From contig NZ_VCPE01000015.1 in assembly GCF_005938105.1 (NCBI RefSeq), positions 92,507 to 156,506 on the forward strand: DNA of 64,000 nt, in the 5' to 3' direction. Origin of the DNA: Brucella haematophila (GTDB lineage Bacteria; Pseudomonadota; Alphaproteobacteria; Rhizobiales; Rhizobiaceae). Positions 1 to 64,000 of this stretch are shown here, one piece after another. The notes under the pieces were generated by a model, which was given only the letters and a program-made list of their open reading frames with translations, was not told the DNA's origin and ran no database searches. The position numbers and the translations under genes were made by a program. How positions within the stretch are numbered: position 1 is the first letter of the stretch; every line of letters starts with the position of its first letter.

Positions 1-359
1 GCTTCGACAGTCGCTTCGTCACGCGATAGAAACCGCGTCCGAACCGGTGAAAGAATAATGTTCTCAAGTACGGTCAGATGAGGGAAAAGGTTGAAACTCT
101 GAAAGATCATACCGACGCGCCGTCGCAGACGCACAAGATCTACGCCGAGCCCAGTGACAACATCGCCTTGTAGTGCGATTTGCCCAGAGTCAATCGCCTC
201 CAAACCGTTTATGCAACGCAGCAAAGTCGATTTTCCGGAACCAGACGCACCAATCAGACAGACAACCTCATGGGCATTGATGGAGAGATTGATGCCCTTG
301 AGCACCGAAAATGTTCCATAAGATTTCTCGACGTTTGATATCTCGATGAACGCACTCAT
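1..359 (-). CDS. Polar amino-acid ABC transporter ATP-binding protein (partial, C-terminus outside window)
   Basis: This is the N-terminal ~119 residues of an ABC ATPase of the GlnQ/HisP type, the cytoplasmic motor of an amino-acid importer. The translation from the ATG at 359 begins MSAFIEISNVEKSYGTFSVL. It has a Walker A motif GASGSGKST and a Q-loop region MIFQSFNLFPHLTVLENI. The signature and Walker B motifs lie beyond the window edge. The start codon overlaps the stop of the upstream permease gene (ATGA at 356-359), so the two are translationally coupled in one minus-strand operon. The family is clear; the exact amino acid transported cannot be read from the ATPase. Confidence 0.93.
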   Translation of the reverse strand, partial: MSAFIEISNVEKSYGTFSVLKGINLSINAHEVVCLIGASGSGKSTLLRCINGLEAIDSGQIALQGDVVTGLGVDLVRLRRRVGMIFQSFNLFPHLTVLENIILSPVRTRFLSRDEATVE

Positions 360-1468
360 GAAGAGCCAACCTTTGCGCTCCTGGCGCGTCGTGCGAGAAG
401 GTAATCGACGAAACGCGTCTGCGGAATTGTGATGAGGATAAAGAAGATACAAACCGTCGTGACAGCGGACAGATTGTAGTGGTTGGCTGAATAGATTTTG
501 GCCTGCGCGAACGCATCGATGATCCCAACGATGTTAACCAGCGCCGTGTCCTTTTGTAGCGCTACAAAGCCGCCAAGCAAAGGTGGGACAACCCGCCCGA
601 TACCCTGAGGAAGGATCACGTGTAACAACGCGTGCCGCGGCGTCAGCCCCAATGAAAGGGCGGTCGAGTACTGGCTGGGATGAACCGATTCAATACCGGC
701 GCGAAATATTTCGGCGTTGTAGGCCGCATGGGTCATAGCCAGTGCAATGACGGCATAGACAACGGGATTTGCCTCACTGATGACTGGTATTTCCGCGAGC
801 GGCAGGCCAAAGCAAATCAGATAAATGACGACCACCGCAGGAAGTCCGCGAAACAGGTCGATGTAGCCAATGGCCAGCAGTCGAACTGGAGCCATGCCTC
901 TCCCCGGCAATAGTCGGCCGAGGGCAAACAACAGCCCAAAGATCAGCGCCAGAATTTCCGCACCAATTGCCAGCGAAATATTGATCGTAAATGCTTTCGC
1001 AGTTTCGACCGTGCTGGTTTTGATGAGTTCACCGCGCAGAAACGTATCGCGAATTGCACCATCGCTGACCGTCAGGAAAAAGCCTGTTGCGACAAGCACG
1101 GCCATGAATATGGAAAGGCCAATTGCGATTGAAGCATAATCGCGAGACTTTTGTGCAAGTGCGCGCGCTTCAACCACATTACCTTGCCGCCAGCACTCCG
1201 CTGCCCTGCTCGCTTTCATAAAACTGGAAGCCAGAGAAGGAAAGAGGATCAACGCAATGACTGCCGCCACGGCAAGGCCGGATAGCGAGGGCGCGGCACT
1301 GCCAAACTGCGGCGCAGCATTCGAAGCAACCAGAGCAGCACTGGCAACAACCACCAGGACCATGCTCAATGCGACGATCTTTATCTGTATCGTCGGTGGT
1401 GGCGGCGCCATGTCGCCTTGTTTCAACAGGGTATTTGAAAACGACATTTCTGTCTCAAGCGCAGCCAT
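356..1468 (-). CDS. Polar amino-acid ABC transporter permease
   Basis: Inner-membrane permease of 370 residues. A MetI-like transport domain occupies about residues 160-365. The cytoplasmic coupling loop is visible around ALSLGLTPRHALLHVILPQG, followed by KDTALVNIVG, as in HisM/GlnP-type permeases. It is about 150 residues longer than a minimal permease of this family. The N-terminal extension carries roughly three additional hydrophobic segments (residues ~30-50, ~65-80, ~110-135). It lies between the binding-protein remnant (3 bases upstream) and the ATPase (4-base overlap), in binding protein-permease-ATPase order. The start at 1468 is the first ATG; an internal ATG at 1447 is possible. 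Confidence 0.9.
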   Translation of the reverse strand: MAALETEMSFSNTLLKQGDMAPPPPTIQIKIVALSMVLVVVASAALVASNAAPQFGSAAPSLSGLAVAAVIALILFPSLASSFMKASRAAECWRQGNVVEARALAQKSRDYASIAIGLSIFMAVLVATGFFLTVSDGAIRDTFLRGELIKTSTVETAKAFTINISLAIGAEILALIFGLLFALGRLLPGRGMAPVRLLAIGYIDLFRGLPAVVVIYLICFGLPLAEIPVISEANPVVYAVIALAMTHAAYNAEIFRAGIESVHPSQYSTALSLGLTPRHALLHVILPQGIGRVVPPLLGGFVALQKDTALVNIVGIIDAFAQAKIYSANHYNLSAVTTVCIFFILITIPQTRFVDYLLARRARSAKVGSS

Positions 1469-1471
1469 GGA

Positions 1472-2145
1472 TTACTGCGCTTTCCAAAGCGGCAGGTCAT
1501 TGGGGTTCCCGCCCATGAATGGCGAGAATTGCTCCTCAACCAAGCTGTCGAGGCGACCTTCAGCACGCAAATCCGCAATAATCGTGTTGACGATTGCCGT
1601 ATTCGACGACCCCTTCGGGAGGAGTATCGAAGCGTCCCCACCCACCTCATACTGGCCGATGACCTTCAACTTGTTGTTCGTTTGCTTCGCCGCGATCATT
1701 GACAGCGTTGTGTCCAGAAGGACCGCATCGATTTGGCGCGCCCTTAAAGCGGTCACCATGTCATTGATGCTTTGGAACTGCGCTACAGTTTCTTTGGGTT
1801 TCAGCACGTCCGAAACGAATTTCTCCTGAATCGAACCGATCAGGATACCAATCTTTGCATCCTTGATCGTTTCAGGAGTGATATCGTTCTTCGCGCGCAC
1901 AAGAACACCTGTATTGACGCGAAGATAAGGGTCGCTGAAATCAGCGACAGCCTCGCGAGCCGGCGTTTTGAAAAGCTGCATGATTGCGACATCGTAATTC
2001 TTGGTCCGTCCCGTAATCAAAGCATCAAAGGAGACATTTTTTACGCTGACGCTTGGCAGGCCTCCACGATGGGCAATCTCGGCAGCAAGACAGTAGGAGT
2101 AGCCACTTTTGATATCCTGAGCGGTATGTCCGTCGTCGAATGATT
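1472..2145 (-). pseudogene. Amino-acid ABC transporter substrate-binding protein, 5' end removed by IS3 element
   Basis: C-terminal part of a periplasmic solute-binding protein (SBP_bac_3 fold). The reading frame is open from 1472 to the IS boundary at 2145, and no signal peptide or credible start remains. Reading in from the IS end gives KSGYSYCLAAEIAHRGGLPS, then the ligand-cleft segment YDVAIMQLFKTPAREAVADF with SDPY, typical of glutamine/histidine-type binding proteins. About 220 residues survive; the first lobe and export signal are gone. The open frame listed from a TTG at 2020 is an artefact of the missing start. Without an exported binding protein this importer should be inactive unless another binding protein supplies it. 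Confidence 0.85.
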
Positions 2146-2200
2146 TGAGACTATTTGTGTTTTTGAAGATTGGAGTTTCCGGCTCGGTTTGGGGTTTGAT

Positions 2201-3181
2201 TTAAGCGGCTTTGGCCTGGTGGTTCAAGCGGCGTTTTCTGATGGTGTCTCGTTTGATCCTTTCGCGTTCGAGCAGGATGGTCTGTGCGCGTCCGAAGTAG
2301 ACGTCGGCGGGAGTGAGATTGTCGAGGCTCTCATGGTAACGGCGATGATTGTAATGCTCGACGAAGGCTGCAATCTGGGCTTCGAGGTCCTCCTTGAAGA
2401 AGTAGTTTTCAAGCAGGATGCGGTTCTTCAGCGTCTGGTGCCAGCGTTCGATTTTCCCTTGCGTCTGCGGGTGGCCGGGAGCGCCGTGAACCTGGTCGAT
2501 CTTGTATTTCTCCAGCCATTCGCCGAGATCGGAGGCGACGTAACACGAACCGTTGTCCGACAGCAGACGCGGCCGGTGCTCAACCTTGACCTTGTCACAG
2601 CCTGAGGCGGCCAATGCAAGATCGAGTGTATCGGTGACGTCATCCACCTTCATGCTGGTGCACAGCTTCCAGGCGATGATGTAACGGGAATAATCGTCGA
2701 GGATGGTCGATAGGTAAAACCATCCCCAGCCGATGACCTTCAGGTAGGTGAAGTCGGTTTGCCACATCTCGTTCGGCCTCGTGGTCTTGTCCTTGAACTC
2801 GTCATTGGCCTTGATGACAATATAGGCTGGCGACGTGATCAGGTCGTGAGCCTTGAGTAAGCGATAGACCGAAGCCTCTGATACAAAATAACTTTCCGTA
2901 TCAGTGAACTTCACCGCCAGTTCACGCGGTGACAGGTCGGCATGATCGAGCGCCAGTGCGATGATGCGATCCCGGATATCGTCAGGGATACGATTCCACA
3001 CCCGCGAAGCTGCGGACGTCCGCTCTTCCAGTCCTTCGACACCGTGGGCAAGGAACCGACTATACCATCGATAGAAGGTCGGCCTTGGAATGCCCAGCTT
3101 GTCGAGAGTTTGCCTGGCTGACAAATGCGACTGCTCCACAAGCCGGATGATCTCAAGCTTTTCGGTGGCGGGATATCTCAT
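2201..3181 (-). CDS. IS3-family transposase OrfB (DDE integrase domain)
   Basis: 326 residues with an rve integrase core. The catalytic triad is visible as D in MWQTDFTYLK, D in RLLSDNGSCYV and E in GKIERWHQTLKNR. An N-terminal helix-turn-helix (SARQTLDKLGIPRPTFYRWY) precedes the core. It overlaps the end of orfA by 4 bases (ATGA at 3178-3181). That is the usual IS3 arrangement, in which a fused OrfAB transposase is made by frameshifting or the two are coupled. No internal stop was seen, so the element may still be active. Confidence 0.95.
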   Translation of the reverse strand: MRYPATEKLEIIRLVEQSHLSARQTLDKLGIPRPTFYRWYSRFLAHGVEGLEERTSAASRVWNRIPDDIRDRIIALALDHADLSPRELAVKFTDTESYFVSEASVYRLLKAHDLITSPAYIVIKANDEFKDKTTRPNEMWQTDFTYLKVIGWGWFYLSTILDDYSRYIIAWKLCTSMKVDDVTDTLDLALAASGCDKVKVEHRPRLLSDNGSCYVASDLGEWLEKYKIDQVHGAPGHPQTQGKIERWHQTLKNRILLENYFFKEDLEAQIAAFVEHYNHRRYHESLDNLTPADVYFGRAQTILLERERIKRDTIRKRRLNHQAKAA

Positions 3182-3552
3182 TCGTCGTCGCCCCCATCCC
3201 CGATCATGCTTTTTTTGAGCAGGCGGTTTTCCAGGGTGACGTCGGCTAATGCCTCCTTCAGGTCACGGCTTTCACGACGCAGCGCTTTTACTTCGTCGCT
3301 GGTGGCAGAACGGGCGGTGTCGCCTGCAAGGCGCTTCTTGCCAGCTTCAAGGAATTCCTTCGACCAGCTATAATACAGGCTCTCTGCAATCCCTTCGCGG
3401 CGGCAGATCGCAGCAATGCTGTCTTCCCCGCGCAGACCTTCCAGAACAATACGGATTTTATCCTCGGCCGAATAATGTTTACGCGTGGCACGACGGATAT
3501 CTTTGATCGTCTTCTCCGCAGAAGACGTTTGGGGAACGGGTTTCTGTCTCAT
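3178..3552 (-). CDS. IS3-family transposase OrfA (HTH protein)
   Basis: 124 residues from the ATG at 3552, which is preceded by AAAGGA on the minus strand. The protein has a transposase_8 helix-turn-helix (KHYSAEDKIRIVLEGLRGED, then ICRREGI and LYYSWSKEFLEAGKKRL). A C-terminal leucine-zipper-like helix follows (EVKALRRESRDLKEALADV with TLENRLLKKSM). An upstream in-frame ATG at 3603 lacks a ribosome-binding site and was not chosen. Confidence 0.92.
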   Translation of the reverse strand: MRQKPVPQTSSAEKTIKDIRRATRKHYSAEDKIRIVLEGLRGEDSIAAICRREGIAESLYYSWSKEFLEAGKKRLAGDTARSATSDEVKALRRESRDLKEALADVTLENRLLKKSMIGDGGDDE

Positions 3553-3622
3553 CTTTGCGTCCTTTGATAAAGCTATGATGAGCCGAAAACCCTCTCTTCT
3601 CAATTAATACAATTTGGTCTCA

Positions 3623-4073
3623 TGGGCGTTGATGTCGGACACGCAAAGGGCGAAAAACTCCGCCGCGCACCGATGAGAAAAACGATAGCTGCGGCAAGAG
3701 CGCTACCGATCAGCGCAACGGTGTCGCGGCTAAAACCTGCAAGCGTTGGAAATGCAAGCATGGTGACGACCAGTGCCAGATTGGCCCCCGCCGAAATGCC
3801 CAGCGTCGTTGGCGAAGCCAGAGGGTTACGCAGCACCTGCTGCAACAAAGTACCTGCCAGTGCCAGTGCGGCACCACCTGTCAACGCCGTCACCAGACGC
3901 GGTAATGTCGAATAGGCAAGCATGATAAATCGCGGATCGTAGTCTGTGCTAGGCACGAACAATCTGTCTATGTCCGGGGCGATGCCATGCCAAGCCAATA
4001 ATCCGCCCGAAAGCAGAAGGGCAGCAGCAATCAGCGGCGCCAAACCGTTTGATGATGAAGCAAGACGGATCAT
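3623..4073 (-). pseudogene. FecCD/FhuB-type ferric-siderophore ABC permease, 3' end lost at IS3 element
   Basis: Only the first ~150 residues remain, starting MIRLASSSNGLAPLIAAALL. The diagnostic segment ALAGTLLQQVLRNPLASPTT, followed by LGISAGANLAL, is the conserved substrate-pathway motif of FecCD permeases such as FhuB. The coding sequence then runs into the IS3 right end at 3622 and continues for a few meaningless codons to a stop. Family members have about 330 residues, or 660 in fused FhuB, so most membrane spans and any following ATPase gene are missing. The start at 4073 overlaps the stop of the binding-protein gene (ATGA), showing the original operon. Confidence 0.88.
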
Positions 4074-4981
4074 GCCGTGCGCTCCAGTGCATTGACCAGA
4101 AGGTCTGTAAACCGCAACGCCTCCACCACCATGCCGAACATCAGAACCCCGGGCAACACTGTGTAACGGCCAGCTTTCACAAAGGGGAGTGAACTCCACA
4201 AGGGGCTTTCTTGCAGCCTTTCCATTATATCTGGAGGGACCAGCGGCTCGAAAGCCACCAGCCGCAAATTCTGGTCCATCAAAGCCAGTTGTTCGAGACC
4301 GATCGTTTCAAAACCCCAATAATTTGCGGCACCTGTCCACGCATTCTTAAGACCAATCCGGCTCAAAACGCTTTGATAAAGCCCGCCCCCGCCATAAATA
4401 CGCGCGTGACGCAAATCCGCGAAATTGACCAGCGCCAGCGGCGGGGCGTTCATTTTGGCAATCCGTGCGGCATAATCATCAAATTGTCGGTCGGCTCGTT
4501 CCAGAAAATCGCGAGCCTGTACTTCGCGTCCGAGCGCCACCCCCAGCGCCTCTGTCGCCGCGATGGAACGGGATAAGGCGTCGCCACCCTCAGCATAAAT
4601 CGTGAGTTCAAGCACAGGCCCGATAGCTTCCAGCTTCGGCTTCAGTGGGGCGAGAAACGGCGTGGTCAGAATGAGTGTCGGTTTGATGCTCGCCAAAACT
4701 TCAAAATTGATCGCACTGGTAGCCCCCAGATCAGCGACGCCCGATGGCAGCTCCGGCTCAACCACCCACTTGCTCCAGTCGGCGCGCCCGGCTATCGCAA
4801 CCGGTGCAACTCCTAATGCCAGTATGGTGGATACCAGCCCATAATCCAGAGATACCACACGCTGCGTCACCGGCTCGACATCCGCCCGGGCAGATGAGCC
4901 TTTCGCCAGACACAGACCTGCCGTAGCCTGAAGAAGACTACGGCGCGTCAGGAGGGAAAATGAAGCAAATTCAGACGTCAT
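4070..4981 (-). CDS. Ferric-hydroxamate siderophore ABC transporter substrate-binding protein (FhuD-like)
   Basis: About 303 residues from the ATG at 4981. A twin-arginine signal (LLTRRSLLQATAGLCLAKG) is followed by a TroA/FhuD-type periplasmic binding fold. The segments RVVSLDYGLVSTILALGVAP and LASIKPTLILTTPF are typical. The mature protein would bind a ferric siderophore in the periplasm and dock on the permease encoded just downstream, but that permease is truncated here. It sits at the downstream end of the minus-strand siderophore gene group, so its natural ligand is probably the product of that group. An earlier ATG at 5002 would only lengthen the signal region. Confidence 0.88.
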   Translation of the reverse strand: MTSEFASFSLLTRRSLLQATAGLCLAKGSSARADVEPVTQRVVSLDYGLVSTILALGVAPVAIAGRADWSKWVVEPELPSGVADLGATSAINFEVLASIKPTLILTTPFLAPLKPKLEAIGPVLELTIYAEGGDALSRSIAATEALGVALGREVQARDFLERADRQFDDYAARIAKMNAPPLALVNFADLRHARIYGGGGLYQSVLSRIGLKNAWTGAANYWGFETIGLEQLALMDQNLRLVAFEPLVPPDIMERLQESPLWSSLPFVKAGRYTVLPGVLMFGMVVEALRFTDLLVNALERTA

Positions 4982-5023
4982 AGACAACAGTTCTTGGAAC
5001 AATGGTTTGGTGATACGCGAGGA

Positions 5024-5497
5024 TCAATGCGATGCGTTCAGCGGCTTGACAAAGAAGAGGCATGGATGATCCTCATGCCAAAGAGTGGGAAACGTCTCGG
5101 CCCGAATAAATCCGCTTCTGTCATAGAAAGCACGTGTCGCATCATACTGCGGCTCATCCTTGCCACGGGGTGCAAGCGTCTTCACGGTCAGGAGTTGGCA
5201 ATTGGCTTCTCTCGCCACATGTTCGGCTGCCGCGAGCAACCGTTTTCCTATTCCGGCCCGGTGGTGCGACCGGCGCGAGGCAATGACCAGTATTTCCATC
5301 GCAGATGGCGGATGTTGCTTCAGCGCGACAAAGCCCACGATATCATCGCCGTCCTTGCAGCCGAACATCGGCAGTTCTTCCACCGCCTCGGCACATGCTT
5401 CGATCACCGCCGGTTCGTTGAACCAATCGGAGAGTTCCGACATGATATCCCGGCAAATCTGGCCCTTGTTTTCGACAATCTCTATTGCATCATGCAT
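5024..5497 (-). CDS. GNAT-family N-acetyltransferase
   Basis: 157 residues from the ATG at 5497, which has GGGAG eight bases upstream. The acetyl-CoA pyrophosphate loop is visible as RRSHHRAGIGKRLL (motif A), followed by the C-terminal FYDRSGF segment typical of GNAT enzymes. The substrate is unknown. It lies between the ECF sigma gene (30 bases) and the siderophore-binding protein gene, all on the same strand. That makes a role linked to iron or siderophore metabolism plausible but unproven. It is unlike the IucB-type acetyltransferase at 12617 and is not expected to replace it. Confidence 0.8.
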   Translation of the reverse strand: MHDAIEIVENKGQICRDIMSELSDWFNEPAVIEACAEAVEELPMFGCKDGDDIVGFVALKQHPPSAMEILVIASRRSHHRAGIGKRLLAAAEHVAREANCQLLTVKTLAPRGKDEPQYDATRAFYDRSGFIRAETFPTLWHEDHPCLFFVKPLNASH

Positions 5498-5526
5498 GGA
5501 TAGCTCCCGCCTTTCGCGCATCGTTC

Positions 5527-6084
5527 TCAGGCATTCGTTCTGCGCCTGACAGGCATCTTCCGCTCGTCATTCGACCCAATAGCAGCCACACAGAGCCGAT
5601 GTGCGTCCTTCAAAAGTCCGCAGACCAGTGCACAAGAAACTCCAGCCCGCTGGGCGATAACCTTTTGTGGAACTCCATCAAAATAATATTGCTCGTAAAA
5701 CGCACGCGTGCGCGCCGGCATGATTTCCATGGCATGTCGAAAAGCCTGATATGCCTGACATTCGCGCACGTGCTCCTCCGGACTGCCATATTGCGCCATA
5801 CAGCCGCTGGTTGGCTCTTCGACGAAGAGAGCTCTTTCGAATTCGCGGCGTCGAACATAATCTGTAGCGAGATTCCTCACCATCCGCGTCACGTAGGAAG
5901 CTGGGCGCTCCACCTCTGCCCCCAAAGGCGCGGAGATAAGCTGCAACATTACTTCCTGAACAATATCCTCCGCTACCGTTGCACTGCCTGTGATGCGACG
6001 GGCAACTGCCAAAAGCTTTCTACGGATCAGAAGCGCTTCATGAACCTGACCATCCAATGTTGACTGTGAAAGATTGAGTGTCAT
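5527..6084 (-). CDS. ECF-family RNA polymerase sigma factor, probably iron/siderophore related
   Basis: 185 residues from the ATG at 6084. Region 2 is seen as ITGSATVAEDIVQEVMLQLI, followed by YVTRMVRNLATDYVRRREFE. Region 4 is seen as IMPARTRAFYEQYYFDGVPQ, then the helix-turn-helix KVIAQRAGVSCALVCGLLKDA. The size and sequence fit the FecI/PvdS-like iron-starvation group. No FecR anti-sigma or TonB-dependent receptor gene lies in the window, so the usual cell-surface signalling partners are elsewhere or absent. It lies between the PPTase and GNAT genes. The 130-bp AT-rich gap upstream could hold its own promoter. Earlier in-frame ATGs up to 6165 look less likely. Confidence 0.87.
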   Translation of the reverse strand: MTLNLSQSTLDGQVHEALLIRRKLLAVARRITGSATVAEDIVQEVMLQLISAPLGAEVERPASYVTRMVRNLATDYVRRREFERALFVEEPTSGCMAQYGSPEEHVRECQAYQAFRHAMEIMPARTRAFYEQYYFDGVPQKVIAQRAGVSCALVCGLLKDAHRLCVAAIGSNDERKMPVRRRTNA

Positions 6085-6213
6085 TTCCGGGCCCTTCGAA
6101 ATCCAAGTTTGCATTTCCCCGCCGAGTGACCACAGCAGCCTATAAAAGTGGATTGAAATAATCAAGATATATTTGGTTTCTTTTATCTGTTTGTTTTCGC
6201 AATATTTATCCGG

Positions 6214-6915
6214 TTAAGGTGGTAAGTGGCTCAGGTTCCAACGCAATCTGCTTCCATCGATCCCGTTCCTGCAAGCCTGGGCCAACGCCCAAAAATATCG
6301 ATTGCCATAGACATCAGAAAATTGTCCTCCCTGGATCGTCGTTCGCGCCGCTCCAGTCTGTTTTGTCATATGGCTTTCACACTCATTCAACGGGATGCGC
6401 ACTTTTGTGGGGTTGACCAGAAACCCTTGCCCCCAACATTTCAGAGCAGCCTCTTTTTGCACCCATGCCCACAGAAGCGCATCGTGCCGCTCCGTCCCAT
6501 CAAGCTGCGCAATCGCTCTCAGCTCGACATCGGACAGCACCAGCGAAGCTACCGACTCAAGATCGTCTCGACGATCATTTTGAACAGCTTCCAGATCAAT
6601 ACCAATGTCCGCATGTCGGCTCGTTGCAAGCAATAGGCAATTGGCATTGTGAGACAGGCTGAAGCGTATGTCATAGTCGGGCAGATAGGGCTTTCCGGCG
6701 GGATTGATCGCAATGTGAATTGACGATGCCGTTTGCCCGGTCATACGTGCAATGACCGAGCGGCAAAGTTGCCGCCCGGCAATAAACAGCTTGCGGCTCT
6801 GAGCAGAACGAAAGGCAGCTGCCCGGTCCCTTTCATCCATACTCAAGACATCTGTATTGCAGACAGTGTCATGCCTTAAGTGCAAGCAATGAATAGCGAC
6901 CTCGCCCGCGCTCAT
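6214..6915 (-). CDS. 4'-phosphopantetheinyl transferase (Sfp/EntD superfamily)
   Basis: 233 residues. It would transfer phosphopantetheine from CoA to the carrier-protein serine of the neighbouring NRPS. The signature motifs are present: KPYL (residues ~75-78), FSLSHN, IGIDLE (~104-109, magnesium binding) and WVQKEAALK (~151-159). It begins 8 bases after the monooxygenase stop, so both are in one transcript with the NRPS. Its position makes the carrier domain at 9340-9360 the natural client. Confidence 0.92.
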   Translation of the reverse strand: MSAGEVAIHCLHLRHDTVCNTDVLSMDERDRAAAFRSAQSRKLFIAGRQLCRSVIARMTGQTASSIHIAINPAGKPYLPDYDIRFSLSHNANCLLLATSRHADIGIDLEAVQNDRRDDLESVASLVLSDVELRAIAQLDGTERHDALLWAWVQKEAALKCWGQGFLVNPTKVRIPLNECESHMTKQTGAARTTIQGGQFSDVYGNRYFWALAQACRNGIDGSRLRWNLSHLPP

Positions 6916-6923
6916 CGGATCGC

Positions 6924-8249
6924 TTATTCTGCGGCCTGAACAACATCAACATCATGCGATGGAACTTCGTCACCCGTTTCGGCTTGCCATCGCACAATCG
7001 CGTCCGGCGGTGTAAGATCGAAATGCGGTCTTCCCAGAATTGAATTGGCGATGACCGCACTGCGCCAGGCCGCGAGGCTAAGTTGCGGCTCTGCAATTCC
7101 ATGACTATGACGCCCGGCATTCATGACATAAATCCGATTGTCGCTTGGCCCGTCCCAGACAAGGGAGAAATCGCGTTCCAACACTGGATCGCCCAGCGAG
7201 TTCATAGCGAGCGGCGCATGCAGAGAATTCAGAAATTCCGGTAGAACAAAGCGATAGCCCGTTGCCAGAACGAGAGCGTCAACGGTCACCCTCTCTGTCG
7301 TCTGATCGAAACCGTTGTTCATGGTCAGGTGAATTTCGCTATCTGCATAGTCGGCGGCAACCACATCACGGTGCGGACAAAGCGAGATATCGCCCTCACC
7401 GCCAGCCGAATGGTCCAGCTTCCGTTCATAAAGGCGCCGATAGAGCTTTTTGAGCGTCGAAGCCGATATGCCGTCGCTGGCCAACATCTGGCGATGGGTA
7501 TGTGACAAGCGCAGGGGTTCCGGCAATCCATGGAAGCAATCCATATAGCCCGGTGTGAACAGTTCATTTGTGAACGGTGTGGCATCCAGCGGCTCGAAAT
7601 TCGGCCTGCGGCTGATCCAATAGATGGAGGCATCTGGATTGGTGTCGAGAAGTGCATCGATAATCTCTGCGCCGCTTTGCCCGCCGCCAATAACGGCTAT
7701 GCGCTGCGCTTTCACCGAGCCGAGTTTGTCGGCTGCGACGCTGTTATGAAAGAACACGTTCTGGGGAAGGTTCACCACCCAATCGGGCATCGAAGGCTGT
7801 TTGCCAACAGCCACAGACAGATTGCGCGTCTTCACCTCTTCACCATTGATCCGGACACGGAAGTGATGATCGTCAAAGCGCACATCCTCGACACGGGTAT
7901 CGAAACGCAATGACTTCAACCCTGTTGCCACCCATTCAAGATAATTGGCAAATTCCCTGCGGGGTACGGCTTCATATTCAGCATTCAGGAATTGATAGAA
8001 GCGCTTGTGCTTGACCAGATAGGAAAGGAAACTCCACGGGCTCGTGGGGTTCGTTCCGGTGACGAGGTCTTTCAAGAACGACGTCTGCATTTCCGCGCCC
8101 GGCAACAACATCCCGGGATGCCACGCGAAGGCTGGTCGCTTGTCGAAAAAACGCGCCTTGATGTCGGGTATGGAGTCCAACTGGGCAGCCAGACTGAGAT
8201 TGAAAGGGCCAATTCCGGCGCCCACAAGATCGAGCACTTCAGAGGACAT
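6924..8249 (-). CDS. L-lysine N6-monooxygenase / L-ornithine N5-monooxygenase (IucD-like)
   Basis: 441 residues from the ATG at 8249. It is a flavin- and NADPH-dependent N-hydroxylase making the hydroxamate precursor of a siderophore. The FAD site is GAGIGPFNLSLAA, the NADPH site is VIGGGQSGAEI, and the C-terminal ATGY motif is present. Several blocks resemble aerobactin IucD: WHPGMLLPGAEMQTSFLKDL, SPWSFLSYLVKHKRFYQFLN and HGIAEPQLSLAAWRSA. This favours lysine over ornithine as substrate, but the sequence alone does not settle it. It lies between the NRPS gene (109 bases away) and the PPTase gene. Confidence 0.9.
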   Translation of the reverse strand: MSSEVLDLVGAGIGPFNLSLAAQLDSIPDIKARFFDKRPAFAWHPGMLLPGAEMQTSFLKDLVTGTNPTSPWSFLSYLVKHKRFYQFLNAEYEAVPRREFANYLEWVATGLKSLRFDTRVEDVRFDDHHFRVRINGEEVKTRNLSVAVGKQPSMPDWVVNLPQNVFFHNSVAADKLGSVKAQRIAVIGGGQSGAEIIDALLDTNPDASIYWISRRPNFEPLDATPFTNELFTPGYMDCFHGLPEPLRLSHTHRQMLASDGISASTLKKLYRRLYERKLDHSAGGEGDISLCPHRDVVAADYADSEIHLTMNNGFDQTTERVTVDALVLATGYRFVLPEFLNSLHAPLAMNSLGDPVLERDFSLVWDGPSDNRIYVMNAGRHSHGIAEPQLSLAAWRSAVIANSILGRPHFDLTPPDAIVRWQAETGDEVPSHDVDVVQAAE

Positions 8250-8358
8250 GATGTATCTCCTGTTAGGCAGTCGAAAGAAACTGGGAGGACAGTTTTCTTC
8301 ACGGAACTGCAGCACGACAAACGCGCAAGGTTTGACTAAGGCCGGGTGACAAAGCCAC

Positions 8359-11300
8359 TCAGGTTAATTCGCTAGTCCTATGCAATTCTGTTACCAGCGC
8401 CTCATCGAGCCTGCGCGCAAAACGCTGGTGGAAAGGCGATTTGCCGATAATCGTCAGATGGTTGGTGCCATTGACGATCTCGGGCGCCGTCGCCTTGGAC
8501 GAGTATCGGCGCCAATCGATGACGTTGAGAGAGCGGGTCAGAGAATCCTCTGCCGCAAAGGCATGAATGCGAAAATCACTTTGCGAGAGCTTGTAGTTGC
8601 GGAATATCATCGCATTGTCGAGGAGCACCCAGAATGTATGTTCTTCAGAACCAATATCTGGCCCGTCTACCGGCAGGACAACATCGTGTTTCACGACATG
8701 GCTGAGAAACTGTTCATAGATTTCGCTGTCCATAGCCGCAAACAGTCTCTGCCAATCATCGCGCATCGGTGCCACAGTCAGCCATTCCTGGACACGCCGG
8801 TGGGTCTGGTCACGGATACCCTCCTCAAAACGCGGTAAAATTCCAACTGTAAACTCTTCGTCCATATCGCAGACATCAACCATACCGATCATGCGCAGAT
8901 CGATATCGTTTCCAAGCTGATGCGCTGCCTCATAAGCGAGCAGCCCACCCCACGACCAGCCAAGAAAAGCGCAAGGCCGCCCCTTGGCCAAACGCCGCAC
9001 TTCCTCGGCATAACGCGCGGTGATATCCTCAACCCGTGTGCTTAGCGTCTTGGTTTCGCTGAGCGAATAACAGATAAACCCTGTCGCTGGCTGATCTGGA
9101 CCCAGATAATCGACAAGCCGCATATATTCACGCGTACTGACAAGCAGCCCCGGGAAGCAATAGAGCACCGGGCGGTCGCCACTACGGCGCAAATAGATCA
9201 CGTTGACGCCGGTATCCTCACGCGATCCATCGAGTGCCGCAGCAAGATCGCGCACCGTCGGATGATTGAACATATCCGCAATTGTCAGTGGCCAGTCCGG
9301 ATGGTGGGTCTTGAGACGAGACACGATACGGACTGCCGCAAGGGATTGCCCCCCGATATCGAAGAAATTCTCGGTAACGCCGATATCCGGAATGTCGAGC
9401 ACATCGCGCCAGACCGCTAGGATAACCCTCTCTCGATCATTTTCTGGCGCAATGGCCTCGCGTTCCAAAAGCGGCGACGGAAGAGCAGCACGGTCCAACT
9501 TGCTGTTGGGGCCCATTGGCAGCTTATCGATCAGCATGATCGTCTGCGGCACCATATAATCCGGTAGTGCAACCATGGCGGCGCGGCGCAGTTCCGTCAC
9601 AGTGACGGTTTCGCCCTCCCGCGGGACGACATAAGCAACCAGCGACGAACGGGCACCATCGCGGTGCAGCAGAACGACCGTCTCGGCAACGCGTGGATCG
9701 GCACTCAACACGGCTTCAATCTCACCTGGCTCAATGCGGTAACCGCGCAGCTTGATTTGATGATCGACCCGACCGGCAAATTCAACAATGCCGTCTTCAC
9801 GCCATCGTCCGAGATCGCCGGATTTATACATTCGACCAGCGCCTGACGAGAAAGGATCGGGAATGAACCGCTCTTCCGTCAAATCCGGGCGTCCTTGATA
9901 ACCACGAGCGAGACCACTACCGCCGATGTAAATCTCGCCGACAACGCCAACCGGCACAGGAACCATATCCTCATCGAGAATATAGATTCTCCGATCGCCA
10001 ACGCCTCTTCCGATAGGCGCCACTGTGCCTTCGAAGCGCGTTCCCAACGGAATTTTCCAGATCATCGGCGTCATGATGGTTTCGGTCGGACCATAACCAT
10101 TGATGAGGAGTGGGGCCTGAAGATTATCGTTGATCATGTCGAAAACGGCATGCGGCAAAGCCTCGCCGCCAAATGAATACAGCCGCAAAGCCGGAATATC
10201 TGGATTCTCGCGGGCATATTCGGCCAGCCCGCGCACATAGCTTGTCGGAAGGCTGGCATTGTTGACCCCGTGCTTGCGCATCAGCGCGAAAGCCTCATCA
10301 GGAGTTGCAAGCTTGTCCGATGTCAGAACCACGCTGCCGCCAGCCATCAGCGGCACCATCCAGCGTTCATGCCCACCATCGGACGTGAACGGCAGGACCG
10401 GATATTCACACGATACCTCGCTCATTTCATAAATGCGCAAGGTCGCCTTGCAGTGATGCGCCAACGGACCATGCTCAACCGCCACGCCCTTCGGAACACC
10501 CGTGGAACCGGATGTATAAATGACATAGGCAAGCTGACCCGGCGCAATGACAGTCACCGGAGGCTCAGCGCTTTCCTGTGACAGATCCAGCCGATCTATA
10601 TCTAGCCTCGGTGTGACGACATCCTGCGGAAGACTTTCGAGAAAACGTTTACGGGTGATGATCAGTGAAAGGCCTGGCGCAGAAAGAATATGCCGATTGC
10701 GGGCTTCGGGGTGATCCGGTTCAACCGGTGTGAAGGCGCCCCCGGCCTTCATGATAGCCAGAATGGCAATTATCGCTTCGATGGATTTATCGAGCGCCAC
10801 TGCGACGCGTTTTTCGGGCCCGATACCCAGGGCAATCAGGTGATGCGCGAGACGATTGGCCGAGGCTTCCAACTCGCCGTGGGTGATGGAGCGGTCACCT
10901 TGTGCAACGGCAAACGCACCGGGACGGCGCAACGCCTGCGCCGCGATCACTTCATGCACTGGCACACCATCATCCGGCTGCGGCTGATCTGGATAAGGCG
11001 CAGACAGTTGTTCCAGTTCCGTGCTCGAAACAAACGGAATTTCGCGGATAAGCGCTGTCGGATCATCGTTCAGGCACGAGAACGCAATCTTGAAAGCACG
11101 GGCGAAACGGACAACATGCCGACGATCCTGCTTTTGTGGATCGAAACCGAACACAACTTTGAAACCGCCTTTGCTGGCCGGGCGAACAGTGACGACCAGT
11201 TCGGCATCCCGGCGCGCTGGTGGCTCTATGATGACGCGTATGGAAGAATCGTCAGGAGCAAATGCCGGCCTCAGGTCAAGAATAGTTCTGGCAAGCGCCG

Positions 11301-12315
11301 TGGTTTCGAAACTCTCATCCCGACGCAGAAGGCTATCGGCCAATGTCTCGAATGGTATGAAGTGTTGCCTGGAGACGGCAATCTCCCGTTCGAGATGCTG
11401 TCTGGTCTCTTCCAGTGTCATGCCGCCATTGACTTCAGCGGAGAGAACCAGAGTGTCTTCTGTTCGTGTCGTGAAATCGGCAGCTCCGTCTCTGGTAGTT
11501 AGGCCGATCCGTTGTGTTCCATAGCCCGAGTAACGCCGTAACGCCACGGCGAGGCCCGTCAGAAGATCAAGTTCGAGTTGTTTCGCTGAGGTGGAACAAC
11601 CGCTTTCAACGTGTATCTCTGTTTCCGTCCAATTTTCCGGCTCCGGCCCGAGGGGCAATACCGGAGTGAGGACTGCGATATTTTCCTGCCTTCCAAGTCG
11701 GTCGAGCCAGAAGCCTACCTTGTCCGCAGACGGTGTGATTGTTGCAGCTTTTTCGAGTGACCATGTGGTCGGCGAAGCTTCTGCGGCTTCATCGGCGCTG
11801 CTACGCAAGCAAGCTACGAAGTCGTCAGCAAGTCGTCCCAGCGCCACGCTGTCGGCAACAATTGCATGCAGGGAGAACAGGACCCCGACGGCCTTATCTT
11901 CACGTTTGAATAGAATGAAACGCGCGGGATTTTCCTGCTCAAGATCAATCTGCCGGTCGCGTTCCGAACGCGCCACAGCCAGCATGACTTCATCAATTTC
12001 TACACCCGCCGTCACTTGTTGTTCAACAATATCGACCCGACCAGCGTGTGGTATATGCTGATAAACAACACCACCCGGTTTGAGTTCAAATCGACGCGTG
12101 ATGAGTGGGTGTCTTGCGGACAGCTGCGCCAATCGTTCCGCAGCAAAATTCGCATCGATATCGCCCAGCGCTAGCCCCAGCATCTGGCGACCATAGATGC
12201 TTTCATTTCCGATAGCCGACAGTATCCAGATGCGTGATTGTGTCGACGACAGCGGCCATGCAGCTGGCTTCCGTTGATCGCCACTCACTCCCAATATCTT
12301 ACCGTCGATATTCAT
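8359..12315 (-). CDS. Single-module non-ribosomal peptide synthetase (C-A-PCP-TE) for a hydroxamate siderophore
   Basis: 1318 residues. Domains in order are: condensation-like (~20-435), adenylation (~453-940, A3 motif TSGSTGVPKG at 601-610, YGPTET at 741-746, core lysine in NSKLDR near 939), carrier protein (FFDIGGQSLAA, phosphopantetheine serine near 991) and thioesterase (GWSWGG, catalytic serine near 1121, likely His in GTNHL). The condensation domain has a decayed HHxxxDG motif: positions 149-155 read LHAIVAD, keeping the second His and the Asp but not the first His or the Gly. With the neighbouring hydroxylase and IucB-type acetyltransferase, the likely building block is N-acetyl-N-hydroxylysine or -ornithine. 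One module suggests iterative use or a short product. The promoter region is shared with the divergent gene at 12617. Confidence 0.92.
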   Translation of the reverse strand: MNIDGKILGVSGDQRKPAAWPLSSTQSRIWILSAIGNESIYGRQMLGLALGDIDANFAAERLAQLSARHPLITRRFELKPGGVVYQHIPHAGRVDIVEQQVTAGVEIDEVMLAVARSERDRQIDLEQENPARFILFKREDKAVGVLFSLHAIVADSVALGRLADDFVACLRSSADEAAEASPTTWSLEKAATITPSADKVGFWLDRLGRQENIAVLTPVLPLGPEPENWTETEIHVESGCSTSAKQLELDLLTGLAVALRRYSGYGTQRIGLTTRDGAADFTTRTEDTLVLSAEVNGGMTLEETRQHLEREIAVSRQHFIPFETLADSLLRRDESFETTALARTILDLRPAFAPDDSSIRVIIEPPARRDAELVVTVRPASKGGFKVVFGFDPQKQDRRHVVRFARAFKIAFSCLNDDPTALIREIPFVSSTELEQLSAPYPDQPQPDDGVPVHEVIAAQALRRPGAFAVAQGDRSITHGELEASANRLAHHLIALGIGPEKRVAVALDKSIEAIIAILAIMKAGGAFTPVEPDHPEARNRHILSAPGLSLIITRKRFLESLPQDVVTPRLDIDRLDLSQESAEPPVTVIAPGQLAYVIYTSGSTGVPKGVAVEHGPLAHHCKATLRIYEMSEVSCEYPVLPFTSDGGHERWMVPLMAGGSVVLTSDKLATPDEAFALMRKHGVNNASLPTSYVRGLAEYARENPDIPALRLYSFGGEALPHAVFDMINDNLQAPLLINGYGPTETIMTPMIWKIPLGTRFEGTVAPIGRGVGDRRIYILDEDMVPVPVGVVGEIYIGGSGLARGYQGRPDLTEERFIPDPFSSGAGRMYKSGDLGRWREDGIVEFAGRVDHQIKLRGYRIEPGEIEAVLSADPRVAETVVLLHRDGARSSLVAYVVPREGETVTVTELRRAAMVALPDYMVPQTIMLIDKLPMGPNSKLDRAALPSPLLEREAIAPENDRERVILAVWRDVLDIPDIGVTENFFDIGGQSLAAVRIVSRLKTHHPDWPLTIADMFNHPTVRDLAAALDGSREDTGVNVIYLRRSGDRPVLYCFPGLLVSTREYMRLVDYLGPDQPATGFICYSLSETKTLSTRVEDITARYAEEVRRLAKGRPCAFLGWSWGGLLAYEAAHQLGNDIDLRMIGMVDVCDMDEEFTVGILPRFEEGIRDQTHRRVQEWLTVAPMRDDWQRLFAAMDSEIYEQFLSHVVKHDVVLPVDGPDIGSEEHTFWVLLDNAMIFRNYKLSQSDFRIHAFAAEDSLTRSLNVIDWRRYSSKATAPEIVNGTNHLTIIGKSPFHQRFARRLDEALVTELHRTSELT

Positions 12316-12616
12316 ATTGTTTTCATCCTAAGATAAAATCAAAAATATTCTCATCAGAACGAGAATCTGAAGAAAAAGTATTATACTTCTCATTATTTCT
12401 TCGAGAATAAGCGCCGAATATCACATATTTTATTCTCCATCATTTTTCTGATGCTTGATAGACGAATGAGGTCGATAAAAATTCAGAAATTTTATCCGCG
12501 CAGGTTTCAATTTTTCTCTGAATTTTTCGCTAGTCCAATCGTCATTCCAAAGACAACATACGCGCCATCACAGGCACAGCAGCCAATTGGAATTTCCAGA
12601 AATTGGAGAACTGACG
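12316..12616. promoter_or_regulatory. Shared divergent promoter region of the siderophore genes with TTCTC/GAGAA dyads
   Basis: About 300 bp, very AT-rich, between the divergent NRPS and acetyltransferase genes. It contains ATTCTC at 12347-12352 facing GAGAAT at 12361-12366, a dyad with an 8-base spacer. An imperfect palindrome at 12393-12410 (TTATTTCTTCGAGAATAA) and further TATTCTC-like runs follow. Such dyads are candidate binding sites for an iron regulator (Irr, RirA or Fur class), inferred from the gene content only. A related perfect palindrome occurs at 15151-15164. The acetyltransferase ribosome-binding site GGAG lies just before 12617. Confidence 0.5.
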
Positions 12617-13783
12617 ATGGATACATCGCCAATGAGAGAACGTTCCTTCGAGGTTGGAGGCACTGCAACCAGCGTAAATCTGCGCCTGCCCGACAAGGGC
12701 TTTGCAAGTCATGCAAACGCTATAGGAAACGTATTGCCAATGCTGTTCGGCCACGTTGTTGCCGGTGCGAATGGCTTTAGCGTCAAGCGTAACGGCAGGG
12801 ATATTGCGGCTGGCACATTTTCAAGTGCAAGCGACCCTAGCCTGGATTTCGAAACACTGCCTCCTGCGACCACGGAGGCTGAGAGCGCAATACTTGCCGT
12901 ACTGGAAGCGCTTTTCACATGCCACCCGGATCTGCCCTCTGTAAAGGTGACGCTACCACCCTATTGTGACCCCACAGACCTTCTGGCAAGTGGCGCAATG
13001 GAGCGGATGGAGGATGGATTCATTTCCCGTCCCGAATTCCTATTCCAGCTGGCGCAACTTTGGATTGGAAGTGCTGCCCATGGATATCCCGCTGTATCGA
13101 CCGAGACCAACGGGATCCACCATCCAATGCGCCCGCCGAAGCCACGCGGCATCGTCTATCAACGGTACATCCCCTGGATCGACAAGGTTTTGGCCTTCCA
13201 TGTTGCAGATTTAGAAGGCGATCTGGAGCATTTTCACCGCTGGATGAATGATCCTCGTGTTTCAGCAATTTGGGAAGACCATGGCAGCCTCGATTATCAC
13301 CGCGATTTCCTCAATGGACGGCTGGCTGATCCACGCACATTGCCACTGATAGGGACGTTCGATGGTGTCCCCTTCGGATACTTCGAACTCTATTGGGCAA
13401 AGGAAGACCGGCTCGGCCCATATTATGATGCAGCCCCATATGATCGCGGCTGGCATGTCGCGATTGGCGAGGATGCATTCAGGGGCAAGGCTTTCGTCAG
13501 CGCCTGGCTGCCTTCTTTAATGCATTACATGTTTCTTGCGGACTCCCGAACAACCCGGATCGTTGGAGAACCCGTTCACCACCATCAGCAGCAGATACGC
13601 AACCTCGACCGGTCAGGCTTTGCCAAGATCAAGCACGTCCAGTTTCCCCATAAGAAGGCGCTGCTGGTCATGTTGTTGCGCGAACGTTTTTTTGCAGACC
13701 GGCTGCTTTCTCCCGATCTCGGCAGCCTAACCGATGAACAGGGGCGCCCGGTCATTGGCTCCTTGTCCCGCGATACAGGTTGA
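12617..13783 (+). CDS. N6-hydroxylysine (hydroxylamine) O/N-acetyltransferase, IucB-like
   Basis: 388 residues from the ATG at 12617 (GGAG upstream). The C-terminal half (~185-365) is a siderophore-type GNAT acetyltransferase. It has FHRWMNDPRVSAIWEDHGSL, FGYFELYWAKEDRLGPYYDA and GWHVAIGEDAFRGKAFVSAW, the pattern of IucB/RhbD/VbsA enzymes. These acylate the hydroxylamine made by the monooxygenase to give the iron-binding hydroxamate. The N-terminal ~180 residues are a poorly conserved extension typical of the longer members. It is divergent from the NRPS gene and followed 50 bases later by the PLP enzyme, with which it probably forms an operon. Confidence 0.87.
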   Translation: MDTSPMRERSFEVGGTATSVNLRLPDKGFASHANAIGNVLPMLFGHVVAGANGFSVKRNGRDIAAGTFSSASDPSLDFETLPPATTEAESAILAVLEALFTCHPDLPSVKVTLPPYCDPTDLLASGAMERMEDGFISRPEFLFQLAQLWIGSAAHGYPAVSTETNGIHHPMRPPKPRGIVYQRYIPWIDKVLAFHVADLEGDLEHFHRWMNDPRVSAIWEDHGSLDYHRDFLNGRLADPRTLPLIGTFDGVPFGYFELYWAKEDRLGPYYDAAPYDRGWHVAIGEDAFRGKAFVSAWLPSLMHYMFLADSRTTRIVGEPVHHHQQQIRNLDRSGFAKIKHVQFPHKKALLVMLLRERFFADRLLSPDLGSLTDEQGRPVIGSLSRDTG

Positions 13784-13833
13784 GCGCCGGAAACGAACAT
13801 CCGCTAACCAGTTTCTGTCTTGCGAGGATAATC

Positions 13834-15015
13834 ATGAACGAAACGCCCAAGTTCGACGCTCAACATACAATCATTCCGAACAGCTTCACCTCGATACGCG
13901 ATGACCCGTTCGACGCTGCCGTGCCGCCTATTTACCAGACGTCGCTGTTTCTGTTCGACAACTATGCGGAGCTGGAAGCGGTCTTTGCGGGACAATCGCC
14001 AAGACCCATTTATTCACGCGGCGACAATCCCACCGTTCGCCTGCTCGAGCAACGGATTGCTGAAATGGAAGGTGCCGAAGATGCACGCGCCTTTTCCAGC
14101 GGCATGGGCGCTATTGCGGCGACCATTCTCGCCTTCATCAATCCCGGTGATCGTATTGTGACCGTCCGCCACGTCTATAGCGATGCGTTCCGCTTTTTTG
14201 AAAAGGTGCTGAAACGTTTCGGCGTTATTGTCGACTACATCGACGGCAGAGATACAGAGCGCATGGTCGAAGCGCTGCCTGGGGCGCGTCTGGCCTATCT
14301 CGAAAGCCCAACATCGATGGTCTTTGAACTGCAGGACCTGCAAGCCATCGCTGAGGCCGCACGCAAACACGGCGTGCTGACAATTGTCGATAATTCCTGG
14401 GCGACACCCGTCTTCCAAAATCCGCTGGCAATCGGCATCGATCTTGTCATTCACGCCGCTTCCAAATATCTGGGCGGACAGAGTGACACGGTTGCGGGTC
14501 TGGTCGCCGGGTCGAAAGCGCTTATCGACCGCGTCAATGCGGAAATCTTCCCCTATACCGGGGCAAAACTGGCCCCCTTCGAAGCCTGGCTGGTGCTGCG
14601 CAATCTCGAAACGCTTCCTCTGCGGATGCGCCATCATAATGAGGCGGGATTGGAAGTCGCTCAATGGCTGCAATCCTCGCGTATGGTAGCCAATGTCATG
14701 CATCCGGCTTTCACGGATCATCCGGGCAAGAACAGCTTTTCTGGCTTCGGAGGTCTGTTTTCCTTTGAGGTAACAGACGCCGTAGACATTCCAACTTTCG
14801 TCGATGCGCTGAAACTCATCCGCATCGGGGTAAGCTGGGGTGGGCCTGAAAGCCTTGTTGTGCCAGCCAAGGCTGCACTCAGCATTTCGCCGGAGACCAA
14901 TGTTTTCGCGCGCTTTGGCGTCAGCGAACGCATAATCCGATTGAACATTGGTCTTCATAAGGCAAGAGACCTTATCGAAGATCTTGATCAGGCTCTTAGA
15001 GCCGCCACTCGCTGA
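13834..15015 (+). CDS. Cys/Met-metabolism PLP-dependent enzyme (cystathionine gamma-synthase/beta-lyase family)
   Basis: 393 residues from the ATG at 13834, preceded by GAGG. Fold-type I PLP enzyme: YSRGDNPTVRLLEQRIAEME, SSGMGAIAATI, TIVDNSWATPVFQNP and the PLP-lysine motif HAASKYLGGQSDTVAG are all family hallmarks. Members include cystathionine beta-lyase and methionine gamma-lyase. The reaction here cannot be assigned. It is placed directly after the acetyltransferase in the siderophore operon, which is unusual, because the known hydroxamate pathways that the neighbours resemble do not need such an enzyme. It may supply or tailor an amino-acid precursor, or be a passenger. Confidence 0.85.
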   Translation: MNETPKFDAQHTIIPNSFTSIRDDPFDAAVPPIYQTSLFLFDNYAELEAVFAGQSPRPIYSRGDNPTVRLLEQRIAEMEGAEDARAFSSGMGAIAATILAFINPGDRIVTVRHVYSDAFRFFEKVLKRFGVIVDYIDGRDTERMVEALPGARLAYLESPTSMVFELQDLQAIAEAARKHGVLTIVDNSWATPVFQNPLAIGIDLVIHAASKYLGGQSDTVAGLVAGSKALIDRVNAEIFPYTGAKLAPFEAWLVLRNLETLPLRMRHHNEAGLEVAQWLQSSRMVANVMHPAFTDHPGKNSFSGFGGLFSFEVTDAVDIPTFVDALKLIRIGVSWGGPESLVVPAKAALSISPETNVFARFGVSERIIRLNIGLHKARDLIEDLDQALRAATR

Positions 15016-15112
15016 ACGAACAGCGATTCGCAGTCATTCGCCGGGACAAACTGCGCTGCAATCAGTATTATACAGCCCGGCATTCAAACAGATGCGATAT
15101 TTCTCGATTCTT

Positions 15113-15164
15113 GGATGGCAATATTATTGCCATCCATTGATGGATATTAATATTCTCGAGAATA
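15113..15164. promoter_or_regulatory. Hairpin plus perfect TATTCTCGAGAATA palindrome downstream of the PLP gene
   Basis: GGATGGCAAT (15113-15122) pairs with ATTGCCATCC (15126-15135) around a 3-base loop. Sixteen bases later comes a perfect 14-bp palindrome TATTCTCGAGAATA (15151-15164). The hairpin lacks a T-tract and so is not a classical terminator. The palindrome resembles the TTCTC/GAGAA dyads in the siderophore promoter region at 12347-12410. It lies about 230 bp before the first porin, so it could be an operator for that gene. Confidence 0.45.
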
Positions 15165-15395
15165 CTTCTTCACGATTCCAATCGCGATAGACATAACTCA
15201 TCTGAAAAAATTGAAAATTTTGCGCCAGACGTTTTCGTTCTGGTGTTTATCGATCATATTCTTAGCAGACATAATATTGGTGATGTTATTGCAACACAAT
15301 AATTGAAAGTGTTATTGTCATAAAACTGATAATTGAAAGTACATGTTTTTGATGTTTTTTTCGCATCGCAAATACATCACTACATGGGTGACAAG

Positions 15396-16460
15396 ATGAA
15401 ACTCACTGCACTTCTCATTACTTCTTCTGCGGCAATGATTTCTTCTACGGCTTTTGCTGCGGATGCAATCGTTGCTCCAGAGCCAGAAGCCGTTGAATAT
15501 GTTCGCGTTTGCGATGCTTACGGCGCGGGCTATTTCTACATTCCGGGCACCGAAACCTGCCTGCGTATCAGCGGCTATGTCCGTTATGATGTGAAGGGTG
15601 GCGACGACGCCTATACCGGCTTTGATCGTAAGGGCTGGGACAAGGGCGCTCGCTTCACGCTGCGCACGTCGACCGCAACTGAAACCGAACTCGGCACGCT
15701 CAAGTCTTATACCGAAACCCGCTTTAACTACACCGCGGAAAATTCGGGATGGGATGGCGAATATGGTTCTGCATCAAGCGGCGTCGACAATCGTCGTGCT
15801 TACATCGAACTCGGCGGCTTCCGCGTCGGTATCGATGAATCGGCCTTCCATACCTTTACCGGTTATCTCGGCGACGTCATCAACGATGACGTGATCGCAG
15901 CCGGCAGCTACACGACAGGTCAGGTTTCTTACACCTTCACTGGCGGCAATGGCTTCTCGGCCATCATAGCGGCTGAACAGGGTGGCAGCAGCTATACGAT
16001 TGATGGTTACACACCACATCTTCTCGGCGGCCTGAAGTTCAAGGGCGGCTGGGGCTCGATCGCAGGTGTAGTGGCTTACGACCCGGTCATTGAAGACTGG
16101 AACGGCAAGCTGCGCGGCGACATCAACATCACAGAAAAATTCTCGGTCTGGGTACAGGGTGGCTATTCGTCAGAAGAAACCCCTTACCAGAACTACGGCC
16201 AGTGGGGCGGTGAATGGGCTGTCTGGGGCGGTGCAAAGTTCAAGGCGACCGACAAGGCAACCTTCAACATTCAGGGCGCTTACGAAGATTGGGGCAAGAC
16301 CGCAATCACCGCAAACGTCGCTTACCAGCTGGTCCCTGGCTTCACCATCACCCCGGAAGTTTCCTATACCAAGTGGGATAGCGATCATCCGCTGCGTGAA
16401 GCTGGTCTCGTCGGTTCCGACGGTATTCAGGGCACGGTTCGCTTCCAGCGTTCGTTCTAG
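15396..16460 (+). CDS. Omp2-type outer-membrane porin (copy 1)
   Basis: 354 residues from the ATG at 15396. It has a signal peptide [21 protein letters not shown] cleaved before ADAIVAPE. The mature start ([20 protein letters not shown]), the segment [20 protein letters not shown] and the C-terminal aromatic residue (FQRSF) mark a porin of the alphaproteobacterial porin_2 family, close to Brucella/Ochrobactrum Omp2. It should form a 16-strand trimeric channel in the outer membrane for small hydrophilic solutes. An earlier in-frame ATG at 15333 would place 21 odd residues before the signal and was rejected. The first ~45 codons of the mature part are almost identical to copy 2 at 16875. Confidence 0.95.
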
Positions 16461-16518
16461 AGCACATTCGAAGACTCGAAGCCGTTTTGTATAAGACGTG
16501 CGTAAAAGACAAAAAGTA

Positions 16519-16551
16519 AGAGCGACTGAGAAAGTTTTTTGCAATCGCTCT
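16519..16551. terminator. Hairpin after porin copy 1
   Basis: AGAGCGA (16519-16525) pairs with TCGCTCT (16545-16551) across a 19-base loop containing GTTTTTTG. It is a weak or partial terminator candidate 59 bases after the porin stop. A stronger one follows at 16676. Confidence 0.4.
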
Positions 16552-16675
16552 CACTGACAAACACGTGAACGATTATCGATCAGTAAAAGCAAGTATTGAT
16601 TGACATCGAAGAATTTAGACAGAATATTGATATTGTGATTATCTGATCTCCAGTCAGCAAGTGGTCACAACAATT

Positions 16676-16708
16676 ACAGCGGCAGATTTCTTCTGTCGCT
16701 GTTTTTTT
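16676..16708 (+). terminator. Rho-independent terminator between the two porins
   Basis: ACAGCGGCAGA (16676-16686) pairs with TCTGTCGCTGT, followed by a run of T, a textbook intrinsic terminator on the plus strand. It lies about 215 bases after the copy 1 stop, leaving a 16461-16675 interval without an open reading frame that could be a long 3' UTR or a small RNA. Confidence 0.85.
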
Positions 16709-16874
16709 GTGCATATATAAAATTAGTTCAAGCACAATTAGTCATACAATAATTGGTGTCATCGTCGCAACACGCATATCCAGAAATACTTCACGATTGA
16801 TATCAGCAATTGTTCTCCATCAATATTAGTGTTCAATAAGATGCATTGTTTGAAAACGAAACAAGGCGAATAAT

Positions 16875-17981
16875 ATGAACATGAAGTCTCTCCTCCTTGC
16901 CTCATCGGCAGCAGTAATGTCGTTCCCGGCATTTGCAGCGGATGCAATTGTTGCTCCAGAACCAGAAGCCGTTGAATATGTTCGCGTTTGCGATGCTTAC
17001 GGCGCTGGCTATTTCTACATCCCGGGCACCGAAACCTGCCTGCGCATCAGCGGCTATGTCCGCTACGAAGTTAAGGGCGGCGACAATCCCTATTCTGGCG
17101 TAGACCGTGACGGCTGGGACAAGAGCCTTCGCTTTACGCTGCGCACATCGACGGCTTCGGAAACCGAACTCGGTACGCTGAAGACCTTTACCGAAACCCG
17201 CTTCAATTACTCCGCCAATAATTCCGGGATTGATGGCGTTTACGGCGATGCCAGCGACGATGTTGAACTTCGCATGGCCTATATCGAACTTGGTGGCCTC
17301 AAGGTCGGTATCGACGAATCGGAATTCCAGACCTTCACCGGCTATCTCGGCGACATCATCAACGATGATGTGGTCTCGGCAGGTGCTTACCGTACCGGCA
17401 AAATTGCCTATACGTTCGCAGCCGGTAACGGTTTCTCGGCTGTAATCGCCCTCGAGCAGGGCGGCGACAACGATGGCGGCTACGAAAACCCGTTTGGTCA
17501 TGACTACGCCATTGACGGATACATGCCACACGTTGTTGGTGGTCTGAAATATGCTGGCGGTTGGGGTTCGATCGCTGGCGTCGTAGCATACGACTCGGTC
17601 ATTGAAGAATGGTCTACCAAAGTTCGCGGCGACGTTAACATCACCGACCGCTTCGCACTCTGGCTCCAGGGCGCTTATTCTTCGGAATCCAATCCAGACC
17701 AGATGTACGGCCAGTGGGGCGGCGATTGGGCTGTCTGGGGCGGCTTGAAATATGCGTTGACGCCGAAGGCAACCTTCAACCTTCAGGGCGCACATGACGA
17801 TTGGGGCAAAACCGCTGTTGCCGCCAACGTTGCCTATGAACTGGTTCCGGGCTTCACGATCACGCCTGAAGTCACCTACACCAAGTTTGGTGGCGACTGG
17901 AAGCGTTACGAAGCTGCATACAACGGCAACAACGTCAATGATGCCTGGGGCGGCACCATTCGCTTCCAGCGTTCGTTCTAA
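16875..17981 (+). CDS. Omp2-type outer-membrane porin (copy 2)
   Basis: 368 residues with the signal peptide [21 protein letters not shown]. The mature part begins [20 protein letters not shown] and ends RFQRSF. It has the same domain layout as copy 1, in tandem and same orientation, 414 bp downstream. It has a longer external-loop insertion around [20 protein letters not shown]. The DNA encoding the mature N-terminus (from about 16940) differs from copy 1 at only a handful of positions over ~130 bp, mostly synonymous, while later regions are much more diverged. In Brucella the two omp2 genes are usually described as convergent copies, so a direct tandem is a different arrangement. The ribosome-binding site is weak (AAGGCG). 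Confidence 0.95.
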
Positions 17982-18079
17982 GCTCGATATAGCATTCATT
18001 TGCTATAGGCATCAGCAACTGGCGAACGACGCTTGATAACCGAGCTTCATTATCGTCACGTTGTGTTGTGAAGAATGAT

Positions 18080-18116
18080 AAAGGCGGCGAAAGATGCTTT
18101 CGTCGCCTTTGTTTTT
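18080..18116 (+). terminator. Rho-independent terminator of porin copy 2
   Basis: AAAGGCGGCGAAAG pairs with CTTTCGTCGCCTTT across a 3-base loop, then GTTTTT. It lies about 100 bases after the porin stop. Confidence 0.88.
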
Positions 18117-18244
18117 GCCATCCTTGCATTCAATGAAGAAACAGACCACCGATTGGCGGAGACGCCCCAATTGCAGCGCAGTGCTTTGCGTCCCATTCGA
18201 CCAATATCCGAATATGGTCCGCGCGTTGTAAAATTGGCCTCGTT

Positions 18245-18494
18245 TAGAGCGCGTTTCGATCTGATTGGATCAGATCTGCGCTCTAAGAGCCTGAATCAAA
18301 AAGCCGCATGTGTGTGCGAAAATGGTGATTTTCGAGTACCGGAGCGGAGCGTACTCAAGGTACGTGAGCACCGGAATGGAGAAAATCGCCATTTGCAGCC
18401 ACACAGGGCGACTTTTGGAACAGGCTCTAAGGCTTCATTTTAACACGCATCTTGTCCGAAAACTGTTTCACACTTTTCGGGATGCGCTCTAGCG
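18245..18494. repeat. Intergenic mosaic palindromic repeat of Rhizobiales type
   Basis: About 250 bp bounded by AGAGCGCG (18246 on) and GCGCTCTA (to 18493). Nested inverted repeats inside include GATCTGATTGGATCAGATC near 18260. AAATGGTGATTTTC is paired with GAAAATCGCCATTT around a GAGTACCGG...CGTACTC core (18322-18394). A right arm follows, CCGAAAACTGTTTCACACTTTTCGG. From memory, sequences like this last arm recur between genes in Brucella/Ochrobactrum genomes (RIME-like); it was not searched. Short open frames inside it are not genes. Confidence 0.7.
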
Positions 18495-18794
18495 TCGCCC
18501 GTTCACCCACTTAAGCCCATACCGAACGGATTATCGGCAGTAAACGCCCCGAATATTTGCTTAGAATTACCCCGTACCTATCTCGAACGTGATTCATTAT
18601 TATTACAATCAATTCTACAAATTCGTCTATTTAACTATATTATGCGATATTACTTATACTATATTATGTGATGATTTATTGTATAATCCACTCCTATTTT
18701 ATTGGTATCTGTACTTGTCATGACCAGTTCGAGCACTATCTGGAATACGGATTCGCCTCCCCGGATCATTCGTACTCGCAAAGGAGAAACCGCG

Positions 18795-19631
18795 ATGGCA
18801 TTTGTTCAGACAAAGGATGGAACTGAGATCTATTACAAGGACTGGGGTCCGAAGGACGCACAGCCGATCCATTTCCATCACGGTTGGCCGCTCAGTGCGG
18901 ATGATTGGGACAACCAGATGCTGTTCTTCCTCAAGGAAGGCTTTCGTGTCGTCGCGCACGACCGCCGAGGCCACGGCCGTTCGAGCCAGGTCAGCGAGGG
19001 GCATGACATGGATCATTATGCTGCCGATGCCTCGGCAGTTGTCGAACATCTCGATCTTCGCAACGCCATTCATATTGGCCATTCAACAGGCGGCGGGCAG
19101 GTTGCACGTTATGTGGCGAAGTTTGGCCAGCCGCAGGGTCGGGTCGCCAAAGCGGTTCTGGTCAGCTCTGTTCCACCCCTGATGGTCAAAACAGCCAACA
19201 ATCCCGATGGAACCCCCATCGAAGTATTCGATGGCTTTCGTTCGGCACTTGCTGCCAATCGCGCGCAATTTTTCATTGATGTACCCTCCGGTCCTTTCTA
19301 CGGATTTAATCGGCCGGGAGCGAAGCCATCGCAGGGCGTTATCGATAACTGGTGGCGGCAAGGCATGATGGGAAGCGCCAAGGCACATTATGAGGGGATC
19401 AAAGCGTTTTCAGAAACAGATCAAACAGAAGATCTGAAAGCGATAACGGTTCCAACGCTCGTGTTGCAAGGCGACGATGACCAGGTCGTTCCCTATAAAT
19501 GCGCTTCGATCTTGCAGGATAAATTGCTGCAGAACAGCAAACTGATCATCTATCCGGGCTTTTCGCACGGGATGCTCACGGTCAATGCAGACGTAATCAA
19601 CGCTGATCTGCTTGCTTTCATACGTGGATGA
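18795..19631 (+). CDS. Alpha/beta hydrolase, non-heme chloroperoxidase/esterase type
   Basis: 278 residues from the ATG at 18795, preceded by AAGGAG. Catalytic elements: oxyanion loop FHHGWPLS, HDRRGHGRSS, nucleophile serine in HIGHSTGGGQVARYV, acid in LQGDDDQVVP, and histidine in GFSHGM. Length and motifs match cofactor-free haloperoxidases and perhydrolases (cytoplasmic, no signal peptide). The true substrate is probably an ester or lactone and cannot be deduced. It stands alone between the porin repeat region and a strong terminator at 19637. The ATG at 18702 gives an implausible extension and was not used. Confidence 0.9.
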   Translation: MAFVQTKDGTEIYYKDWGPKDAQPIHFHHGWPLSADDWDNQMLFFLKEGFRVVAHDRRGHGRSSQVSEGHDMDHYAADASAVVEHLDLRNAIHIGHSTGGGQVARYVAKFGQPQGRVAKAVLVSSVPPLMVKTANNPDGTPIEVFDGFRSALAANRAQFFIDVPSGPFYGFNRPGAKPSQGVIDNWWRQGMMGSAKAHYEGIKAFSETDQTEDLKAITVPTLVLQGDDDQVVPYKCASILQDKLLQNSKLIIYPGFSHGMLTVNADVINADLLAFIRG

Positions 19632-19636
19632 AAACA

Positions 19637-19665
19637 GTGCGCGCCGGATATCGTCCGGCGCGCAC
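19637..19665. terminator. GC-rich hairpin terminator between convergent genes
   Basis: GTGCGCGCCGG (19637-19647) pairs perfectly with CCGGCGCGCAC (19655-19665). It sits 6 bases after the stop of the hydrolase at 18795 and 35 bases before the end of the convergent hydrolase, so it may serve both. The T-tract is poor. Confidence 0.65.
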
Positions 19666-19700
19666 CGCTTATAGATTTTCGAGCAAAGTTCATCGCGTTT

Positions 19701-20696
19701 CTAAGGAACGACTGCAATTGCCTTCAGAAGATCAGCATTGAAGCGTTCTGGATCCTGCATCTGCGGGCTATGCCCATAGTCAGGATAGGTGATCAGTTGC
19801 GAATTGGGAATGCGCGCCTGAGCTTCCTTCGCCAGTACCGGATAATTACCAAGTGTTGCCGCAAGTTCGGCATTCGCGCGGTTCTTGCCCATGGCCGTAT
19901 TGTCTTTCAGGCCAATCATCAGCACTGTCGGCACACGCAGCTTGTCAAACTCATGGACAACAGGCTGGTTAAACACCATGTCGGCGGTCAAAGCCTGATG
20001 CCAGGCAACAATATTTCCGCCCGGGCCTTCATACATGGATGCCAGCATATCGACGGGGCGGTCGAATTCCGGTTTCCACGTACCGGCATAGTATGTCGAT
20101 TGCTGATAGGCCTTGATGCTTGCACGCGTCACCTTCAGTTCAGTGGCGTATAGCTGATTGATGGTCGCATTGGGCACGCCCTTGGCACGCCAGTCTTCCA
20201 TTCCCAACGGATTGACCACCACCAGCTTCTGGAGTTCATCCGGATATTGCAGCGCATAGCGTATGGCCAGCATCCCGCCCATCGAATGACCGACCAGAAC
20301 CGGCTTTTCAATATTGAGCGCAGTCAGAAGCTGATGCGTGTTATCCGCAAGCGCGTGCAAGCCATATTGATAGCGCGCTGGTTTCGTTGATTTGCAGAAC
20401 CCGATCTGATCGGGAGCAATCACTCTATACCCTGCCCCGGTAAGCGCCTTGATGGTGGTTTCCCATGTCCCGCCGCAGAAATTCTTGCCATGCAGAAGCA
20501 CGGCTGTCTGGCCGTTGGCGTTTTCCGGACGGGCATCGATATAGGCCATCGTCATGGCCTCGTTCTGGCTGACTATGGTTTGACGCTGGACAGGCCAACC
20601 ATAATCGAAATCACCAAGCAAAGGGTCAGCCATGGCAGGCGTTGCAACTCCCAACGCGATTGCCATCATCATCGGGATCATGGGTGATACAGTCAT
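19701..20696 (-). CDS. Exported alpha/beta hydrolase
   Basis: 331 residues from the ATG at 20696 (GGAGG seven bases upstream). A hydrophobic signal peptide ends near ATPAMA, predicting a periplasmic enzyme. Catalytic elements: HGKNFCGGTW oxyanion loop, APDQIGFCKS, serine in LVGHSMGGMLA, acid near GLKDNTAMG, and histidine in DYGHSPQ. The substrate is unknown. It faces the hydrolase at 18795 and follows another exported hydrolase gene (20921) on the same strand, separated by a 13-bp stem hairpin. The longer frame starting at 20792 would bury the signal peptide and was rejected. Confidence 0.88.
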   Translation of the reverse strand: MTVSPMIPMMMAIALGVATPAMADPLLGDFDYGWPVQRQTIVSQNEAMTMAYIDARPENANGQTAVLLHGKNFCGGTWETTIKALTGAGYRVIAPDQIGFCKSTKPARYQYGLHALADNTHQLLTALNIEKPVLVGHSMGGMLAIRYALQYPDELQKLVVVNPLGMEDWRAKGVPNATINQLYATELKVTRASIKAYQQSTYYAGTWKPEFDRPVDMLASMYEGPGGNIVAWHQALTADMVFNQPVVHEFDKLRVPTVLMIGLKDNTAMGKNRANAELAATLGNYPVLAKEAQARIPNSQLITYPDYGHSPQMQDPERFNADLLKAIAVVP

Positions 20697-20799
20697 CTGG
20701 GCCTCCAATTGTCTGCTCGAACTGCAACGATATCGATAGAGACTGGAGCGTTCCGAGCAAAAGTGTGAAACGGCTTTCGTACAGGAATGCATGATGGAA

Positions 20800-20847
20800 A
20801 GAGATCGAGCGGCTCTGGTTCAAACGGACAGCAACCGCTCGATCTCT
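20800..20847. terminator. 13-bp stem hairpin between two exported hydrolase genes
   Basis: AGAGATCGAGCGG (20800-20812) pairs perfectly with CCGCTCGATCTCT (20835-20847) with a 22-base loop. It lies downstream of the 20921 gene and upstream of the 20696 start, both on the minus strand. It could be a terminator of the former or an operator/attenuator for the latter. There is no T-tract on either strand. Confidence 0.5.
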
Positions 20848-20920
20848 ATCATCATCATGGCTTCATGACCGTTGCGTGGCTTGCCGCGATCACGAAACCG
20901 TTGGTGAGAAGCAACGCGTC

Positions 20921-21967
20921 TTACTTGTCGATGAAATCGGCAAGCAGCGCGTTAACTTCAGGGGCCGATTCTTCAAGCAGCCAATGGCCGGTATCCGGAA
21001 GAATGGTCGAGCCAAGCTTGCTCGGGTCCTTCACAAAGCGGGCTGCGAGCTGCTTCGGAAGAACATCATTCACACCCTTGGCCCCACTGATCGAATAGAC
21101 CGGGATGGTCAACTGCTTGCCAGCGGCGAGCAGAGCTTCATTCTGACGAATGCTATCGGAATGCGACTGATAATAACCGAAAGCCGCATGCAGGTTGGCG
21201 CGGGTCGAATAAGGTTCGATCAGCTCATCCAGCAGAGCCGGGGTGAAGGTATCCTTCTTGCCGGCATATTCCTTGATGAAGTAGCTCATAAACAGAACCG
21301 GATCGGTAGAGACCATCTTTTCAGCGATATCGCCGAAAGAGAAATAGCCAAAGTGCCAGCCAAGGCCCGGACCACGCGGCGTTAGACCCGGATAGGTCCA
21401 CATTGCCTTGTCAGGGATCGGCGAATCCATGAACACCACCTTCTTGATGATATCCTGGTTGTTCGCGACCATGGGGTAGGAAGCCGAATTGCAAAGATCG
21501 TGGCAGACATAGGTGAAAGGCTGATTGTTGGTCAGGCTCTTGATGGCGCCCAGAAGATAGGTGCTCATCTTTTCTGCATCATATCCTGCAGCAGAGGGTT
21601 CCGACTGGCCGAGGCCCGGCAGATCGATCGCGATGACCTGATGGTTCGCGGAGAATTTTTCCAGAGCCGGTTGCCACATCTTCCAAGTGGAGCCGAAGCC
21701 GTGCACGAAAATGATCGGATCGCCCTTGCCTTCGCCCCCACTCACATAGTGCAGGCGAATGCCGTTGGTTTCTACCATGCCGCTCTTAAAGCCTTCTGGA
21801 ACAGCATATTGTCCGCGTTGCTCCTCCTTCACCTTGGCCAGAGCCGCTTTAGAAACCTCGGGCGGCGTGTTAATGGAAGGCAGCATATTTTCCTGTGCCA
21901 GAACGGGCGATGAAAACAGCATTGTGGCGCTGAGCAATGCACCGGCAGATAGGATTTTAGAAAACAC
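20921..21967 (-). CDS. Exported alpha/beta hydrolase of epoxide hydrolase/haloalkane dehalogenase type
   Basis: 348 residues from a GTG at 21967, with AAGGAC upstream on the minus strand. The GTG start puts a clean signal peptide (FSKILSAGALLSATMLFSSP, then VLAQ) at the N-terminus; the longer ATG frame from 22195 would bury it and overlap the next gene. Motifs: IFVHGFGSTWKMWQ, then an HD nucleophile pattern in YVCHDLCN instead of the GxSxG of esterases, and the C-terminal histidine in PDTGHWLLEE. An Asp nucleophile points to epoxide hydrolase or dehalogenase-like chemistry. The gene belongs to the cluster transcribed with the flavin reductase upstream. Confidence 0.85.
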   Translation of the reverse strand: MFSKILSAGALLSATMLFSSPVLAQENMLPSINTPPEVSKAALAKVKEEQRGQYAVPEGFKSGMVETNGIRLHYVSGGEGKGDPIIFVHGFGSTWKMWQPALEKFSANHQVIAIDLPGLGQSEPSAAGYDAEKMSTYLLGAIKSLTNNQPFTYVCHDLCNSASYPMVANNQDIIKKVVFMDSPIPDKAMWTYPGLTPRGPGLGWHFGYFSFGDIAEKMVSTDPVLFMSYFIKEYAGKKDTFTPALLDELIEPYSTRANLHAAFGYYQSHSDSIRQNEALLAAGKQLTIPVYSISGAKGVNDVLPKQLAARFVKDPSKLGSTILPDTGHWLLEESAPEVNALLADFIDK

Positions 21968-22151
21968 GGTTTCGTCCTTTCTTGAGAAAGCCCGATTACG
22001 AATGATCTCGGGCGGAATGACCCGGCGTCCCTGAAGTTGCCGTATAAGCGGGACACCGATGCCAAAAAGGTTGGAAGGCGGCGGGGTCAGGCCGCAAAAA
22101 TTCATCGGCCCGGTTGAGAGGCCCGCGAATTCTTCCCGAAAGAGGGTGTGA

Positions 22152-23291
22152 TCAGGCGACGAGCGAGCGCCCGCTATAGGGCGGATAGTCGACATAGCCT
22201 GCGCGTCCGCCGCCGTAGTAAGTCGCGCGATCCGGCTCGGTCAGGGGCCAGTTGTTGCGCAAACGCTCAACAAGGTCGGGATTGGCGATGAAGGGCTGCC
22301 CGAAGGCCGCAAGATCGATCAATCCGGCATCGATCAGACGCTGCGCACGCGCCTGATCCAGACCGCCAGCCAGTATGAGCGCCGTATCCGGCAGCAATGG
22401 GCGCCATTGTTCCATCAAGCCATGGATCGCATCACTGACAGGGCGTTCGCCATAAGGCAGCTTAACCTGTCCAGATTGATCCATGACGTGAACATAGGCT
22501 ATGCCGCGCTTGCCGAGTTCCGCAGCCAGAGCCACATAGGTCTCTTCAAGGTCGGGGAAAAGCGGGTTGTCGTGAATGGTCCCGTAAGGCGACAGACGAA
22601 TGGCAACGCGGCTGGAGCCAATGGCGTCCGATACTGCATCGACGGTTTCAAGCACAAAACGCAGTCGATTTTCGATGGTGGTTGCCGAATAGATATCATC
22701 GCGGTCATTGACCAGCGGATTGATAAACTGTTCAAACAGATAGCCGTTTGCGCCATGAAGCTCCACGCCATCGAAACCGGCTTCCACCGCGTTGCGCGCG
22801 GCCTGCACGAAATCACCGGTCACCCGCTTCACTTCTTCAGTGGTGAGGGCACGGGGTTCCGAGACTGGCATGAAATCCGGCTCGCCATTTGTATTGCGAA
22901 CGAAGGACATTGCGCCCGTAGCAACCCGTCCCGTCGAGCTTACCGGTGCTATACCGTCTTCCTGGATCGAGCGATTGGAAATACGACCGACATGCCAGAG
23001 CTGCGTGAAGATGCGACCGCCTGCGCTGTGGACAGACTGCGTCACCAGACGCCAGCCGCGGATCTGCTCTTCGGTGAAAATTCCGGGATTAAAAAGATAG
23101 CCCTGTCCCTCGCGGGAAATCGGGGTGCCTTCTGTAATGATCAGTCCCGCTGTCGCGCGTTGGCTGTAATAGAGTGCGACCAGCTCGTCGGCTGCGCCAC
23201 TGAAACTCCGCGAGCGGGTCATCGGCGCCATGACAATGCGATTGGGCAGTGCCAGACCCGAAAGGTTAAATGGCTTGAAAAGGCTGCTCAT
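22152..23291 (-). CDS. Old Yellow Enzyme-family NADH:flavin oxidoreductase (NemA-like)
   Basis: 379 residues from the ATG at 23291 (AGGAGA nine bases upstream). It is an FMN-dependent ene-reductase with a TIM-barrel. Visible landmarks: NRIVMAPMTRSRS, the substrate-binding pair in GVELHGANGYLFEQFINP, the proton donor region, and the C-terminal phosphate site AFGQPFIANPDLVERLRNN. Family members reduce alpha,beta-unsaturated carbonyls, N-ethylmaleimide or nitro-compounds. It is divergently transcribed from a LysR regulator (114 bp between starts), the classical arrangement for regulation by that protein. Confidence 0.92.
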   Translation of the reverse strand: MSSLFKPFNLSGLALPNRIVMAPMTRSRSFSGAADELVALYYSQRATAGLIITEGTPISREGQGYLFNPGIFTEEQIRGWRLVTQSVHSAGGRIFTQLWHVGRISNRSIQEDGIAPVSSTGRVATGAMSFVRNTNGEPDFMPVSEPRALTTEEVKRVTGDFVQAARNAVEAGFDGVELHGANGYLFEQFINPLVNDRDDIYSATTIENRLRFVLETVDAVSDAIGSSRVAIRLSPYGTIHDNPLFPDLEETYVALAAELGKRGIAYVHVMDQSGQVKLPYGERPVSDAIHGLMEQWRPLLPDTALILAGGLDQARAQRLIDAGLIDLAAFGQPFIANPDLVERLRNNWPLTEPDRATYYGGGRAGYVDYPPYSGRSLVA

Positions 23292-23404
23292 GTTCTGGTT
23301 CTCCTGAACGGCGTCCATCAATTTTTCTCGAGAGATTTATATGGCCGTTGACGCAGCAGCAGAATGCGGCTTGAATTCGGAACATTACGGAAGGATTTTC
23401 CGGC

Positions 23405-24307
23405 ATGAAACTGAAACTGGATCATTTCGGCGCGCTACAAACTTTCGTTCACGCTGCCGAGAAAAGAAGCTTTCGTGAAGCGGGCCAAATTGTTGGCCTT
23501 TCGGCATCTGCTGTCGGCAAGTCGGTGCAGAAGCTTGAAGAGCAACTGGACGTGCGCCTGTTTCATCGCTCAACGCGCTCGATCACGCTGACGACCGAGG
23601 GAAAGCTGTTTCTCGAACGATGCCGTCGTATTCTGGGCGAACTGGAAGTGGCGCAGGCAGAGTTGTCGCAATCCTCCCAAGGCACCCATGGGCGCCTGAA
23701 GGTTGGTTTGCCCATTTCATCCACGCTTCTGGTGGCAGCCGTCAGCGCGTTTATGAAGGCTTATCCCGAGGTCGATATCGAGTTGGATATCAGCGACCGC
23801 TTCGCCGATGTCATCGACGAAGGTTTCGACGTGGTAATCCGCACGGGGAAGCCGAAGGACAGCCGCCTGCTTTATAAGAAAGTGGGAGAATTCTCCTGGT
23901 ACCTCGTCGCATCACCGGACTATATCGCACGATGCGGCGCGCCCCAGTCCGTCGCCGATCTCCAGAACCATCGCTGTCTCAGGCACCGTTATTCAGAAAC
24001 CGGCAAGATTGCCCCATGGGAACTGGCCGGTCAGGAGGACGACAACTCCAGAGCGCCAGAAACATTCACCGTAACGACGGTCGATTCGATTATACAATTG
24101 GCCCTGGACGGCAATGGAATTGCATTGTTGCCGAGCTTTGCTGTTAAAGGAAAAATACTGGACGGTACATTGATTGATGTCCTTCCGGGTGCGGCCAACA
24201 ATACGGGGATATTTTATCTTCTTTGGCCCGCAAGTCGCTATCCGCTGTCGCGAGTACGTGCTTTTGTCGATTTCGTTTCAAAATTTCTTACAGATGAACT
24301 CGCTTAG
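23405..24307 (+). CDS. LysR-family transcriptional regulator
   Basis: 300 residues. The N-terminal winged helix (FVHAAEKRSFREAGQIVGLS, ASAVGKSVQKLEEQLDVRLF) is followed by a periplasmic-binding-like effector domain from about residue 90. It is divergent from the flavin oxidoreductase gene and most likely controls that gene and the exported hydrolases behind it, responding to an electrophile. The ATG at 23405 fits the usual LysR N-terminus. Confidence 0.92.
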   Translation: MKLKLDHFGALQTFVHAAEKRSFREAGQIVGLSASAVGKSVQKLEEQLDVRLFHRSTRSITLTTEGKLFLERCRRILGELEVAQAELSQSSQGTHGRLKVGLPISSTLLVAAVSAFMKAYPEVDIELDISDRFADVIDEGFDVVIRTGKPKDSRLLYKKVGEFSWYLVASPDYIARCGAPQSVADLQNHRCLRHRYSETGKIAPWELAGQEDDNSRAPETFTVTTVDSIIQLALDGNGIALLPSFAVKGKILDGTLIDVLPGAANNTGIFYLLWPASRYPLSRVRAFVDFVSKFLTDELA

Positions 24308-24380
24308 ATAATGGAGTTTCCCAAGGCCTTAAAACAACGGCTGATACACAGGTCGTTATTCCGAAGAATGAGGGCCGTGT

Positions 24381-24633
24381 TCAGCATGCCTCCAATATCT
24401 CGGAAACTCCTATCTGGAATGCGGCAAGCGCCGCAACGTGCGTATAGTCAACCAGAATATGTGTCCAAAGCGCCGTGCGCTGCAAAGAATGGCTGCGTTC
24501 GCCCAAGAGGTTCGTCATCATAGGCGTGATCCTCGCCAGCCTTGTCGTTTTTGAGTAGCCAATCAATGGCTCCATTTTCGCGGGCAATAAAGCCATCAAG
24601 GATTACAGCGATGATTACGTGTCCGGTGACCAT
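24381..24633 (-). pseudogene. Dihydrofolate-reductase-like (RibD C-terminal fold) protein, N-terminal remnant
   Basis: From the ATG at 24633 the frame reads MVTGHVIIAVILDGFIAREN then GAIDWLLKNDKAGEDHAYD, a typical start of the RibD_C/DHFR-like family. It then runs into unrelated codons and stops at 24448. The next ~70 bases continue in another frame without family resemblance. Members normally have about 180 residues, so about two thirds are gone. It is likely a decayed gene between the LysR and IclR genes. Confidence 0.65.
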
Positions 24634-24790
24634 CTTCAACTCCTTGATTATACGATGTATAATCAAGCGGTATCTGGCCTATAGCAAAATCGCTCCATGT
24701 CGCTTGTGTGGATCGTTGCGAAAACTGACGATCCGCGCGTTCCAGCTAACGCTCACAGCATTGTTGGCGAAGGTTTCGTCGGGAAATTGC

Positions 24791-25603
24791 TTAGTCAAGA
24801 ATCCGAGTTCTAAAATCCTCGTTCCACGGTTCGCGAACTGAGATAGAGCCAGCAACGTTTGAAACCGTCTTGGCGAGAGCTTCTTGTTCGTCAGCACTGA
24901 GCGTCCCGCCGGGCCGAACAAGGTTGATGTTGACCGCTGCTACGACCCGCATGGAGGCGTCAAATATAGGCGCCGCAACGGAAATATCCCCTTCAAAAAT
25001 TTCGTGATACGTCGTTGCGATACGCGCGCTACGAACCTTGTGCAGCCGGGAAACGATATCTTCTCTGGTTAAAAGAGACCCGCTCGCATAGGGAACAAAT
25101 CTCACTTCATCGATGAGCTTCTCAGCTTCATTCTCAGGCAGAAACGCAACAATTGCTTGACCGATAGCAGAAATATGCCACGGAAAACTGGAGCCTAACG
25201 CGACATTCGGCGAAACCACTTCGTGGCCCGACGCACGTATCACGACAGTAATCTGACCTCGATCCAAAACGCCCATATTCACCGTTTTGCCCAAGCGATG
25301 ATTGCAGGCCAGAATATGTGGCGTGGCTCGTTCAATGAACTGATTTCCCCGAAGGTAGATAGATCCCATCCTCACAAGGCCTGGCCCCGGAGAATAGCGC
25401 CGCGTCGACGGGTCCTTGATCAGCAAACCCGAAGCTACAAGGGTTCTTGTGAACCTCTGAACAGCGGTCTTCTCTATGCCGGTCATGGATACCAGTTCAG
25501 TCAAACCCAACGTTTGATGGCCATATTCAAAAGCCTCCAGAATTTTCAGTCCCCGCTGCAGCGAGGTACTTTGCAGACGCGAGTTCTCTTCTGGTTCACT
25601 CAT
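24791..25603 (-). CDS. IclR-family transcriptional regulator
   Basis: 270 residues. The N-terminal winged helix (SLQRGLKILEAFEYGHQTLG, then LVSMTGIEKTAVQRFTRTLV) and the C-terminal effector domain (~90-255, with HISAIGQAIVAFLPENEAEK) match the IclR family. It is divergent from the 25824-34543 operon with 220 bp between starts, and a perfect palindrome in that gap is a candidate operator. Its ligand is probably the substrate or an intermediate of that operon. Confidence 0.9.
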   Translation of the reverse strand: MSEPEENSRLQSTSLQRGLKILEAFEYGHQTLGLTELVSMTGIEKTAVQRFTRTLVASGLLIKDPSTRRYSPGPGLVRMGSIYLRGNQFIERATPHILACNHRLGKTVNMGVLDRGQITVVIRASGHEVVSPNVALGSSFPWHISAIGQAIVAFLPENEAEKLIDEVRFVPYASGSLLTREDIVSRLHKVRSARIATTYHEIFEGDISVAAPIFDASMRVVAAVNINLVRPGGTLSADEQEALAKTVSNVAGSISVREPWNEDFRTRILD

Positions 25604-25790
25604 GGACTTCTTACTTTCGTGAAGGCGTGCCGTCTCGTTTTCAAGCTCAATTGGAGGCGGCTCAACACCAAATTCCTTCGTAATCTATTCTCCCTCTATC
25701 TCATTGCGCAGACGCCGCTGTCAAATCGATATTAAATAGATTGACTCCAATGGTGATAAATGCACTAGTAAGGCATATAACGCACTTATG

Positions 25791-25805
25791 TAGCGATTAT
25801 CGCTA
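25791..25805. promoter_or_regulatory. Perfect palindrome, candidate IclR-type operator
   Basis: TAGCGATTATCGCTA has two perfect 7-bp arms around a central T. It lies 18 bases before the ATG of the first catabolic gene, inside the divergent intergenic region with the IclR gene. A bound regulator at this place would block ribosome access or elongation rather than polymerase binding, or the transcription start is very close. Confidence 0.5.
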
Positions 25806-25823
25806 CTTTGGGATTGGACAGCG

Positions 25824-27254
25824 ATGGACGCCTCTGCTGAAAATATGTTTCTTTCCAAGCTTCGAGAGATCGTTGGTATCAACAATGTCCTGACGGAAAA
25901 GAGTGATCTGTCCGGATATGTAATCGATGCGCGACGGCGTTACGAAGGCAACACGATGGCCGTTGTCCGTCCCGCTACGACGCAGGAAGTTTCGGAAATA
26001 GTTGCACTTTGCAGCCAGGAAAAAGTGGCTGTCATACCGCAAGGCGGCAACACCGGAATGTGCGGCGGTGCAACCCCGCTGCTCAAAGATAGAGCGTCCA
26101 TTATCGTTGCGCTTGGTCGCATGAACCAGGTGCGTCACTTAGATCCGGCAAATAACACCATAGCCGTTGATGCCGGCTGTACGCTCTCTAGCATTCAAGC
26201 TGGCGCAACAGCAGTGGAACGGCTTTTTCCCATGTCGCTGGGTAGCGAAGGCACGTGCCAGATTGGGGGCAATATTGCCACCAATGCCGGCGGCACCTCT
26301 GTACTGCGGTATGGCCCGATGCGCGACCTGGTTCTTGGTATCGAGGCAGTACTCCCAGACGGCCGCATCGTTGATGCGATGAAAGGGCTTCGAAAAGATA
26401 ATACCGGCTTCGCGCTCAAACATCTCTTCATCGGGTCTGAAGGAACGATCGGGATTATAACGGGCGCCGTACTCAAACTGGTAGCCAAGCCTGCCAAAAG
26501 CTCTGTCGCGATGGTCGGCCTTGCCGATATTGATAAGGTTCTGGACCTTCTTCACAAGGTACAGATGGCGGTGGGCGACAGGCTGACCAATTTCGAAGTT
26601 CTCTCATCCGGCCAATACGAACTCGTGATGAACCTCCCGAAGGGGCTGCAAAATCCCCTCGCCGACCAACATGCATGGATAACCGTTATTGAGCTTACCG
26701 ATCCAGATTCCCAGGCAGACCTTGATGAGCTGATGGCTTCCATACTTTACGAAGCGATGGAGGCCAAGATCGTTGACGAAGCAATTCTGGCCAATAGCGA
26801 TGCCAAAGCAGAGTTGATTTGGGAAATCAGACATTCTGTGACCGAAGCAAATGTAAATGCTGGCCTTACTTTCTCGCATGACACATCTGTCCCCGTCTCC
26901 CGCGTACCTCATTTTGTAAATGATGTTCAAAAACTCATAGGCGAACGGTTTCCGGAAGCGAAGGTGGTATTTGTGGGGCACGTCGGGGATGGAAACATCC
27001 ATGCCGTCGTCATCTTGCCGCGTGAGCTAAAGACAGACAAAGCCGTCGTTGATGCGCTGGCAGCTGCCGTCAATGCAACAATTGACGAGGTGGCGATTGC
27101 TCTCGCAGGTTCGATAAGCGCTGAACATGGGATAGGCCGTTCCAACCGCGCGCGTCTCCACTCATATCTCGATGAAACCCAGCTCACGCTGATGCGAGGC
27201 ATCAAATCCGTATTTGATCCCGAAGGCATCATGAACCCAAACGTTCTCTTCTAA
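25824..27254 (+). CDS. FAD-linked D-2-hydroxyacid dehydrogenase (GlcD/D-2-hydroxyglutarate dehydrogenase family)
   Basis: 476 residues. It has an FAD-binding PCMH domain (~35-215, with VIPQGGNTGMCGGATP and GNIATNAGGTSVLRYG, then GSEGTIGIITGAVLKL) and a C-terminal FAD-oxidase domain. The metal/substrate histidines are in FVGHVGDGNIHAV and SAEHGIGRSNR. It would oxidise a D-2-hydroxyacid to the 2-oxoacid, passing electrons to the quinone pool or an electron-transfer flavoprotein. It is the first gene of the co-directional set, 19 bases before the NAD-dependent dehydrogenase. The substrate is unresolved; the operon context suggests a hydroxy-dicarboxylic or branched hydroxyacid. Confidence 0.9.
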   Translation: MDASAENMFLSKLREIVGINNVLTEKSDLSGYVIDARRRYEGNTMAVVRPATTQEVSEIVALCSQEKVAVIPQGGNTGMCGGATPLLKDRASIIVALGRMNQVRHLDPANNTIAVDAGCTLSSIQAGATAVERLFPMSLGSEGTCQIGGNIATNAGGTSVLRYGPMRDLVLGIEAVLPDGRIVDAMKGLRKDNTGFALKHLFIGSEGTIGIITGAVLKLVAKPAKSSVAMVGLADIDKVLDLLHKVQMAVGDRLTNFEVLSSGQYELVMNLPKGLQNPLADQHAWITVIELTDPDSQADLDELMASILYEAMEAKIVDEAILANSDAKAELIWEIRHSVTEANVNAGLTFSHDTSVPVSRVPHFVNDVQKLIGERFPEAKVVFVGHVGDGNIHAVVILPRELKTDKAVVDALAAAVNATIDEVAIALAGSISAEHGIGRSNRARLHSYLDETQLTLMRGIKSVFDPEGIMNPNVLF

Positions 27255-27273
27255 CATATCGAGGATCAAGAAA

Positions 27274-28281
27274 ATGACCAAGTGTGTGGCACTCATCGAT
27301 CCCACCATTTTGCCGGTAGGTGTTGATTATCTCAAAAGCCGGGCCAGCGTGACGCTTGCTCCGGACGGCAATGAGAAGACTTTGATCCAGACTATCCAAG
27401 ACGCACAAGCGCAGGCGTTGATCGTGCGCGTCGAGGACGCGACCCGTACGATTTTCGAACAATGCTCAAGCCTTTGCGTTGTCGGCATGCATGGTGTTGG
27501 TACAGATACAATCGATATCGAAGCCGCGACCGACCATGGCATTCTGGTTTTGCACACACCTTGGGTCAACTACAAGTCCACATCCGAACATGCATTGGCT
27601 CTTCTCATGTCCGTGGCAAAAAAAATCATGCCGGGCCACCAAGCCGTGAAGGACGGTAAATTCGTTTACTACCGTAATAACCATCTGCCAATGGAACTGG
27701 AAGGAAAGACGGTTTTCATCATCGGTGTCGGGCGTATCGGTGGTGAAATGGCTCGTAAATGCAAAGCCGCGTTCAATATGCGGGTGCTTGGTCATGATCC
27801 TGCATATACTTCCGACGAACTGGCCCAAAAAGGCGTGGAGAAAGTGAGCCTGGAGGACGGGCTGAGGCAGGCAGATTTCGTCTCTATTCATACGCCGCTC
27901 AATCCCACAACGCGCCTCATCATGAATGAACACACATTCTCTCTCATGAAAAAAGGTGCTAGCTTTATCAATGCTTCGCGTGGTGGAACGATGGACCAAT
28001 CGGCACTGCTTGCTGCACTTGATTCAGGCCATCTGTTTGGTGCAGGTCTTGATGTCTTCAATCCGGAACCCGTTCCTTTGAACGATCCCGTCACCGTGCA
28101 CGAAAAAGTCGTTTTGAGCCCCCACTTCGCTGGAGACACCAACGAGGCGCGTAGCCGTTGTTCGGAGACCATCGCCAAGGCGATCATTGACGTGCTTGAT
28201 GGATTGCCGGTCGAAGGCATCGTTAATCCCGACGTTCTGACACGGGCCAACTATCGCCTGGGACGTTTGCTTGCAGCCTGA
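27274..28281 (+). CDS. NAD-dependent D-isomer-specific 2-hydroxyacid dehydrogenase
   Basis: 335 residues of the phosphoglycerate/glycerate dehydrogenase superfamily. The Rossmann motif is VFIIGVGRIGGEMARKCKAA. Catalytic Arg lies in INASRGGTMDQSALLAALDS, Glu in DVFNPEPVPLNDP, and the catalytic His in VVLSPHFAGDTNEA. It would act on a 2-hydroxyacid/2-oxoacid pair in the cytoplasm. Having both an FAD and an NAD enzyme for hydroxyacids in one operon suggests oxidation of one stereoisomer and reduction of another, i.e. a racemisation or two-step route. Confidence 0.9.
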   Translation: MTKCVALIDPTILPVGVDYLKSRASVTLAPDGNEKTLIQTIQDAQAQALIVRVEDATRTIFEQCSSLCVVGMHGVGTDTIDIEAATDHGILVLHTPWVNYKSTSEHALALLMSVAKKIMPGHQAVKDGKFVYYRNNHLPMELEGKTVFIIGVGRIGGEMARKCKAAFNMRVLGHDPAYTSDELAQKGVEKVSLEDGLRQADFVSIHTPLNPTTRLIMNEHTFSLMKKGASFINASRGGTMDQSALLAALDSGHLFGAGLDVFNPEPVPLNDPVTVHEKVVLSPHFAGDTNEARSRCSETIAKAIIDVLDGLPVEGIVNPDVLTRANYRLGRLLAA

Positions 28282-28308
28282 GAAAAACACCTAAAAATAG
28301 GGGAACAG

Positions 28309-29148
28309 ATGTCAAAGCCATTCGAAAGCAATTCGCTAGCGAAACACAGCGCCAAAACGAATTACCGAAATCCACTCCGTGAGAAGCTCCAACGTGGTGA
28401 ATTCACGCAAGGTCTCTGGATCACTTTGTCGAATCCGGCCGTCACGGAATTTGCTGCGGAGCTTGGTCTCGATTGGGTCTGCGTGGATATGGAGCATGGC
28501 GCGACCTCATATGCTGATGTTGCAAACCATGTTCGTGCGGCCAAGGGAACAGGAGTTGCTGTTTTCGTCCGCGTTCCAACCATATCGGTGGATGCAATTG
28601 CTCGTTGCCTCGATCTGGGTGTCGACGGGATCGTCCTGCCGCTTGTCCGCTCTTCGGACGACATCCTTCGGGCCATGGATTACATGCTTTATCCACCCAG
28701 AGGAAGCCGCGGCCTTGGAGGAGAAAGGGCCCAGAAATGGGGGCTGGGCGTGGAGGAATATATCGCCTCAGCCAATGACGAGCTTATCCTTATGCCCATG
28801 ATTGAACACAAGGATGCAGTTTCTGCAATCGACGACATCCTGAGCATACCGGGCCTCGATCATTTCTTTATCGGCCCCGGCGACCTGTCGTCCAGTCTTG
28901 GACATATTGGACAGTGGGATACAGCTGAAACCGCAGCAGCCATCGCGCATGTGTTATCCAGAGCCAAAGTACACGGGGTAACCGCCGGTATATATGCCAT
29001 TGGTCCCGATGACACCAGAAAACGGGTGGAACAGGGCTTCAGGATCATCGCTATCGGCTCCGATCTTGCTCTTATGGGCAAGCAAATCCGAAGTGATCAG
29101 GAAGTCCTCGGCACGAAGCTTGCGAATGCCACGAATTCGGGGAGGTGA
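28309..29148 (+). CDS. HpcH/HpaI-family class II aldolase
   Basis: 279 residues. The barrel signatures VCVDMEHGATSYADV, FVRVPTISVDAIARCLDLGV and DGIVLPLVRSSDD, followed by PPRGSRGLGG, are those of 2-oxo-3-deoxy acid and 4-hydroxy-2-oxoheptanedioate aldolases. Such metal-dependent enzymes release pyruvate from a 4-hydroxy-2-oxoacid. It has an N-terminal extension of ~25 residues before the barrel (start at 28309 with GGGGA upstream). It is followed 10 bases later by the importer genes. Confidence 0.9.
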   Translation: MSKPFESNSLAKHSAKTNYRNPLREKLQRGEFTQGLWITLSNPAVTEFAAELGLDWVCVDMEHGATSYADVANHVRAAKGTGVAVFVRVPTISVDAIARCLDLGVDGIVLPLVRSSDDILRAMDYMLYPPRGSRGLGGERAQKWGLGVEEYIASANDELILMPMIEHKDAVSAIDDILSIPGLDHFFIGPGDLSSSLGHIGQWDTAETAAAIAHVLSRAKVHGVTAGIYAIGPDDTRKRVEQGFRIIAIGSDLALMGKQIRSDQEVLGTKLANATNSGR

Positions 29149-29158
29149 GATCGCAGCC

Positions 29159-30292
29159 ATGTTGAAGAAGTTAAACCTGAACGCGACAAAAGACGGCACC
29201 GATATCAAACTGGCGGTGAAAGACCTCAGCAAGACATATGGTTCATTCACGGCTCTCCATCCCACTGATCTTGAATTGAAGGCCGGAGAGTTCATGACTC
29301 TCCTCGGCCCTTCGGGATCAGGGAAAACGACACTTTTGATGATGGTGGCCGGTTTGCTGAGTTCCGACTCCGGCGACCTCTGGATCGACGGTCGTCGCAC
29401 CACGAATGCTCCCCCGTGGGAGCGGGGCATCGGAATGGTGTTCCAGAACTATGCCCTTTTCCCCCATATGAGCGTCTTCGAGAATGTTGCCTTTCCTTTG
29501 CGGATGAGAAACGCACCACCCGAAGTCATCAAACGCGAAGTCACGAACGTCTTGCAGATGGTACAGTTGGAACACACTGCCAATAGGCGTCCGCGCGATC
29601 TTTCCGGCGGTCAACAACAACGCATCGCGCTGGCTCGCGCGTTCGTATTCAAACCTCATATTATTCTGATGGACGAACCGTTGGGGGCGCTCGACAAAAA
29701 TCTGCGCGATCAGCTGCAGCTCGAAATCAAGAATATCCATAAAACCCACAAAACAACGATCCTTTACGTTACACACGACCAGGGCGAAGCTCTAACCATG
29801 TCTGACCGGATCTGCCTGATGAACCACGGCAGGATCGAACAGCTGGATACCCCATCTGAACTGTATTTCAGGCCAAAAACGGTTTTTGCTGCGGACTTTC
29901 TGGGCGATTCAAACTTTATCGACGGCGAAGTCGTAAATCGCAATGGCGACTACGTGTATCTCGCGGCTAGTTTTGATAGCCAAACGATATTGCGAGGATA
30001 TGGCCCAACTTTAAGCATTGGCGATAAAGCCCGAATGATGGTTCGACCGGAACGCCTCAAACTTTCCGCAGACTTGCCACAAGATTGGAATGCTATCCCC
30101 GTCACGGTCAAGCAATCCATCTTTGTGGGCAGCTTTACCCGGCATTATGTCTCTGATCCCACGGGCGCTGAAATGGCCACGTTGGAGCTTACCTCGGGAC
30201 CAAATGGTCAACCCATGGCAGGGCAAAGAATGATGGCGGTATGGTCACCTGACAGCGCAGTGGTTCTGCCGAACACGTCGGGGAAATCGTGA
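29159..30292 (+). CDS. ABC importer ATP-binding protein, spermidine/putrescine-iron type (PotA-like)
   Basis: 377 residues from the ATG at 29159, which has a strong GGGGAGGTGAG upstream. Walker A GPSGSGKTT, signature LSGGQQQR, Walker B ILMDEPLGALD and H-loop THDQGEA are all present. A C-terminal TOBE domain (from about residue 280) is typical of PotA/FbpC. It energises the fused permease, whose start overlaps its stop (30289-30292). An upstream in-frame ATG at 28994 lies inside the aldolase gene and was rejected. Confidence 0.93.
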   Translation: MLKKLNLNATKDGTDIKLAVKDLSKTYGSFTALHPTDLELKAGEFMTLLGPSGSGKTTLLMMVAGLLSSDSGDLWIDGRRTTNAPPWERGIGMVFQNYALFPHMSVFENVAFPLRMRNAPPEVIKREVTNVLQMVQLEHTANRRPRDLSGGQQQRIALARAFVFKPHIILMDEPLGALDKNLRDQLQLEIKNIHKTHKTTILYVTHDQGEALTMSDRICLMNHGRIEQLDTPSELYFRPKTVFAADFLGDSNFIDGEVVNRNGDYVYLAASFDSQTILRGYGPTLSIGDKARMMVRPERLKLSADLPQDWNAIPVTVKQSIFVGSFTRHYVSDPTGAEMATLELTSGPNGQPMAGQRMMAVWSPDSAVVLPNTSGKS

Positions 30293-32055
30293 TGAACGTC
30301 AAAGCCATTAAAGGCAACCCCCAACCGTTCAATCTCTCTTTGCTTGTCGCGAAATGGGGTAAGATTGCGCCGGCGCTTGTTATTCTTATTCTCATCGCCA
30401 TCTTGCCAGTGGCCAGGCTCCTTGAGTTGAGCTTCCTGGACGGCGGCAAATGGAGCCTTGATCACTATGGCCGTCTGTTGTCCTCGCCTGTCTATCTGCG
30501 CGTCCTTGGCACGACGTTCCAGATAGCTGCACTGACAACAATTTTTACCCTGATCCTCAGCTATCCGATCACTTACTTTGCAGCCAAGCTGCCTCGACGT
30601 CAGAAGAACATGGTTCTTTTCGTCATCATGCTTTCATTCTGGTCAAGCTTTCTCATCAAGACCTTTGGCTGGATGGTGATTTTGAGCAAGAATGGGCTGC
30701 TTAGCCAATTGCTCGAACTGCTCGGCTTTGTGAGCGAACCCGTCGGTTTTCTCTACACACCAACTGCCGTCGTGATCGGCATGACACATGCCATGGTGCC
30801 GCTCTGCATATTGACCATGTTGCCGGTGTTCCAGTCCATTGATCACAATCTCTCAAAAGCGGCAATGGTATTGGGCGGCAAGCCGGGCAGCGTTTTCTGG
30901 CAAATTTATTTCCCACTGTCCTTCCCCGGCGTTACCGCCGCCGCTCTGCTCGTATTCATCACATCTCTTGGGTTCTTCATCGTACCGGCATTTCTGGGCG
31001 GCAGACTTCAGACGATGCTGACCCAGCTCATCATTGAGCAGATTCAGGAATATCTGAACTGGTCTTTTGCCGGAGCATTATCGCTCTTGCTGCTTCTGTC
31101 GGCTTTGCTGGTCTTCTGGATATATGATCACCTGATCGGCCTATCCGCCCTCGCTGGCACGTCTGATCAGGACAAGTCCGGTCGGTCCATGGGTTCGATC
31201 AGTCGGCGACTGATGAAAATCGCCTCACTCGTCTCGGATGGTCTTTATAATTGTGTGAACCGGCTGGTTGGTTCCCAGATGCAGAATGTCGGAAACCTCA
31301 CGCGCCATCTCGTCATCGGGTCGACGCTTTTGTTCCTGATTTTTCCGGTTCTCGTCATGGTGCCGGTTTCCTTCACCGAGGGCAGTCGCATGACCTGGCC
31401 ACCGGAAGGTTTCAGTCTCCGTTGGTACGAAGCCATTCTCACCTCTCAAATCTGGACGCAAGCCGCTATAAGATCATTGATCGTTGCCTTGGCCTCGGCA
31501 ACCTTGGCTGTCATCATCGGAACGCCCGCAGCTTTTGCGATTGCCCGCCAGAAACTGCCTGCCAAGACCTTGATCCTGGCGATCATTCTCTCGCCTTTGA
31601 TCATGCCTCGAATGGTCTTGGCCGTCGCACTGTTCTATCTTTATGCGCAGATCGGTCTCGTAGGCACTTATGTCGGGCTAATTATTGGCCACGCAATTCT
31701 GGCGATACCTTATGTCGTCATAACAATCATCGCCGTGCAAAAGCAGTTCGACCCGCGCTATGAACAGGCGGCGTGGAGCCTCGGCGCGCGCAAGACACAA
31801 ACGTTACGACGCATTACCCTGCCTCTTCTCAGCGGCGGCCTATTCTCGGCGTTCATCTTTGCAATGATCACATCATTTGATGAACTCACGATAGCCCTGT
31901 TCGTCACTGGTGGCTTAACCACGACACTTCCAAAGCAGATGTGGGACGACGCAATGAATATTGCCACGCCAACGCTTGCAGCACTTTCGACATTGATGCT
32001 GCTGTTTGTGGCCGGATTGACGCTGATAGGTCTCAGACTGCAATCCCGTAACTGA
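30289..32055 (+). CDS. Fused double ABC permease (PotB-PotC type)
   Basis: 588 residues containing two complete permease halves. The N-terminal half (~20-290) has a coupling loop LSKAAMVLGGKPGSVFWQIY. The C-terminal half (~325-585) has a coupling loop YEQAAWSLGARKTQTLRRIT. In most PotABCD-like importers the two halves are separate polypeptides; here they are one chain joined by a ~40-residue linker around SDQDKSGRSMGSISRRLMKI. With the PotA-like ATPase and the Tat-exported binding protein it forms a full importer. Confidence 0.92.
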   Translation: MMNVKAIKGNPQPFNLSLLVAKWGKIAPALVILILIAILPVARLLELSFLDGGKWSLDHYGRLLSSPVYLRVLGTTFQIAALTTIFTLILSYPITYFAAKLPRRQKNMVLFVIMLSFWSSFLIKTFGWMVILSKNGLLSQLLELLGFVSEPVGFLYTPTAVVIGMTHAMVPLCILTMLPVFQSIDHNLSKAAMVLGGKPGSVFWQIYFPLSFPGVTAAALLVFITSLGFFIVPAFLGGRLQTMLTQLIIEQIQEYLNWSFAGALSLLLLLSALLVFWIYDHLIGLSALAGTSDQDKSGRSMGSISRRLMKIASLVSDGLYNCVNRLVGSQMQNVGNLTRHLVIGSTLLFLIFPVLVMVPVSFTEGSRMTWPPEGFSLRWYEAILTSQIWTQAAIRSLIVALASATLAVIIGTPAAFAIARQKLPAKTLILAIILSPLIMPRMVLAVALFYLYAQIGLVGTYVGLIIGHAILAIPYVVITIIAVQKQFDPRYEQAAWSLGARKTQTLRRITLPLLSGGLFSAFIFAMITSFDELTIALFVTGGLTTTLPKQMWDDAMNIATPTLAALSTLMLLFVAGLTLIGLRLQSRN

Positions 32056-32092
32056 CCACTCTAATCACGCATAGAAAAACAAGGAGGGAACT

Positions 32093-33166
32093 ATGGACAA
32101 AATGATGATCTCAAGGCGCAGCCTTTTGAAGGCTACTGCGACAGGTGCAGGGATCGCGCTCGCAGCGCCGATGATCGCCCGCTCGGCCTTTGCACAAACC
32201 AAGCAGATAGTCATACGGACGCCGGGTGGTCCAACCGCCATAGCCATGCAGAAATCCTATTACGATCCTTTCGAGGCGGCCACAGGCATCAAGGTGGTAC
32301 CAGCCACCTCAACGAACGAGCCGGTCAGTCAGGTCAAGGCCATCGTCGAATCTGGCGCCAGAACATGGGATATGGCGGCATCGTTTTCGCGTTCAACCAT
32401 AAGTCAGCTGATCAAGGATGGTGATTATCTTGAGCCACACGGCCTGAGCGACGATCCAGCCATAGCTATAATACCCAAGGCCTATCGCAATGATTTTGCA
32501 GTGGGGCACGGTATTTATGCGACACCGATCACCTATCGAACGGATAAATATCAGACCGCTCCTAAAAACTGGGCTGACTTTTTCAATGTCGAACAGTTTC
32601 CCGGACCTCGCGCCATGCGCAAAAACCCCGTGGAAACACTCGAGATTGCACTGATGGCCGATGGTGTTCCCAGAGAGCAGCTATATCCTCTCGATATCGA
32701 CCGCGCCTTTAAGTCACTAAGCCGTATTAAGCCACATATTTCAAACTGGTGGACAACTCCGGTGCAAGCGACGGAACTGATCGTCAACGGCGACGTGTAT
32801 ATGGTTCCCGTGTGGGTAAACTTCCCCGTCGCGGCTATCGGCGATGGTGCTCCGCTCGGATTAAGTTGGCAGAACAACATCTTCGGTGTCGACATGTTTA
32901 CGATACTCAAAGGATCGCCAAATGTGGATGCTTGCCGGGAGTTCATAAAATTCAGTCTTCAGGCAAAACAGCAGGCAGGCGTTGCAAGCCAGGTCGCCAT
33001 CGCACCTACCAATCCCGACGCGTTCGCCTTGATACCACCTGAAAGGGCAAAGCTTCTCGCCAGCAGCCCCGAAAACTCAAAGGATGCCGTGGAGATCAAT
33101 AGCGATTTCTGGTCCGCCAACCGAGACGCGATTTCGGATCGCTTCAATGAATGGCTACTCGAATAG
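32093..33166 (+). CDS. Periplasmic binding protein of the PotD/PotF-like importer
   Basis: 357 residues. It has a twin-arginine-like signal MMISRRSLLKATATGAGIAL then MIARSAFAQ, and the mature part has an SBP_bac_8/PotD fold. GGAGGG precedes the ATG at 32093 by a few bases. The ligand cannot be read off. Given the two RraA proteins and the HpcH aldolase, an organic acid is more likely than a polyamine. Confidence 0.9.
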   Translation: MDKMMISRRSLLKATATGAGIALAAPMIARSAFAQTKQIVIRTPGGPTAIAMQKSYYDPFEAATGIKVVPATSTNEPVSQVKAIVESGARTWDMAASFSRSTISQLIKDGDYLEPHGLSDDPAIAIIPKAYRNDFAVGHGIYATPITYRTDKYQTAPKNWADFFNVEQFPGPRAMRKNPVETLEIALMADGVPREQLYPLDIDRAFKSLSRIKPHISNWWTTPVQATELIVNGDVYMVPVWVNFPVAAIGDGAPLGLSWQNNIFGVDMFTILKGSPNVDACREFIKFSLQAKQQAGVASQVAIAPTNPDAFALIPPERAKLLASSPENSKDAVEINSDFWSANRDAISDRFNEWLLE

Positions 33167-33209
33167 TCAGGCAAGTATGGACAATCATTTCGAGTGGACA
33201 GGAGAGATC

Positions 33210-33863
33210 ATGGAAAAAGCGAGCTATCAATTCTCCACGCCTGTGCTTGCCAACGCATCCGAGCGGGTACTGGGCCCGTGGACGCCAAGGCAGATGATCC
33301 TTGACGGCCTCGTTTCATTACGCAAGGACGACAAGGCAACAGGAAGAGCCTATACAATAAGGCTTCGACGTTCATCAAAGCCATCAAGAGCAAATGCCGC
33401 CCGGACATTGGCGGCTTACGACGCCGCGCCCGCCGACAGCATTGTGTTCATTCAGCTCGTGGATGATCTCGGCGGCGCCGTAGTCGGTGATATTATCGCG
33501 CATCGGCTTAAAAAGCTGAAGGTCGCGGGCGTCGTTGTTGAAGGTCCGGTACGGGATATTGACGGTCTCATCCAGTTTGGCCCACCGATCTGGTATCGGA
33601 ATGCAGTCGCATCGGGCCTCGAACTGGCTGAAACAGAAGTCGAAGTGCAGGTTGCGCTTCAACTGGGCACAGCATTGGTTGAACCCGGGTCAATCATATC
33701 GATCGACCGCGATGGTGTGTTCGTCTTCCCCGGCACGCATTATGAAGCACTGGTTAGCCAGGCAGATACGATTACGGCCAAAGAGGCATTGGTTCATGCG
33801 GCCCTGGAAAACAACGAGACCTTGTTGAGGGTCCTGAACCTGGACGACGAGATAACCCCATGA
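33210..33863 (+). CDS. RraA-family protein, probable 4-hydroxy-4-methyl-2-oxoglutarate-type aldolase (copy 1)
   Basis: 217 residues from the ATG at 33210 (AGGAGA upstream; ATGs at 33177 and 33084 are alternatives). The active-site loop DDLGGAVVGDIIAHRLKK and the metal/substrate motif VVEGPVRDIDGL (Arg-Asp pair) are kept, as in class II RraA aldolases. These enzymes need a divalent metal, cleave 4-hydroxy-2-oxo-dicarboxylates to pyruvate, or decarboxylate oxaloacetate. Its stop overlaps the next paralogue (ATGA at 33860). Confidence 0.88.
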   Translation: MEKASYQFSTPVLANASERVLGPWTPRQMILDGLVSLRKDDKATGRAYTIRLRRSSKPSRANAARTLAAYDAAPADSIVFIQLVDDLGGAVVGDIIAHRLKKLKVAGVVVEGPVRDIDGLIQFGPPIWYRNAVASGLELAETEVEVQVALQLGTALVEPGSIISIDRDGVFVFPGTHYEALVSQADTITAKEALVHAALENNETLLRVLNLDDEITP

Positions 33864-33886
33864 TCGGGAAGCAGAAAGGCATTATC

Positions 33887-34543
33887 ATGTCAAACGAGAC
33901 AGAGTTTTCATCCGCAAAGGATGGCGTGGGCAGTTCAACCATCTGGGATGTCACGGAACATCTACACGGAGGGTTCGCCATTCGTCACAGAACCGTAGAT
34001 ACATTGAAAGCACTTCGGCCAACGGATCGTGCGATAGGCGTGGCCTATACAATCAGAATGCGTCGCGCCAAAAACAGCGACCCTTCAAACAGACTGCAGT
34101 TTCTACAGGCATATGACAACGCTCCGAAGGGCGCGGTGGTTGTCGTTGAAGTGCAGACCGACATTGGCGGCGTACCTATGGGTGATCTGGTGGCTCATCG
34201 ATTGGCGGCAATTGGGGTCAGCGGCGTTGTAATCAATGGACCTATCCGGGATACGGCTGGTCTGGCGAATGTTGCTCCACCAACGTGGTACAAGAACATT
34301 ACACCTGCGGGCCCAATCTCGAAAGAGATAACGGTGGAAGTTGGTGTTGATGTGGTCGTTGGTGGCGCGGTCGTCCGTAGCGGCGATCTTATCACTGCCG
34401 ATGCAGACGGCATAATGGTAACACCTCCCGGCGAAGCCGATGAGCTTGTGGATGCAGCGAATGCCGTCGTGGAGCGCGAAGCCGCAATACATCAACGTCT
34501 TTCGAATGGCGAAAGCCTCGCTTCCATTCTGATGGGGCAGTAG
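33887..34543 (+). CDS. RraA-family protein, probable aldolase/decarboxylase (copy 2)
   Basis: 218 residues from the ATG at 33887, preceded by AAAGG; a coupled ATG at 33860 overlapping the previous stop is also possible. The loop TDIGGVPMGDLVAHRLAA and motif VINGPIRDTAGL carry the same Arg-Asp pair as copy 1, but the two proteins are clearly diverged. Two unequal neighbours of a family that forms trimers or hexamers suggest either a hetero-oligomer or two substrates. Confidence 0.88.
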   Translation: MSNETEFSSAKDGVGSSTIWDVTEHLHGGFAIRHRTVDTLKALRPTDRAIGVAYTIRMRRAKNSDPSNRLQFLQAYDNAPKGAVVVVEVQTDIGGVPMGDLVAHRLAAIGVSGVVINGPIRDTAGLANVAPPTWYKNITPAGPISKEITVEVGVDVVVGGAVVRSGDLITADADGIMVTPPGEADELVDAANAVVEREAAIHQRLSNGESLASILMGQ

Positions 34544-34800
34544 ACCGGCCGTTTGATCAAGAACTCAGGCTGTATATCCACTTTGATGAGTGTACAGCCC
34601 AATCACAAGCGTGGAAGTAGGCGTACTGCTGAGCTGTACGAGAAGTCGTAATTTTCTCAAATCCGCGTATAGACAAGAAATTCAAACCCATTTTGCATCG
34701 GCGGCGTCAGGTCTTTGAACAACGCGCGAAAAGCTTTAAGCTTTCCGCAGATAGGCCGAACTCGCATCGAAAGACAGCTCGTCCCAGGGAGGAATAAGCC

Positions 34801-37182
34801 ATGCCATCGACCAAGGTCGCGCCGCTCGCGAAAAATCTGAAGGAACTGGAACGTCAAATCCTGTGGCATGCCTGCTGGATGATCCATAATGCAAACCATC
34901 TTCGCGAAAAAGGCGAAGTGAAAGTTGGCGGTCATCAAGCGTCGTGCGCCTCAATGGTGTCGATTATGACGGCGTTGTATTTTCACGTCTTGAAGCCCGA
35001 GGACCGGATTGCTGTCAAACCTCACGCATCGCCGGTATTTCATGCCATCCAATATCTGATGGGCAATCAGACCCGCGATAATCTCATCAATTTTCGTGGC
35101 TTTGGCGGTGCGCAGTCTTATCCGAGCCGCACCAAGGACATTGATGACGTTGATTTTTCTACTGGCTCGGTGGGGCTGGGTGTGGCAATCACCGCCTTTG
35201 CATCCATAGTGCAGGATTTCCTGGCAGCGAAAGCTTTTGGGACCGATATTCCAAAGGGACGCATGATCGCGCTTGTTGGCGATGCCGAACTCGATGAAGG
35301 CAACATCTATGAATGTCTTCAGGAAGGCTGGAAGCACGACCTTCGCAACACTTGGTGGATTATCGACTACAACCGTCAAAGTCTGGACGGGGTCGTGCGT
35401 GAGAACCTGTGGCAGCGTATTGAAGGCATATTCACCGCCTTCGGCTGGGACGTCAAAGTACTCAAGCATGGAATACTCCAGCAAGCAGCTTTCAAAGAGC
35501 CCGGAGGGGAGAAGCTGCGCTCATGGATCGACAATTGCCCGAACCAACTCTACTCGGCTCTGGCATTTCAGGGCGGCGCAGCATGGCGGCGGCGTCTGAA
35601 TGACGAGATTGGCGATCAGGGCGACGTAAGCCGATTGATCGAAAGCCGGTCCGACGACGAACTCTCTGACCTGATGAACAACCTCGGTGGCCATTGCGTC
35701 GAAAGCCTCGTGCATACGTTCGAGGGCATTGATCACGACCGGCCAACAGTCTTTCTTGCTTATACGATCAAGGGGTGGAACACACCGCTCGCCGGACACA
35801 AAGACAATCACGCCGGGCTGATGACCAAGGCCCAGATGCAAGAGTTTCAACGACGTGTCGGTGTGCCCGCAGGAAAGGAATGGGATGAATTTGGTGCTAT
35901 CCCGAATTCAACCGAAGTCGAGAAATTCCTCGAAACTGTTCCGTTCTTTGCAAATGGCAAACGACGCTACAATGCCGAACCGGTTCGCACGGACGGTCCC
36001 GTTTTCCTTGATGATCGCGAGCTTTCGACACAGGCCGGTTTCGGCAAGATACTGGATGCCATCGGGCGGAAAGACGATGATCTGGCTCGCCGCATCGTCA
36101 CGACAGCACCCGATGTGACCGTTTCGACCAATCTTGGTCCCTGGGTCAACCGACGCGGGTTGTTTGCGCGCCAGACCCTGGCGGATACTTTCCAGCAGGA
36201 GAAAGTGCCGTCGGTTCAGAAATGGTCATTTGGACCGGGCGGGCAACATATAGAACTCGGGATCGCCGAGATGAATCTGTTTTTGCTTCTCGGCGCGGCG
36301 GGCTTGTCTCATTCGCTTTTCGGAGAGCGGCTAATCCCAATCGGTACCGTATACGATCCCTTCGTAGCGCGCGGTCTGGATGCCTTGAATTACGCCTGCT
36401 ATCAGGATGCCCGGTTCATGATCGTCGGCACACCTTCCGGCGTCACCCTTGCGCCTGAGGGTGGGGCTCATCAGTCCATTGGCCAGCAATTGATCGGCAT
36501 GAGTCAGGATGGTCTAGCGAGTTTCGAGCCCGCTTTCCTTGACGAACTTTCAGTCATCATGGACTGGTCGTTCGACTATATGCAGCGAGAGGGTCATGCA
36601 AAACATGACCCGCGAACCTGGTTGCGCGACGAGGCAGGCGGTTCAATCTATTTGCGCCTGACGACGAGACCAATCGAGCAAATCGCCCGTCGGGAAGATT
36701 CAGCGTTTCGTCAAGGCGTCATCGACGGCGCTTATTGGCTTCGCGAACCCCGACCAAACACGCGTCTCGTTCTTGCATATCAAGGTTGCGTGGCGCCTGA
36801 AGTTCTGACAGCCGCAGGCCGCCTTGCAGAAACACAACGAGACGTTGCCGTGCTCGCCGTCACCTCAGCCGATCGCCTCAACGCTGGCTGGACAGCAGCT
36901 CAGCGGGCACGACGCCACGGATTTGGTGAGGCTGCAAGCCATATTGAAAGGCTGTTGGCTCCCGTTCCGTCACATGCGCATTTCATAACCGTCACGGACG
37001 GACATCCCGCAACGCTCGGCTGGCTGGGCTCTGTTCACGGCAATGCGACCACATCGCTTGGCGTCGAACATTTCGGGCAGACGGGAACGATCGCTGATCT
37101 CTATGCGCATTTCGGTATCGATACAGATTCAATTATCGATGCGGCAGAGGCCATCTCTCGTCGTCTCGCTAAAGCGGGTTAA
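34801..37182 (+). CDS. AceE-like thiamine-diphosphate E1 (pyruvate/2-oxoacid dehydrogenase E1, homodimeric type), orphan
   Basis: 793 residues. The thiamine-diphosphate motif region is LVGDAELDEGNIYECLQEGW through IIDYNRQSLDG. The pyrimidine-domain glutamate lies in GQHIELGIAEMNLFLLLGAA, and the transketolase-like C-terminal domain begins about residue 660. It resembles homodimeric E1 of AceE type or its 2-oxobutyrate-associated relative MdeB, but is shorter than the 885-900 residues of enterobacterial AceE. No E2 or E3 gene is nearby, so it must borrow these subunits or work alone, for example as a decarboxylase/ligase. A terminator hairpin follows at 37200. Confidence 0.85.
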   Translation: MPSTKVAPLAKNLKELERQILWHACWMIHNANHLREKGEVKVGGHQASCASMVSIMTALYFHVLKPEDRIAVKPHASPVFHAIQYLMGNQTRDNLINFRGFGGAQSYPSRTKDIDDVDFSTGSVGLGVAITAFASIVQDFLAAKAFGTDIPKGRMIALVGDAELDEGNIYECLQEGWKHDLRNTWWIIDYNRQSLDGVVRENLWQRIEGIFTAFGWDVKVLKHGILQQAAFKEPGGEKLRSWIDNCPNQLYSALAFQGGAAWRRRLNDEIGDQGDVSRLIESRSDDELSDLMNNLGGHCVESLVHTFEGIDHDRPTVFLAYTIKGWNTPLAGHKDNHAGLMTKAQMQEFQRRVGVPAGKEWDEFGAIPNSTEVEKFLETVPFFANGKRRYNAEPVRTDGPVFLDDRELSTQAGFGKILDAIGRKDDDLARRIVTTAPDVTVSTNLGPWVNRRGLFARQTLADTFQQEKVPSVQKWSFGPGGQHIELGIAEMNLFLLLGAAGLSHSLFGERLIPIGTVYDPFVARGLDALNYACYQDARFMIVGTPSGVTLAPEGGAHQSIGQQLIGMSQDGLASFEPAFLDELSVIMDWSFDYMQREGHAKHDPRTWLRDEAGGSIYLRLTTRPIEQIARREDSAFRQGVIDGAYWLREPRPNTRLVLAYQGCVAPEVLTAAGRLAETQRDVAVLAVTSADRLNAGWTAAQRARRHGFGEAASHIERLLAPVPSHAHFITVTDGHPATLGWLGSVHGNATTSLGVEHFGQTGTIADLYAHFGIDTDSIIDAAEAISRRLAKAG

Positions 37183-37199
37183 GATTCAAACACTCTCAA

Positions 37200-37227
37200 G
37201 GCTCTCCCTGCCCAAAGCGGGAGAGCC
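37200..37227. terminator. Hairpin terminator after the AceE-like gene
   Basis: GGCTCTCCC (37200-37208) pairs with GGGAGAGCC (37219-37227), ten-base loop, 17 bases after the stop. There is no T-tract. Confidence 0.6.
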
Positions 37228-37409
37228 ACCCATACTGGTTGTGGGCTGCAAAGTCTTTTGAGAAGGGAGTTTCGTGTTCCCCCGGATACCTTTTACCTCA
37301 GTGATAACATCGCCTACGCAAGCGCGGAGGTGAGCGGGCTTAGGCGCTTCCTCGTCGTTGAGCAGTGTCATAAGGCCGAATGCACCAGGTTATTTGCTAA
37401 TCCAAGCAC

Positions 37410-38549
37410 TCACGCCGCCTTGTCTCCCACCAGACGGTCCCTTCCCTCTTGCTTGGCCTGATAGAGGTAAGTGTCAGCGCGCGTGATTGCCGATTTGAAT
37501 GGCTCACCATGTTCGAGGACAGTGACGCCGAAACTCGCGGTGAGACGAAGGTTTGCAGATATGTGATACCACCTTCGCGCTGCAAAAGAGCAACGCAGAT
37601 CTTCCACTATGGTAATTGCGGCTTTCATTGGAGTACGGGGCAGAAGAACCAAAAATTCCTCTCCTCCCAGTCGCGCCACACAGCTTCCATGGCCAGCCCG
37701 CTCTTGCAGCAGTTGAGCGAAATCGGCCAAAACCATATCACCGGCATGATGCCCATATTGATCATTCACCGTTTTGAAATGATCAATATCAGCCAAAACG
37801 ATTGTTGCCTGTTCTCTTGAGACGTTGTCTAGCTGAAACGAACGTATGAATGCCTGCATGCCTCTGCGATTATAGACTCGCGTGAGTGAATCCGTATTTG
37901 CCAGATTGCGGTAACGATCAATCACGTCCATGCTCACGGCAAGCACAATCGCAAACGTCAAGATAACCACACCAAAAAGCCCGGTATACTGAAGCACCAC
38001 ACCCCAGAATGAGCGGCTCCAAGACCCCACCTCCGGTGCAAGATCGTTCAATAAGAGATAGACGCCACACTGACACAATAGAAACAGAAATATCGCAGCA
38101 AATGTTGCAAAGATTATGGTGTCTGAGGACGATTTCACTTTCGATTTCACGCGCCAGAGAGAAGCTAGGATCAACGACGCGCTACCGGTGAGGATTGATA
38201 GTGTTTCAAGCCGTACGCTTTGGAAGACCATCAGTGAAAGGGCGGCCATGCCCAAGAAAACAACCACGATAGTTACATCCAGAACCGGCTTCTTTCGGAT
38301 TTTGAAACGCTCTGTAAGTGCACGACAGCAAATGGCCACACCCGCCATTATAAGCGAGTCTTCTCCCAAAGGTTTGAGTGCCGAGAATGTAACTGTTCGA
38401 AAGAGCATGAGGCCGTAACCAGCTCCAAGGAGGCACAGCCCACTGCCCCATGAAACTGTCGGAAAGCCAAACCGGGCAGCACCAATCAGACCAAAGCCGC
38501 AAACAAGGATCAACAATGGAACGGACCATTCCAGAGCGGAATTGATCAT
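37410..38549 (-). CDS. Membrane-bound diguanylate cyclase (GGDEF)
   Basis: 379 residues. The N-terminal ~215 residues form about seven membrane helices (a MASE-like sensor). A GGDEF domain follows from DSLTRVYNRRGMQAFI to the C-terminus, with the active-site motif RLGGEEFLVLLPR and substrate-binding IVLADIDHFKTVNDQYGHHA. It should make cyclic di-GMP at the inner membrane. The inhibitory I-site (RxxD five residues before GGEEF) reads RAGH, so product inhibition is probably lost. The sensor half closely resembles the protein at 42446, which lacks the GGDEF domain. Confidence 0.92.
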   Translation of the reverse strand: MINSALEWSVPLLILVCGFGLIGAARFGFPTVSWGSGLCLLGAGYGLMLFRTVTFSALKPLGEDSLIMAGVAICCRALTERFKIRKKPVLDVTIVVVFLGMAALSLMVFQSVRLETLSILTGSASLILASLWRVKSKVKSSSDTIIFATFAAIFLFLLCQCGVYLLLNDLAPEVGSWSRSFWGVVLQYTGLFGVVILTFAIVLAVSMDVIDRYRNLANTDSLTRVYNRRGMQAFIRSFQLDNVSREQATIVLADIDHFKTVNDQYGHHAGDMVLADFAQLLQERAGHGSCVARLGGEEFLVLLPRTPMKAAITIVEDLRCSFAARRWYHISANLRLTASFGVTVLEHGEPFKSAITRADTYLYQAKQEGRDRLVGDKAA

Positions 38550-38876
38550 GAGACGGCCTTCACGAGTTTTCAGTTGAATTGAGACGCGATGAACGTCGAA
38601 AGAACGAATGAGCTGCGCGATAGATTACCCATTGCTTGCCCACATTCTCGGTGTTCGACTAGCATCTGGACACATGATCGACAAGCCAAGATTTAGTTAA
38701 GTTCATCAAAACAATGTGTTCTTTATAAATGATCGGTGAGAAATGATTACTTTTCCATCCGCAACAATTTTCTTCAAATAAATAAAGATTATTTTCCTAT
38801 TGATCGCGCTTCAGCACCATAAAGTTCCAGTAAATTGGATAAACAAATTCACCACCCAGATATTTTTTCATACAGG
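38550..38876. other. AT-rich intergenic region, promoter of the diguanylate cyclase
   Basis: The 327-bp gap has no open reading frame worth calling. It must contain the minus-strand promoter of the cyclase gene. No clear operator was recognised. Confidence 0.4.
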
Positions 38877-38910
38877 AAAAGACGGCATTCCGTAATAAAT
38901 GCCGTCTTTT
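38877..38910. terminator. Bidirectional intrinsic terminator
   Basis: AAAAGACGGCATT (38877-38889) pairs with AATGCCGTCTTTT (38898-38910) with T-tracts on both strands. It terminates the minus-strand LprI-like gene (stop at 39066) about 155 bases downstream, or a plus-strand transcript. Confidence 0.85.
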
Positions 38911-39065
38911 AGATTATCTGAATACCAATAATCCCCGATCAGCCCAATGTTGTTCGCCTGTCCCGATCGAATATATCTGTGTTGGCTTTTAATTCTTTTA
39001 GAAAAAGCACGAGATCGAAACCCGCCATTTTTCACGCGTCGGTAAACACGCTTACAAACTTGAGA

Positions 39066-39581
39066 TTACTGGCAGTATGCTGGCTTTTTGTCGCCAGCCA
39101 TGCTGCAACCTCGCTTGATTTCATCTCTGATCAGATCGCACGAATTGGCCGCATTGCATGGCGGATTCGTAGCAGGTGAAATCTCCTTACATTGATTGAC
39201 GAGGATGTTCGCCGCTTTCGCACCAATCTCCTGCTTGCAGTCAGCCGCCGTATCCGCCTCGTCCTTGTCACCAAGTTTTTTCAACCAACCCAACTGTTGG
39301 CTCAAAAGACCGATCCTTTGGCGGGTCAATACTTCCTTGCAGTCGGCTTCGGAAACCATAATCGCGTAGTTCACCTGCTGATAGCGACACTCACTATCGC
39401 GATATTTAATCCAGTTGCGCTGACTTTCCTTGAGTTGCCCTTGATTGGAAGCCGGCAACGCGTTGATGACCTGACCATAAAGATCATTCAGCCTTCGATC
39501 CGCCGCCTTTAGATCAGCATAGGCCACCGAAGACTGGAGTACAGCAAACGCAACCAACACAATTGTTAATAATCGCTTCAT
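39066..39581 (-). CDS. Secreted LprI-like protein (DUF1311 family)
   Basis: 171 residues from the ATG at 39581 (GGGGG upstream). A signal peptide MKRLLTIVLVAFAVLQSSVA is followed by a DUF1311/LprI domain (ADRRLNDLYGQVINALP, KESQRNWIKYRDSECRYQQ). LprI-type proteins are periplasmic lysozyme inhibitors or of unknown role. The C-terminal ~60 residues contain six or more cysteines (ADCKQEIGAKAANILVNQCK region and later) and probably form disulfides. The ATG at 39608 was rejected because it displaces the signal peptide. Confidence 0.8.
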   Translation of the reverse strand: MKRLLTIVLVAFAVLQSSVAYADLKAADRRLNDLYGQVINALPASNQGQLKESQRNWIKYRDSECRYQQVNYAIMVSEADCKEVLTRQRIGLLSQQLGWLKKLGDKDEADTAADCKQEIGAKAANILVNQCKEISPATNPPCNAANSCDLIRDEIKRGCSMAGDKKPAYCQ

Positions 39582-39656
39582 CGACACATCCCCCTCGTTT
39601 ACAATCAAACATTGACAGCCGCGCCCGAACCAAAGGCACTCTGCGCCGCCATCCTA

Positions 39657-40430
39657 TTACTTGGTGGTGTATCCTCCATTAACGAGGATGGTCTGGCCAG
39701 TCATCCACCAACCTTCCGAGACCAGAAGACGGATCCAGGGAACGATGTCACCGATATCCGTGAGACCGGTCTTCGAGAAACTCGAAAGGGCTGCTGCGGT
39801 CTTATGATAGGCCACAGCATCAGCGCCCTCGGCAGGATAGAAGAAAGGCGTATCCATAGGGCCAGGTCCGATGGCGGTTACAGAAATCCCTCGTTCGCCG
39901 AACTCCTTTGAAGCCGCACGCGTGAAATGTTCAACGGGAGCCTTGGTACCGGCATAGCTCGAATAAAACGGCGTATAGGCGCCGAGCAGGGAAGTCACCA
40001 ATGTACAAATTTTGCCGTTGTCGTTCAGTTGCTTACCCGCTTCCTTGATGAAGAAGAATGCAGCCTTCGCATTGACTGCTGACATTTCGTCATACTCAGC
40101 TTCCGAAATTTCCGTCATCGGCTTCTTCAAAACCTTACCGACGGTGTTGATCGCGATATCCGGCTTGCCAATGGCAGCAATGGCATCAGCGAACAGTTTC
40201 TCTGTTGCACCTGCAGTGATCAGATTGGCCTGAAAGGCAACTGCTTCAGCGCCTGCCGCCTTCACAGCGGCAACGGTTGCGTCAGCGTCAGCTTTGCTCG
40301 CAGCGCTGTTGTAGTGGATTGCGATTGCCTTGGCCCCATGAGCGGCTAGATCACGGGCAATGAGCCCACCTAGATTCTTTGCACCACCAGCAATGATGGC
40401 GGTTTTGCCCTTAATGGAATGATCAGTCAT
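39657..40430 (-). CDS. Short-chain dehydrogenase/reductase (SDR)
   Basis: 257 residues. The Rossmann motif is IIAGGAKNLGGLIARDLAAH, the NAG motif is replaced by NTVGKVLKKP, and the catalytic pair is Y in FYSSYAGTKAPVEHF (YxxxK is YAGTK). The C-terminus ends GQTILVNGGYTTK. The substrate is unknown. It faces no operon partner. A long hairpin lies 74 bases upstream of its start and may be its operator. Confidence 0.9.
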   Translation of the reverse strand: MTDHSIKGKTAIIAGGAKNLGGLIARDLAAHGAKAIAIHYNSAASKADADATVAAVKAAGAEAVAFQANLITAGATEKLFADAIAAIGKPDIAINTVGKVLKKPMTEISEAEYDEMSAVNAKAAFFFIKEAGKQLNDNGKICTLVTSLLGAYTPFYSSYAGTKAPVEHFTRAASKEFGERGISVTAIGPGPMDTPFFYPAEGADAVAYHKTAAALSSFSKTGLTDIGDIVPWIRLLVSEGWWMTGQTILVNGGYTTK

Positions 40431-40503
40431 GGAATTAGGCTCCTATAGTTTATAACGAAATACCCAGGATATTGGAGACATAACGATCTCACATAACCCA
40501 AGC

Positions 40504-40542
40504 GACCGCTGTCAGTTATAAGGGGGCGGACTGACAGCGGTC
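40504..40542. promoter_or_regulatory. 39-bp dyad upstream of the SDR gene
   Basis: GACCGCTGTCAGT (40504-40516) is perfectly complementary to ACTGACAGCGGTC (40530-40542), with a 13-base spacer. It sits 74 bp upstream of the SDR start at 40430, in its promoter region. Such a dyad could be an operator for a TetR- or MarR-type repressor, or a transcript hairpin. Confidence 0.55.
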
Positions 40543-41000
40543 TGTCACCGTGGCCAACATTGACCAGTATGGAAAGTCCTCGCCAGCCTCCGGTGATTGG
40601 TCTATAGCATCAAGCAGGCAGCTGGCCGTTCCGCGACATCATAACTGTAACCCCGATTGTTCGTGCCGGCGTTGACAGGACATCGTCATAGTTCGAGTAT
40701 CTGTCATCGCCTAAGCTCGCACTTAAACCGTCTACCACATATTCGATAGGACGGTAGTCAAGGGGGCCTGGTTGCTATGAGGCGTGTACGAAATGAAACT
40801 CGAAGTCGTTGGTCAACTCCTGTGTGAGACGTTGTGCAACTCAGGATATACCAGAGTTCCTATTTAGATCGCTGCTACAAAGTAACGGCCGACCATCAGA
40901 TTCCAGTCCTATTCAGATAGAAGAGTTGTTTCAGAATACGCTGATATTCGCAGATGCAACCAAGCCCAATGGTCGACGGACGCATTGGACCTCAATGGTG
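40543..41000. other. Intergenic region without recognised features
   Basis: About 460 bp between the SDR operator and the end of the AraC regulator gene. Short open frames on both strands have no recognisable similarity. No promoter or repeat was seen. Confidence 0.4.
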
Positions 41001-41858
41001 CTATATTCCACCGCGCCGAATTTTCGTTGGTGTCGTTCTTCTGCGCTCCCTCATAAGTGAGGTCATATGGCTTTGGCTTCCGAACCCGCAGGTTCTCCAT
41101 ATCTCAGCTAGAGGGAGATCATCAGCCCGGATCAACATCTCGGCATATTCCAGCCGCAAGTCTATCAGATATTGATGTGGGCTCTTTCCGGTGGTTTGGC
41201 GAAATCCGCGCGCGAAGTGACTGACCGATATGCGAGCCAAACTTGCCAGTTTCTCAATTGGAATATTCTCCGACAGGTGAGATCGCATGTAATCATCGAC
41301 GGTACGCCAGGTTTTCGCCGAAAGCCCACCAGAAGCCGGGCTGTAATTCACCTTTTTGATTGAAGAATGGTTCCGCAGTACGTTCAACCAGAATGCGACA
41401 TTGAGAGAATCCAAATACAGTAAATTTGGCTTGTCACACTCACGCAAAATCTCGTCACGCATGAGGTTCGCCAACGCCAATGCGGTCTTATCGACACTTC
41501 CAGCTCTGAGCGGCCTTAACTCGTACTCGTCATTGTCGAACTCCACGGCCGCGAGGTTGCGCAGACGCTCCGCACCGAAAGACGTCAATATATTCTCTTT
41601 CGGTGTGTGCCATCGAGCAAAGAGATCTGCCTTATCCGGAATCAACTCCAAAGAGCCAACCGGAACATTTGCAGAGGTGCGTCTGTCAGACCCTAGCCTC
41701 GCTTCCCGTTCCATCTGCGGAGTTAGAAGAATAAGAGCGAACGGCTCCGGGGCCACCAGCTGGATCTCATTTGGTCCTGTTCTGGTGAGCGTAACTGCGC
41801 TTTTCTCTGAACTGTAAACCTTGCCCCATTCTTCCGGGATGCTCTCGAGCCACTTCAT
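41001..41858 (-). CDS. AraC-family transcriptional regulator
   Basis: 285 residues. The C-terminal ~100 residues hold the paired helix-turn-helix (IPIEKLASLARISVSHFARG, QTTGKSPHQYLIDLRLEYAE, LAEIWRTCGFGSQSHMTSLM). The N-terminal ~170 residues are an unassigned effector domain. Its target is not clear: the nearest divergent promoter would be in 41859-42445, which contains no gene on the plus strand. Confidence 0.88.
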   Translation of the reverse strand: MKWLESIPEEWGKVYSSEKSAVTLTRTGPNEIQLVAPEPFALILLTPQMEREARLGSDRRTSANVPVGSLELIPDKADLFARWHTPKENILTSFGAERLRNLAAVEFDNDEYELRPLRAGSVDKTALALANLMRDEILRECDKPNLLYLDSLNVAFWLNVLRNHSSIKKVNYSPASGGLSAKTWRTVDDYMRSHLSENIPIEKLASLARISVSHFARGFRQTTGKSPHQYLIDLRLEYAEMLIRADDLPLAEIWRTCGFGSQSHMTSLMRERRRTTPTKIRRGGI

Positions 41859-42445
41859 CTTCGAGCGATACCCGGAACGACGCGCTGCGAATTAGCGAAT
41901 TTAATCCCTACACGACTGCAATCGGTCAAACGAGCGAGTATCGACGGCGATCCGCCACAGCTTTCAGATTGAGGAATGCAGGCAAGCAACAAGTATCGGC
42001 AGACTTCGGTAATAGATTGGTGCAAGCGCGAAACGGGCTTTTGATGTTGCTTATTCCAGAAAGGTCGCATCCAATCAAAGAGACCAATTTGATGGGAAAA
42101 GCCACGCTGTGATTTCGTCCGGATGTGTGAAGGATTACACTTCACATCCTCCGCCGTTACGATTATCGAACTCGCCATTATTGGCCAGTATGTTCGGTCA
42201 CCCATCCACGCTCCACAATCGCATTATACAACGTCCATCGATTTGACATTGCTTAATAAGAACTACAGCTCGGATTATTATATAAGTGAGTAAAATTGAA
42301 TTTAGAACGTTACGTAACCGTCACATCAAAGACGCAACGTCTTAGCTTTCTCCTCAGAAAAAGGGGCCTCTGAGCCGTTATGTTAGGTTCCTGTCTGGAA
42401 ATGGGCATAACGGTCCCCCGCGAAACCCGATAGATGCATTCGCAA
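41859..42445. other. Intergenic region between AraC regulator and membrane sensor gene
   Basis: Holds a 116-codon minus-strand frame (41855-42205) that has no recognisable domain or ribosome-binding site and is probably not a gene. The AT-rich part at 42240-42320 may hold promoter elements of the regulator gene. Confidence 0.4.
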
Positions 42446-43633
42446 TCATCCTATCGAGACGTTGCGTGTAAATCTGGGTATATACCCTCCCTTGGGAATC
42501 GTAATATGTATAGGCTCGGATTTCCCCAGTCCTTTATTATATGCATCGAGTGTGTCGCGAAGCCGCTTCGCACTGGTTCTAACGAGTGAATCTCCGACCA
42601 GATCATCCCCAATTTTTCGATCAAAGACGTCAAGCGCGATTGCGCATTCCTTAATTCTATCCGCTCTCCCGGAAAGCGTTTCTTCGACAATATAGATAAT
42701 GAACTTGCGCGCTCGTGGCGAGCGGGCAAAGTCAATTGAATTCGTCATTCTGAAAAGGCAATCACGGATAACATCTTCAAATCCTGCAATATCGTTTAAT
42801 ACGGCTTCGACATCAGATGCATTATGTGAGCTCTGGGTTGGCCCTAGCGTTAAATACTCAGCGTTAATTGACTTCTGCACATTGCTTGTTCCGTAAGGCA
42901 ATGCCTGCACGTCATTGGGCGTCGTGGCTATACTTGCAAGTTCAGGTGAGCGCACCGATGTGTAGGATGTGGAAAATGTGGTCGTTCTCTGTCGATAGGC
43001 AGCAAGTACATCCAGGTTTATCGCCAGGAGGACGGAGAATGCGAGTACAACCCCACCGATGAGCCCAGTATATTGGATTAGTATCCCCCAGATAGAATTG
43101 CTCCATAAACCGACTGTAGGCTCTCCATCATCAAGGAATATGTAAATGACCGCTTGAATCAGCAAGCAGGCGAAAACAAAAATAAAAGATAATAAAATTA
43201 TTAAATCGGGTGTTGTCCTGTTTCTGAACTCTACCTCCCACACATATGAAAGCACGAGGACTGCACAACCAATAATTATCGATAGACTTTCCAGTCTGAC
43301 ACTGTGGAAAAACAACAGAGAAAGAGCTGCAGCCGACAATGCGAGGAGAACAATCACCCCATCGAAGACCAGGGACACTTTCAGCTTAAACCTCTCAGCA
43401 AATGCCTCACAGCAGATCGCCACGCCTGTCAGTAACAGGAGATCTTCTCCGAGAGGTTTAACTGCAGAAAAGCTCTTCGTACGAAAAAGCATCAAACCAT
43501 AGCCGACCCCTAAAAAGCATAATCCGACACCCCATTTCGTGGTCATCGCGTTTAATTTCGCCGCAAGTATAAGCGCGAGCCCACAAAGGAAGAGTAATAT
43601 CGGAACGGACCATTCCAAGGCGACATTGATCAT
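42446..43633 (-). CDS. Membrane sensor with MASE-like N-terminus and a cyclase-associated C-terminal domain instead of GGDEF
   Basis: 395 residues. The N-terminal ~215 residues (seven predicted membrane helices) closely follow the diguanylate cyclase at 37410. Shared strings include LMLFRT, KPLGED, GVAICC, ERFK, SVRLE.LSI and QYTGL. After a ~60-residue linker the C-terminus (~305-395) is different: NSIDFARSPRARKFIIYIVE, ETLSGRADRIKECAIALDVF and ITIPKGGYIPRF. That pattern matches a small domain seen at the N-terminus of many Rhizobiales adenylate-cyclase-like/TPR proteins, apparently a winged-helix-like module; this is recalled, not searched. No catalytic residues of a cyclase are present, so the output may be DNA or protein binding. 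Confidence 0.8.
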   Translation of the reverse strand: MINVALEWSVPILLFLCGLALILAAKLNAMTTKWGVGLCFLGVGYGLMLFRTKSFSAVKPLGEDLLLLTGVAICCEAFAERFKLKVSLVFDGVIVLLALSAAALSLLFFHSVRLESLSIIIGCAVLVLSYVWEVEFRNRTTPDLIILLSFIFVFACLLIQAVIYIFLDDGEPTVGLWSNSIWGILIQYTGLIGGVVLAFSVLLAINLDVLAAYRQRTTTFSTSYTSVRSPELASIATTPNDVQALPYGTSNVQKSINAEYLTLGPTQSSHNASDVEAVLNDIAGFEDVIRDCLFRMTNSIDFARSPRARKFIIYIVEETLSGRADRIKECAIALDVFDRKIGDDLVGDSLVRTSAKRLRDTLDAYNKGLGKSEPIHITIPKGGYIPRFTRNVSIG

Positions 43634-43913
43634 AGTTGGGCCTTTTTTAAACCGCGAACGCGAGGGAACTGGGGGATCCTCGCGTCACAATCCGGAGGGG
43701 ATGAAAGCCACTCCATTATGGATGTCGACTAACATTACCTCGTGAACGCCACAACTATTTTAAACACTTATATCTTACAAATAAGTATTTATTCTATACA
43801 TTTTTAGTGAACACCTGCTTGCAAAGAAATTCCGTCATGATACTTGATGATTTATCTCCATTATACGATGAGCATACGCTGCTGCCATTTCGGAATGCCG
43901 ACTACGACTTCAG

Positions 43914-44282
43914 CTAGTTGTCTGCATCTGGATCATCGACCTGACAGCCAGCGCCGTGACATCCAATATAATCGCCTTGTGTATCAAAGTTCGGATTGCC
44001 GTCCTTATCAAACTGAGGTCGCGTGTCGATCTGACGTTCTTCACGGCGACGGCGCTCTTTCTTGCGTTCGCGCTCCTGCCGCTCATGAAGACCATCCATA
44101 TAGCGCCGCTCTTCATCGTCGTGACGCGCGCTCTGCTCCATCATGCAGCTTGCGAATGCATCTGTATCGGGGCGAAAGCCGAAGGATGAACATTTGTCCT
44201 GGTCGACTTCCTCTGCGGTAACACAACCGGCAACTGCCAGCGGCAGGAGTGCGAGCAGCATATGTCTGAACTTGAGGCTCAT
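43914..44282 (-). CDS. Small lipoprotein with charged coiled coil and GCHGxGC tail
   Basis: About 122 residues from the ATG at 44282 (44297 also possible). The signal MSLKFRHMLLALLPLAVAGC ends in a lipobox cysteine, so the protein is probably an outer-membrane lipoprotein. A very charged Arg/Glu stretch (HERQERERKKERRRREERQI) suggests a helix. The C-terminus reads PQFDKDGNPNFDTQGDYIGC then HGAGCQVDDPD, almost the same as the tail of the protein at 46208. The function is unknown. The long open frame extending to 44543 is not used because it precedes the lipoprotein signal. Confidence 0.75.
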   Translation of the reverse strand: MSLKFRHMLLALLPLAVAGCVTAEEVDQDKCSSFGFRPDTDAFASCMMEQSARHDDEERRYMDGLHERQERERKKERRRREERQIDTRPQFDKDGNPNFDTQGDYIGCHGAGCQVDDPDADN

Positions 44283-44358
44283 CAATTGATATCCCATGTT
44301 GGAAACCATGGCGCCGGTTAACGACGGCTGCCATATCACTTTGTGCTGTAAGAGACGG

Positions 44359-45249
44359 TTATGGACTTTGCTTGTAACGCATCTGCCCGAACGCTTGATT
44401 ATCGATATCTGGTATGAACGCTGGGCCAACGACGCGAACCTCGCGGATTGGAGCTGACCGATATTGTTCGGGAACAACTTCTGCGACCATAGTTGCCACT
44501 TTCGCCGGCCCCGTGTCTGGCAACGAAGTTGTCGAACCTGCAATCCGTCGCGGTTGCTTTTTGACAGTCATGAGTGAGGCGACTTTCGCAACATAACCAT
44601 TCCAGTTGCAGCGTTTGAATTCTCCATCACCGTGATAATCGTAAGCCGTTGTGAGATCGGCATAGGTTTGACCCGTCTGGACCGAAACCATTTCAGCGGA
44701 TTCTTCGTTCTGGTCGTTAACATAGACTGCCATATCGTTCGTATCGCAGATCATTCTGCACTGAATAAGCGCGGCATCTGTGCCGCCTTTCTGGCCGAAC
44801 TGCGAATTGGGCGTCGGAAAGTAATAACCGTCCGAAAGACGCACGCAATATTGCAGTCCATTTTTGAATCCGGGGACTTTCTTTGGCCTGTCTATAGCTG
44901 GCCCCGTGCGGGCGAGTGTTGCGGAGTTCAACATGTTGACTGCTTTTGGACGCTGTACTGCAGATGCAAGGGCCTTGCATTCCCGATCAGCGGAAGATGC
45001 GAGGCTCAGCTCCTGCTGGACTTCACTAATTTTCATGCCAACGTCACGACAGGCATTGAAAAAACCGCCATCAGATTTACCGGGTTTACAACCCCGACCA
45101 CGCTCAATGGCTCGAAGCGCCGAAAGTTGTCGTTGCAGCATCTTAATTGCGGGATTATTTGCAGATGCACTTCCGCAGGTAGCTGCGAAAGTATCATTTG
45201 GTGTTAACCCAATCACGAGAAGGGCAAATAGGGCGGTCACCTTGTTCAT
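44359..45249 (-). CDS. Secreted DUF2865-family protein
   Basis: 296 residues with a signal peptide (MNKVTALFALLVIGLTPNDT, then FAA). The domain with QYCVRLSDGYYFPTPNSQFG followed by IQCRMICDTNDMAVYVNDQN is typical of DUF2865, a Rhizobiales periplasmic/surface family with conserved cysteines and unknown function. The N-terminal part has a helical region (MLQRQLSALRAIERGRGCKP). It lies between the lipoprotein gene and a small HTH gene, all on the minus strand. Confidence 0.82.
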   Translation of the reverse strand: MNKVTALFALLVIGLTPNDTFAATCGSASANNPAIKMLQRQLSALRAIERGRGCKPGKSDGGFFNACRDVGMKISEVQQELSLASSADRECKALASAVQRPKAVNMLNSATLARTGPAIDRPKKVPGFKNGLQYCVRLSDGYYFPTPNSQFGQKGGTDAALIQCRMICDTNDMAVYVNDQNEESAEMVSVQTGQTYADLTTAYDYHGDGEFKRCNWNGYVAKVASLMTVKKQPRRIAGSTTSLPDTGPAKVATMVAEVVPEQYRSAPIREVRVVGPAFIPDIDNQAFGQMRYKQSP

Positions 45250-45269
45250 AGTACCCGTCCCCCGACGTT

Positions 45270-45530
45270 CTATCCAGCTTGCTTCATGAAATCGTGTTCA
45301 CTGCCTTGATGATCGTTATCATTGTGCCTTTGTAAAAATGGAGCGGGTTGGGTTCCCGCCATCAGCGCGGTCAGAGCCAATTGCAAATAGAGAGGTGCCC
45401 CTCGACGGTCGATCGCTTTTAACGCGGCCCTGGAAAGCCCCAACGTATGAGCAAGCTCGCATTCCGATTTGTTCAATACTGCGCAAACCTTCGCCAAACG
45501 GAATTTGACCGCCTGCCCTCGCTTCGCCAT
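45270..45530 (-). CDS. Small Cro/C1-like helix-turn-helix protein
   Basis: 86 residues from the ATG at 45530. The segment LNKSECELAHTLGLSRAALK then AIDRRGAPLYLQLALTALMA is a compact lambda-repressor-like HTH. It may regulate the secreted-protein genes downstream, whose first start lies 21 bases after its stop. The longer frame up to 45761 has no credible N-terminus. The ribosome-binding site is modest (GAGGAG at a long spacing). Confidence 0.6.
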   Translation of the reverse strand: MAKRGQAVKFRLAKVCAVLNKSECELAHTLGLSRAALKAIDRRGAPLYLQLALTALMAGTQPAPFLQRHNDNDHQGSEHDFMKQAG

Positions 45531-46164
45531 TACCCGCTGCTCCTCGATAGTCTGTTGTGAGTTATGATTGCCCTTACAGGGTCGCAGGGCCTGACAGGCC
45601 GGAAGCTTTTGAAGGATCAGCCGAGCGCGATCGGAAACGGCCCTCCCGAAAGAGTGCTGTCGATGAACTGCGAGACGCGTAATTCCATCCGAATACCCCC
45701 AGCATGCATCAAGTCGCCAACAGCGATCGCCGAAAATCCGGTGCCTTCGATCATTGGGCACAAGATCGGCATTGCAAATGCCCCCTCAAGCGAGATTGAC
45801 GATCATGTATTTTCTGTTCGCTAAACTATTTATATATTCAATAAATATGATTACATTAAATATTGCTCTATGAATGAATTCGGATTATCAGGAAATAACT
45901 TTATTTCTCCCAATTCTGCTAAAAAGAGACCAGGTTTAAAAGCACGCCGCTATCCAACGATGCGGAGCTGATGTTCTACGCTTGATGGGTCTTGAACATC
46001 TGGCGTAAACCACCAGCACATTGGCATTTTTAGATGCGATAATGGAAAACTAAGAATTTGAGATTCGAATTATATATTCAAAATGCCGATTGAGAATTAT
46101 CTGTGCCGTTTATTATATTATGCTAAAATATAATTTCTAAAAGCCATAGCGACAACCACCGCGT
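45531..46164. other. AT-rich intergenic region
   Basis: About 630 bp without a supported gene. It should contain the promoter for the minus-strand group 45530-43914. No repeat or operator was recognised. Confidence 0.4.
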
Positions 46165-46196
46165 AAATGAGGGACATAGTCTTGCCCCTCATTTAT
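46165..46196 (-). terminator. Hairpin terminator after the DUF3011 gene
   Basis: TAAATGAGGG (46165-46174) pairs with CCCTCATTTA (46187-46196), 12-base loop, just after the minus-strand stop at 46208. Confidence 0.6.
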
Positions 46197-46207
46197 CGAC
46201 GTCAACC

Positions 46208-46825
46208 TTAATCTGGATTGTCGACCAGGCATCCGACGCCATGGCAACCGATATAGTTGCCATGGGTATCGTAGTTGGGCTCTCCGTTTTTATCGAACTG
46301 CGGCGTTGTATCTATATCCCCGGAGTCATCAGGTCGGTCGACTGTACACCCAATACCGTGACAGCCATTATAATCGTCGGAATCACGATGATTGCTGGTC
46401 GTGTGATGGTGCTTGTGCCCACTATCAGCAACCATTCCCTCAACGATCGCACCCAGAACAGCGCCCGCTACGACACCGCCTATATCATGACCGTGATGAT
46501 CATACTGGCGTGCACCTGGATCAAATCCATCGCCACGACCGTGGTGATAGCCACGCACATCTGCAAATACACCAGAACACCCCTGGGCAACCCAAATATA
46601 GCGGCTCTTCGGATTATATCCCCACGTGCGATTTAAGATGCACGCCGAACTCGAAGTCTGGTGAATGAGCTGAGGTTTGGACAGCGGCCCCGCGTAACAT
46701 TCATCATATTTGTAGTCTCTGGATCGACATTCAACAGTCGTTTGAGCTTGAGCGTCGACGATGACCGACGGCGCAATATTGGCGCCCACCAAAATGGCTG
46801 TAGCCATGGACAAGTATCTCAGCAT
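46208..46825 (-). CDS. Secreted DUF3011 protein with two GCHGxGC tail repeats
   Basis: 205 residues from the ATG at 46825 (GGAGGG upstream). A signal peptide ends near VDAQAQ. A DUF3011-like domain follows (TVECRSRDYKYDECYAGPLS, WGYNPKSRYIWVAQGCSGVF). Then come a His/Gly-rich stretch, a short hydrophobic segment GGVVAGAVLGAIVEGMVAD, and a C-terminal tail with two copies of a motif: YNGCHGIGCTVDRPD and YIGCHGVGCLVDNPD. Between them is DTTPQFDKNGEPNYDTHGN, also found in the lipoprotein at 43914. The cysteine pairs and acidic residues suggest a metal- or disulfide-stabilised tail. The function is unknown. Confidence 0.8.
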   Translation of the reverse strand: MLRYLSMATAILVGANIAPSVIVDAQAQTTVECRSRDYKYDECYAGPLSKPQLIHQTSSSACILNRTWGYNPKSRYIWVAQGCSGVFADVRGYHHGRGDGFDPGARQYDHHGHDIGGVVAGAVLGAIVEGMVADSGHKHHHTTSNHRDSDDYNGCHGIGCTVDRPDDSGDIDTTPQFDKNGEPNYDTHGNYIGCHGVGCLVDNPD

Positions 46826-47488
46826 TCTTCCCTCCGAATACAGTTCACTTTCGTATTGCACATGAACATCAGAAAATGCACGCTGGCGGCACGGCGGCCT
46901 ATCCATTTATACTTGTATTCCATCCAATTAGCTTTGTGTAAAATAAGCATATTTAATATTAATGCGATGCAAATTAGCTATATTTAATATAATGACGGGT
47001 AGTTGATAAATATCAACCAGTACCGTTGTATTGCGACAGAGATCGTGCGGGGGAGTTGGCTTTTGCGTTTACTAAGCAGGCGGTATCAGAATGTCTACGT
47101 TGACACTATCATGCAGGCCGCCTTGGCCGCACATAATCAAACACATCGGAACGATAGCTATAAGCAGACTTTTCGTGCGTATGCCCTTTGCGCTGCATCA
47201 CCTCGGACTGACCGAAGGAGCGCATCACCGCGCTAAGTAGAATGAAGTTCACGGAATTCATGTGTGCTTACTAAGATTGGTTCCGACTGTATATATCCGT
47301 TGGGAATTCCCCCGCAAGAAATTGATCGTTTTCAGAATTCTCAGCAGTTTTAGGCTAAAAAGCCAATACGTCCGACTTGCCCAATTCTAAGTATATTATA
47401 TTAATCTTCTTAATTGATTCTCGAAATGCTTCCTGCACAGGAAGCTGCGCGACAGAGGGGCCGTCGATTGCGTGTTGACCATGTGGAG
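46826..47488. other. Divergent intergenic region before the autotransporter
   Basis: About 660 bp, AT-rich near 46920-47000 and 47390-47410. It holds promoters for the minus-strand DUF3011 gene and the plus-strand autotransporter. Short open frames here (for example 47003-47236) have no support. Confidence 0.4.
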
Positions 47489-50400
47489 ATGTCTGTTGCC
47501 ATTCCAACCCTTCGCGCGCGGATCTGCAATGCGCGGAAGAAAGAGTTATTGAACTCTATTTGCTTCCATCCTGTGACCTTGGCCGCAGCGATGACGGTGC
47601 TGTTGCCCTCCGCGCAAGCCTTGGCGCAATGCGCACCATCGGCACCGGCGGCAGTTAGTATTTCTTCAGGCAGTTGCTCGGATCCCGCTTTCACCACGCG
47701 AGAAAGTACCGACGCTGCACCAGTAGTCGACGTTTCCGGCACGGGGAGTTATAGCGGCGCATCCGTCTATCTGACAGCAAGCGGCAGCGGTTATGGTGTC
47801 CGTGCGAGCGGTGGTGGGACGATCAGCGTGATCGGCTCCTCCTCGGACGCGGCTGAAGTCACCACCAATGGCACGGACGCCTATGGTCTCTACGCCGAGG
47901 ACGGCGGTGTCATTATAGGCAGCTACACGATTGTCACCGCGAGCGGCGTCGGTGCTTATGGCATCAGTGCAGTTGGGGCCGACAGCAGCATTACACTGAC
48001 CGACAGCGCCGTGTACACGGCACTCGACAACGCGCTCGGCGCATATGCCGCCAGCGGCGGCACAGTCACACTCACCCGCACCGACGTCATGACTGACGGT
48101 ATGGCTGCCACTGCCGTGTTTGCCGACGTCGGCGGAACGATCACTCTCAATGATTTGAATACGTATAGTTTCGGCGACAATGCTCCAGGTGGAGTGGCTT
48201 CAGGCGCCGGCAGCAATCTTATTCTTAACAATAGTTACTTGAACGGCTATGGAAGCGGTAGCGCCGTGCTGTTCGCAACCGGCGGCGGAACGATCACAAT
48301 GAGCGGCGGCGCCATCGCGTCAGGCGACTATTATGGCGGCACAATCAACGCCGATGCGCCGGGCATGCTTGCCCGCGGTGTTGATAGCAGCATCGTCGTC
48401 CGCGATGGTACCAGCAGCGCCACCTACGGCGCAAACAGCCAGGGCATATGGGCCGATGCCGGAGGCAGCATTGATTATGCTGGTTACGGTATTTTCACCT
48501 ACCAGCCCAATTCCACCGGCGCGGAAGCAAGTGGCGCAGACAGTACTGTCATTCTGACCAAAACCATAGTCCGGACGACCGGCCCTTCCAGCACAGGTCT
48601 GCTTGTCACCGATGCCGGTACGATCACCGTGACCGGAACTGAAGTCACCACAGGTTATATAGTGACCGGCGGCAACCCGCCTGCTCTGCAGTTTCCAGTG
48701 GTTGAGATAGGCCTCGAAAGCCATGGCGCAGATGTGATCGGTGTCGACAGCAAGCTGCAAGCTCAGGACACGAAAATCACGACTACTGGCGATGGAGCCA
48801 TCGGCGTTCGTGTCAGCCAGGGGGCTGCGGCCTCGATTACGGGTGGCACCATCAGGACAAAGGGCGGCGAAAGCGCCGCAGTTGGTGGCGCCGACGGCGT
48901 CCAGGCGACCGACGCTGGAAGCACCGTCAGCTTGTCTGGCACCAATATCACCACGGAAAACAATAATGCCATCGGCATACATGCGATGGCGGGCGGTTCG
49001 ATCACTGCTACTGATGTAAACGTTACCACTATGGGCAGCGCCGCCCATGGTCTTGCGGCGGTAAATGGCGGCACGGTCATCGCATCCGGCACGGCAGTCG
49101 CGGTTGACGGTGCCGGATCGGCGGCAATCGATCTTGCTGGAAGCGCACCGGGCACGGTGTCTTTCACCGGCGGAAGTCTGAGTGCCACCAATGCCGCGAT
49201 CATCCTCGCCGAGGGCGGCATTGGTACAGTCTCGATCAATGGCAACACGGCAATCAGCCCGGCTCTGGTCAACGGACAGCTCTTGCTTGCAAAGGTGACC
49301 GAGAATACGGTGGGTACGCCTAGCAACCTGACGCTCAATATTGACCGCATAGCTTCGCTTACCGGCGACATCGTCGTTGATCCTTCGACGCTCACCTATA
49401 ATCTCAGCAACAGCCAGTGGACCGGTCATCTTGTGCTGACCGGCCCGGGCAATACAGTCAGCGCCAGTCTAAACACATCGCAATGGACAGGCGACTTGCT
49501 GGTCGACGCAGGTAACAATGCGGACGTGTCACTGGCGCAAGACAGCCTTTGGACAGGATTAGCGCAGAACGCGACAGACATCACGATCGATGCCAGCAGT
49601 ATCTGGAACATCACTGGCGATTCCAATGCAACCGATATTGTTGCGAATGCGGGTCTGATCCAGTTCCTGCCGCGACCGGAAGCCTATAGCACTCTGACCG
49701 TTGGCAGCTACACCGGCAGCGCTGGCAGCCGTATCGGTTTCAACACCTATCTTGGTGCCGACGGCTCGCCGAGCAACCTGCTGGTGATCAATGGCGGCCA
49801 AGCCAGTGGCACGACATCAGTGCTCATCAACAATACCGGCGGTTCGGGAGCGCAGACCGTCGCCGATGGCATCATGCTGGTGCAGGTAACGAATGGCGGC
49901 ACCACCACGACCGATGCTTTCACGCTCGGCCAGCGTGTGGCTGCGGGCGCTTACGAATACCAGCTCTTCCGCGGCGGCAGCACCGATGCGAACGATTGGT
50001 TCCTCCGGTCCCATATTATCGACACATCGACAGGCCCTACGACGGAAGAACCGGATACTCCGATCTACCGTCCAGAAGTGGCGCTCTATGCGCCGATTCC
50101 TGCAATTGCGCGGCAAATGGGACTTACCACCTTGGGCACGCTGCATGAGCGCGTGGGCGAGGAGGAAAACCTGCGAGGCTTGCCGGAGTCACGGGCCTAT
50201 GTGAACGGTGCTTGGGGACGGGTGTTCGGTGAACACTTCAGCAACCGATGGGGCGGTTCCGTTGATGCCAGTGCGACAGGCGATCTGACAGGCTTCCAGA
50301 CGGGCCTCGACATCCTGCGGCGAACAACGGATAGCGGTCATCGAGATCATGCTGGCCTGTACTTCGCTTACTCCAACTACAATTCGAGTTCGGTGCGCGG

Positions 50401-51049
50401 CTTCGCGCAAGGAGTACAAGACTTGTCGGTGGGCGAGCTAACACTGAAAGGTCCATCGGTCGGCGCCTATTGGACTCATTTTGGTCCGACGGGCTGGTAT
50501 CTCGATGCGGTGGTACAGAGCAGCTGGTACGATGCAGATGCGACATCGCTTTACAACGCCGGTCTCTCCACAAAAGCGACTGGATATACGGCATCGCTGG
50601 AAGCGGGCTATCCGATCCGCTTTGGAGAGGAAGATCGCTGGCTGATAGAACCGCAGGCGCAACTCATCTATCAGGACGTTTCGGTGGACGGGGCCCATGA
50701 TCAATATTCGGATGTGAACTGGGATACAGGCAAAGCCTGGACCGGACGATTGGGAGCGCGGCTGCAATATACAAGGCGCGATGAGCGCGGAACATTGTGG
50801 CAGCCCTATGCGCGGTTCAATCTCTGGCATTCCTTCTCAGGCAATGACACCGTGTCCTTCGGGCCATCCTCACCGGCGATTGAGAACAGGTTCGGCGACA
50901 CAGCATTCGAGATCGGTGGTGGGATAACTGCGCGCCTGAAGGAAAAAGTGAGCCTATATGGTCAAGCCAGCTATCGCTGGTCGCCTGACAGCGGGCGTAG
51001 TCACCAAACAGCAACGGCTGGTACCTTCGGCGTCCGCTTCGATTGGTAA
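47489..51049 (+). CDS. Type V secretion autotransporter (beta-helix passenger, C-terminal barrel)
   Basis: About 1186 residues. A long signal region (MSVAIPTLRARICNARKKEL through LPSAQALAQ) is followed by a passenger of ~800 residues. The passenger is rich in Gly/Ser/Thr/Ala with repeated short strands such as GSGYGVRASGGGTISVIGSS, the pattern of pertactin-like parallel beta-helices. The autotransporter barrel starts near AYVNGAWGRVFGEHFSNRWG and ends with the aromatic residue in GVRFDW. It should be exported to the cell surface and may act as an adhesin. The start is uncertain: GGAG abuts this ATG, so a TTG near 47468 or the ATG at 47414 is possible. Confidence 0.87.
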   Translation: MSVAIPTLRARICNARKKELLNSICFHPVTLAAAMTVLLPSAQALAQCAPSAPAAVSISSGSCSDPAFTTRESTDAAPVVDVSGTGSYSGASVYLTASGSGYGVRASGGGTISVIGSSSDAAEVTTNGTDAYGLYAEDGGVIIGSYTIVTASGVGAYGISAVGADSSITLTDSAVYTALDNALGAYAASGGTVTLTRTDVMTDGMAATAVFADVGGTITLNDLNTYSFGDNAPGGVASGAGSNLILNNSYLNGYGSGSAVLFATGGGTITMSGGAIASGDYYGGTINADAPGMLARGVDSSIVVRDGTSSATYGANSQGIWADAGGSIDYAGYGIFTYQPNSTGAEASGADSTVILTKTIVRTTGPSSTGLLVTDAGTITVTGTEVTTGYIVTGGNPPALQFPVVEIGLESHGADVIGVDSKLQAQDTKITTTGDGAIGVRVSQGAAASITGGTIRTKGGESAAVGGADGVQATDAGSTVSLSGTNITTENNNAIGIHAMAGGSITATDVNVTTMGSAAHGLAAVNGGTVIASGTAVAVDGAGSAAIDLAGSAPGTVSFTGGSLSATNAAIILAEGGIGTVSINGNTAISPALVNGQLLLAKVTENTVGTPSNLTLNIDRIASLTGDIVVDPSTLTYNLSNSQWTGHLVLTGPGNTVSASLNTSQWTGDLLVDAGNNADVSLAQDSLWTGLAQNATDITIDASSIWNITGDSNATDIVANAGLIQFLPRPEAYSTLTVGSYTGSAGSRIGFNTYLGADGSPSNLLVINGGQASGTTSVLINNTGGSGAQTVADGIMLVQVTNGGTTTTDAFTLGQRVAAGAYEYQLFRGGSTDANDWFLRSHIIDTSTGPTTEEPDTPIYRPEVALYAPIPAIARQMGLTTLGTLHERVGEEENLRGLPESRAYVNGAWGRVFGEHFSNRWGGSVDASATGDLTGFQTGLDILRRTTDSGHRDHAGLYFAYSNYNSSSVRGFAQGVQDLSVGELTLKGPSVGAYWTHFGPTGWYLDAVVQSSWYDADATSLYNAGLSTKATGYTASLEAGYPIRFGEEDRWLIEPQAQLIYQDVSVDGAHDQYSDVNWDTGKAWTGRLGARLQYTRRDERGTLWQPYARFNLWHSFSGNDTVSFGPSSPAIENRFGDTAFEIGGGITARLKEKVSLYGQASYRWSPDSGRSHQTATAGTFGVRFDW

Positions 51050-51518
51050 TCGGCGCTTGATGCTATGAACCAATCCAAAACGCAGGCCAGGCTGACGGTC
51101 AAAATATGGTTAGCCTAGAATACGCTTATCGCCCGAACAAAAGCAAGATTGGTAGAGCCTTCGGCCAAACCATTTCCTGGAGCGAGATTTGGGTCATCGC
51201 GGAATCCGATGCTGCTCCCTGTTGGTGCTGTTCCTTGCACTCGAAAAAGACAACATCACCTTCATCGATTTTTTCAATCGGACCACCTCAGCGTTGCGCG
51301 CGGTTCCTGCCGGAGGTGATGGTAATAACCTGACCCGACATAGGTATGCCACGCGGTACGCCCCTGGCTGAAATTGAGGATGCCAACCGGCCATACACGA
51401 AGGCTAGTTGTGCAGGAACAGCGGCTGCATACAGACCGTTACGGTAGATACTCGTGACTTTCGTCCTTATCTGTGGATCGATAAGTACCTACATGTGACA
51501 AAAATATGCACTTTTGCA
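51050..51518. other. Intergenic region after the autotransporter
   Basis: About 470 bp. Open frames on either strand lack known features. No convincing terminator was found directly after the stop. Confidence 0.4.
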
Positions 51519-51575
51519 TTAACCTGAGCGCGGACGGAATTCGTTCTTTGACAAAACTCCTATGTGGCGTTCCAG
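51519..51575 (+). repeat. 57-bp inverted repeat, left copy
   Basis: Begins TTAACCTGAGCGCGGACGG. It is the reverse complement of 52146-52202 at 51 of 57 positions. An IS6-type end (GGCACCGTTATC) follows immediately at 51576. Confidence 0.8.
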
Positions 51576-51624
51576 GGCACCGTTATCTTAACTTTACTGT
51601 AAATGTTGGTTGCGATAACTGGGC

Positions 51625-52161
51625 ATGATCAGATCTGGCACCTCGCTTTATCATCGCCATCGTTATCCCGCAGAGATTATCGCCGAAGCAGTGCGGCTGT
51701 ATTTCGGCCTTCCCCTCAGCTTTCGCATGGTGGAAGACATGCAGGCCTATCGCGGGATCATCTTCAGCTATAAGACGGTGCGTGAATGGGCAGAGAAATT
51801 CGGGCGCGCCTATGCCAACAGTATCCGTCGCCGCACACCGCACCTGGGCAACAAGTCACATTTGGATGAATGCGTGATCTCGATCAAGAGTTAGCATTAT
51901 ATTCTCTCGCGAGCGGTTGATCAGAATGGGTTTGTGCTGGATGTTCTTGTCCAGAAACGCCGCAATACAAGGGCCGCCAAGCGCTTCATGCGCAAGCTTC
52001 TATCTGGGCAAGGCTGCTCACCGCGTGTCATGGTCACCGACAGGCTTGGCTCTTATGATGCGGCCAACGGAGAAATCGGCCTGACGGACTGCGGTCATCG
52101 TCAGTTACGACAAGCCGTCACAAGCATGTGGCGGGAAATCGCGCACTTGAACGCTGCATAG
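51625..52161 (+). pseudogene. IS6-family transposase, nonsense mutation and lost C-terminus
   Basis: The frame starts MIRSGTSLYHRHRYPAEIIA and carries the IS6/IS26-type signature MVEDMQAYRGIIFSYKTVRE. It stops at 51892-51894 after ISIKS, where functional relatives have a GK-containing turn. The same frame then continues HYILSRAVDQNGFVLDVLVQ and KRFMRKLLSGQGCSPRVMVT, so a single stop splits it. After SYDAANGEIGL the family similarity ends and the reading runs into the right copy of the 57-bp repeat. The catalytic C-terminus is lost, so this is a non-autonomous relic. Confidence 0.85.
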
Positions 52162-52202
52162 GAGTTTCGTTAAAGAACGAATTCCGTCCCCGCTCAGGTT
52201 AA
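52146..52202 (-). repeat. 57-bp inverted repeat, right copy
   Basis: Read on the minus strand it begins TTAACCTGAGCGGGGACGG, differing from the left copy at 6 of 57 positions. On its outer side it abuts the truncation point of a second IS6 transposase, with GGGCGCTGTTACG between them. Confidence 0.8.
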
Positions 52203-52214
52203 CGTAACAGCGCC

Positions 52215-52542
52215 CATCAAGAACGTAGCCATTGGCGTCAACGGCGCGCCACAGCCAATATTTCTTTCCCTTGATCGTCACCACCATTTCATCAAGCTGC
52301 CATTTCTCGGCAAAGTGACCTCGCGAGCGCTGACGGAGTTGGTGGGCGAATTTAAGGTCAAACTTTTCAGCCCATTCCGAGACAGTCTGGAATGAAACCT
52401 CAATACCGCGCTCGGCACGCAGATCCTCGATGTCGCGAAAGCTGAGCGGGAACCGGCAATTGAGCCAGACCGCATGGGCGATAATCTCGGCAGGAAAGCG
52501 GTGACGTCGAAAATGGGCAGGTTGGGCTTCGGTCATAGCCAT
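52215..52542 (-). pseudogene. IS6-family transposase, N-terminal fragment
   Basis: Starts MAMTEAQPAHFRRHRFPAEI and carries DIEDLRAERGIEVSFQTVSE and MVVTIKGKKYWLWRAVDANG. After GYVLD it runs into non-transposase sequence near 52215. It is truncated by or joined to the structure bounded by the 57-bp repeats. The DDE aspartate after WRAVD is kept, but the remaining catalytic residues are gone. Confidence 0.85.
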
Positions 52543-52736
52543 CGAATATCAAATCGATCCAGACTATTCCGTTAACCCGCCGCTACCGCCGCAACTTCCC
52601 TTTCACCGACCAACGCGGTTTTCGCGACAGCAACCGCCTCACCGGTTGCAGCCGCAATTGCTACATTAACGGCGAGCCGTGCCGCTATTTCGCCTGCGGC
52701 TTTGTAATCGCCAGCGTGTTGAATTCCGCCTTTATC

Positions 52737-52846
52737 TGAACCACTTTTCCATTTCGCTCGTGTCCTGCAATAAGACAGAAAAAATGTGTATTCCCATTCA
52801 CTTAAATTCGAGAAGCTGGATCCGGGACAAATGGAAAAGTGGTTCA
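52737..52846. repeat. 17-bp inverted repeat with short spacer
   Basis: TGAACCACTTTTCCATT (52737-52753) and AATGGAAAAGTGGTTCA (52830-52846) are exact complements, 76 bases apart. It resembles the dispersed palindromes common in Rhizobiales genomes. Short open frames here are not considered genes. Confidence 0.6.
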
Positions 52847-52918
52847 ATTCGTGTCGCAAATCAACACCTTTACGCTTCTCGTTGAGGCGCTTCGGTATAG
52901 AAAAAAATGAGACAGCTG

Positions 52919-52942
52919 ACGAATTTGATTGCCAATCAAAAA
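52919..52942 (+). repeat. 24-bp direct repeat, copy 1
   Basis: Shares ACGAATTTGATTGCCA with 60927-60950; 22 of 24 bases match. A weaker third copy lies near 62467. Together they bracket the sugar-acid gene block and the nucleotidyltransferase gene. Confidence 0.5.
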
Positions 52943-52987
52943 TCGCTTGGCATGAACTTATAGTAGAGAATTCAAACGCTTGATCAT

Positions 52988-53683
52988 TTAGTCGTTAGGT
53001 AGGAACTGTAATCCTGAAGCTAGATGTCGGTTCATGTGATAGACAAAATCTATCGCTTCACCAGACCGGAGCGCCTCGAGAATCCGATCATGTTCTTCGG
53101 CCGCCTCTTTCAATGCTCCGCGCTGAGACTTGCCCAACTCCATCAGCCTGAGAACAACTGGTTTGAGCATGCCATATATTTCGGACAATGTATGATTTCC
53201 GGCCGCATCCACCATGATCTGATGGAATCGGAAATCATATTCAGATGCCGATGCCGCGTCGCTAGCGTCGGCCATCGTGCGATTTGCGCTATCCATTAAC
53301 TGGAGATCAGCTTCGCTCATTTTGCCGACAAGCAAGCCTGCCAGGTTCATCTCGGTCAGCCTTCGAAATCCCTGTATATCGGTGAACATGTCGGTAGATA
53401 TTTCAAGAGAAACCGAAAAGAAGTCGTGCATGGCGGCACGCCGACGGTCCGTAATGACAATACCAGCCTTTTGTCGAGACTCTATAATTCCATAAGTTTT
53501 AAGAGTCCGAACCGCTTCACGAATGGTATTTCGTCCGGTATCGAACATCGATGCTAGCTCGTTCTCTGTAGGAAGAACGTCGCCTACCGTTAAACCCTTT
53601 TCTCGAATTAAAGAACGAATTTGGTCGATCGCCTGATCAACCGCAGACTGCTTGTCCGCCTTCATAGGATCAATTTCAACCAT
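52988..53683 (-). CDS. GntR/FadR-family transcriptional regulator (FCD effector domain)
   Basis: 231 residues from the ATG at 53683 (AAAGGG upstream). N-terminal winged helix: VLPTENELASMFDTGRNTIR then EAVRTLKTYGIIESRQKAG. C-terminal all-helical FCD domain with metal-binding His: FHQIMVDAAGNHTLSEIYG and HMNRHL. It is likely to regulate the neighbouring sugar-acid genes; two similar 16-bp sites in the divergent promoter at 58885-58984 are candidate targets. Confidence 0.9.
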   Translation of the reverse strand: MVEIDPMKADKQSAVDQAIDQIRSLIREKGLTVGDVLPTENELASMFDTGRNTIREAVRTLKTYGIIESRQKAGIVITDRRRAAMHDFFSVSLEISTDMFTDIQGFRRLTEMNLAGLLVGKMSEADLQLMDSANRTMADASDAASASEYDFRFHQIMVDAAGNHTLSEIYGMLKPVVLRLMELGKSQRGALKEAAEEHDRILEALRSGEAIDFVYHMNRHLASGLQFLPND

Positions 53684-53783
53684 CGCGTTCCCTTTCCAAC
53701 CCGTCGTCAAGATTATCTATAGATGTCAGCTTCTGGAGGCCAGCCTGATCAGTTAATGATCTAAAATCTTGTTGGAAATCGAA

Positions 53784-53804
53784 AGAGTGGCCACAGGCCA
53801 CTCT
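53784..53804. terminator. Hairpin terminator between MFS and GntR genes
   Basis: AGAGTGGCC (53784-53792) pairs with GGCCACTCT (53796-53804) around ACA, 26 bases after the MFS stop. Confidence 0.65.
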
Positions 53805-53829
53805 CTTCGCACTATCTATAAAGTTATGT

Positions 53830-55140
53830 TCAGTCCATCACAGGCAAAGGTTCAGCTTTTCCTACGATGAAGGCGTATGAAAACGCCCCGGTTAGCGCCA
53901 TGCAAGAGGCGAGCAGGAAGACCGGTGCATAACTTCCACCGAACTTGTCGAGCAGAAAGCCAAAGACCAAGGGACTGATGATACCGGCAATATTTGCCGC
54001 AAAATTTTGGATCCCGCCAATTGAAGCAACATGTCGCGAGCTTGGCGCAATATCCGCAGGAAGCGCCCAGATTGCTGTGCCAGCAACCGCGAGACTGCTG
54101 TAAGAAATGGCCAAAAAAAACAGCGCCGCGTAAAGAGATTCCACGCTTGCGGCCGGCAGGATTGCAGCGCCGCCAATCATGCCACCAACCATGATTGTTT
54201 TACGGACTTTCGTAACATCGGCGCCTTTACGAATATGATGATCAGCATATGCACCGATAGACCACGCAGAAACAACGGCGAGAAGGCCCGGAATCATTCC
54301 GTATAAACCAAGCGACTTCAGATCGAGCCCGCGCGCATCTTTGAGAAATGAGGGAAACCAGGTGAGGAAGAAATAGATCACGAAGTTCAGGCAGAAAAAG
54401 CCCAACATCATACCCCAGATCGTCCGATAGCGGAAAAGAGACTTCCACGACAACCGGGCCGCCGTTTCATCGTCATTTTCAGCGGTGCGTCCGCCATTTT
54501 CAGCGATATAGCGCCGTTCTTCCTCATTGGCCCACGGATGCTCGCCTGGAGAACGATAGGTTTTATACCATGCAAACGCCCAAACCACACCAATCGCGCC
54601 AAGAATCAGGAACGAGTAATGCCAAGTTGCGAACGCAATGATGGCCGTCACAATGGGCAGCGCGAGCACAGTGCCTACTCTCGAGCCAGAATCGATAACG
54701 GCGACCGAAAAAGCGCGTTCGCTACGGGGAAACCACTGCGACGTCGCTTTGATTGCGGATGGATATGCCGGCGCTTCGCCTGCACCAAGTGCGAAACGCA
54801 CCGCGAAGAAGCTCCAGAAGCTGTTTGCAAGCGGCGTGAGCATCGTAAATACAGACCACCAAATTGCTGCAAGCGAAAAGGTTTTCCGTGCGCCCAATTT
54901 GTCGGTGATCCATCCAGCAAATAGCATCATGCCATCATACGCCCAAAAGAAGGCTCCGAGGATGAGACCTTTCTGAGTATTTGTGAGCTCTAGCCCCAAT
55001 TCAGCGTCGATGAATGGAAGCGCGACGCTCATATTGGCGCGATCAAGATAATTGATCGTCATCCCCGCGAAACACATGAACAGAATGAAATATCTGGCCC
55101 GTGTTTTCACGCCAGATGATGACAAATGTTGTTGAAGCAT
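53830..55140 (-). CDS. MFS anion:cation symporter (sugar-acid transporter, GarP/ExuT-like)
   Basis: 436 residues, 12 predicted membrane helices. Family marks include NYLDRANMSVALPFIDAELG in the first helix region, GWITDKLGARKTF between helices 2 and 3, and RFALGAGEAPAYPSAIKATS. This subfamily carries galactarate, glucarate, galactonate or hexuronate across the inner membrane with protons. Being next to mannonate dehydratase and a GntR regulator supports a sugar-acid substrate. It is transcribed on the minus strand in the same direction as the enolase-like, kinase and dehydratase genes. Confidence 0.9.
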   Translation of the reverse strand: MLQQHLSSSGVKTRARYFILFMCFAGMTINYLDRANMSVALPFIDAELGLELTNTQKGLILGAFFWAYDGMMLFAGWITDKLGARKTFSLAAIWWSVFTMLTPLANSFWSFFAVRFALGAGEAPAYPSAIKATSQWFPRSERAFSVAVIDSGSRVGTVLALPIVTAIIAFATWHYSFLILGAIGVVWAFAWYKTYRSPGEHPWANEEERRYIAENGGRTAENDDETAARLSWKSLFRYRTIWGMMLGFFCLNFVIYFFLTWFPSFLKDARGLDLKSLGLYGMIPGLLAVVSAWSIGAYADHHIRKGADVTKVRKTIMVGGMIGGAAILPAASVESLYAALFFLAISYSSLAVAGTAIWALPADIAPSSRHVASIGGIQNFAANIAGIISPLVFGFLLDKFGGSYAPVFLLASCMALTGAFSYAFIVGKAEPLPVMD

Positions 55141-55244
55141 TCTTATCCTCCTCCGATATGCTTAACGCATCCCCCGGATAATTTTCCGATTGGGATACCG
55201 TTCTCGGCAGCCGCTCATCCACGACCACCGGAACGCCTTACGTG

Positions 55245-56528
55245 TTAATTGAACGCCAAAGCTCGCCCTGCAGCAAAGCTCGCTGATGCGCCCATGGCCT
55301 CCTCAATCCGCAGACACTCATTCCACTTAGCCATCCGCTCGGACCTCGAAAATGATCCGACTTTGAATTGCCCCGCGTCCCAACCAATAGCGAGATGAGC
55401 AATGGTCAAATCTTCAGTCTCACCAGAACGGGCCGAAACGATTGTGCCGAGCCCAGCTTCTTTGCCCGCATCAAGCGCAGCCTTCGTTTCACTGACTGTT
55501 CCCGCCTGATTTAACTTAATCAACACAGCAGTGGCCGCCTTTGCCGCGACACCCGCGCGGACGCGGTCTGCATTGGTGACAAAGAAGTCGTCACCGATCA
55601 CCTGACATCTTTCGCCATGGGCTTGCGTGAAAGCAATGAAGCCATCCCGATCATCTTCTGCGACGGGATCTTCAATGGAAACGATAGGATAGGTCTCAAT
55701 CCATCGTCCGAGCATGTCGATCAGGTTGCTCGTGTCGAGTTTTTGCCCATCAAGTGCAAGCGTATACACTCCGTTTCGTCCGAATTCCGATGCGGCGACG
55801 TCAAGTGAAATAGCGATCTCGCTGCCCGGTTTGAAACCTGCGGCGTCAATGGCTTTAACGAGCGCATCCAGAGCTTCTTCATTGGATTTGAACGCGGGCC
55901 AGAATCCACCCTCGTCCGCAACACCTTGCAACCGTCCCGTTTGTTTCATGAAGGCACCGGCGGCGCGATAGACTTCAGCGGTCCAGTCAATAGCTTCGCG
56001 GAAAGACGTTGCGGCTGGGGCCATCACCATAAAATCTTGGATGTCGACCCTTTTTGCCGCATGGGCGCCGCCGCCGAAAATTTGAATCTCGGGTAAGGGC
56101 ATTCGTACGGGTTTTCCATCTGCAAGATATTGCCATAGCGGCAGGTGTGCTGCAGCGGCACGCGCATGCAGCACCGCCATGGAGGTCGCGACGAGCGCGT
56201 TGCCACCAAGCCGGCTTTTATTTGGCGTTCCGTCGAGGCCGATCAGCGTCGCGTCAATCCCATCCTGATCATCGGCATCGCGACCCGCAAGGGTTGCTGC
56301 GATTTCAACATTGACGTTGTTGACTGCATTCGAGACATCAAAGCCACCGAAAGCAGCCCCGCCATCCCTTAAGTCCACAGCTTCACCGCTGCCGGTCGAC
56401 GCACCAGCAGGCGCAATGGCGCGCCCCGTAAACCCGCCAGCCAAGGTGACTTCGGCTTCCACTGTTGGACGACCACGAGAGTCCCATACGCGGCGGCCTC
56501 TTATGCTCTTAATCGTCGTGTCAGTCAT
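55245..56528 (-). CDS. Enolase paralogue with altered active site
   Basis: 427 residues, full enolase length. Conserved: the swivel loop GASTGSGEA, His156, Glu206 in VADEGGFWPAF, metal ligands Asp243, Glu286 (SIEDP) and Asp313 (IGDDFF), Lys338 (LIKLNQ) and Lys389. Changed: the position of catalytic Glu168 is Asp165 (VDIQDF), and the otherwise near-invariant histidine before RSGETED (His373 in yeast enolase) is Ala366. These positions were aligned by eye. The gene overlaps the kinase gene by 8 bases and sits in a sugar-acid operon, so it is not the housekeeping glycolytic enzyme. It might still turn 2-phosphoglycerate to phosphoenolpyruvate slowly, or act on another phosphorylated acid. Confidence 0.88.
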   Translation of the reverse strand: MTDTTIKSIRGRRVWDSRGRPTVEAEVTLAGGFTGRAIAPAGASTGSGEAVDLRDGGAAFGGFDVSNAVNNVNVEIAATLAGRDADDQDGIDATLIGLDGTPNKSRLGGNALVATSMAVLHARAAAAHLPLWQYLADGKPVRMPLPEIQIFGGGAHAAKRVDIQDFMVMAPAATSFREAIDWTAEVYRAAGAFMKQTGRLQGVADEGGFWPAFKSNEEALDALVKAIDAAGFKPGSEIAISLDVAASEFGRNGVYTLALDGQKLDTSNLIDMLGRWIETYPIVSIEDPVAEDDRDGFIAFTQAHGERCQVIGDDFFVTNADRVRAGVAAKAATAVLIKLNQAGTVSETKAALDAGKEAGLGTIVSARSGETEDLTIAHLAIGWDAGQFKVGSFSRSERMAKWNECLRIEEAMGASASFAAGRALAFN

Positions 56529-57549
56529 GCTTGGACAACTCCGTGAGCCAATAATGTTTGATATGAGAAAGTGACGCGCCTCGCTGCTTGATCAGCAACC
56601 GGCTATTCCTGCGAACGAACTCGATGTCAGTTTCTTTGGTCAGATACTCGACAGGCGATTTACCATCGACGCGCGCCAGACTTAACGCGGGCAATAGCAA
56701 AGCTGCTCTCGCTTCAACGATTGTTCTGTCTTCCCAGTCGACGCCTTCGAGATAGCGCTGCGTTAACGCGGCGAAACTGAGAGCGTAATCTTTTGCCGAT
56801 GCTGGATTCCAAACAGCTTTGAGAAGAAGATGATTGAGGCAGAAAGCGAGGTCAAAAGCTGGATCGCCGTACCAGGCGCATTCCGCATCCAGCAATACAG
56901 GACCATTCGCCCCCATTAGAATGTTTTTGGGGCTCACGTCACCGTGCACCAGAGCTTTTCGTGTATTGAGAGTTTGTCGGGATAACTCGAACAACTGCCC
57001 GGATAGATCGCCATGTTTATGTGCGATCGCTTCGATGTAAGGCTCCAAGCGGATCGAATGGAATACTTCATCGTTCGCGAAACGGCGTGAGACTTCAGTT
57101 CGATTTGCGGTTGACGAATGTATCGTTGATAGTATTTCGCCCAGCTTTGAAGCAAATTGGATATCCACCCTTCCGCGAAGAAGCTCGGCCTTCCACACTG
57201 GATTAGTTGCAGGCTCCAAGTAATCCATCGCAAACACGCCTTTATCGGGATCATGAGCGAGAATGTGCGGCGCGGAGTGACTGACGGCCTTACCCGCAAC
57301 CAAGAGCCATTCAACTTCACTCGCATTTCTGGAAACAGGCGCGTTCCATTCCTGAGAAACACGAAGCCGTGCCAAGGCTTTCTTGACGACGAATGAACTG
57401 GTTGGCGTAATGATCTTCCAGATATCTGATGCCACGCCTCCTGTTAGGGGCGTTGCATTGAAAGCATCAGCTTCCACCAATCCGCTTGCCGTCAAAAATT
57501 CGGCGATGACCGGATCTAATACCGCATCTTTCTTTTGTGTACAGGCCAT
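56521..57549 (-). CDS. APH-family (aminoglycoside phosphotransferase fold) small-molecule kinase
   Basis: 342 residues from the ATG at 57549 (the ATG at 57582 adds 11 odd residues). The catalytic loop is LVHGDVSPKNILM with the metal-binding Asp in LLDAECAWYGDPAFDLAF. The ATP-binding Lys is probably in SFVVKKALARL. It would phosphorylate a hydroxyl of a small metabolite in the cytoplasm. Coupling to the enolase paralogue by an 8-base overlap and to the dehydratase upstream suggests a substrate such as glycerate rather than an antibiotic. It could be read as an aminoglycoside kinase by naive annotation. Confidence 0.85.
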   Translation of the reverse strand: MACTQKKDAVLDPVIAEFLTASGLVEADAFNATPLTGGVASDIWKIITPTSSFVVKKALARLRVSQEWNAPVSRNASEVEWLLVAGKAVSHSAPHILAHDPDKGVFAMDYLEPATNPVWKAELLRGRVDIQFASKLGEILSTIHSSTANRTEVSRRFANDEVFHSIRLEPYIEAIAHKHGDLSGQLFELSRQTLNTRKALVHGDVSPKNILMGANGPVLLDAECAWYGDPAFDLAFCLNHLLLKAVWNPASAKDYALSFAALTQRYLEGVDWEDRTIVEARAALLLPALSLARVDGKSPVEYLTKETDIEFVRRNSRLLIKQRGASLSHIKHYWLTELSKHD

Positions 57550-57655
57550 TTTTGAAACTCTGTATTGGCCACAACCACACATAGGAAGTCGCGACTATAA
57601 GGTCTCCGCTGACAGAGGTGCCGCCAACGGAGATTTCCAGATAAAGGTATAAAGC

Positions 57656-58867
57656 TTAGTTGACCGGCGCCATCAGTGGCCGCAAACCCAATTCAAGCAG
57701 CTGATCCGTGGTTTCCATAACGCCACGAAGCTCAGCAAGACCTTTCAAACGCCCTATGCATGAATATCCTGGATTGACGTTTTTGTTGGCGTCATCAACC
57801 AGCACATGGCCGTGGTCTGGCCGCATTGGTATCAGGAAATCTAGGAGACCCGCATCACGCCTGCGCCGCTCTTCTTTTAGTAGCTCAACGATCACACCAA
57901 CCATATTCGTATCTCCTTCGAGATGGTCGGACTCCATGAATGAGCCATCAGGGTCCCGGGTTACATTTCTCAAATGTGCAAAATGAATACGTGGACCAAA
58001 CTCTTTTGCCATAGCCACTACATCGTTATCTGGTCGCGATGTAAGGGAGCCTACGCAAAGCGTGAGACCATTTGCGTTACTGTCTACACATTCGAGAATT
58101 TTACGGATATCAGCGGCTGTGGAGACAACGCGCGGAAGACCAAACAACGAGAACGGCGGATCATCCGGATGAATAGCTAGCTTTACGCCGTACTCCTCAG
58201 CAATCGGGACGATTTCACGCTGGAATTCATGCAGGTTCTCACGCATCTGGTCATCGGTGATGTCATCAAACTGGGCAATCCGCTCACGAATACCTTCCCG
58301 GGTATGGGAATCTTCGCCGCCCGGCAATCCCGCGATGATATTATGCTCTAGCTGTGCGATGTATGCTTCAGTGAACCTTTTAAACCGACCATTCGCGGCC
58401 TCAATCAACTCGGAAGGATAGTCGCTTTCCGCGTTCTTGCGCTTCAGGACAAGGAGATCATAAGCAACGAAATCAACCATGTCGAAGCGAAGCGCAAGGC
58501 CGCCAGTCGCTGTTTTGTGCCTCAGGTCAGTACGTGTCCAGTCCACAACTGGCATGAAATTATAGCAAACAACCGGGACTCCGGCCTTTCCCAGGTTCAT
58601 CAAGCTATCTTTCCAGGCGTCAACATACTGACGCCATGGCCCCTGACGAAGCTTGATCGACGTATGAACGGGGATCGACTCACAAACCGACCAAATCAGG
58701 CCTTTCTCGCGGACTAGATTGTGATGCTGGTCGATTTCCTCGCGCGCCCAAACCCGCCCATCGTAAATATGATGGAGAGCAGTCACGATTCCATGGGCTC
58801 CCGCCTGCTTTGCATCGTCCAACGATACAGGATCGGCCGTTCCGAACCACCGCCAACTCTGAAGCAT
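57656..58867 (-). CDS. uxuA: D-mannonate dehydratase (UxuA)
   Basis: 403 residues from the ATG at 58867 (GGAGG upstream, giving the expected N-terminus MLQSWRWFGTADPVSL). TIM-barrel metalloenzyme. Recognisable segments: GAHGIVTALHHIYDGRVWAR, WSVCESIPVHTSIKL, CYNFMPVVDWTRTDL, IHPDDPP, ESDHLEGDTNMVGVI and MRPDHGHVLVDD. It removes water from D-mannonate to give 2-keto-3-deoxygluconate, the usual step after hexuronate isomerisation and reduction. It is the first gene of the minus-strand group and diverges from the SDR/FAH pair. Confidence 0.93.
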   Translation of the reverse strand: MLQSWRWFGTADPVSLDDAKQAGAHGIVTALHHIYDGRVWAREEIDQHHNLVREKGLIWSVCESIPVHTSIKLRQGPWRQYVDAWKDSLMNLGKAGVPVVCYNFMPVVDWTRTDLRHKTATGGLALRFDMVDFVAYDLLVLKRKNAESDYPSELIEAANGRFKRFTEAYIAQLEHNIIAGLPGGEDSHTREGIRERIAQFDDITDDQMRENLHEFQREIVPIAEEYGVKLAIHPDDPPFSLFGLPRVVSTAADIRKILECVDSNANGLTLCVGSLTSRPDNDVVAMAKEFGPRIHFAHLRNVTRDPDGSFMESDHLEGDTNMVGVIVELLKEERRRRDAGLLDFLIPMRPDHGHVLVDDANKNVNPGYSCIGRLKGLAELRGVMETTDQLLELGLRPLMAPVN

Positions 58868-58884
58868 TCCAAATCCTCCTGCTA

Positions 58885-58984
58885 ATATGTGGGACAAATT
58901 AAACGCAAACTTCGATAATGCAAGCGTTTTTCTCGGATATAGTCGTGTTTTGTACGGACATGATGTTTATATTGTCCCATATAT
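58885..58984. promoter_or_regulatory. Divergent promoter with paired ATATRTGGGACAAW sites
   Basis: ATATGTGGGACAAATT at 58885-58900 (plus strand) and the reverse complement of 58969-58984, ATATATGGGACAATAT, match at 13 of 16 positions and face each other. They lie near the uxuA start and between it and the SDR start, so they are good candidates for the FCD-type regulator at 52988. The mapping is inferred. Confidence 0.6.
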
Positions 58985-59140
58985 ATCTTGATTGGCCCTC
59001 TACATTTCAATATGGTGCCGAGGACTTATAGGGCGCGGAGATGAGCGCAGGCTGATTTCCAAACGCTGTATTGTTCTCCCTCAAATCAGCGGCCCTGCAA
59101 TCAAAGCCACGACGAATGACAATCAAGACTGGAGGAATAC

Positions 59141-59896
59141 ATGACGAGTGAACCGAAGCCTTCCGGGCGACTATCAGGGAAACGCGCTTTTGTTACGGCT
59201 GGGGCGCAGGGGATTGGTCGAGCAATTGCGATAAGATTTGCCGAAGAAGGAGCGATTGTGACCGTCGCCGATCTTAACGGTGAAAAATTGGCTGAGCTTA
59301 CTCGGTTCGGCGTCAAAACGATGTCATTTGATGCGTCCGATGGGGCTGCGGTTGCAGCAGCTTTCAGCGAACATCGTAATCTGGATATTCTGGTAAACTG
59401 TGTGGGCTGGGTGCACCATGGGACAATTCTCGATGCTGATGAAGCAGCGTGGAATCAATCATTTAAGCTAAATGTGGACCCGATGTATCATGCAATACGA
59501 GCGGCGCTTCCCGATATGCTTGCAGCCGGCAAAGGGAGCATCGTCAATATTGCGTCTGCGGCGTCCTCCCTTAAAGGTTTCCCCAACCGCGCAGCCTATG
59601 GAACAACAAAGGCAGCCGTTATTGGCCTTACTAAAGCGGTGGCCGCTGATTTCGTAGGGCGCGGCATTCGATGCAATGCAATCTGTCCAGGTACGATTGC
59701 TTCTCCATCTCTTGAGGAACGCATCAACGCGTTTGACGATCCTGTTGCCGCACGTGAGGCTTTTATCTCCAGGCAACCTATGGGCCGACTTGGAACTCCT
59801 GAAGAAGTTGCCGCGCTTGCAACATATCTGGGATCCGATGAAAGCCGCTTTATGACGGGTGGCGTCGTGCTCATCGATGGCGGCGCAACGAACTGA
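59141..59896 (+). CDS. SDR dehydrogenase, L-2-keto-3-deoxyfuconate dehydrogenase-like
   Basis: 251 residues. Rossmann motif VTAGAQGIGRAIA, catalytic Ser in NIASAAS, YxxxK as YGTTK, and a C-terminus FMTGGVVLIDGGATN. The sequence looks like the SDR partner of FAH-type hydrolases in L-fucose/L-rhamnose non-phosphorylating pathways, which oxidise a 2-keto-3-deoxy acid at C4. Followed by the FAH gene 18 bases later. Given the neighbouring UxuA, its natural substrate might be 2-keto-3-deoxygluconate or its enantiomer. Confidence 0.85.
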   Translation: MTSEPKPSGRLSGKRAFVTAGAQGIGRAIAIRFAEEGAIVTVADLNGEKLAELTRFGVKTMSFDASDGAAVAAAFSEHRNLDILVNCVGWVHHGTILDADEAAWNQSFKLNVDPMYHAIRAALPDMLAAGKGSIVNIASAASSLKGFPNRAAYGTTKAAVIGLTKAVAADFVGRGIRCNAICPGTIASPSLEERINAFDDPVAAREAFISRQPMGRLGTPEEVAALATYLGSDESRFMTGGVVLIDGGATN

Positions 59897-59914
59897 TTAC
59901 TAAAGGAAAACAAA

Positions 59915-60766
59915 ATGAAATTTCTTCGTTATGGACAACCCGGAAAAGAGCGTCCAGCTGTTCTTGATGGCGACGGCAACGCGCGGGACATCAGTTCACT
60001 TGTCGCAGACATCAATCCCGAAACAATCGGCAGTTTGACCGCGCTCAATCTGGAAAGTATCTCAAAATTGCCGCTCATCGATTCATCTGAGCGGATCGGA
60101 CCATGCGTAGGCGGTTCCAGCAAATTCGTTTGCATCGGCCTCAACTACGCCGACCACGCAGCCGAGACAGGTGCCCCAATTCCCGAAGAGCCTATTATTT
60201 TCCTAAAAGCAAATAGCGCGATTTGTGGCCCCAACGACGATATTATGATCCCACCCGGATCACAGAAGACGGACTGGGAAGTTGAACTTGGGATTATCAT
60301 TGGCAAAACTGCGCGACATGTTTCTATTGAACAAGCTCACGAGTACATCGCCGGTTACTCCCTGATCAATGACGTTTCAGAACGGGAATACCAGGTCGAA
60401 CGCGGCGGACAGTGGGATAAAGGCAAAGGCTATGACACATTCGGGCCGATTGGCCCCTGGCTGGTTACTCCTGACGAAATTCCTGATCCCCATAATCTCC
60501 ATATGTGGCTGGAAGTGGATGGGCGGCGCTATCAAAACGGCAGCACCAACACAATGATTTTCAAAGTGCACGAATTGGTTAGTTACGTCAGCCAATTCAT
60601 GTCTCTCCTACCCGGTGATGTGATTAGCACGGGCACACCTCCTGGAGTTGGTCTTGGCCAGCGGCCTCCGGTTTACCTTCGCGCAGGACAGACCATCGAG
60701 TTAGGCATCGAGGGCCTCGGCGTGCAACGGCAGCGCACCATTCCTTCTCCATACAGCAACAACTAG
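59915..60766 (+). CDS. FAH-family hydrolase, 2,4-diketo-3-deoxy acid hydrolase-like
   Basis: 283 residues of the fumarylacetoacetate hydrolase family. Metal ligands: the E-x-E pair in TDWEVELGIIIGKTA and Asp in SLINDVSEREYQVERGGQWD. The segment KFVCIGLNYADHAAETGAP is typical of diketo-deoxy-fuconate/rhamnonate hydrolases. It would cleave a 2,4-diketo-3-deoxy acid to pyruvate plus a hydroxyacid. Together with the SDR it forms the plus-strand arm of the sugar-acid cluster. A hairpin terminator follows at 60779. Confidence 0.88.
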   Translation: MKFLRYGQPGKERPAVLDGDGNARDISSLVADINPETIGSLTALNLESISKLPLIDSSERIGPCVGGSSKFVCIGLNYADHAAETGAPIPEEPIIFLKANSAICGPNDDIMIPPGSQKTDWEVELGIIIGKTARHVSIEQAHEYIAGYSLINDVSEREYQVERGGQWDKGKGYDTFGPIGPWLVTPDEIPDPHNLHMWLEVDGRRYQNGSTNTMIFKVHELVSYVSQFMSLLPGDVISTGTPPGVGLGQRPPVYLRAGQTIELGIEGLGVQRQRTIPSPYSNN

Positions 60767-60778
60767 AACGGAGTTTGC

Positions 60779-60807
60779 CAGGAGCCCGTCAAAGAGGCGG
60801 GCTCCTG
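60779..60807 (+). terminator. Hairpin terminator after the FAH gene
   Basis: CAGGAGCCCG (60779-60788) pairs with CGGGCTCCTG (60798-60807), nine-base loop, 12 bases after the stop. There is no T-tract. Confidence 0.65.
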
Positions 60808-60926
60808 AAGTGGACGGAATAGACCAAATTGGCATTACGCTAACGATATAATATTGGGCCGCGCTAAGACATGGAGCGAGATGAGGCCGCCGACAAATGG
60901 CTTTTGCGGCGCTGCCCTTCACGTTC

Positions 60927-60950
60927 ACGAATTTGATTGCCAGTCAAGAA
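60927..60950 (+). repeat. 24-bp direct repeat, copy 2
   Basis: ACGAATTTGATTGCCAGTCA followed by AGAA; near-copy of 52919-52942. A third partial copy (TGATTGCCAGCCAAGA) lies at about 62469-62484, on the far side of the nucleotidyltransferase gene. Confidence 0.5.
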
Positions 60951-61220
60951 CCCATGCTCTTTCAATTCTGACGTCTGGAATAAGGTCCGAGGCGGCCATT
61001 CGGCTCTTTTGCTGTGAATTGGAACAGCTGCCGTCAAGATGTAACGCCGCCAGCCCCAAATGCATAAAATCTCGCCTGGGTTTTCAGGCGGGCTTGTGAT
61101 TTGCGACTGGAGGGGTAATGGTCGGCTCCCGCCCTCTAGCCTGTTTTGCCTGTGACGGCCCTGGCACAGGCGAGCACCATATCTTGCGCCCATTCCTAGG
61201 CTTTTATTCGCGGTCAATTT

Positions 61221-61298
61221 GTTATAAGGTTTTGGCAGGAACTTATAACGCTGCTAACGGTAAGATTGGCTATAAGGTTTTTGGCAGGAACTTATAAC
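61221..61298 (+). promoter_or_regulatory. Two tandem 29-bp repeats with GTTATAAG...CTTATAAC arms
   Basis: 61221-61249 and 61270-61298 share the same 29-base pattern with a one-base shift in the T-run of the spacer and one changed base in the left arm. Each has complementary 8-base arms around GGTTTTGGCAGGAA-like spacers. They lie 53 bases before the nucleotidyltransferase start. Two copies at a 49-bp period, about 4.7 helical turns, suggest a cooperative operator or autoregulation. No promoter was confidently identified between them. Confidence 0.6.
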
Positions 61299-61350
61299 GA
61301 CATAGTTCAACTCGCCGCCGGTACGACCAACTCATTCGAAAAGGCCGAAG

Positions 61351-62424
61351 ATGAAAGAGATCGACATCAGCTATAGAACGATGTTCGCGGAGTTGGCGCA
61401 GCGGACAATGGATGCACAATTCGTAGCAGACTTCCCTTTAGAAGGATGGTTTGTGACCGTAACCGTCAAAGATCGCGATTATTGGTATTTCGATCTCCCC
61501 ACCCCCGAAGGCAAAGACAAACGAAGCTACGTCGGCCCCGCGAGTGACGAAGCCATCACTAAGCGGGTAAGAGCCCACAAGGAGATCAAGGACAACATCC
61601 GAGAGCGTAGACGCATGGTTAGCACGCTGCGACGCGCCGGCCTTCCCGGTCCGGATCCCTTCGCTGGGGATGTCACGAAGGCCTTAGCCGATGCTGGGTT
61701 GTTCCGGCTGCGCGCCATCTTGATTGGGTCGGTGGCATTCAGCACCTATGCTGGAATGCTTGGTGTCCGGCTGCCCTCTGCCGCGCTGCAGACAGGCGAC
61801 GCAGACTTCGCTCAAGACTTCGCAATATCGGCTAGTGTCCAAGATAGTCTCCCGCCAATCCTCGAAATCCTCCAGTCAGTAGACCCTGAATTCCGAGCGA
61901 TTCCGCACCAGGCCGATAAGGCTAAAGTGGTCGCCTTCGTGAACGCCAAAGGCTATCGGGTGGAGTTCTTGACCGGAAATCGGGGATCAGAAGAATACAC
62001 TGGCAAGCCGTCGCCCATGCCCGCCCTCGGCGGCGCGTCGGCGGAGAATCTGCGGTTCCTTGATTACCTGATCTACGAGCCTATCCGCACCGTGCTTCTT
62101 TTCCGCGAAGGCATAAACGTTCTCGTTCCTGCTCCCGAGAGGTATGCCGTACACAAGCTGATTGTGTCGTCGCGAAGACTCACTGATACGTTGGGGCGTT
62201 TGAAGGCTGACAAAGATCTAACACAAGCCGCGTTGCTCTTCGAAGCTCTCGTGGAAACGCGCCACGGCAATGAGTTAAGCGATGCTTGGGAGGAAGCATG
62301 GGAGCGCGGTGATGCGTGGAAAGAGAGCATCGTCAGTGGCTTATCCAGACTACCCAAAAACGGAGTGGAAGCGTTAAGAGAGGCACTCGGTTCCGATGTT
62401 GTGGAAGGCTTACTGAAAAGGTGA
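61351..62424 (+). CDS. Nucleotidyltransferase-fold protein (GSU2403-like family)
   Basis: 357 residues. The polymerase-beta-type NTase pattern is visible as the Gly-Ser in AILIGSVAFSTYAGMLG followed by a D-x-D pair in LQTGDADFAQDF. The N-terminal ~110 residues hold a charged helical region (ITKRVRAHKEIKDNIRERRR). The C-terminal half is mixed. Members of this family are linked in the literature to AbiEii/MNT-like toxin or antitoxin nucleotidyltransferases, but no antitoxin gene is adjacent here. It stands alone, flanked by short direct repeats and an IS630 element, and may be a recent arrival. Confidence 0.75.
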   Translation: MKEIDISYRTMFAELAQRTMDAQFVADFPLEGWFVTVTVKDRDYWYFDLPTPEGKDKRSYVGPASDEAITKRVRAHKEIKDNIRERRRMVSTLRRAGLPGPDPFAGDVTKALADAGLFRLRAILIGSVAFSTYAGMLGVRLPSAALQTGDADFAQDFAISASVQDSLPPILEILQSVDPEFRAIPHQADKAKVVAFVNAKGYRVEFLTGNRGSEEYTGKPSPMPALGGASAENLRFLDYLIYEPIRTVLLFREGINVLVPAPERYAVHKLIVSSRRLTDTLGRLKADKDLTQAALLFEALVETRHGNELSDAWEEAWERGDAWKESIVSGLSRLPKNGVEALREALGSDVVEGLLKR

Positions 62425-62787
62425 TTGACAGATTTCGCGAGAAACGAAAGACGACGACAGGCCAGTCTATGATTGCCAGCCAAGATTCTAGGCTCTGTTC
62501 CTCGCCAGCAGCAATAGGGCTCAATCACCTTTAAGGGATACGAACCTCAAGCATGCGCTTATTTCCGTGAACTTCAGAATTGATCAATCAATTCGCTTTC
62601 AAAACCCGCGCTTGGCAACAAGCCCGTTAATTTAGCAACCAGAGATGCAATAAATGTTGATTTCCATCGAGATGGGGCCCATCCGGACAAACTCTTGATG
62701 AGAACAAAAGCAACGAGCCAAAATCACCTTCCTAAAAGGCAATGGTGATTCATATTTGAGCCAATTTGGAAAACCGCTTCGTCACTA
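62425..62787. other. Intergenic region between the nucleotidyltransferase and IS630
   Basis: Holds the third weak copy of the TGATTGCCAG repeat at ~62469. No supported gene or terminator was seen. Confidence 0.4.
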
Positions 62788-62873
62788 GAGCGTGTCCTTT
62801 GAATACTGAATCAGTTTCGAAGTGACAATCGGCAATCTGTCTGATTCAAGGTTTCCAGATAAGGAGGCTTTCG

Positions 62874-63254
62874 ATGGGACGAGCATTAAGCACTGATTTG
62901 CGATCACGTGTTTTGAAGGCTGCAAGCGAAGGATTGTCGGCACGCAACGCGGGTTTACGGTTCGGGGTGTCCGCAGCGACAGCAATCCGCTGGGGTTCTC
63001 GTGCTCGGGATGGTGAGTTGGAAGCACGGCATCCGGGTCGACGACGCGGTTCGAGACTTGATGCCCATGAAGATTTCATCGTGATTATGATTGAAGAGCG
63101 CAAAGACGTCACGCTTAATGAGATGGTTGCGCGTCTGGCCAAAGAGCGCGGCTTCCAGATTGTGCGGAGTGCTTTGAATGCCTGGCTACGGGCCCGTGGC
63201 TTTACTTACAAAAAAAGACCGCACATGCATTGGAGCAGGAACAGCCAGGCCTGA
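62874..63254 (+). CDS. IS630-family transposase, N-terminal frame
   Basis: 126 residues, helix-turn-helix DNA-binding part (STDLRSRVLKAASEGLSARN then AGLRFGVSAATAIRW) and a second HTH (KDVTLNEMVARLAKERGFQI). A run of seven A at 63210-63216, in the codons for YKK, is a good slippage site for a -1 shift into the next frame. The C-terminal residues after that are not part of the functional protein. Confidence 0.88.
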   Translation: MGRALSTDLRSRVLKAASEGLSARNAGLRFGVSAATAIRWGSRARDGELEARHPGRRRGSRLDAHEDFIVIMIEERKDVTLNEMVARLAKERGFQIVRSALNAWLRARGFTYKKRPHMHWSRNSQA

Positions 63255-63817
63255 TGAGCCGGCACGAGGCGTGGTTTGAAAGCCAGCTTGATCTTGATCT
63301 TGAAAGGCTCGTTTTCATCGACGAGACAGGACTGAATACGAAGATGGCGCGGTTGCATGGGCGCAGCCTACGAGGCGAAAGATGTCACGCAGGCATCCCA
63401 CATGGTCACTGGAAAGCAACGACGTTTACCGGTGCGTTCCGGCTCTCAGGCATGACAGCACCCATGGTGCTGGCTGGCGCAATGAATGCCGACGCCTTTC
63501 GTGCTTTCATCAAACAAGTGCTCGTGCCGACACTGACACCCGGTGACATCGTGATCATGGACAATTTGCCTGCTCATAAGATTGTCGGCATCAGAGAAGC
63601 GATTGAGGAAACACGTGCGCAGCTGCAGTATCTGCCACCCTACAGTCCAGACTTCAATCCAATAAAGATGGCATTCTCGAAACTCAAAGCACATCTGCCT
63701 GGAAAAGCCGAACGAACTGTCGAAACTCTATGGGATGCCGTCCGCCAAGCCATAACATTGTACGAACCAACCGAGTGCGCCAACTACTTTGCTGCTTGCG
63801 GTTATGATCCAACATAA
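63230..63817 (+). CDS. IS630-family transposase, catalytic DDE frame
   Basis: 195 residues in the -1 frame relative to the first frame. The DDE catalytic residues are D in LVFIDETGLNTKM, D in GDIVIMDNLPAHK, and the acidic/Asn position in PPYSPDFNPIKMAFSKLK, where most relatives have E in NPIE. Here the residue after NPI is K, so the third acidic residue may be changed. It has its own ATG but is probably expressed by frameshifting from 62874. Confidence 0.88.
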   Translation: MEQEQPGLMSRHEAWFESQLDLDLERLVFIDETGLNTKMARLHGRSLRGERCHAGIPHGHWKATTFTGAFRLSGMTAPMVLAGAMNADAFRAFIKQVLVPTLTPGDIVIMDNLPAHKIVGIREAIEETRAQLQYLPPYSPDFNPIKMAFSKLKAHLPGKAERTVETLWDAVRQAITLYEPTECANYFAACGYDPT

Positions 63818-63909
63818 AACGGATACGCTCTAGGCTCGAAACCCAATCAAACTGTTGATCATGTTTCCTTTCACTGATTCACTGCCTGCGATAACGGGAG
63901 TTTCTGACC

Positions 63910-64000
63910 ATGGCAGGTGAATTCTGGCTTGATGATCATCAGTGGGCAGTGATTTCGCCGCTGCTTCCGACGAACCAACCCGGCGCTCATCGCACCGACG
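63910..64000 (+). CDS. IS5-family transposase (partial, truncated by window end)
   Basis: The ATG at 63910 opens a frame MAGEFWLDDHQWAVISPLLP ending in TNQPGAHRTD at the window edge. This is the DUF4096-type N-terminus of many IS5-family (IS427-like) transposases. Only about 30 residues are visible. Confidence 0.8.
   Translation, partial: MAGEFWLDDHQWAVISPLLPTNQPGAHRTD

What the first reader, a model, noticed from the sequence alone, without database searches (positions are those of the whole stretch)
53830..60766. Possible aldolase-free sugar-acid route ending in phosphoenolpyruvate
Inference from gene set: UxuA makes 2-keto-3-deoxygluconate; the SDR oxidises it; the FAH hydrolase splits the diketo-acid to pyruvate and glycerate; the APH-fold kinase phosphorylates glycerate; the enolase paralogue converts 2-phosphoglycerate to PEP. 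No KDG kinase or KDPG aldolase gene is present in the cluster. SDR-FAH pairs are established for L-fucose and L-rhamnose acids; joining them to UxuA, a kinase and an enolase-like protein would be new to me.
Basis: inference. Interest (0 to 1): 0.7.

Follow-up and report, generated by a model that had tools for sequence, protein, structure and literature searches.

The report
Sugar-acid route with modified enolase
A bacterial gene cluster looks like an unusual way of burning a six-carbon sugar acid without an aldolase, and it carries a widespread kinase and altered-enolase pair, for which I found no description in print, that probably feeds the leftover three-carbon acid into central metabolism.

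Summary
The genes are there as described, with a GntR regulator just outside the interval. The grouping is real: GntR, UxuA, SDR, FAH, kinase and enolase paralogue recur together in Sinorhizobium chiapasense, and the kinase-enolase pair is adjacent in 108 of 120 non-redundant loci. The SDR-FAH pair is a paralogue of an L-fucose pair elsewhere in the same genome. Its SDR keeps the substrate arginines but has Ala where fucose enzymes have the methyl-contacting Trp, so a 6-hydroxy substrate is likely. Pyruvate plus glycerate, then phosphoglycerate and phosphoenolpyruvate, is therefore plausible. The main correction: the enolase is not an ordinary spare. In 107 of 107 paralogues the residue matching Glu168 is Asp, in 106 the one matching His373 is Ala; 31 of 31 housekeeping enolases keep both. 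The genome already has a D-glycerate-kinase-family gene and a normal enolase. This points to a different phospho-acid, most simply L-2-phosphoglycerate. Stereochemistry is unproven: UxuA points to the D series, the SDR and FAH relatives to the L series. No activity was measured.

The parts
52988..53710 (-). GntR/FCD-family regulator, probable regulator of the cluster
   Evidence: Pfam GntR and FCD; a 38.7% identical GntR lies in the Sinorhizobium chiapasense cluster
53830..55140 (-). MFS transporter, probable uptake of a sugar acid
   Evidence: best NCBIfam model TIGR00893, D-galactonate transporter, 304.2 bits, below its cut-off of 395
55245..56528 (-). enolase paralogue (ENO2) with altered active site
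   Evidence: TIGR01060 489 bits, cut-off 300; family-wide changes at the E168, H373 and mostly S39 equivalents; AlphaFold mean pLDDT 93.5
56521..57582 (-). APH-fold kinase (KIN), overlaps ENO2 by 8 nt
57656..58867 (-). UxuA-family sugar-acid dehydratase (likely start 58867; ORF opens at 58897)
   Evidence: TIGR00695 478 bits, cut-off 199.55; nearest solved relative 4eac; the only UxuA match in the genome
58868..59140 (.). divergent promoter region with an inverted repeat (58885-58904 and 58965-58984), possible operator pair
   Evidence: 20-nt arms, 85% complementary, 60 nt between; binding not tested
59141..59896 (+). SDR, probable 2-keto-3-deoxy sugar-acid 4-dehydrogenase
   Evidence: nearest solved relative 8y11, taken to be the L-KDF 4-dehydrogenase of PMC11199699 because its residues match that paper's numbering; R148-T183-R192-R214 pattern kept, W252 position is Ala
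59915..60766 (+). FAH-family hydrolase, probable 2,4-diketo-3-deoxy sugar-acid hydrolase
   Evidence: nearest solved relative 8gsr L-2,4-diketo-3-deoxyrhamnonate hydrolase; NF053535 398.5 bits, below cut-off 500; 66.5% identical to the FAH gene of an Ewingella L-fucose cluster

Best explanation
The cluster encodes an aldolase-free oxidative route for a six-carbon aldonate. MFS takes the acid up. UxuA dehydrates it to a 2-keto-3-deoxy acid. SDR oxidises C4. FAH hydrolyses the 2,4-diketo acid to pyruvate and glycerate. The kinase phosphorylates the 2-hydroxyl of glycerate, and ENO2 removes water to give phosphoenolpyruvate. I commit to L-glycerate and L-2-phosphoglycerate as somewhat more likely than the D forms, because that best explains a dedicated, remodelled enolase. 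Shown: gene content, recurrence of the set, family-wide active-site changes, a separate fucose-type paralogous set. Inferred: every substrate, the phosphorylation site, the stereochemistry.
For: Full set in S. chiapasense, there joined to a further SDR, an SMP-30/gluconolactonase-family gene, a second UxuA-family protein and a sugar-type periplasmic binding protein, i.e. probably oxidation of a free sugar. KIN and an enolase adjacent in 108 of 120 loci. Other sugar-acid dehydratase families accompany the pair: IlvD family with SDR-FAH-ENO2-KIN (L060), MR/MLE family with KIN-ENO2-SDR (L061), galactarate/altronate dehydratase family in L144. SDR position 252 is Trp in 2 of 2 fucose-type enzymes compared and Ala in the window; Ile in 7 of 7 KIN-linked SDRs aligned (5 of them re-checked). 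Characterised L-KDFDH has kcat/Km 1480 for L-KDGal and 75.2 for D-KDG. D-glycerate-kinase-family gene and housekeeping enolase already present. PEP carboxylase, a 2-hydroxyacid dehydrogenase-family gene and KIN are consecutive in Rhizobium CIAT894, its enolase gene 4.4 kb off on the other strand, which fits PEP as product.
Against: UxuA enzymes are known for D-mannonate, which would give D-glycerate (recalled), and the S. chiapasense UxuA looks like ordinary ones. The window FAH is closer to fucose-cluster FAHs (66.5%; 61% to the own fucose-type one) than to the window-like KIN-linked FAHs (51-54%). The 2-hydroxyacid dehydrogenases found in 29 of 118 kinase operons would be expected to make D-glycerate (inference). 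In two Kaistia-type loci UxuA-KIN-ENO2 occurs with no FAH; L038 has only a 34% identical SDR on the other strand, L096 none. 25 of 118 called operons are just KIN and an enolase gene, some cut by contig ends, so the pair is not tied to this pathway. Conserved K345 and E211 equivalents do not obviously suit an L substrate (inference).
Confidence: 0.45

Rival explanations
1. One reading: D-mannonate to D-KDG, D-glycerate, D-2-phosphoglycerate and PEP, with ENO2 a slightly diverged second enolase.
For: UxuA family membership; enolase equivalog cut-off passed; metal ligands and R374, S375, K396 equivalents kept in 107 of 107, K345 in 106; 2-hydroxyacid dehydrogenase and PEP carboxylase contexts.
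Against: E168D in 107 of 107 and H373A in 106 of 107 paralogues but in 0 of 31 housekeeping enolases; the genome already has a MOFRL gene and an enolase, and of 33 other kinase genomes 28 have MOFRL and 31 have at least two enolase matches.
Confidence: 0.25
2. KIN and ENO2 act on another 2-hydroxy acid with a different group at C3, for example 3-sulfolactate (phosphorylated, then sulfite eliminated to give PEP) or a four-carbon aldonate; the remodelled C3 pocket and extra arginine bind that group.
For: R at position 160 in 98 of 107 ENO2 and Trp at 210 in 101 of 107; subunits resembling sulfopyruvate decarboxylase precede the pair in L138 (scores below cut-off); 2-hydroxyacid dehydrogenase neighbours.
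Against: No sulfur gene was noticed among the cluster genes; FAH cleavage of a hexonate gives a plain C3 acid; five ENO2s (L147, L149, L150, L153, L154) lack R160 and W210 but keep E168D and H373A.
Confidence: 0.15
3. The kinase phosphorylates an earlier intermediate (aldonate or 2-keto-3-deoxy acid) and ENO2 acts on a phosphorylated sugar acid, with SDR and FAH on a parallel branch.
For: UxuA-KIN-ENO2 without FAH in two Kaistia-type loci; kinase fold closest to a sugar kinase.
Against: 25 of 118 called operons hold only KIN and an enolase gene, which suits a small common metabolite.
Confidence: 0.1

Closest known systems
Non-phosphorylating L-fucose / L-rhamnose pathway (SDR plus FAH hydrolase; FucF-FucG, LRA5-LRA6)
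   Same: Homologous SDR and FAH in tandem, in Ewingella beside a GntR gene too; same two-step logic releasing pyruvate and an acid
   Different: UxuA in place of L-fuconate dehydratase; SDR lacks the methyl-contacting Trp; kinase and enolase paralogue added; the genome keeps a separate fucose-type set
Branched Entner-Doudoroff and serine-cycle segments using glycerate 2-kinase and enolase
   Same: Glycerate phosphorylated at C2, then to PEP, if the assignment is right
   Different: Kinase is APH-fold, not one of the three glycerate kinase classes described in PMC2063504 (passages read); C3 acid comes from a hydrolase, not from an aldolase plus dehydrogenase
Enolase (phosphopyruvate hydratase)
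   Same: 46% identity with the own housekeeping enolase; metal ligands and lysine equivalents kept
   Different: E168D in all 107, H373A in 106, S39A in 97, W210 in 101, R160 in 98 of 107
Classical UxuA-KdgK-Eda hexuronate pathway
   Same: UxuA dehydratase
   Different: No KdgK or Eda in the cluster; no match to uronate isomerase UxaC in the genome

Membership tests
Phosphopyruvate hydratase (enolase) | score above the equivalog cut-off of TIGR01060 | tested here: met
   489 bits, cut-off 300
Phosphopyruvate hydratase (enolase) | active-site set including E168 and H373 (yeast numbering, recalled) | tested here: not met
   D and A in the window protein; D in 107 of 107 and A in 106 of 107 ENO2; E and H in 31 of 31 housekeeping enolases
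Phosphopyruvate hydratase (enolase) | turnover of D-2-phosphoglycerate | not testable with these tools
   needs an assay
L-2-keto-3-deoxyfuconate 4-dehydrogenase, type 1 | R148-T183-R192-R214 pattern and Ser-Tyr-Lys | tested here: met
   all present (residues from PMC11199699)
L-2-keto-3-deoxyfuconate 4-dehydrogenase, type 1 | conserved hydrophobic residue (most commonly Trp, Met, Phe, Leu) at position 252 near the C6 methyl | tested here: not met
   Ala in the window (feature)
2,4-didehydro-3-deoxy-L-rhamnonate hydrolase (NF053535) | score above equivalog cut-off | tested here: not met
   398.5 bits, cut-off 500; the own fucose-type paralogue also falls below, 436.7
Mannonate dehydratase UxuA (TIGR00695) | score above equivalog cut-off | tested here: met
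   478 bits, cut-off 199.55
Mannonate dehydratase UxuA (TIGR00695) | activity on D-mannonate rather than an epimer | not testable with these tools
   some otherwise conserved residues differ (for example positions 62, 272, 276), meaning unknown
S-methyl-5-thioribose kinase (TIGR01767) | score above equivalog cut-off | tested here: not met
   66.2 bits, cut-off 275; fold similar
Glycerate kinase classes I-III | class I, MOFRL or class III domain in the kinase | tested here: not met
   only APH and Fructosamin_kin Pfam matches at E <= 0.001
Glycerate kinase (activity) | phosphorylates glycerate | not testable with these tools
   needs an assay

The most novel reading that the evidence does not exclude
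ENO2 is a widespread family of true enolases recruited to a substrate other than D-2-phosphoglycerate, most simply L-2-phosphoglycerate made by a dedicated APH-fold L-glycerate 2-kinase, giving bacteria and haloarchaea a second entry to PEP that serves several sugar-acid routes, including an aldolase-free one that ends in pyruvate plus PEP.
Probability: 0.4. Interest if true: 0.8.

Novelty: new variant of a known kind. Interest (0 to 1): 0.6.

Why it matters
Enolase is normally treated as a one-reaction family, and the annotated plasmid records opened here call several of these paralogues phosphopyruvate hydratase or enolase. A family-wide change of two active-site residues, nearly always beside the same kinase, would be a clear case of new chemistry hidden under a housekeeping name. 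If the L-glycerate reading holds, it gives a fate for L-glycerate and completes an aldolase-free sugar-acid pathway. It is directly testable: 2-phospho-L-glycerate is sold commercially (catalogue item cited in PMC13228409).

Tried and rejected
6-deoxy-sugar-only reading: set aside because the genome has its own fucose-type SDR-FAH-fuconate dehydratase set with Trp at 252.

UxuA specificity positions (window plus three KIN-linked UxuAs against the 30 loci given, out of 170 genomes with a match there): the window and two Kaistia-type proteins share some unusual residues but the Sinorhizobium one looks ordinary, so nothing could be concluded about the C5 configuration.

A mutarotase role that I had guessed for one S. 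chiapasense ORF was dropped: no Pfam match. GC content of the cluster is not unusual, so it does not show foreign origin; absence of an ENO2 match at E <= 1e-150 from 34 of 35 genomes of the genus and flanking transposase-like ORFs suggest an accessory segment only.

First clustering of neighbours was polluted by shadow ORFs and was replaced by codon-usage gene calling. A search for further operator copies gave no excess over chance (6 matches, 4.6 expected).

Literature: searches found no paper on this kinase-enolase pair or on this gene set; most subscription papers are not in that library. PMC11199699: abstract and sections 3, 5, 10, 13 read. PMC13406643, PMC13228409, PMC2063504: passages only. 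Others: search listing only. Yeast enolase numbering, the roles of its active-site residues and the D-mannonate specificity of UxuA are recalled.
Full report
Observation. A GntR/FCD regulator at 52988-53710 continues the minus-strand run. The layout is two divergent runs, UxuA-KIN-ENO2-MFS-GntR and SDR-FAH, sharing 58868-59140 with a 20-nt inverted repeat. KIN and ENO2 overlap by 8 nt.

Is the set real? I searched 397 genomes of the order for KIN: 34 match at E <= 1e-20, the own genome included. A scan of genome contigs found 451 stretches encoding relatives, of which the best 80 were kept; 32 plasmid records also match, of which I opened ten. From these I held 124 loci, L034-L157; four had the same kinase sequence as another locus and were dropped, leaving 120, the window not counted. 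An enolase gene lies on the same strand within 260 nt of KIN in 108 of 120. In 8 it is further off or on the other strand, and in 4 none is in the locus, three of these having under 130 nt of sequence downstream. These loci were chosen by similarity to KIN and are related to each other, so the figure is not an independent sample.

Other partners. In the same loci, FAH-family genes are 13 of 681 genes within 3.5 kb of KIN and 0 of 581 genes beyond 5 kb; 2-hydroxyacid dehydrogenases are 37 of 681 and 4 of 581. Sinorhizobium chiapasense plasmid pA carries SDR (54%), FAH (52%), ENO2 (61%), KIN (58%), an ORF without Pfam match, an SMP-30/gluconolactonase-family gene, a second UxuA-family protein (26%), another SDR, ABC-transporter genes with a sugar-type binding protein, and GntR (39%), and divergently a full UxuA (56%) (the permease and ATPase read by eye). 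I saw no counterpart of the MFS gene in that set. Elsewhere a different dehydratase accompanies the module: IlvD family with SDR-FAH-ENO2-KIN in L060, MR/MLE family with KIN-ENO2-SDR but no FAH in L061, and galactarate/altronate dehydratase family after KIN-ENO in L144. UxuA beside KIN-ENO2 without FAH occurs in L096 (Kaistia hirudinis) and L038 (same genus label as Kaistia genomes). KIN-ENO2-FAH-SDR is annotated beside sugar ABC and carboxylate transporters in Paracoccus seriniphilus and Roseibium aggregatum. In Rhizobium CIAT894, PEP carboxylase, a 2-hydroxyacid dehydrogenase-family gene and KIN are consecutive, with eno 4.4 kb away on the other strand. 25 of 118 called operons hold only KIN and an enolase gene.

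SDR and FAH. The best solved relatives are 8y11, matching the L-KDF 4-dehydrogenase of PMC11199699, and the L-2,4-diketo-3-deoxyrhamnonate hydrolase 8gsr. The same genome has a second pair at L231 beside an L-fuconate dehydratase 73% identical to the one in a fucose cluster of Ewingella; the window pair is 53% (SDR) and 61% (FAH) identical to it. The window SDR keeps R148, T183, R192, R214 and the catalytic triad. At position 252 it has Ala, the own fucose-type enzyme and Ewingella have Trp, and the seven KIN-linked SDRs over 40% identical to it have Ile. In the characterised enzyme Trp252 is closest to the C6 methyl and its replacement lowers activity on L-KDF specifically. That enzyme has kcat/Km 7900 for L-KDF, 1480 for L-KDGal, 641 for D-KDP and 75.2 for D-KDG. 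A 6-hydroxy substrate is thus plausible, with an L-series preference by homology only. Against this, the window FAH is closer to fucose-cluster FAHs (66.5%) than to the window-like KIN-linked ones (51-54%, and earlier).

Enolase paralogue. Compared with 31 housekeeping enolases (own plus 30 from kinase genomes), 107 ENO2 of at least 400 aa (106 of 111 cluster members plus the window) show D for E168 in 107, A for H373 in 106 (G in one), A for S39 in 97, W at 210 in 101 and R at 160 in 98. Housekeeping enolases show E, H, S and A in 31 of 31 at the first four, and P in 30 with A in one at 160. The H159, D246, E295, D320, R374, S375 and K396 equivalents are kept in all 107, E211 and K345 in 106 each. 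A first count on 109 sequences (minimum 380 aa) agreed. The housekeeping set forms one clade with support 1.0 in a FastTree tree. L147, L149, L150, L153 and L154 depart at S39, R160 and W210 together; rooted on the housekeeping set they are sister to the other 102 ENO2, with weak support (0.19 for the five, 0.76 for the rest). Of 33 kinase genomes, 31 have at least two enolase matches; the other two, G032 and G078, are fragmented assemblies.

Why the D-glycerate version is weak. The genome has a MOFRL-family gene, a family described as D-glycerate 2-kinases, and a housekeeping enolase; 28 of the 33 other kinase genomes also have MOFRL. It has no match to UxaC, so mannonate would not arise from glucuronate by the classical isomerase, and it has KDPG-aldolase-family genes elsewhere. 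A dedicated kinase plus a remodelled enolase make most sense if the phospho-acid is not D-2-phosphoglycerate. L-2-phosphoglycerate is the simplest candidate, since the L-fucose-type SDR and FAH act on acids whose C5 is L and would release L-glycerate from the 6-hydroxy analogue; a bacterial L-KDF dehydrogenase is reported to act on 2-keto-3-deoxy-L-galactonate (passage). Against it, UxuA points to the D series. I could not decide this by sequence.

Verdict. A real, recurring module and a plausible new variant of the SDR-hydrolase sugar-acid routes, attached to a kinase-enolase family for which my searches found no description. All reactions remain predictions.

Noticed in passing
window 25824-34543: FAD-linked oxidase, 2-hydroxyacid dehydrogenase, HpaI-type aldolase, ABC transporter and two RraA-like ORFs (named by eye); a 2-hydroxyacid dehydrogenase, an HpcH/HpaI aldolase and an RraA-like gene also sit in the KIN-ENO2 operon of L057.
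   Followed up: no
window 52105-52542 and 62874-63817: Transposase-like ORFs on both sides of the cluster (by eye); ENO2 at E <= 1e-150 is absent from the 34 other genomes of the genus searched, suggesting an accessory segment.
   Followed up: partly
L138:6442-7529: Two-subunit thiamine enzyme resembling sulfopyruvate decarboxylase (below cut-offs) directly before KIN-ENO2-2HADH; similar ORFs in L091 and L120.
   Followed up: partly
L151:6253-8978: Enterobacter plasmid with a KIN-like kinase and a divergent, 35% identical enolase-like ORF beside a biosynthesis-like gene set.
   Followed up: no
L231:8638-11646: A separate L-fucose-type SDR-FAH-fuconate dehydratase set in the same genome, useful as internal control.
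   Followed up: yes
window 6214-12315: Siderophore-type ORFs (phosphopantetheinyl transferase-like, monooxygenase-like, 1318-aa NRPS), by eye.
   Followed up: no
L079, L090 and L048: KIN-ENO2 and a different FAH with a TRAP transporter gene and a DUF6807 protein (Pfam in L079; others by eye); L079 and L090 also with a 2-hydroxyacid dehydrogenase and two MocA-type oxidoreductases: a second recurrent pathway context.
   Followed up: no
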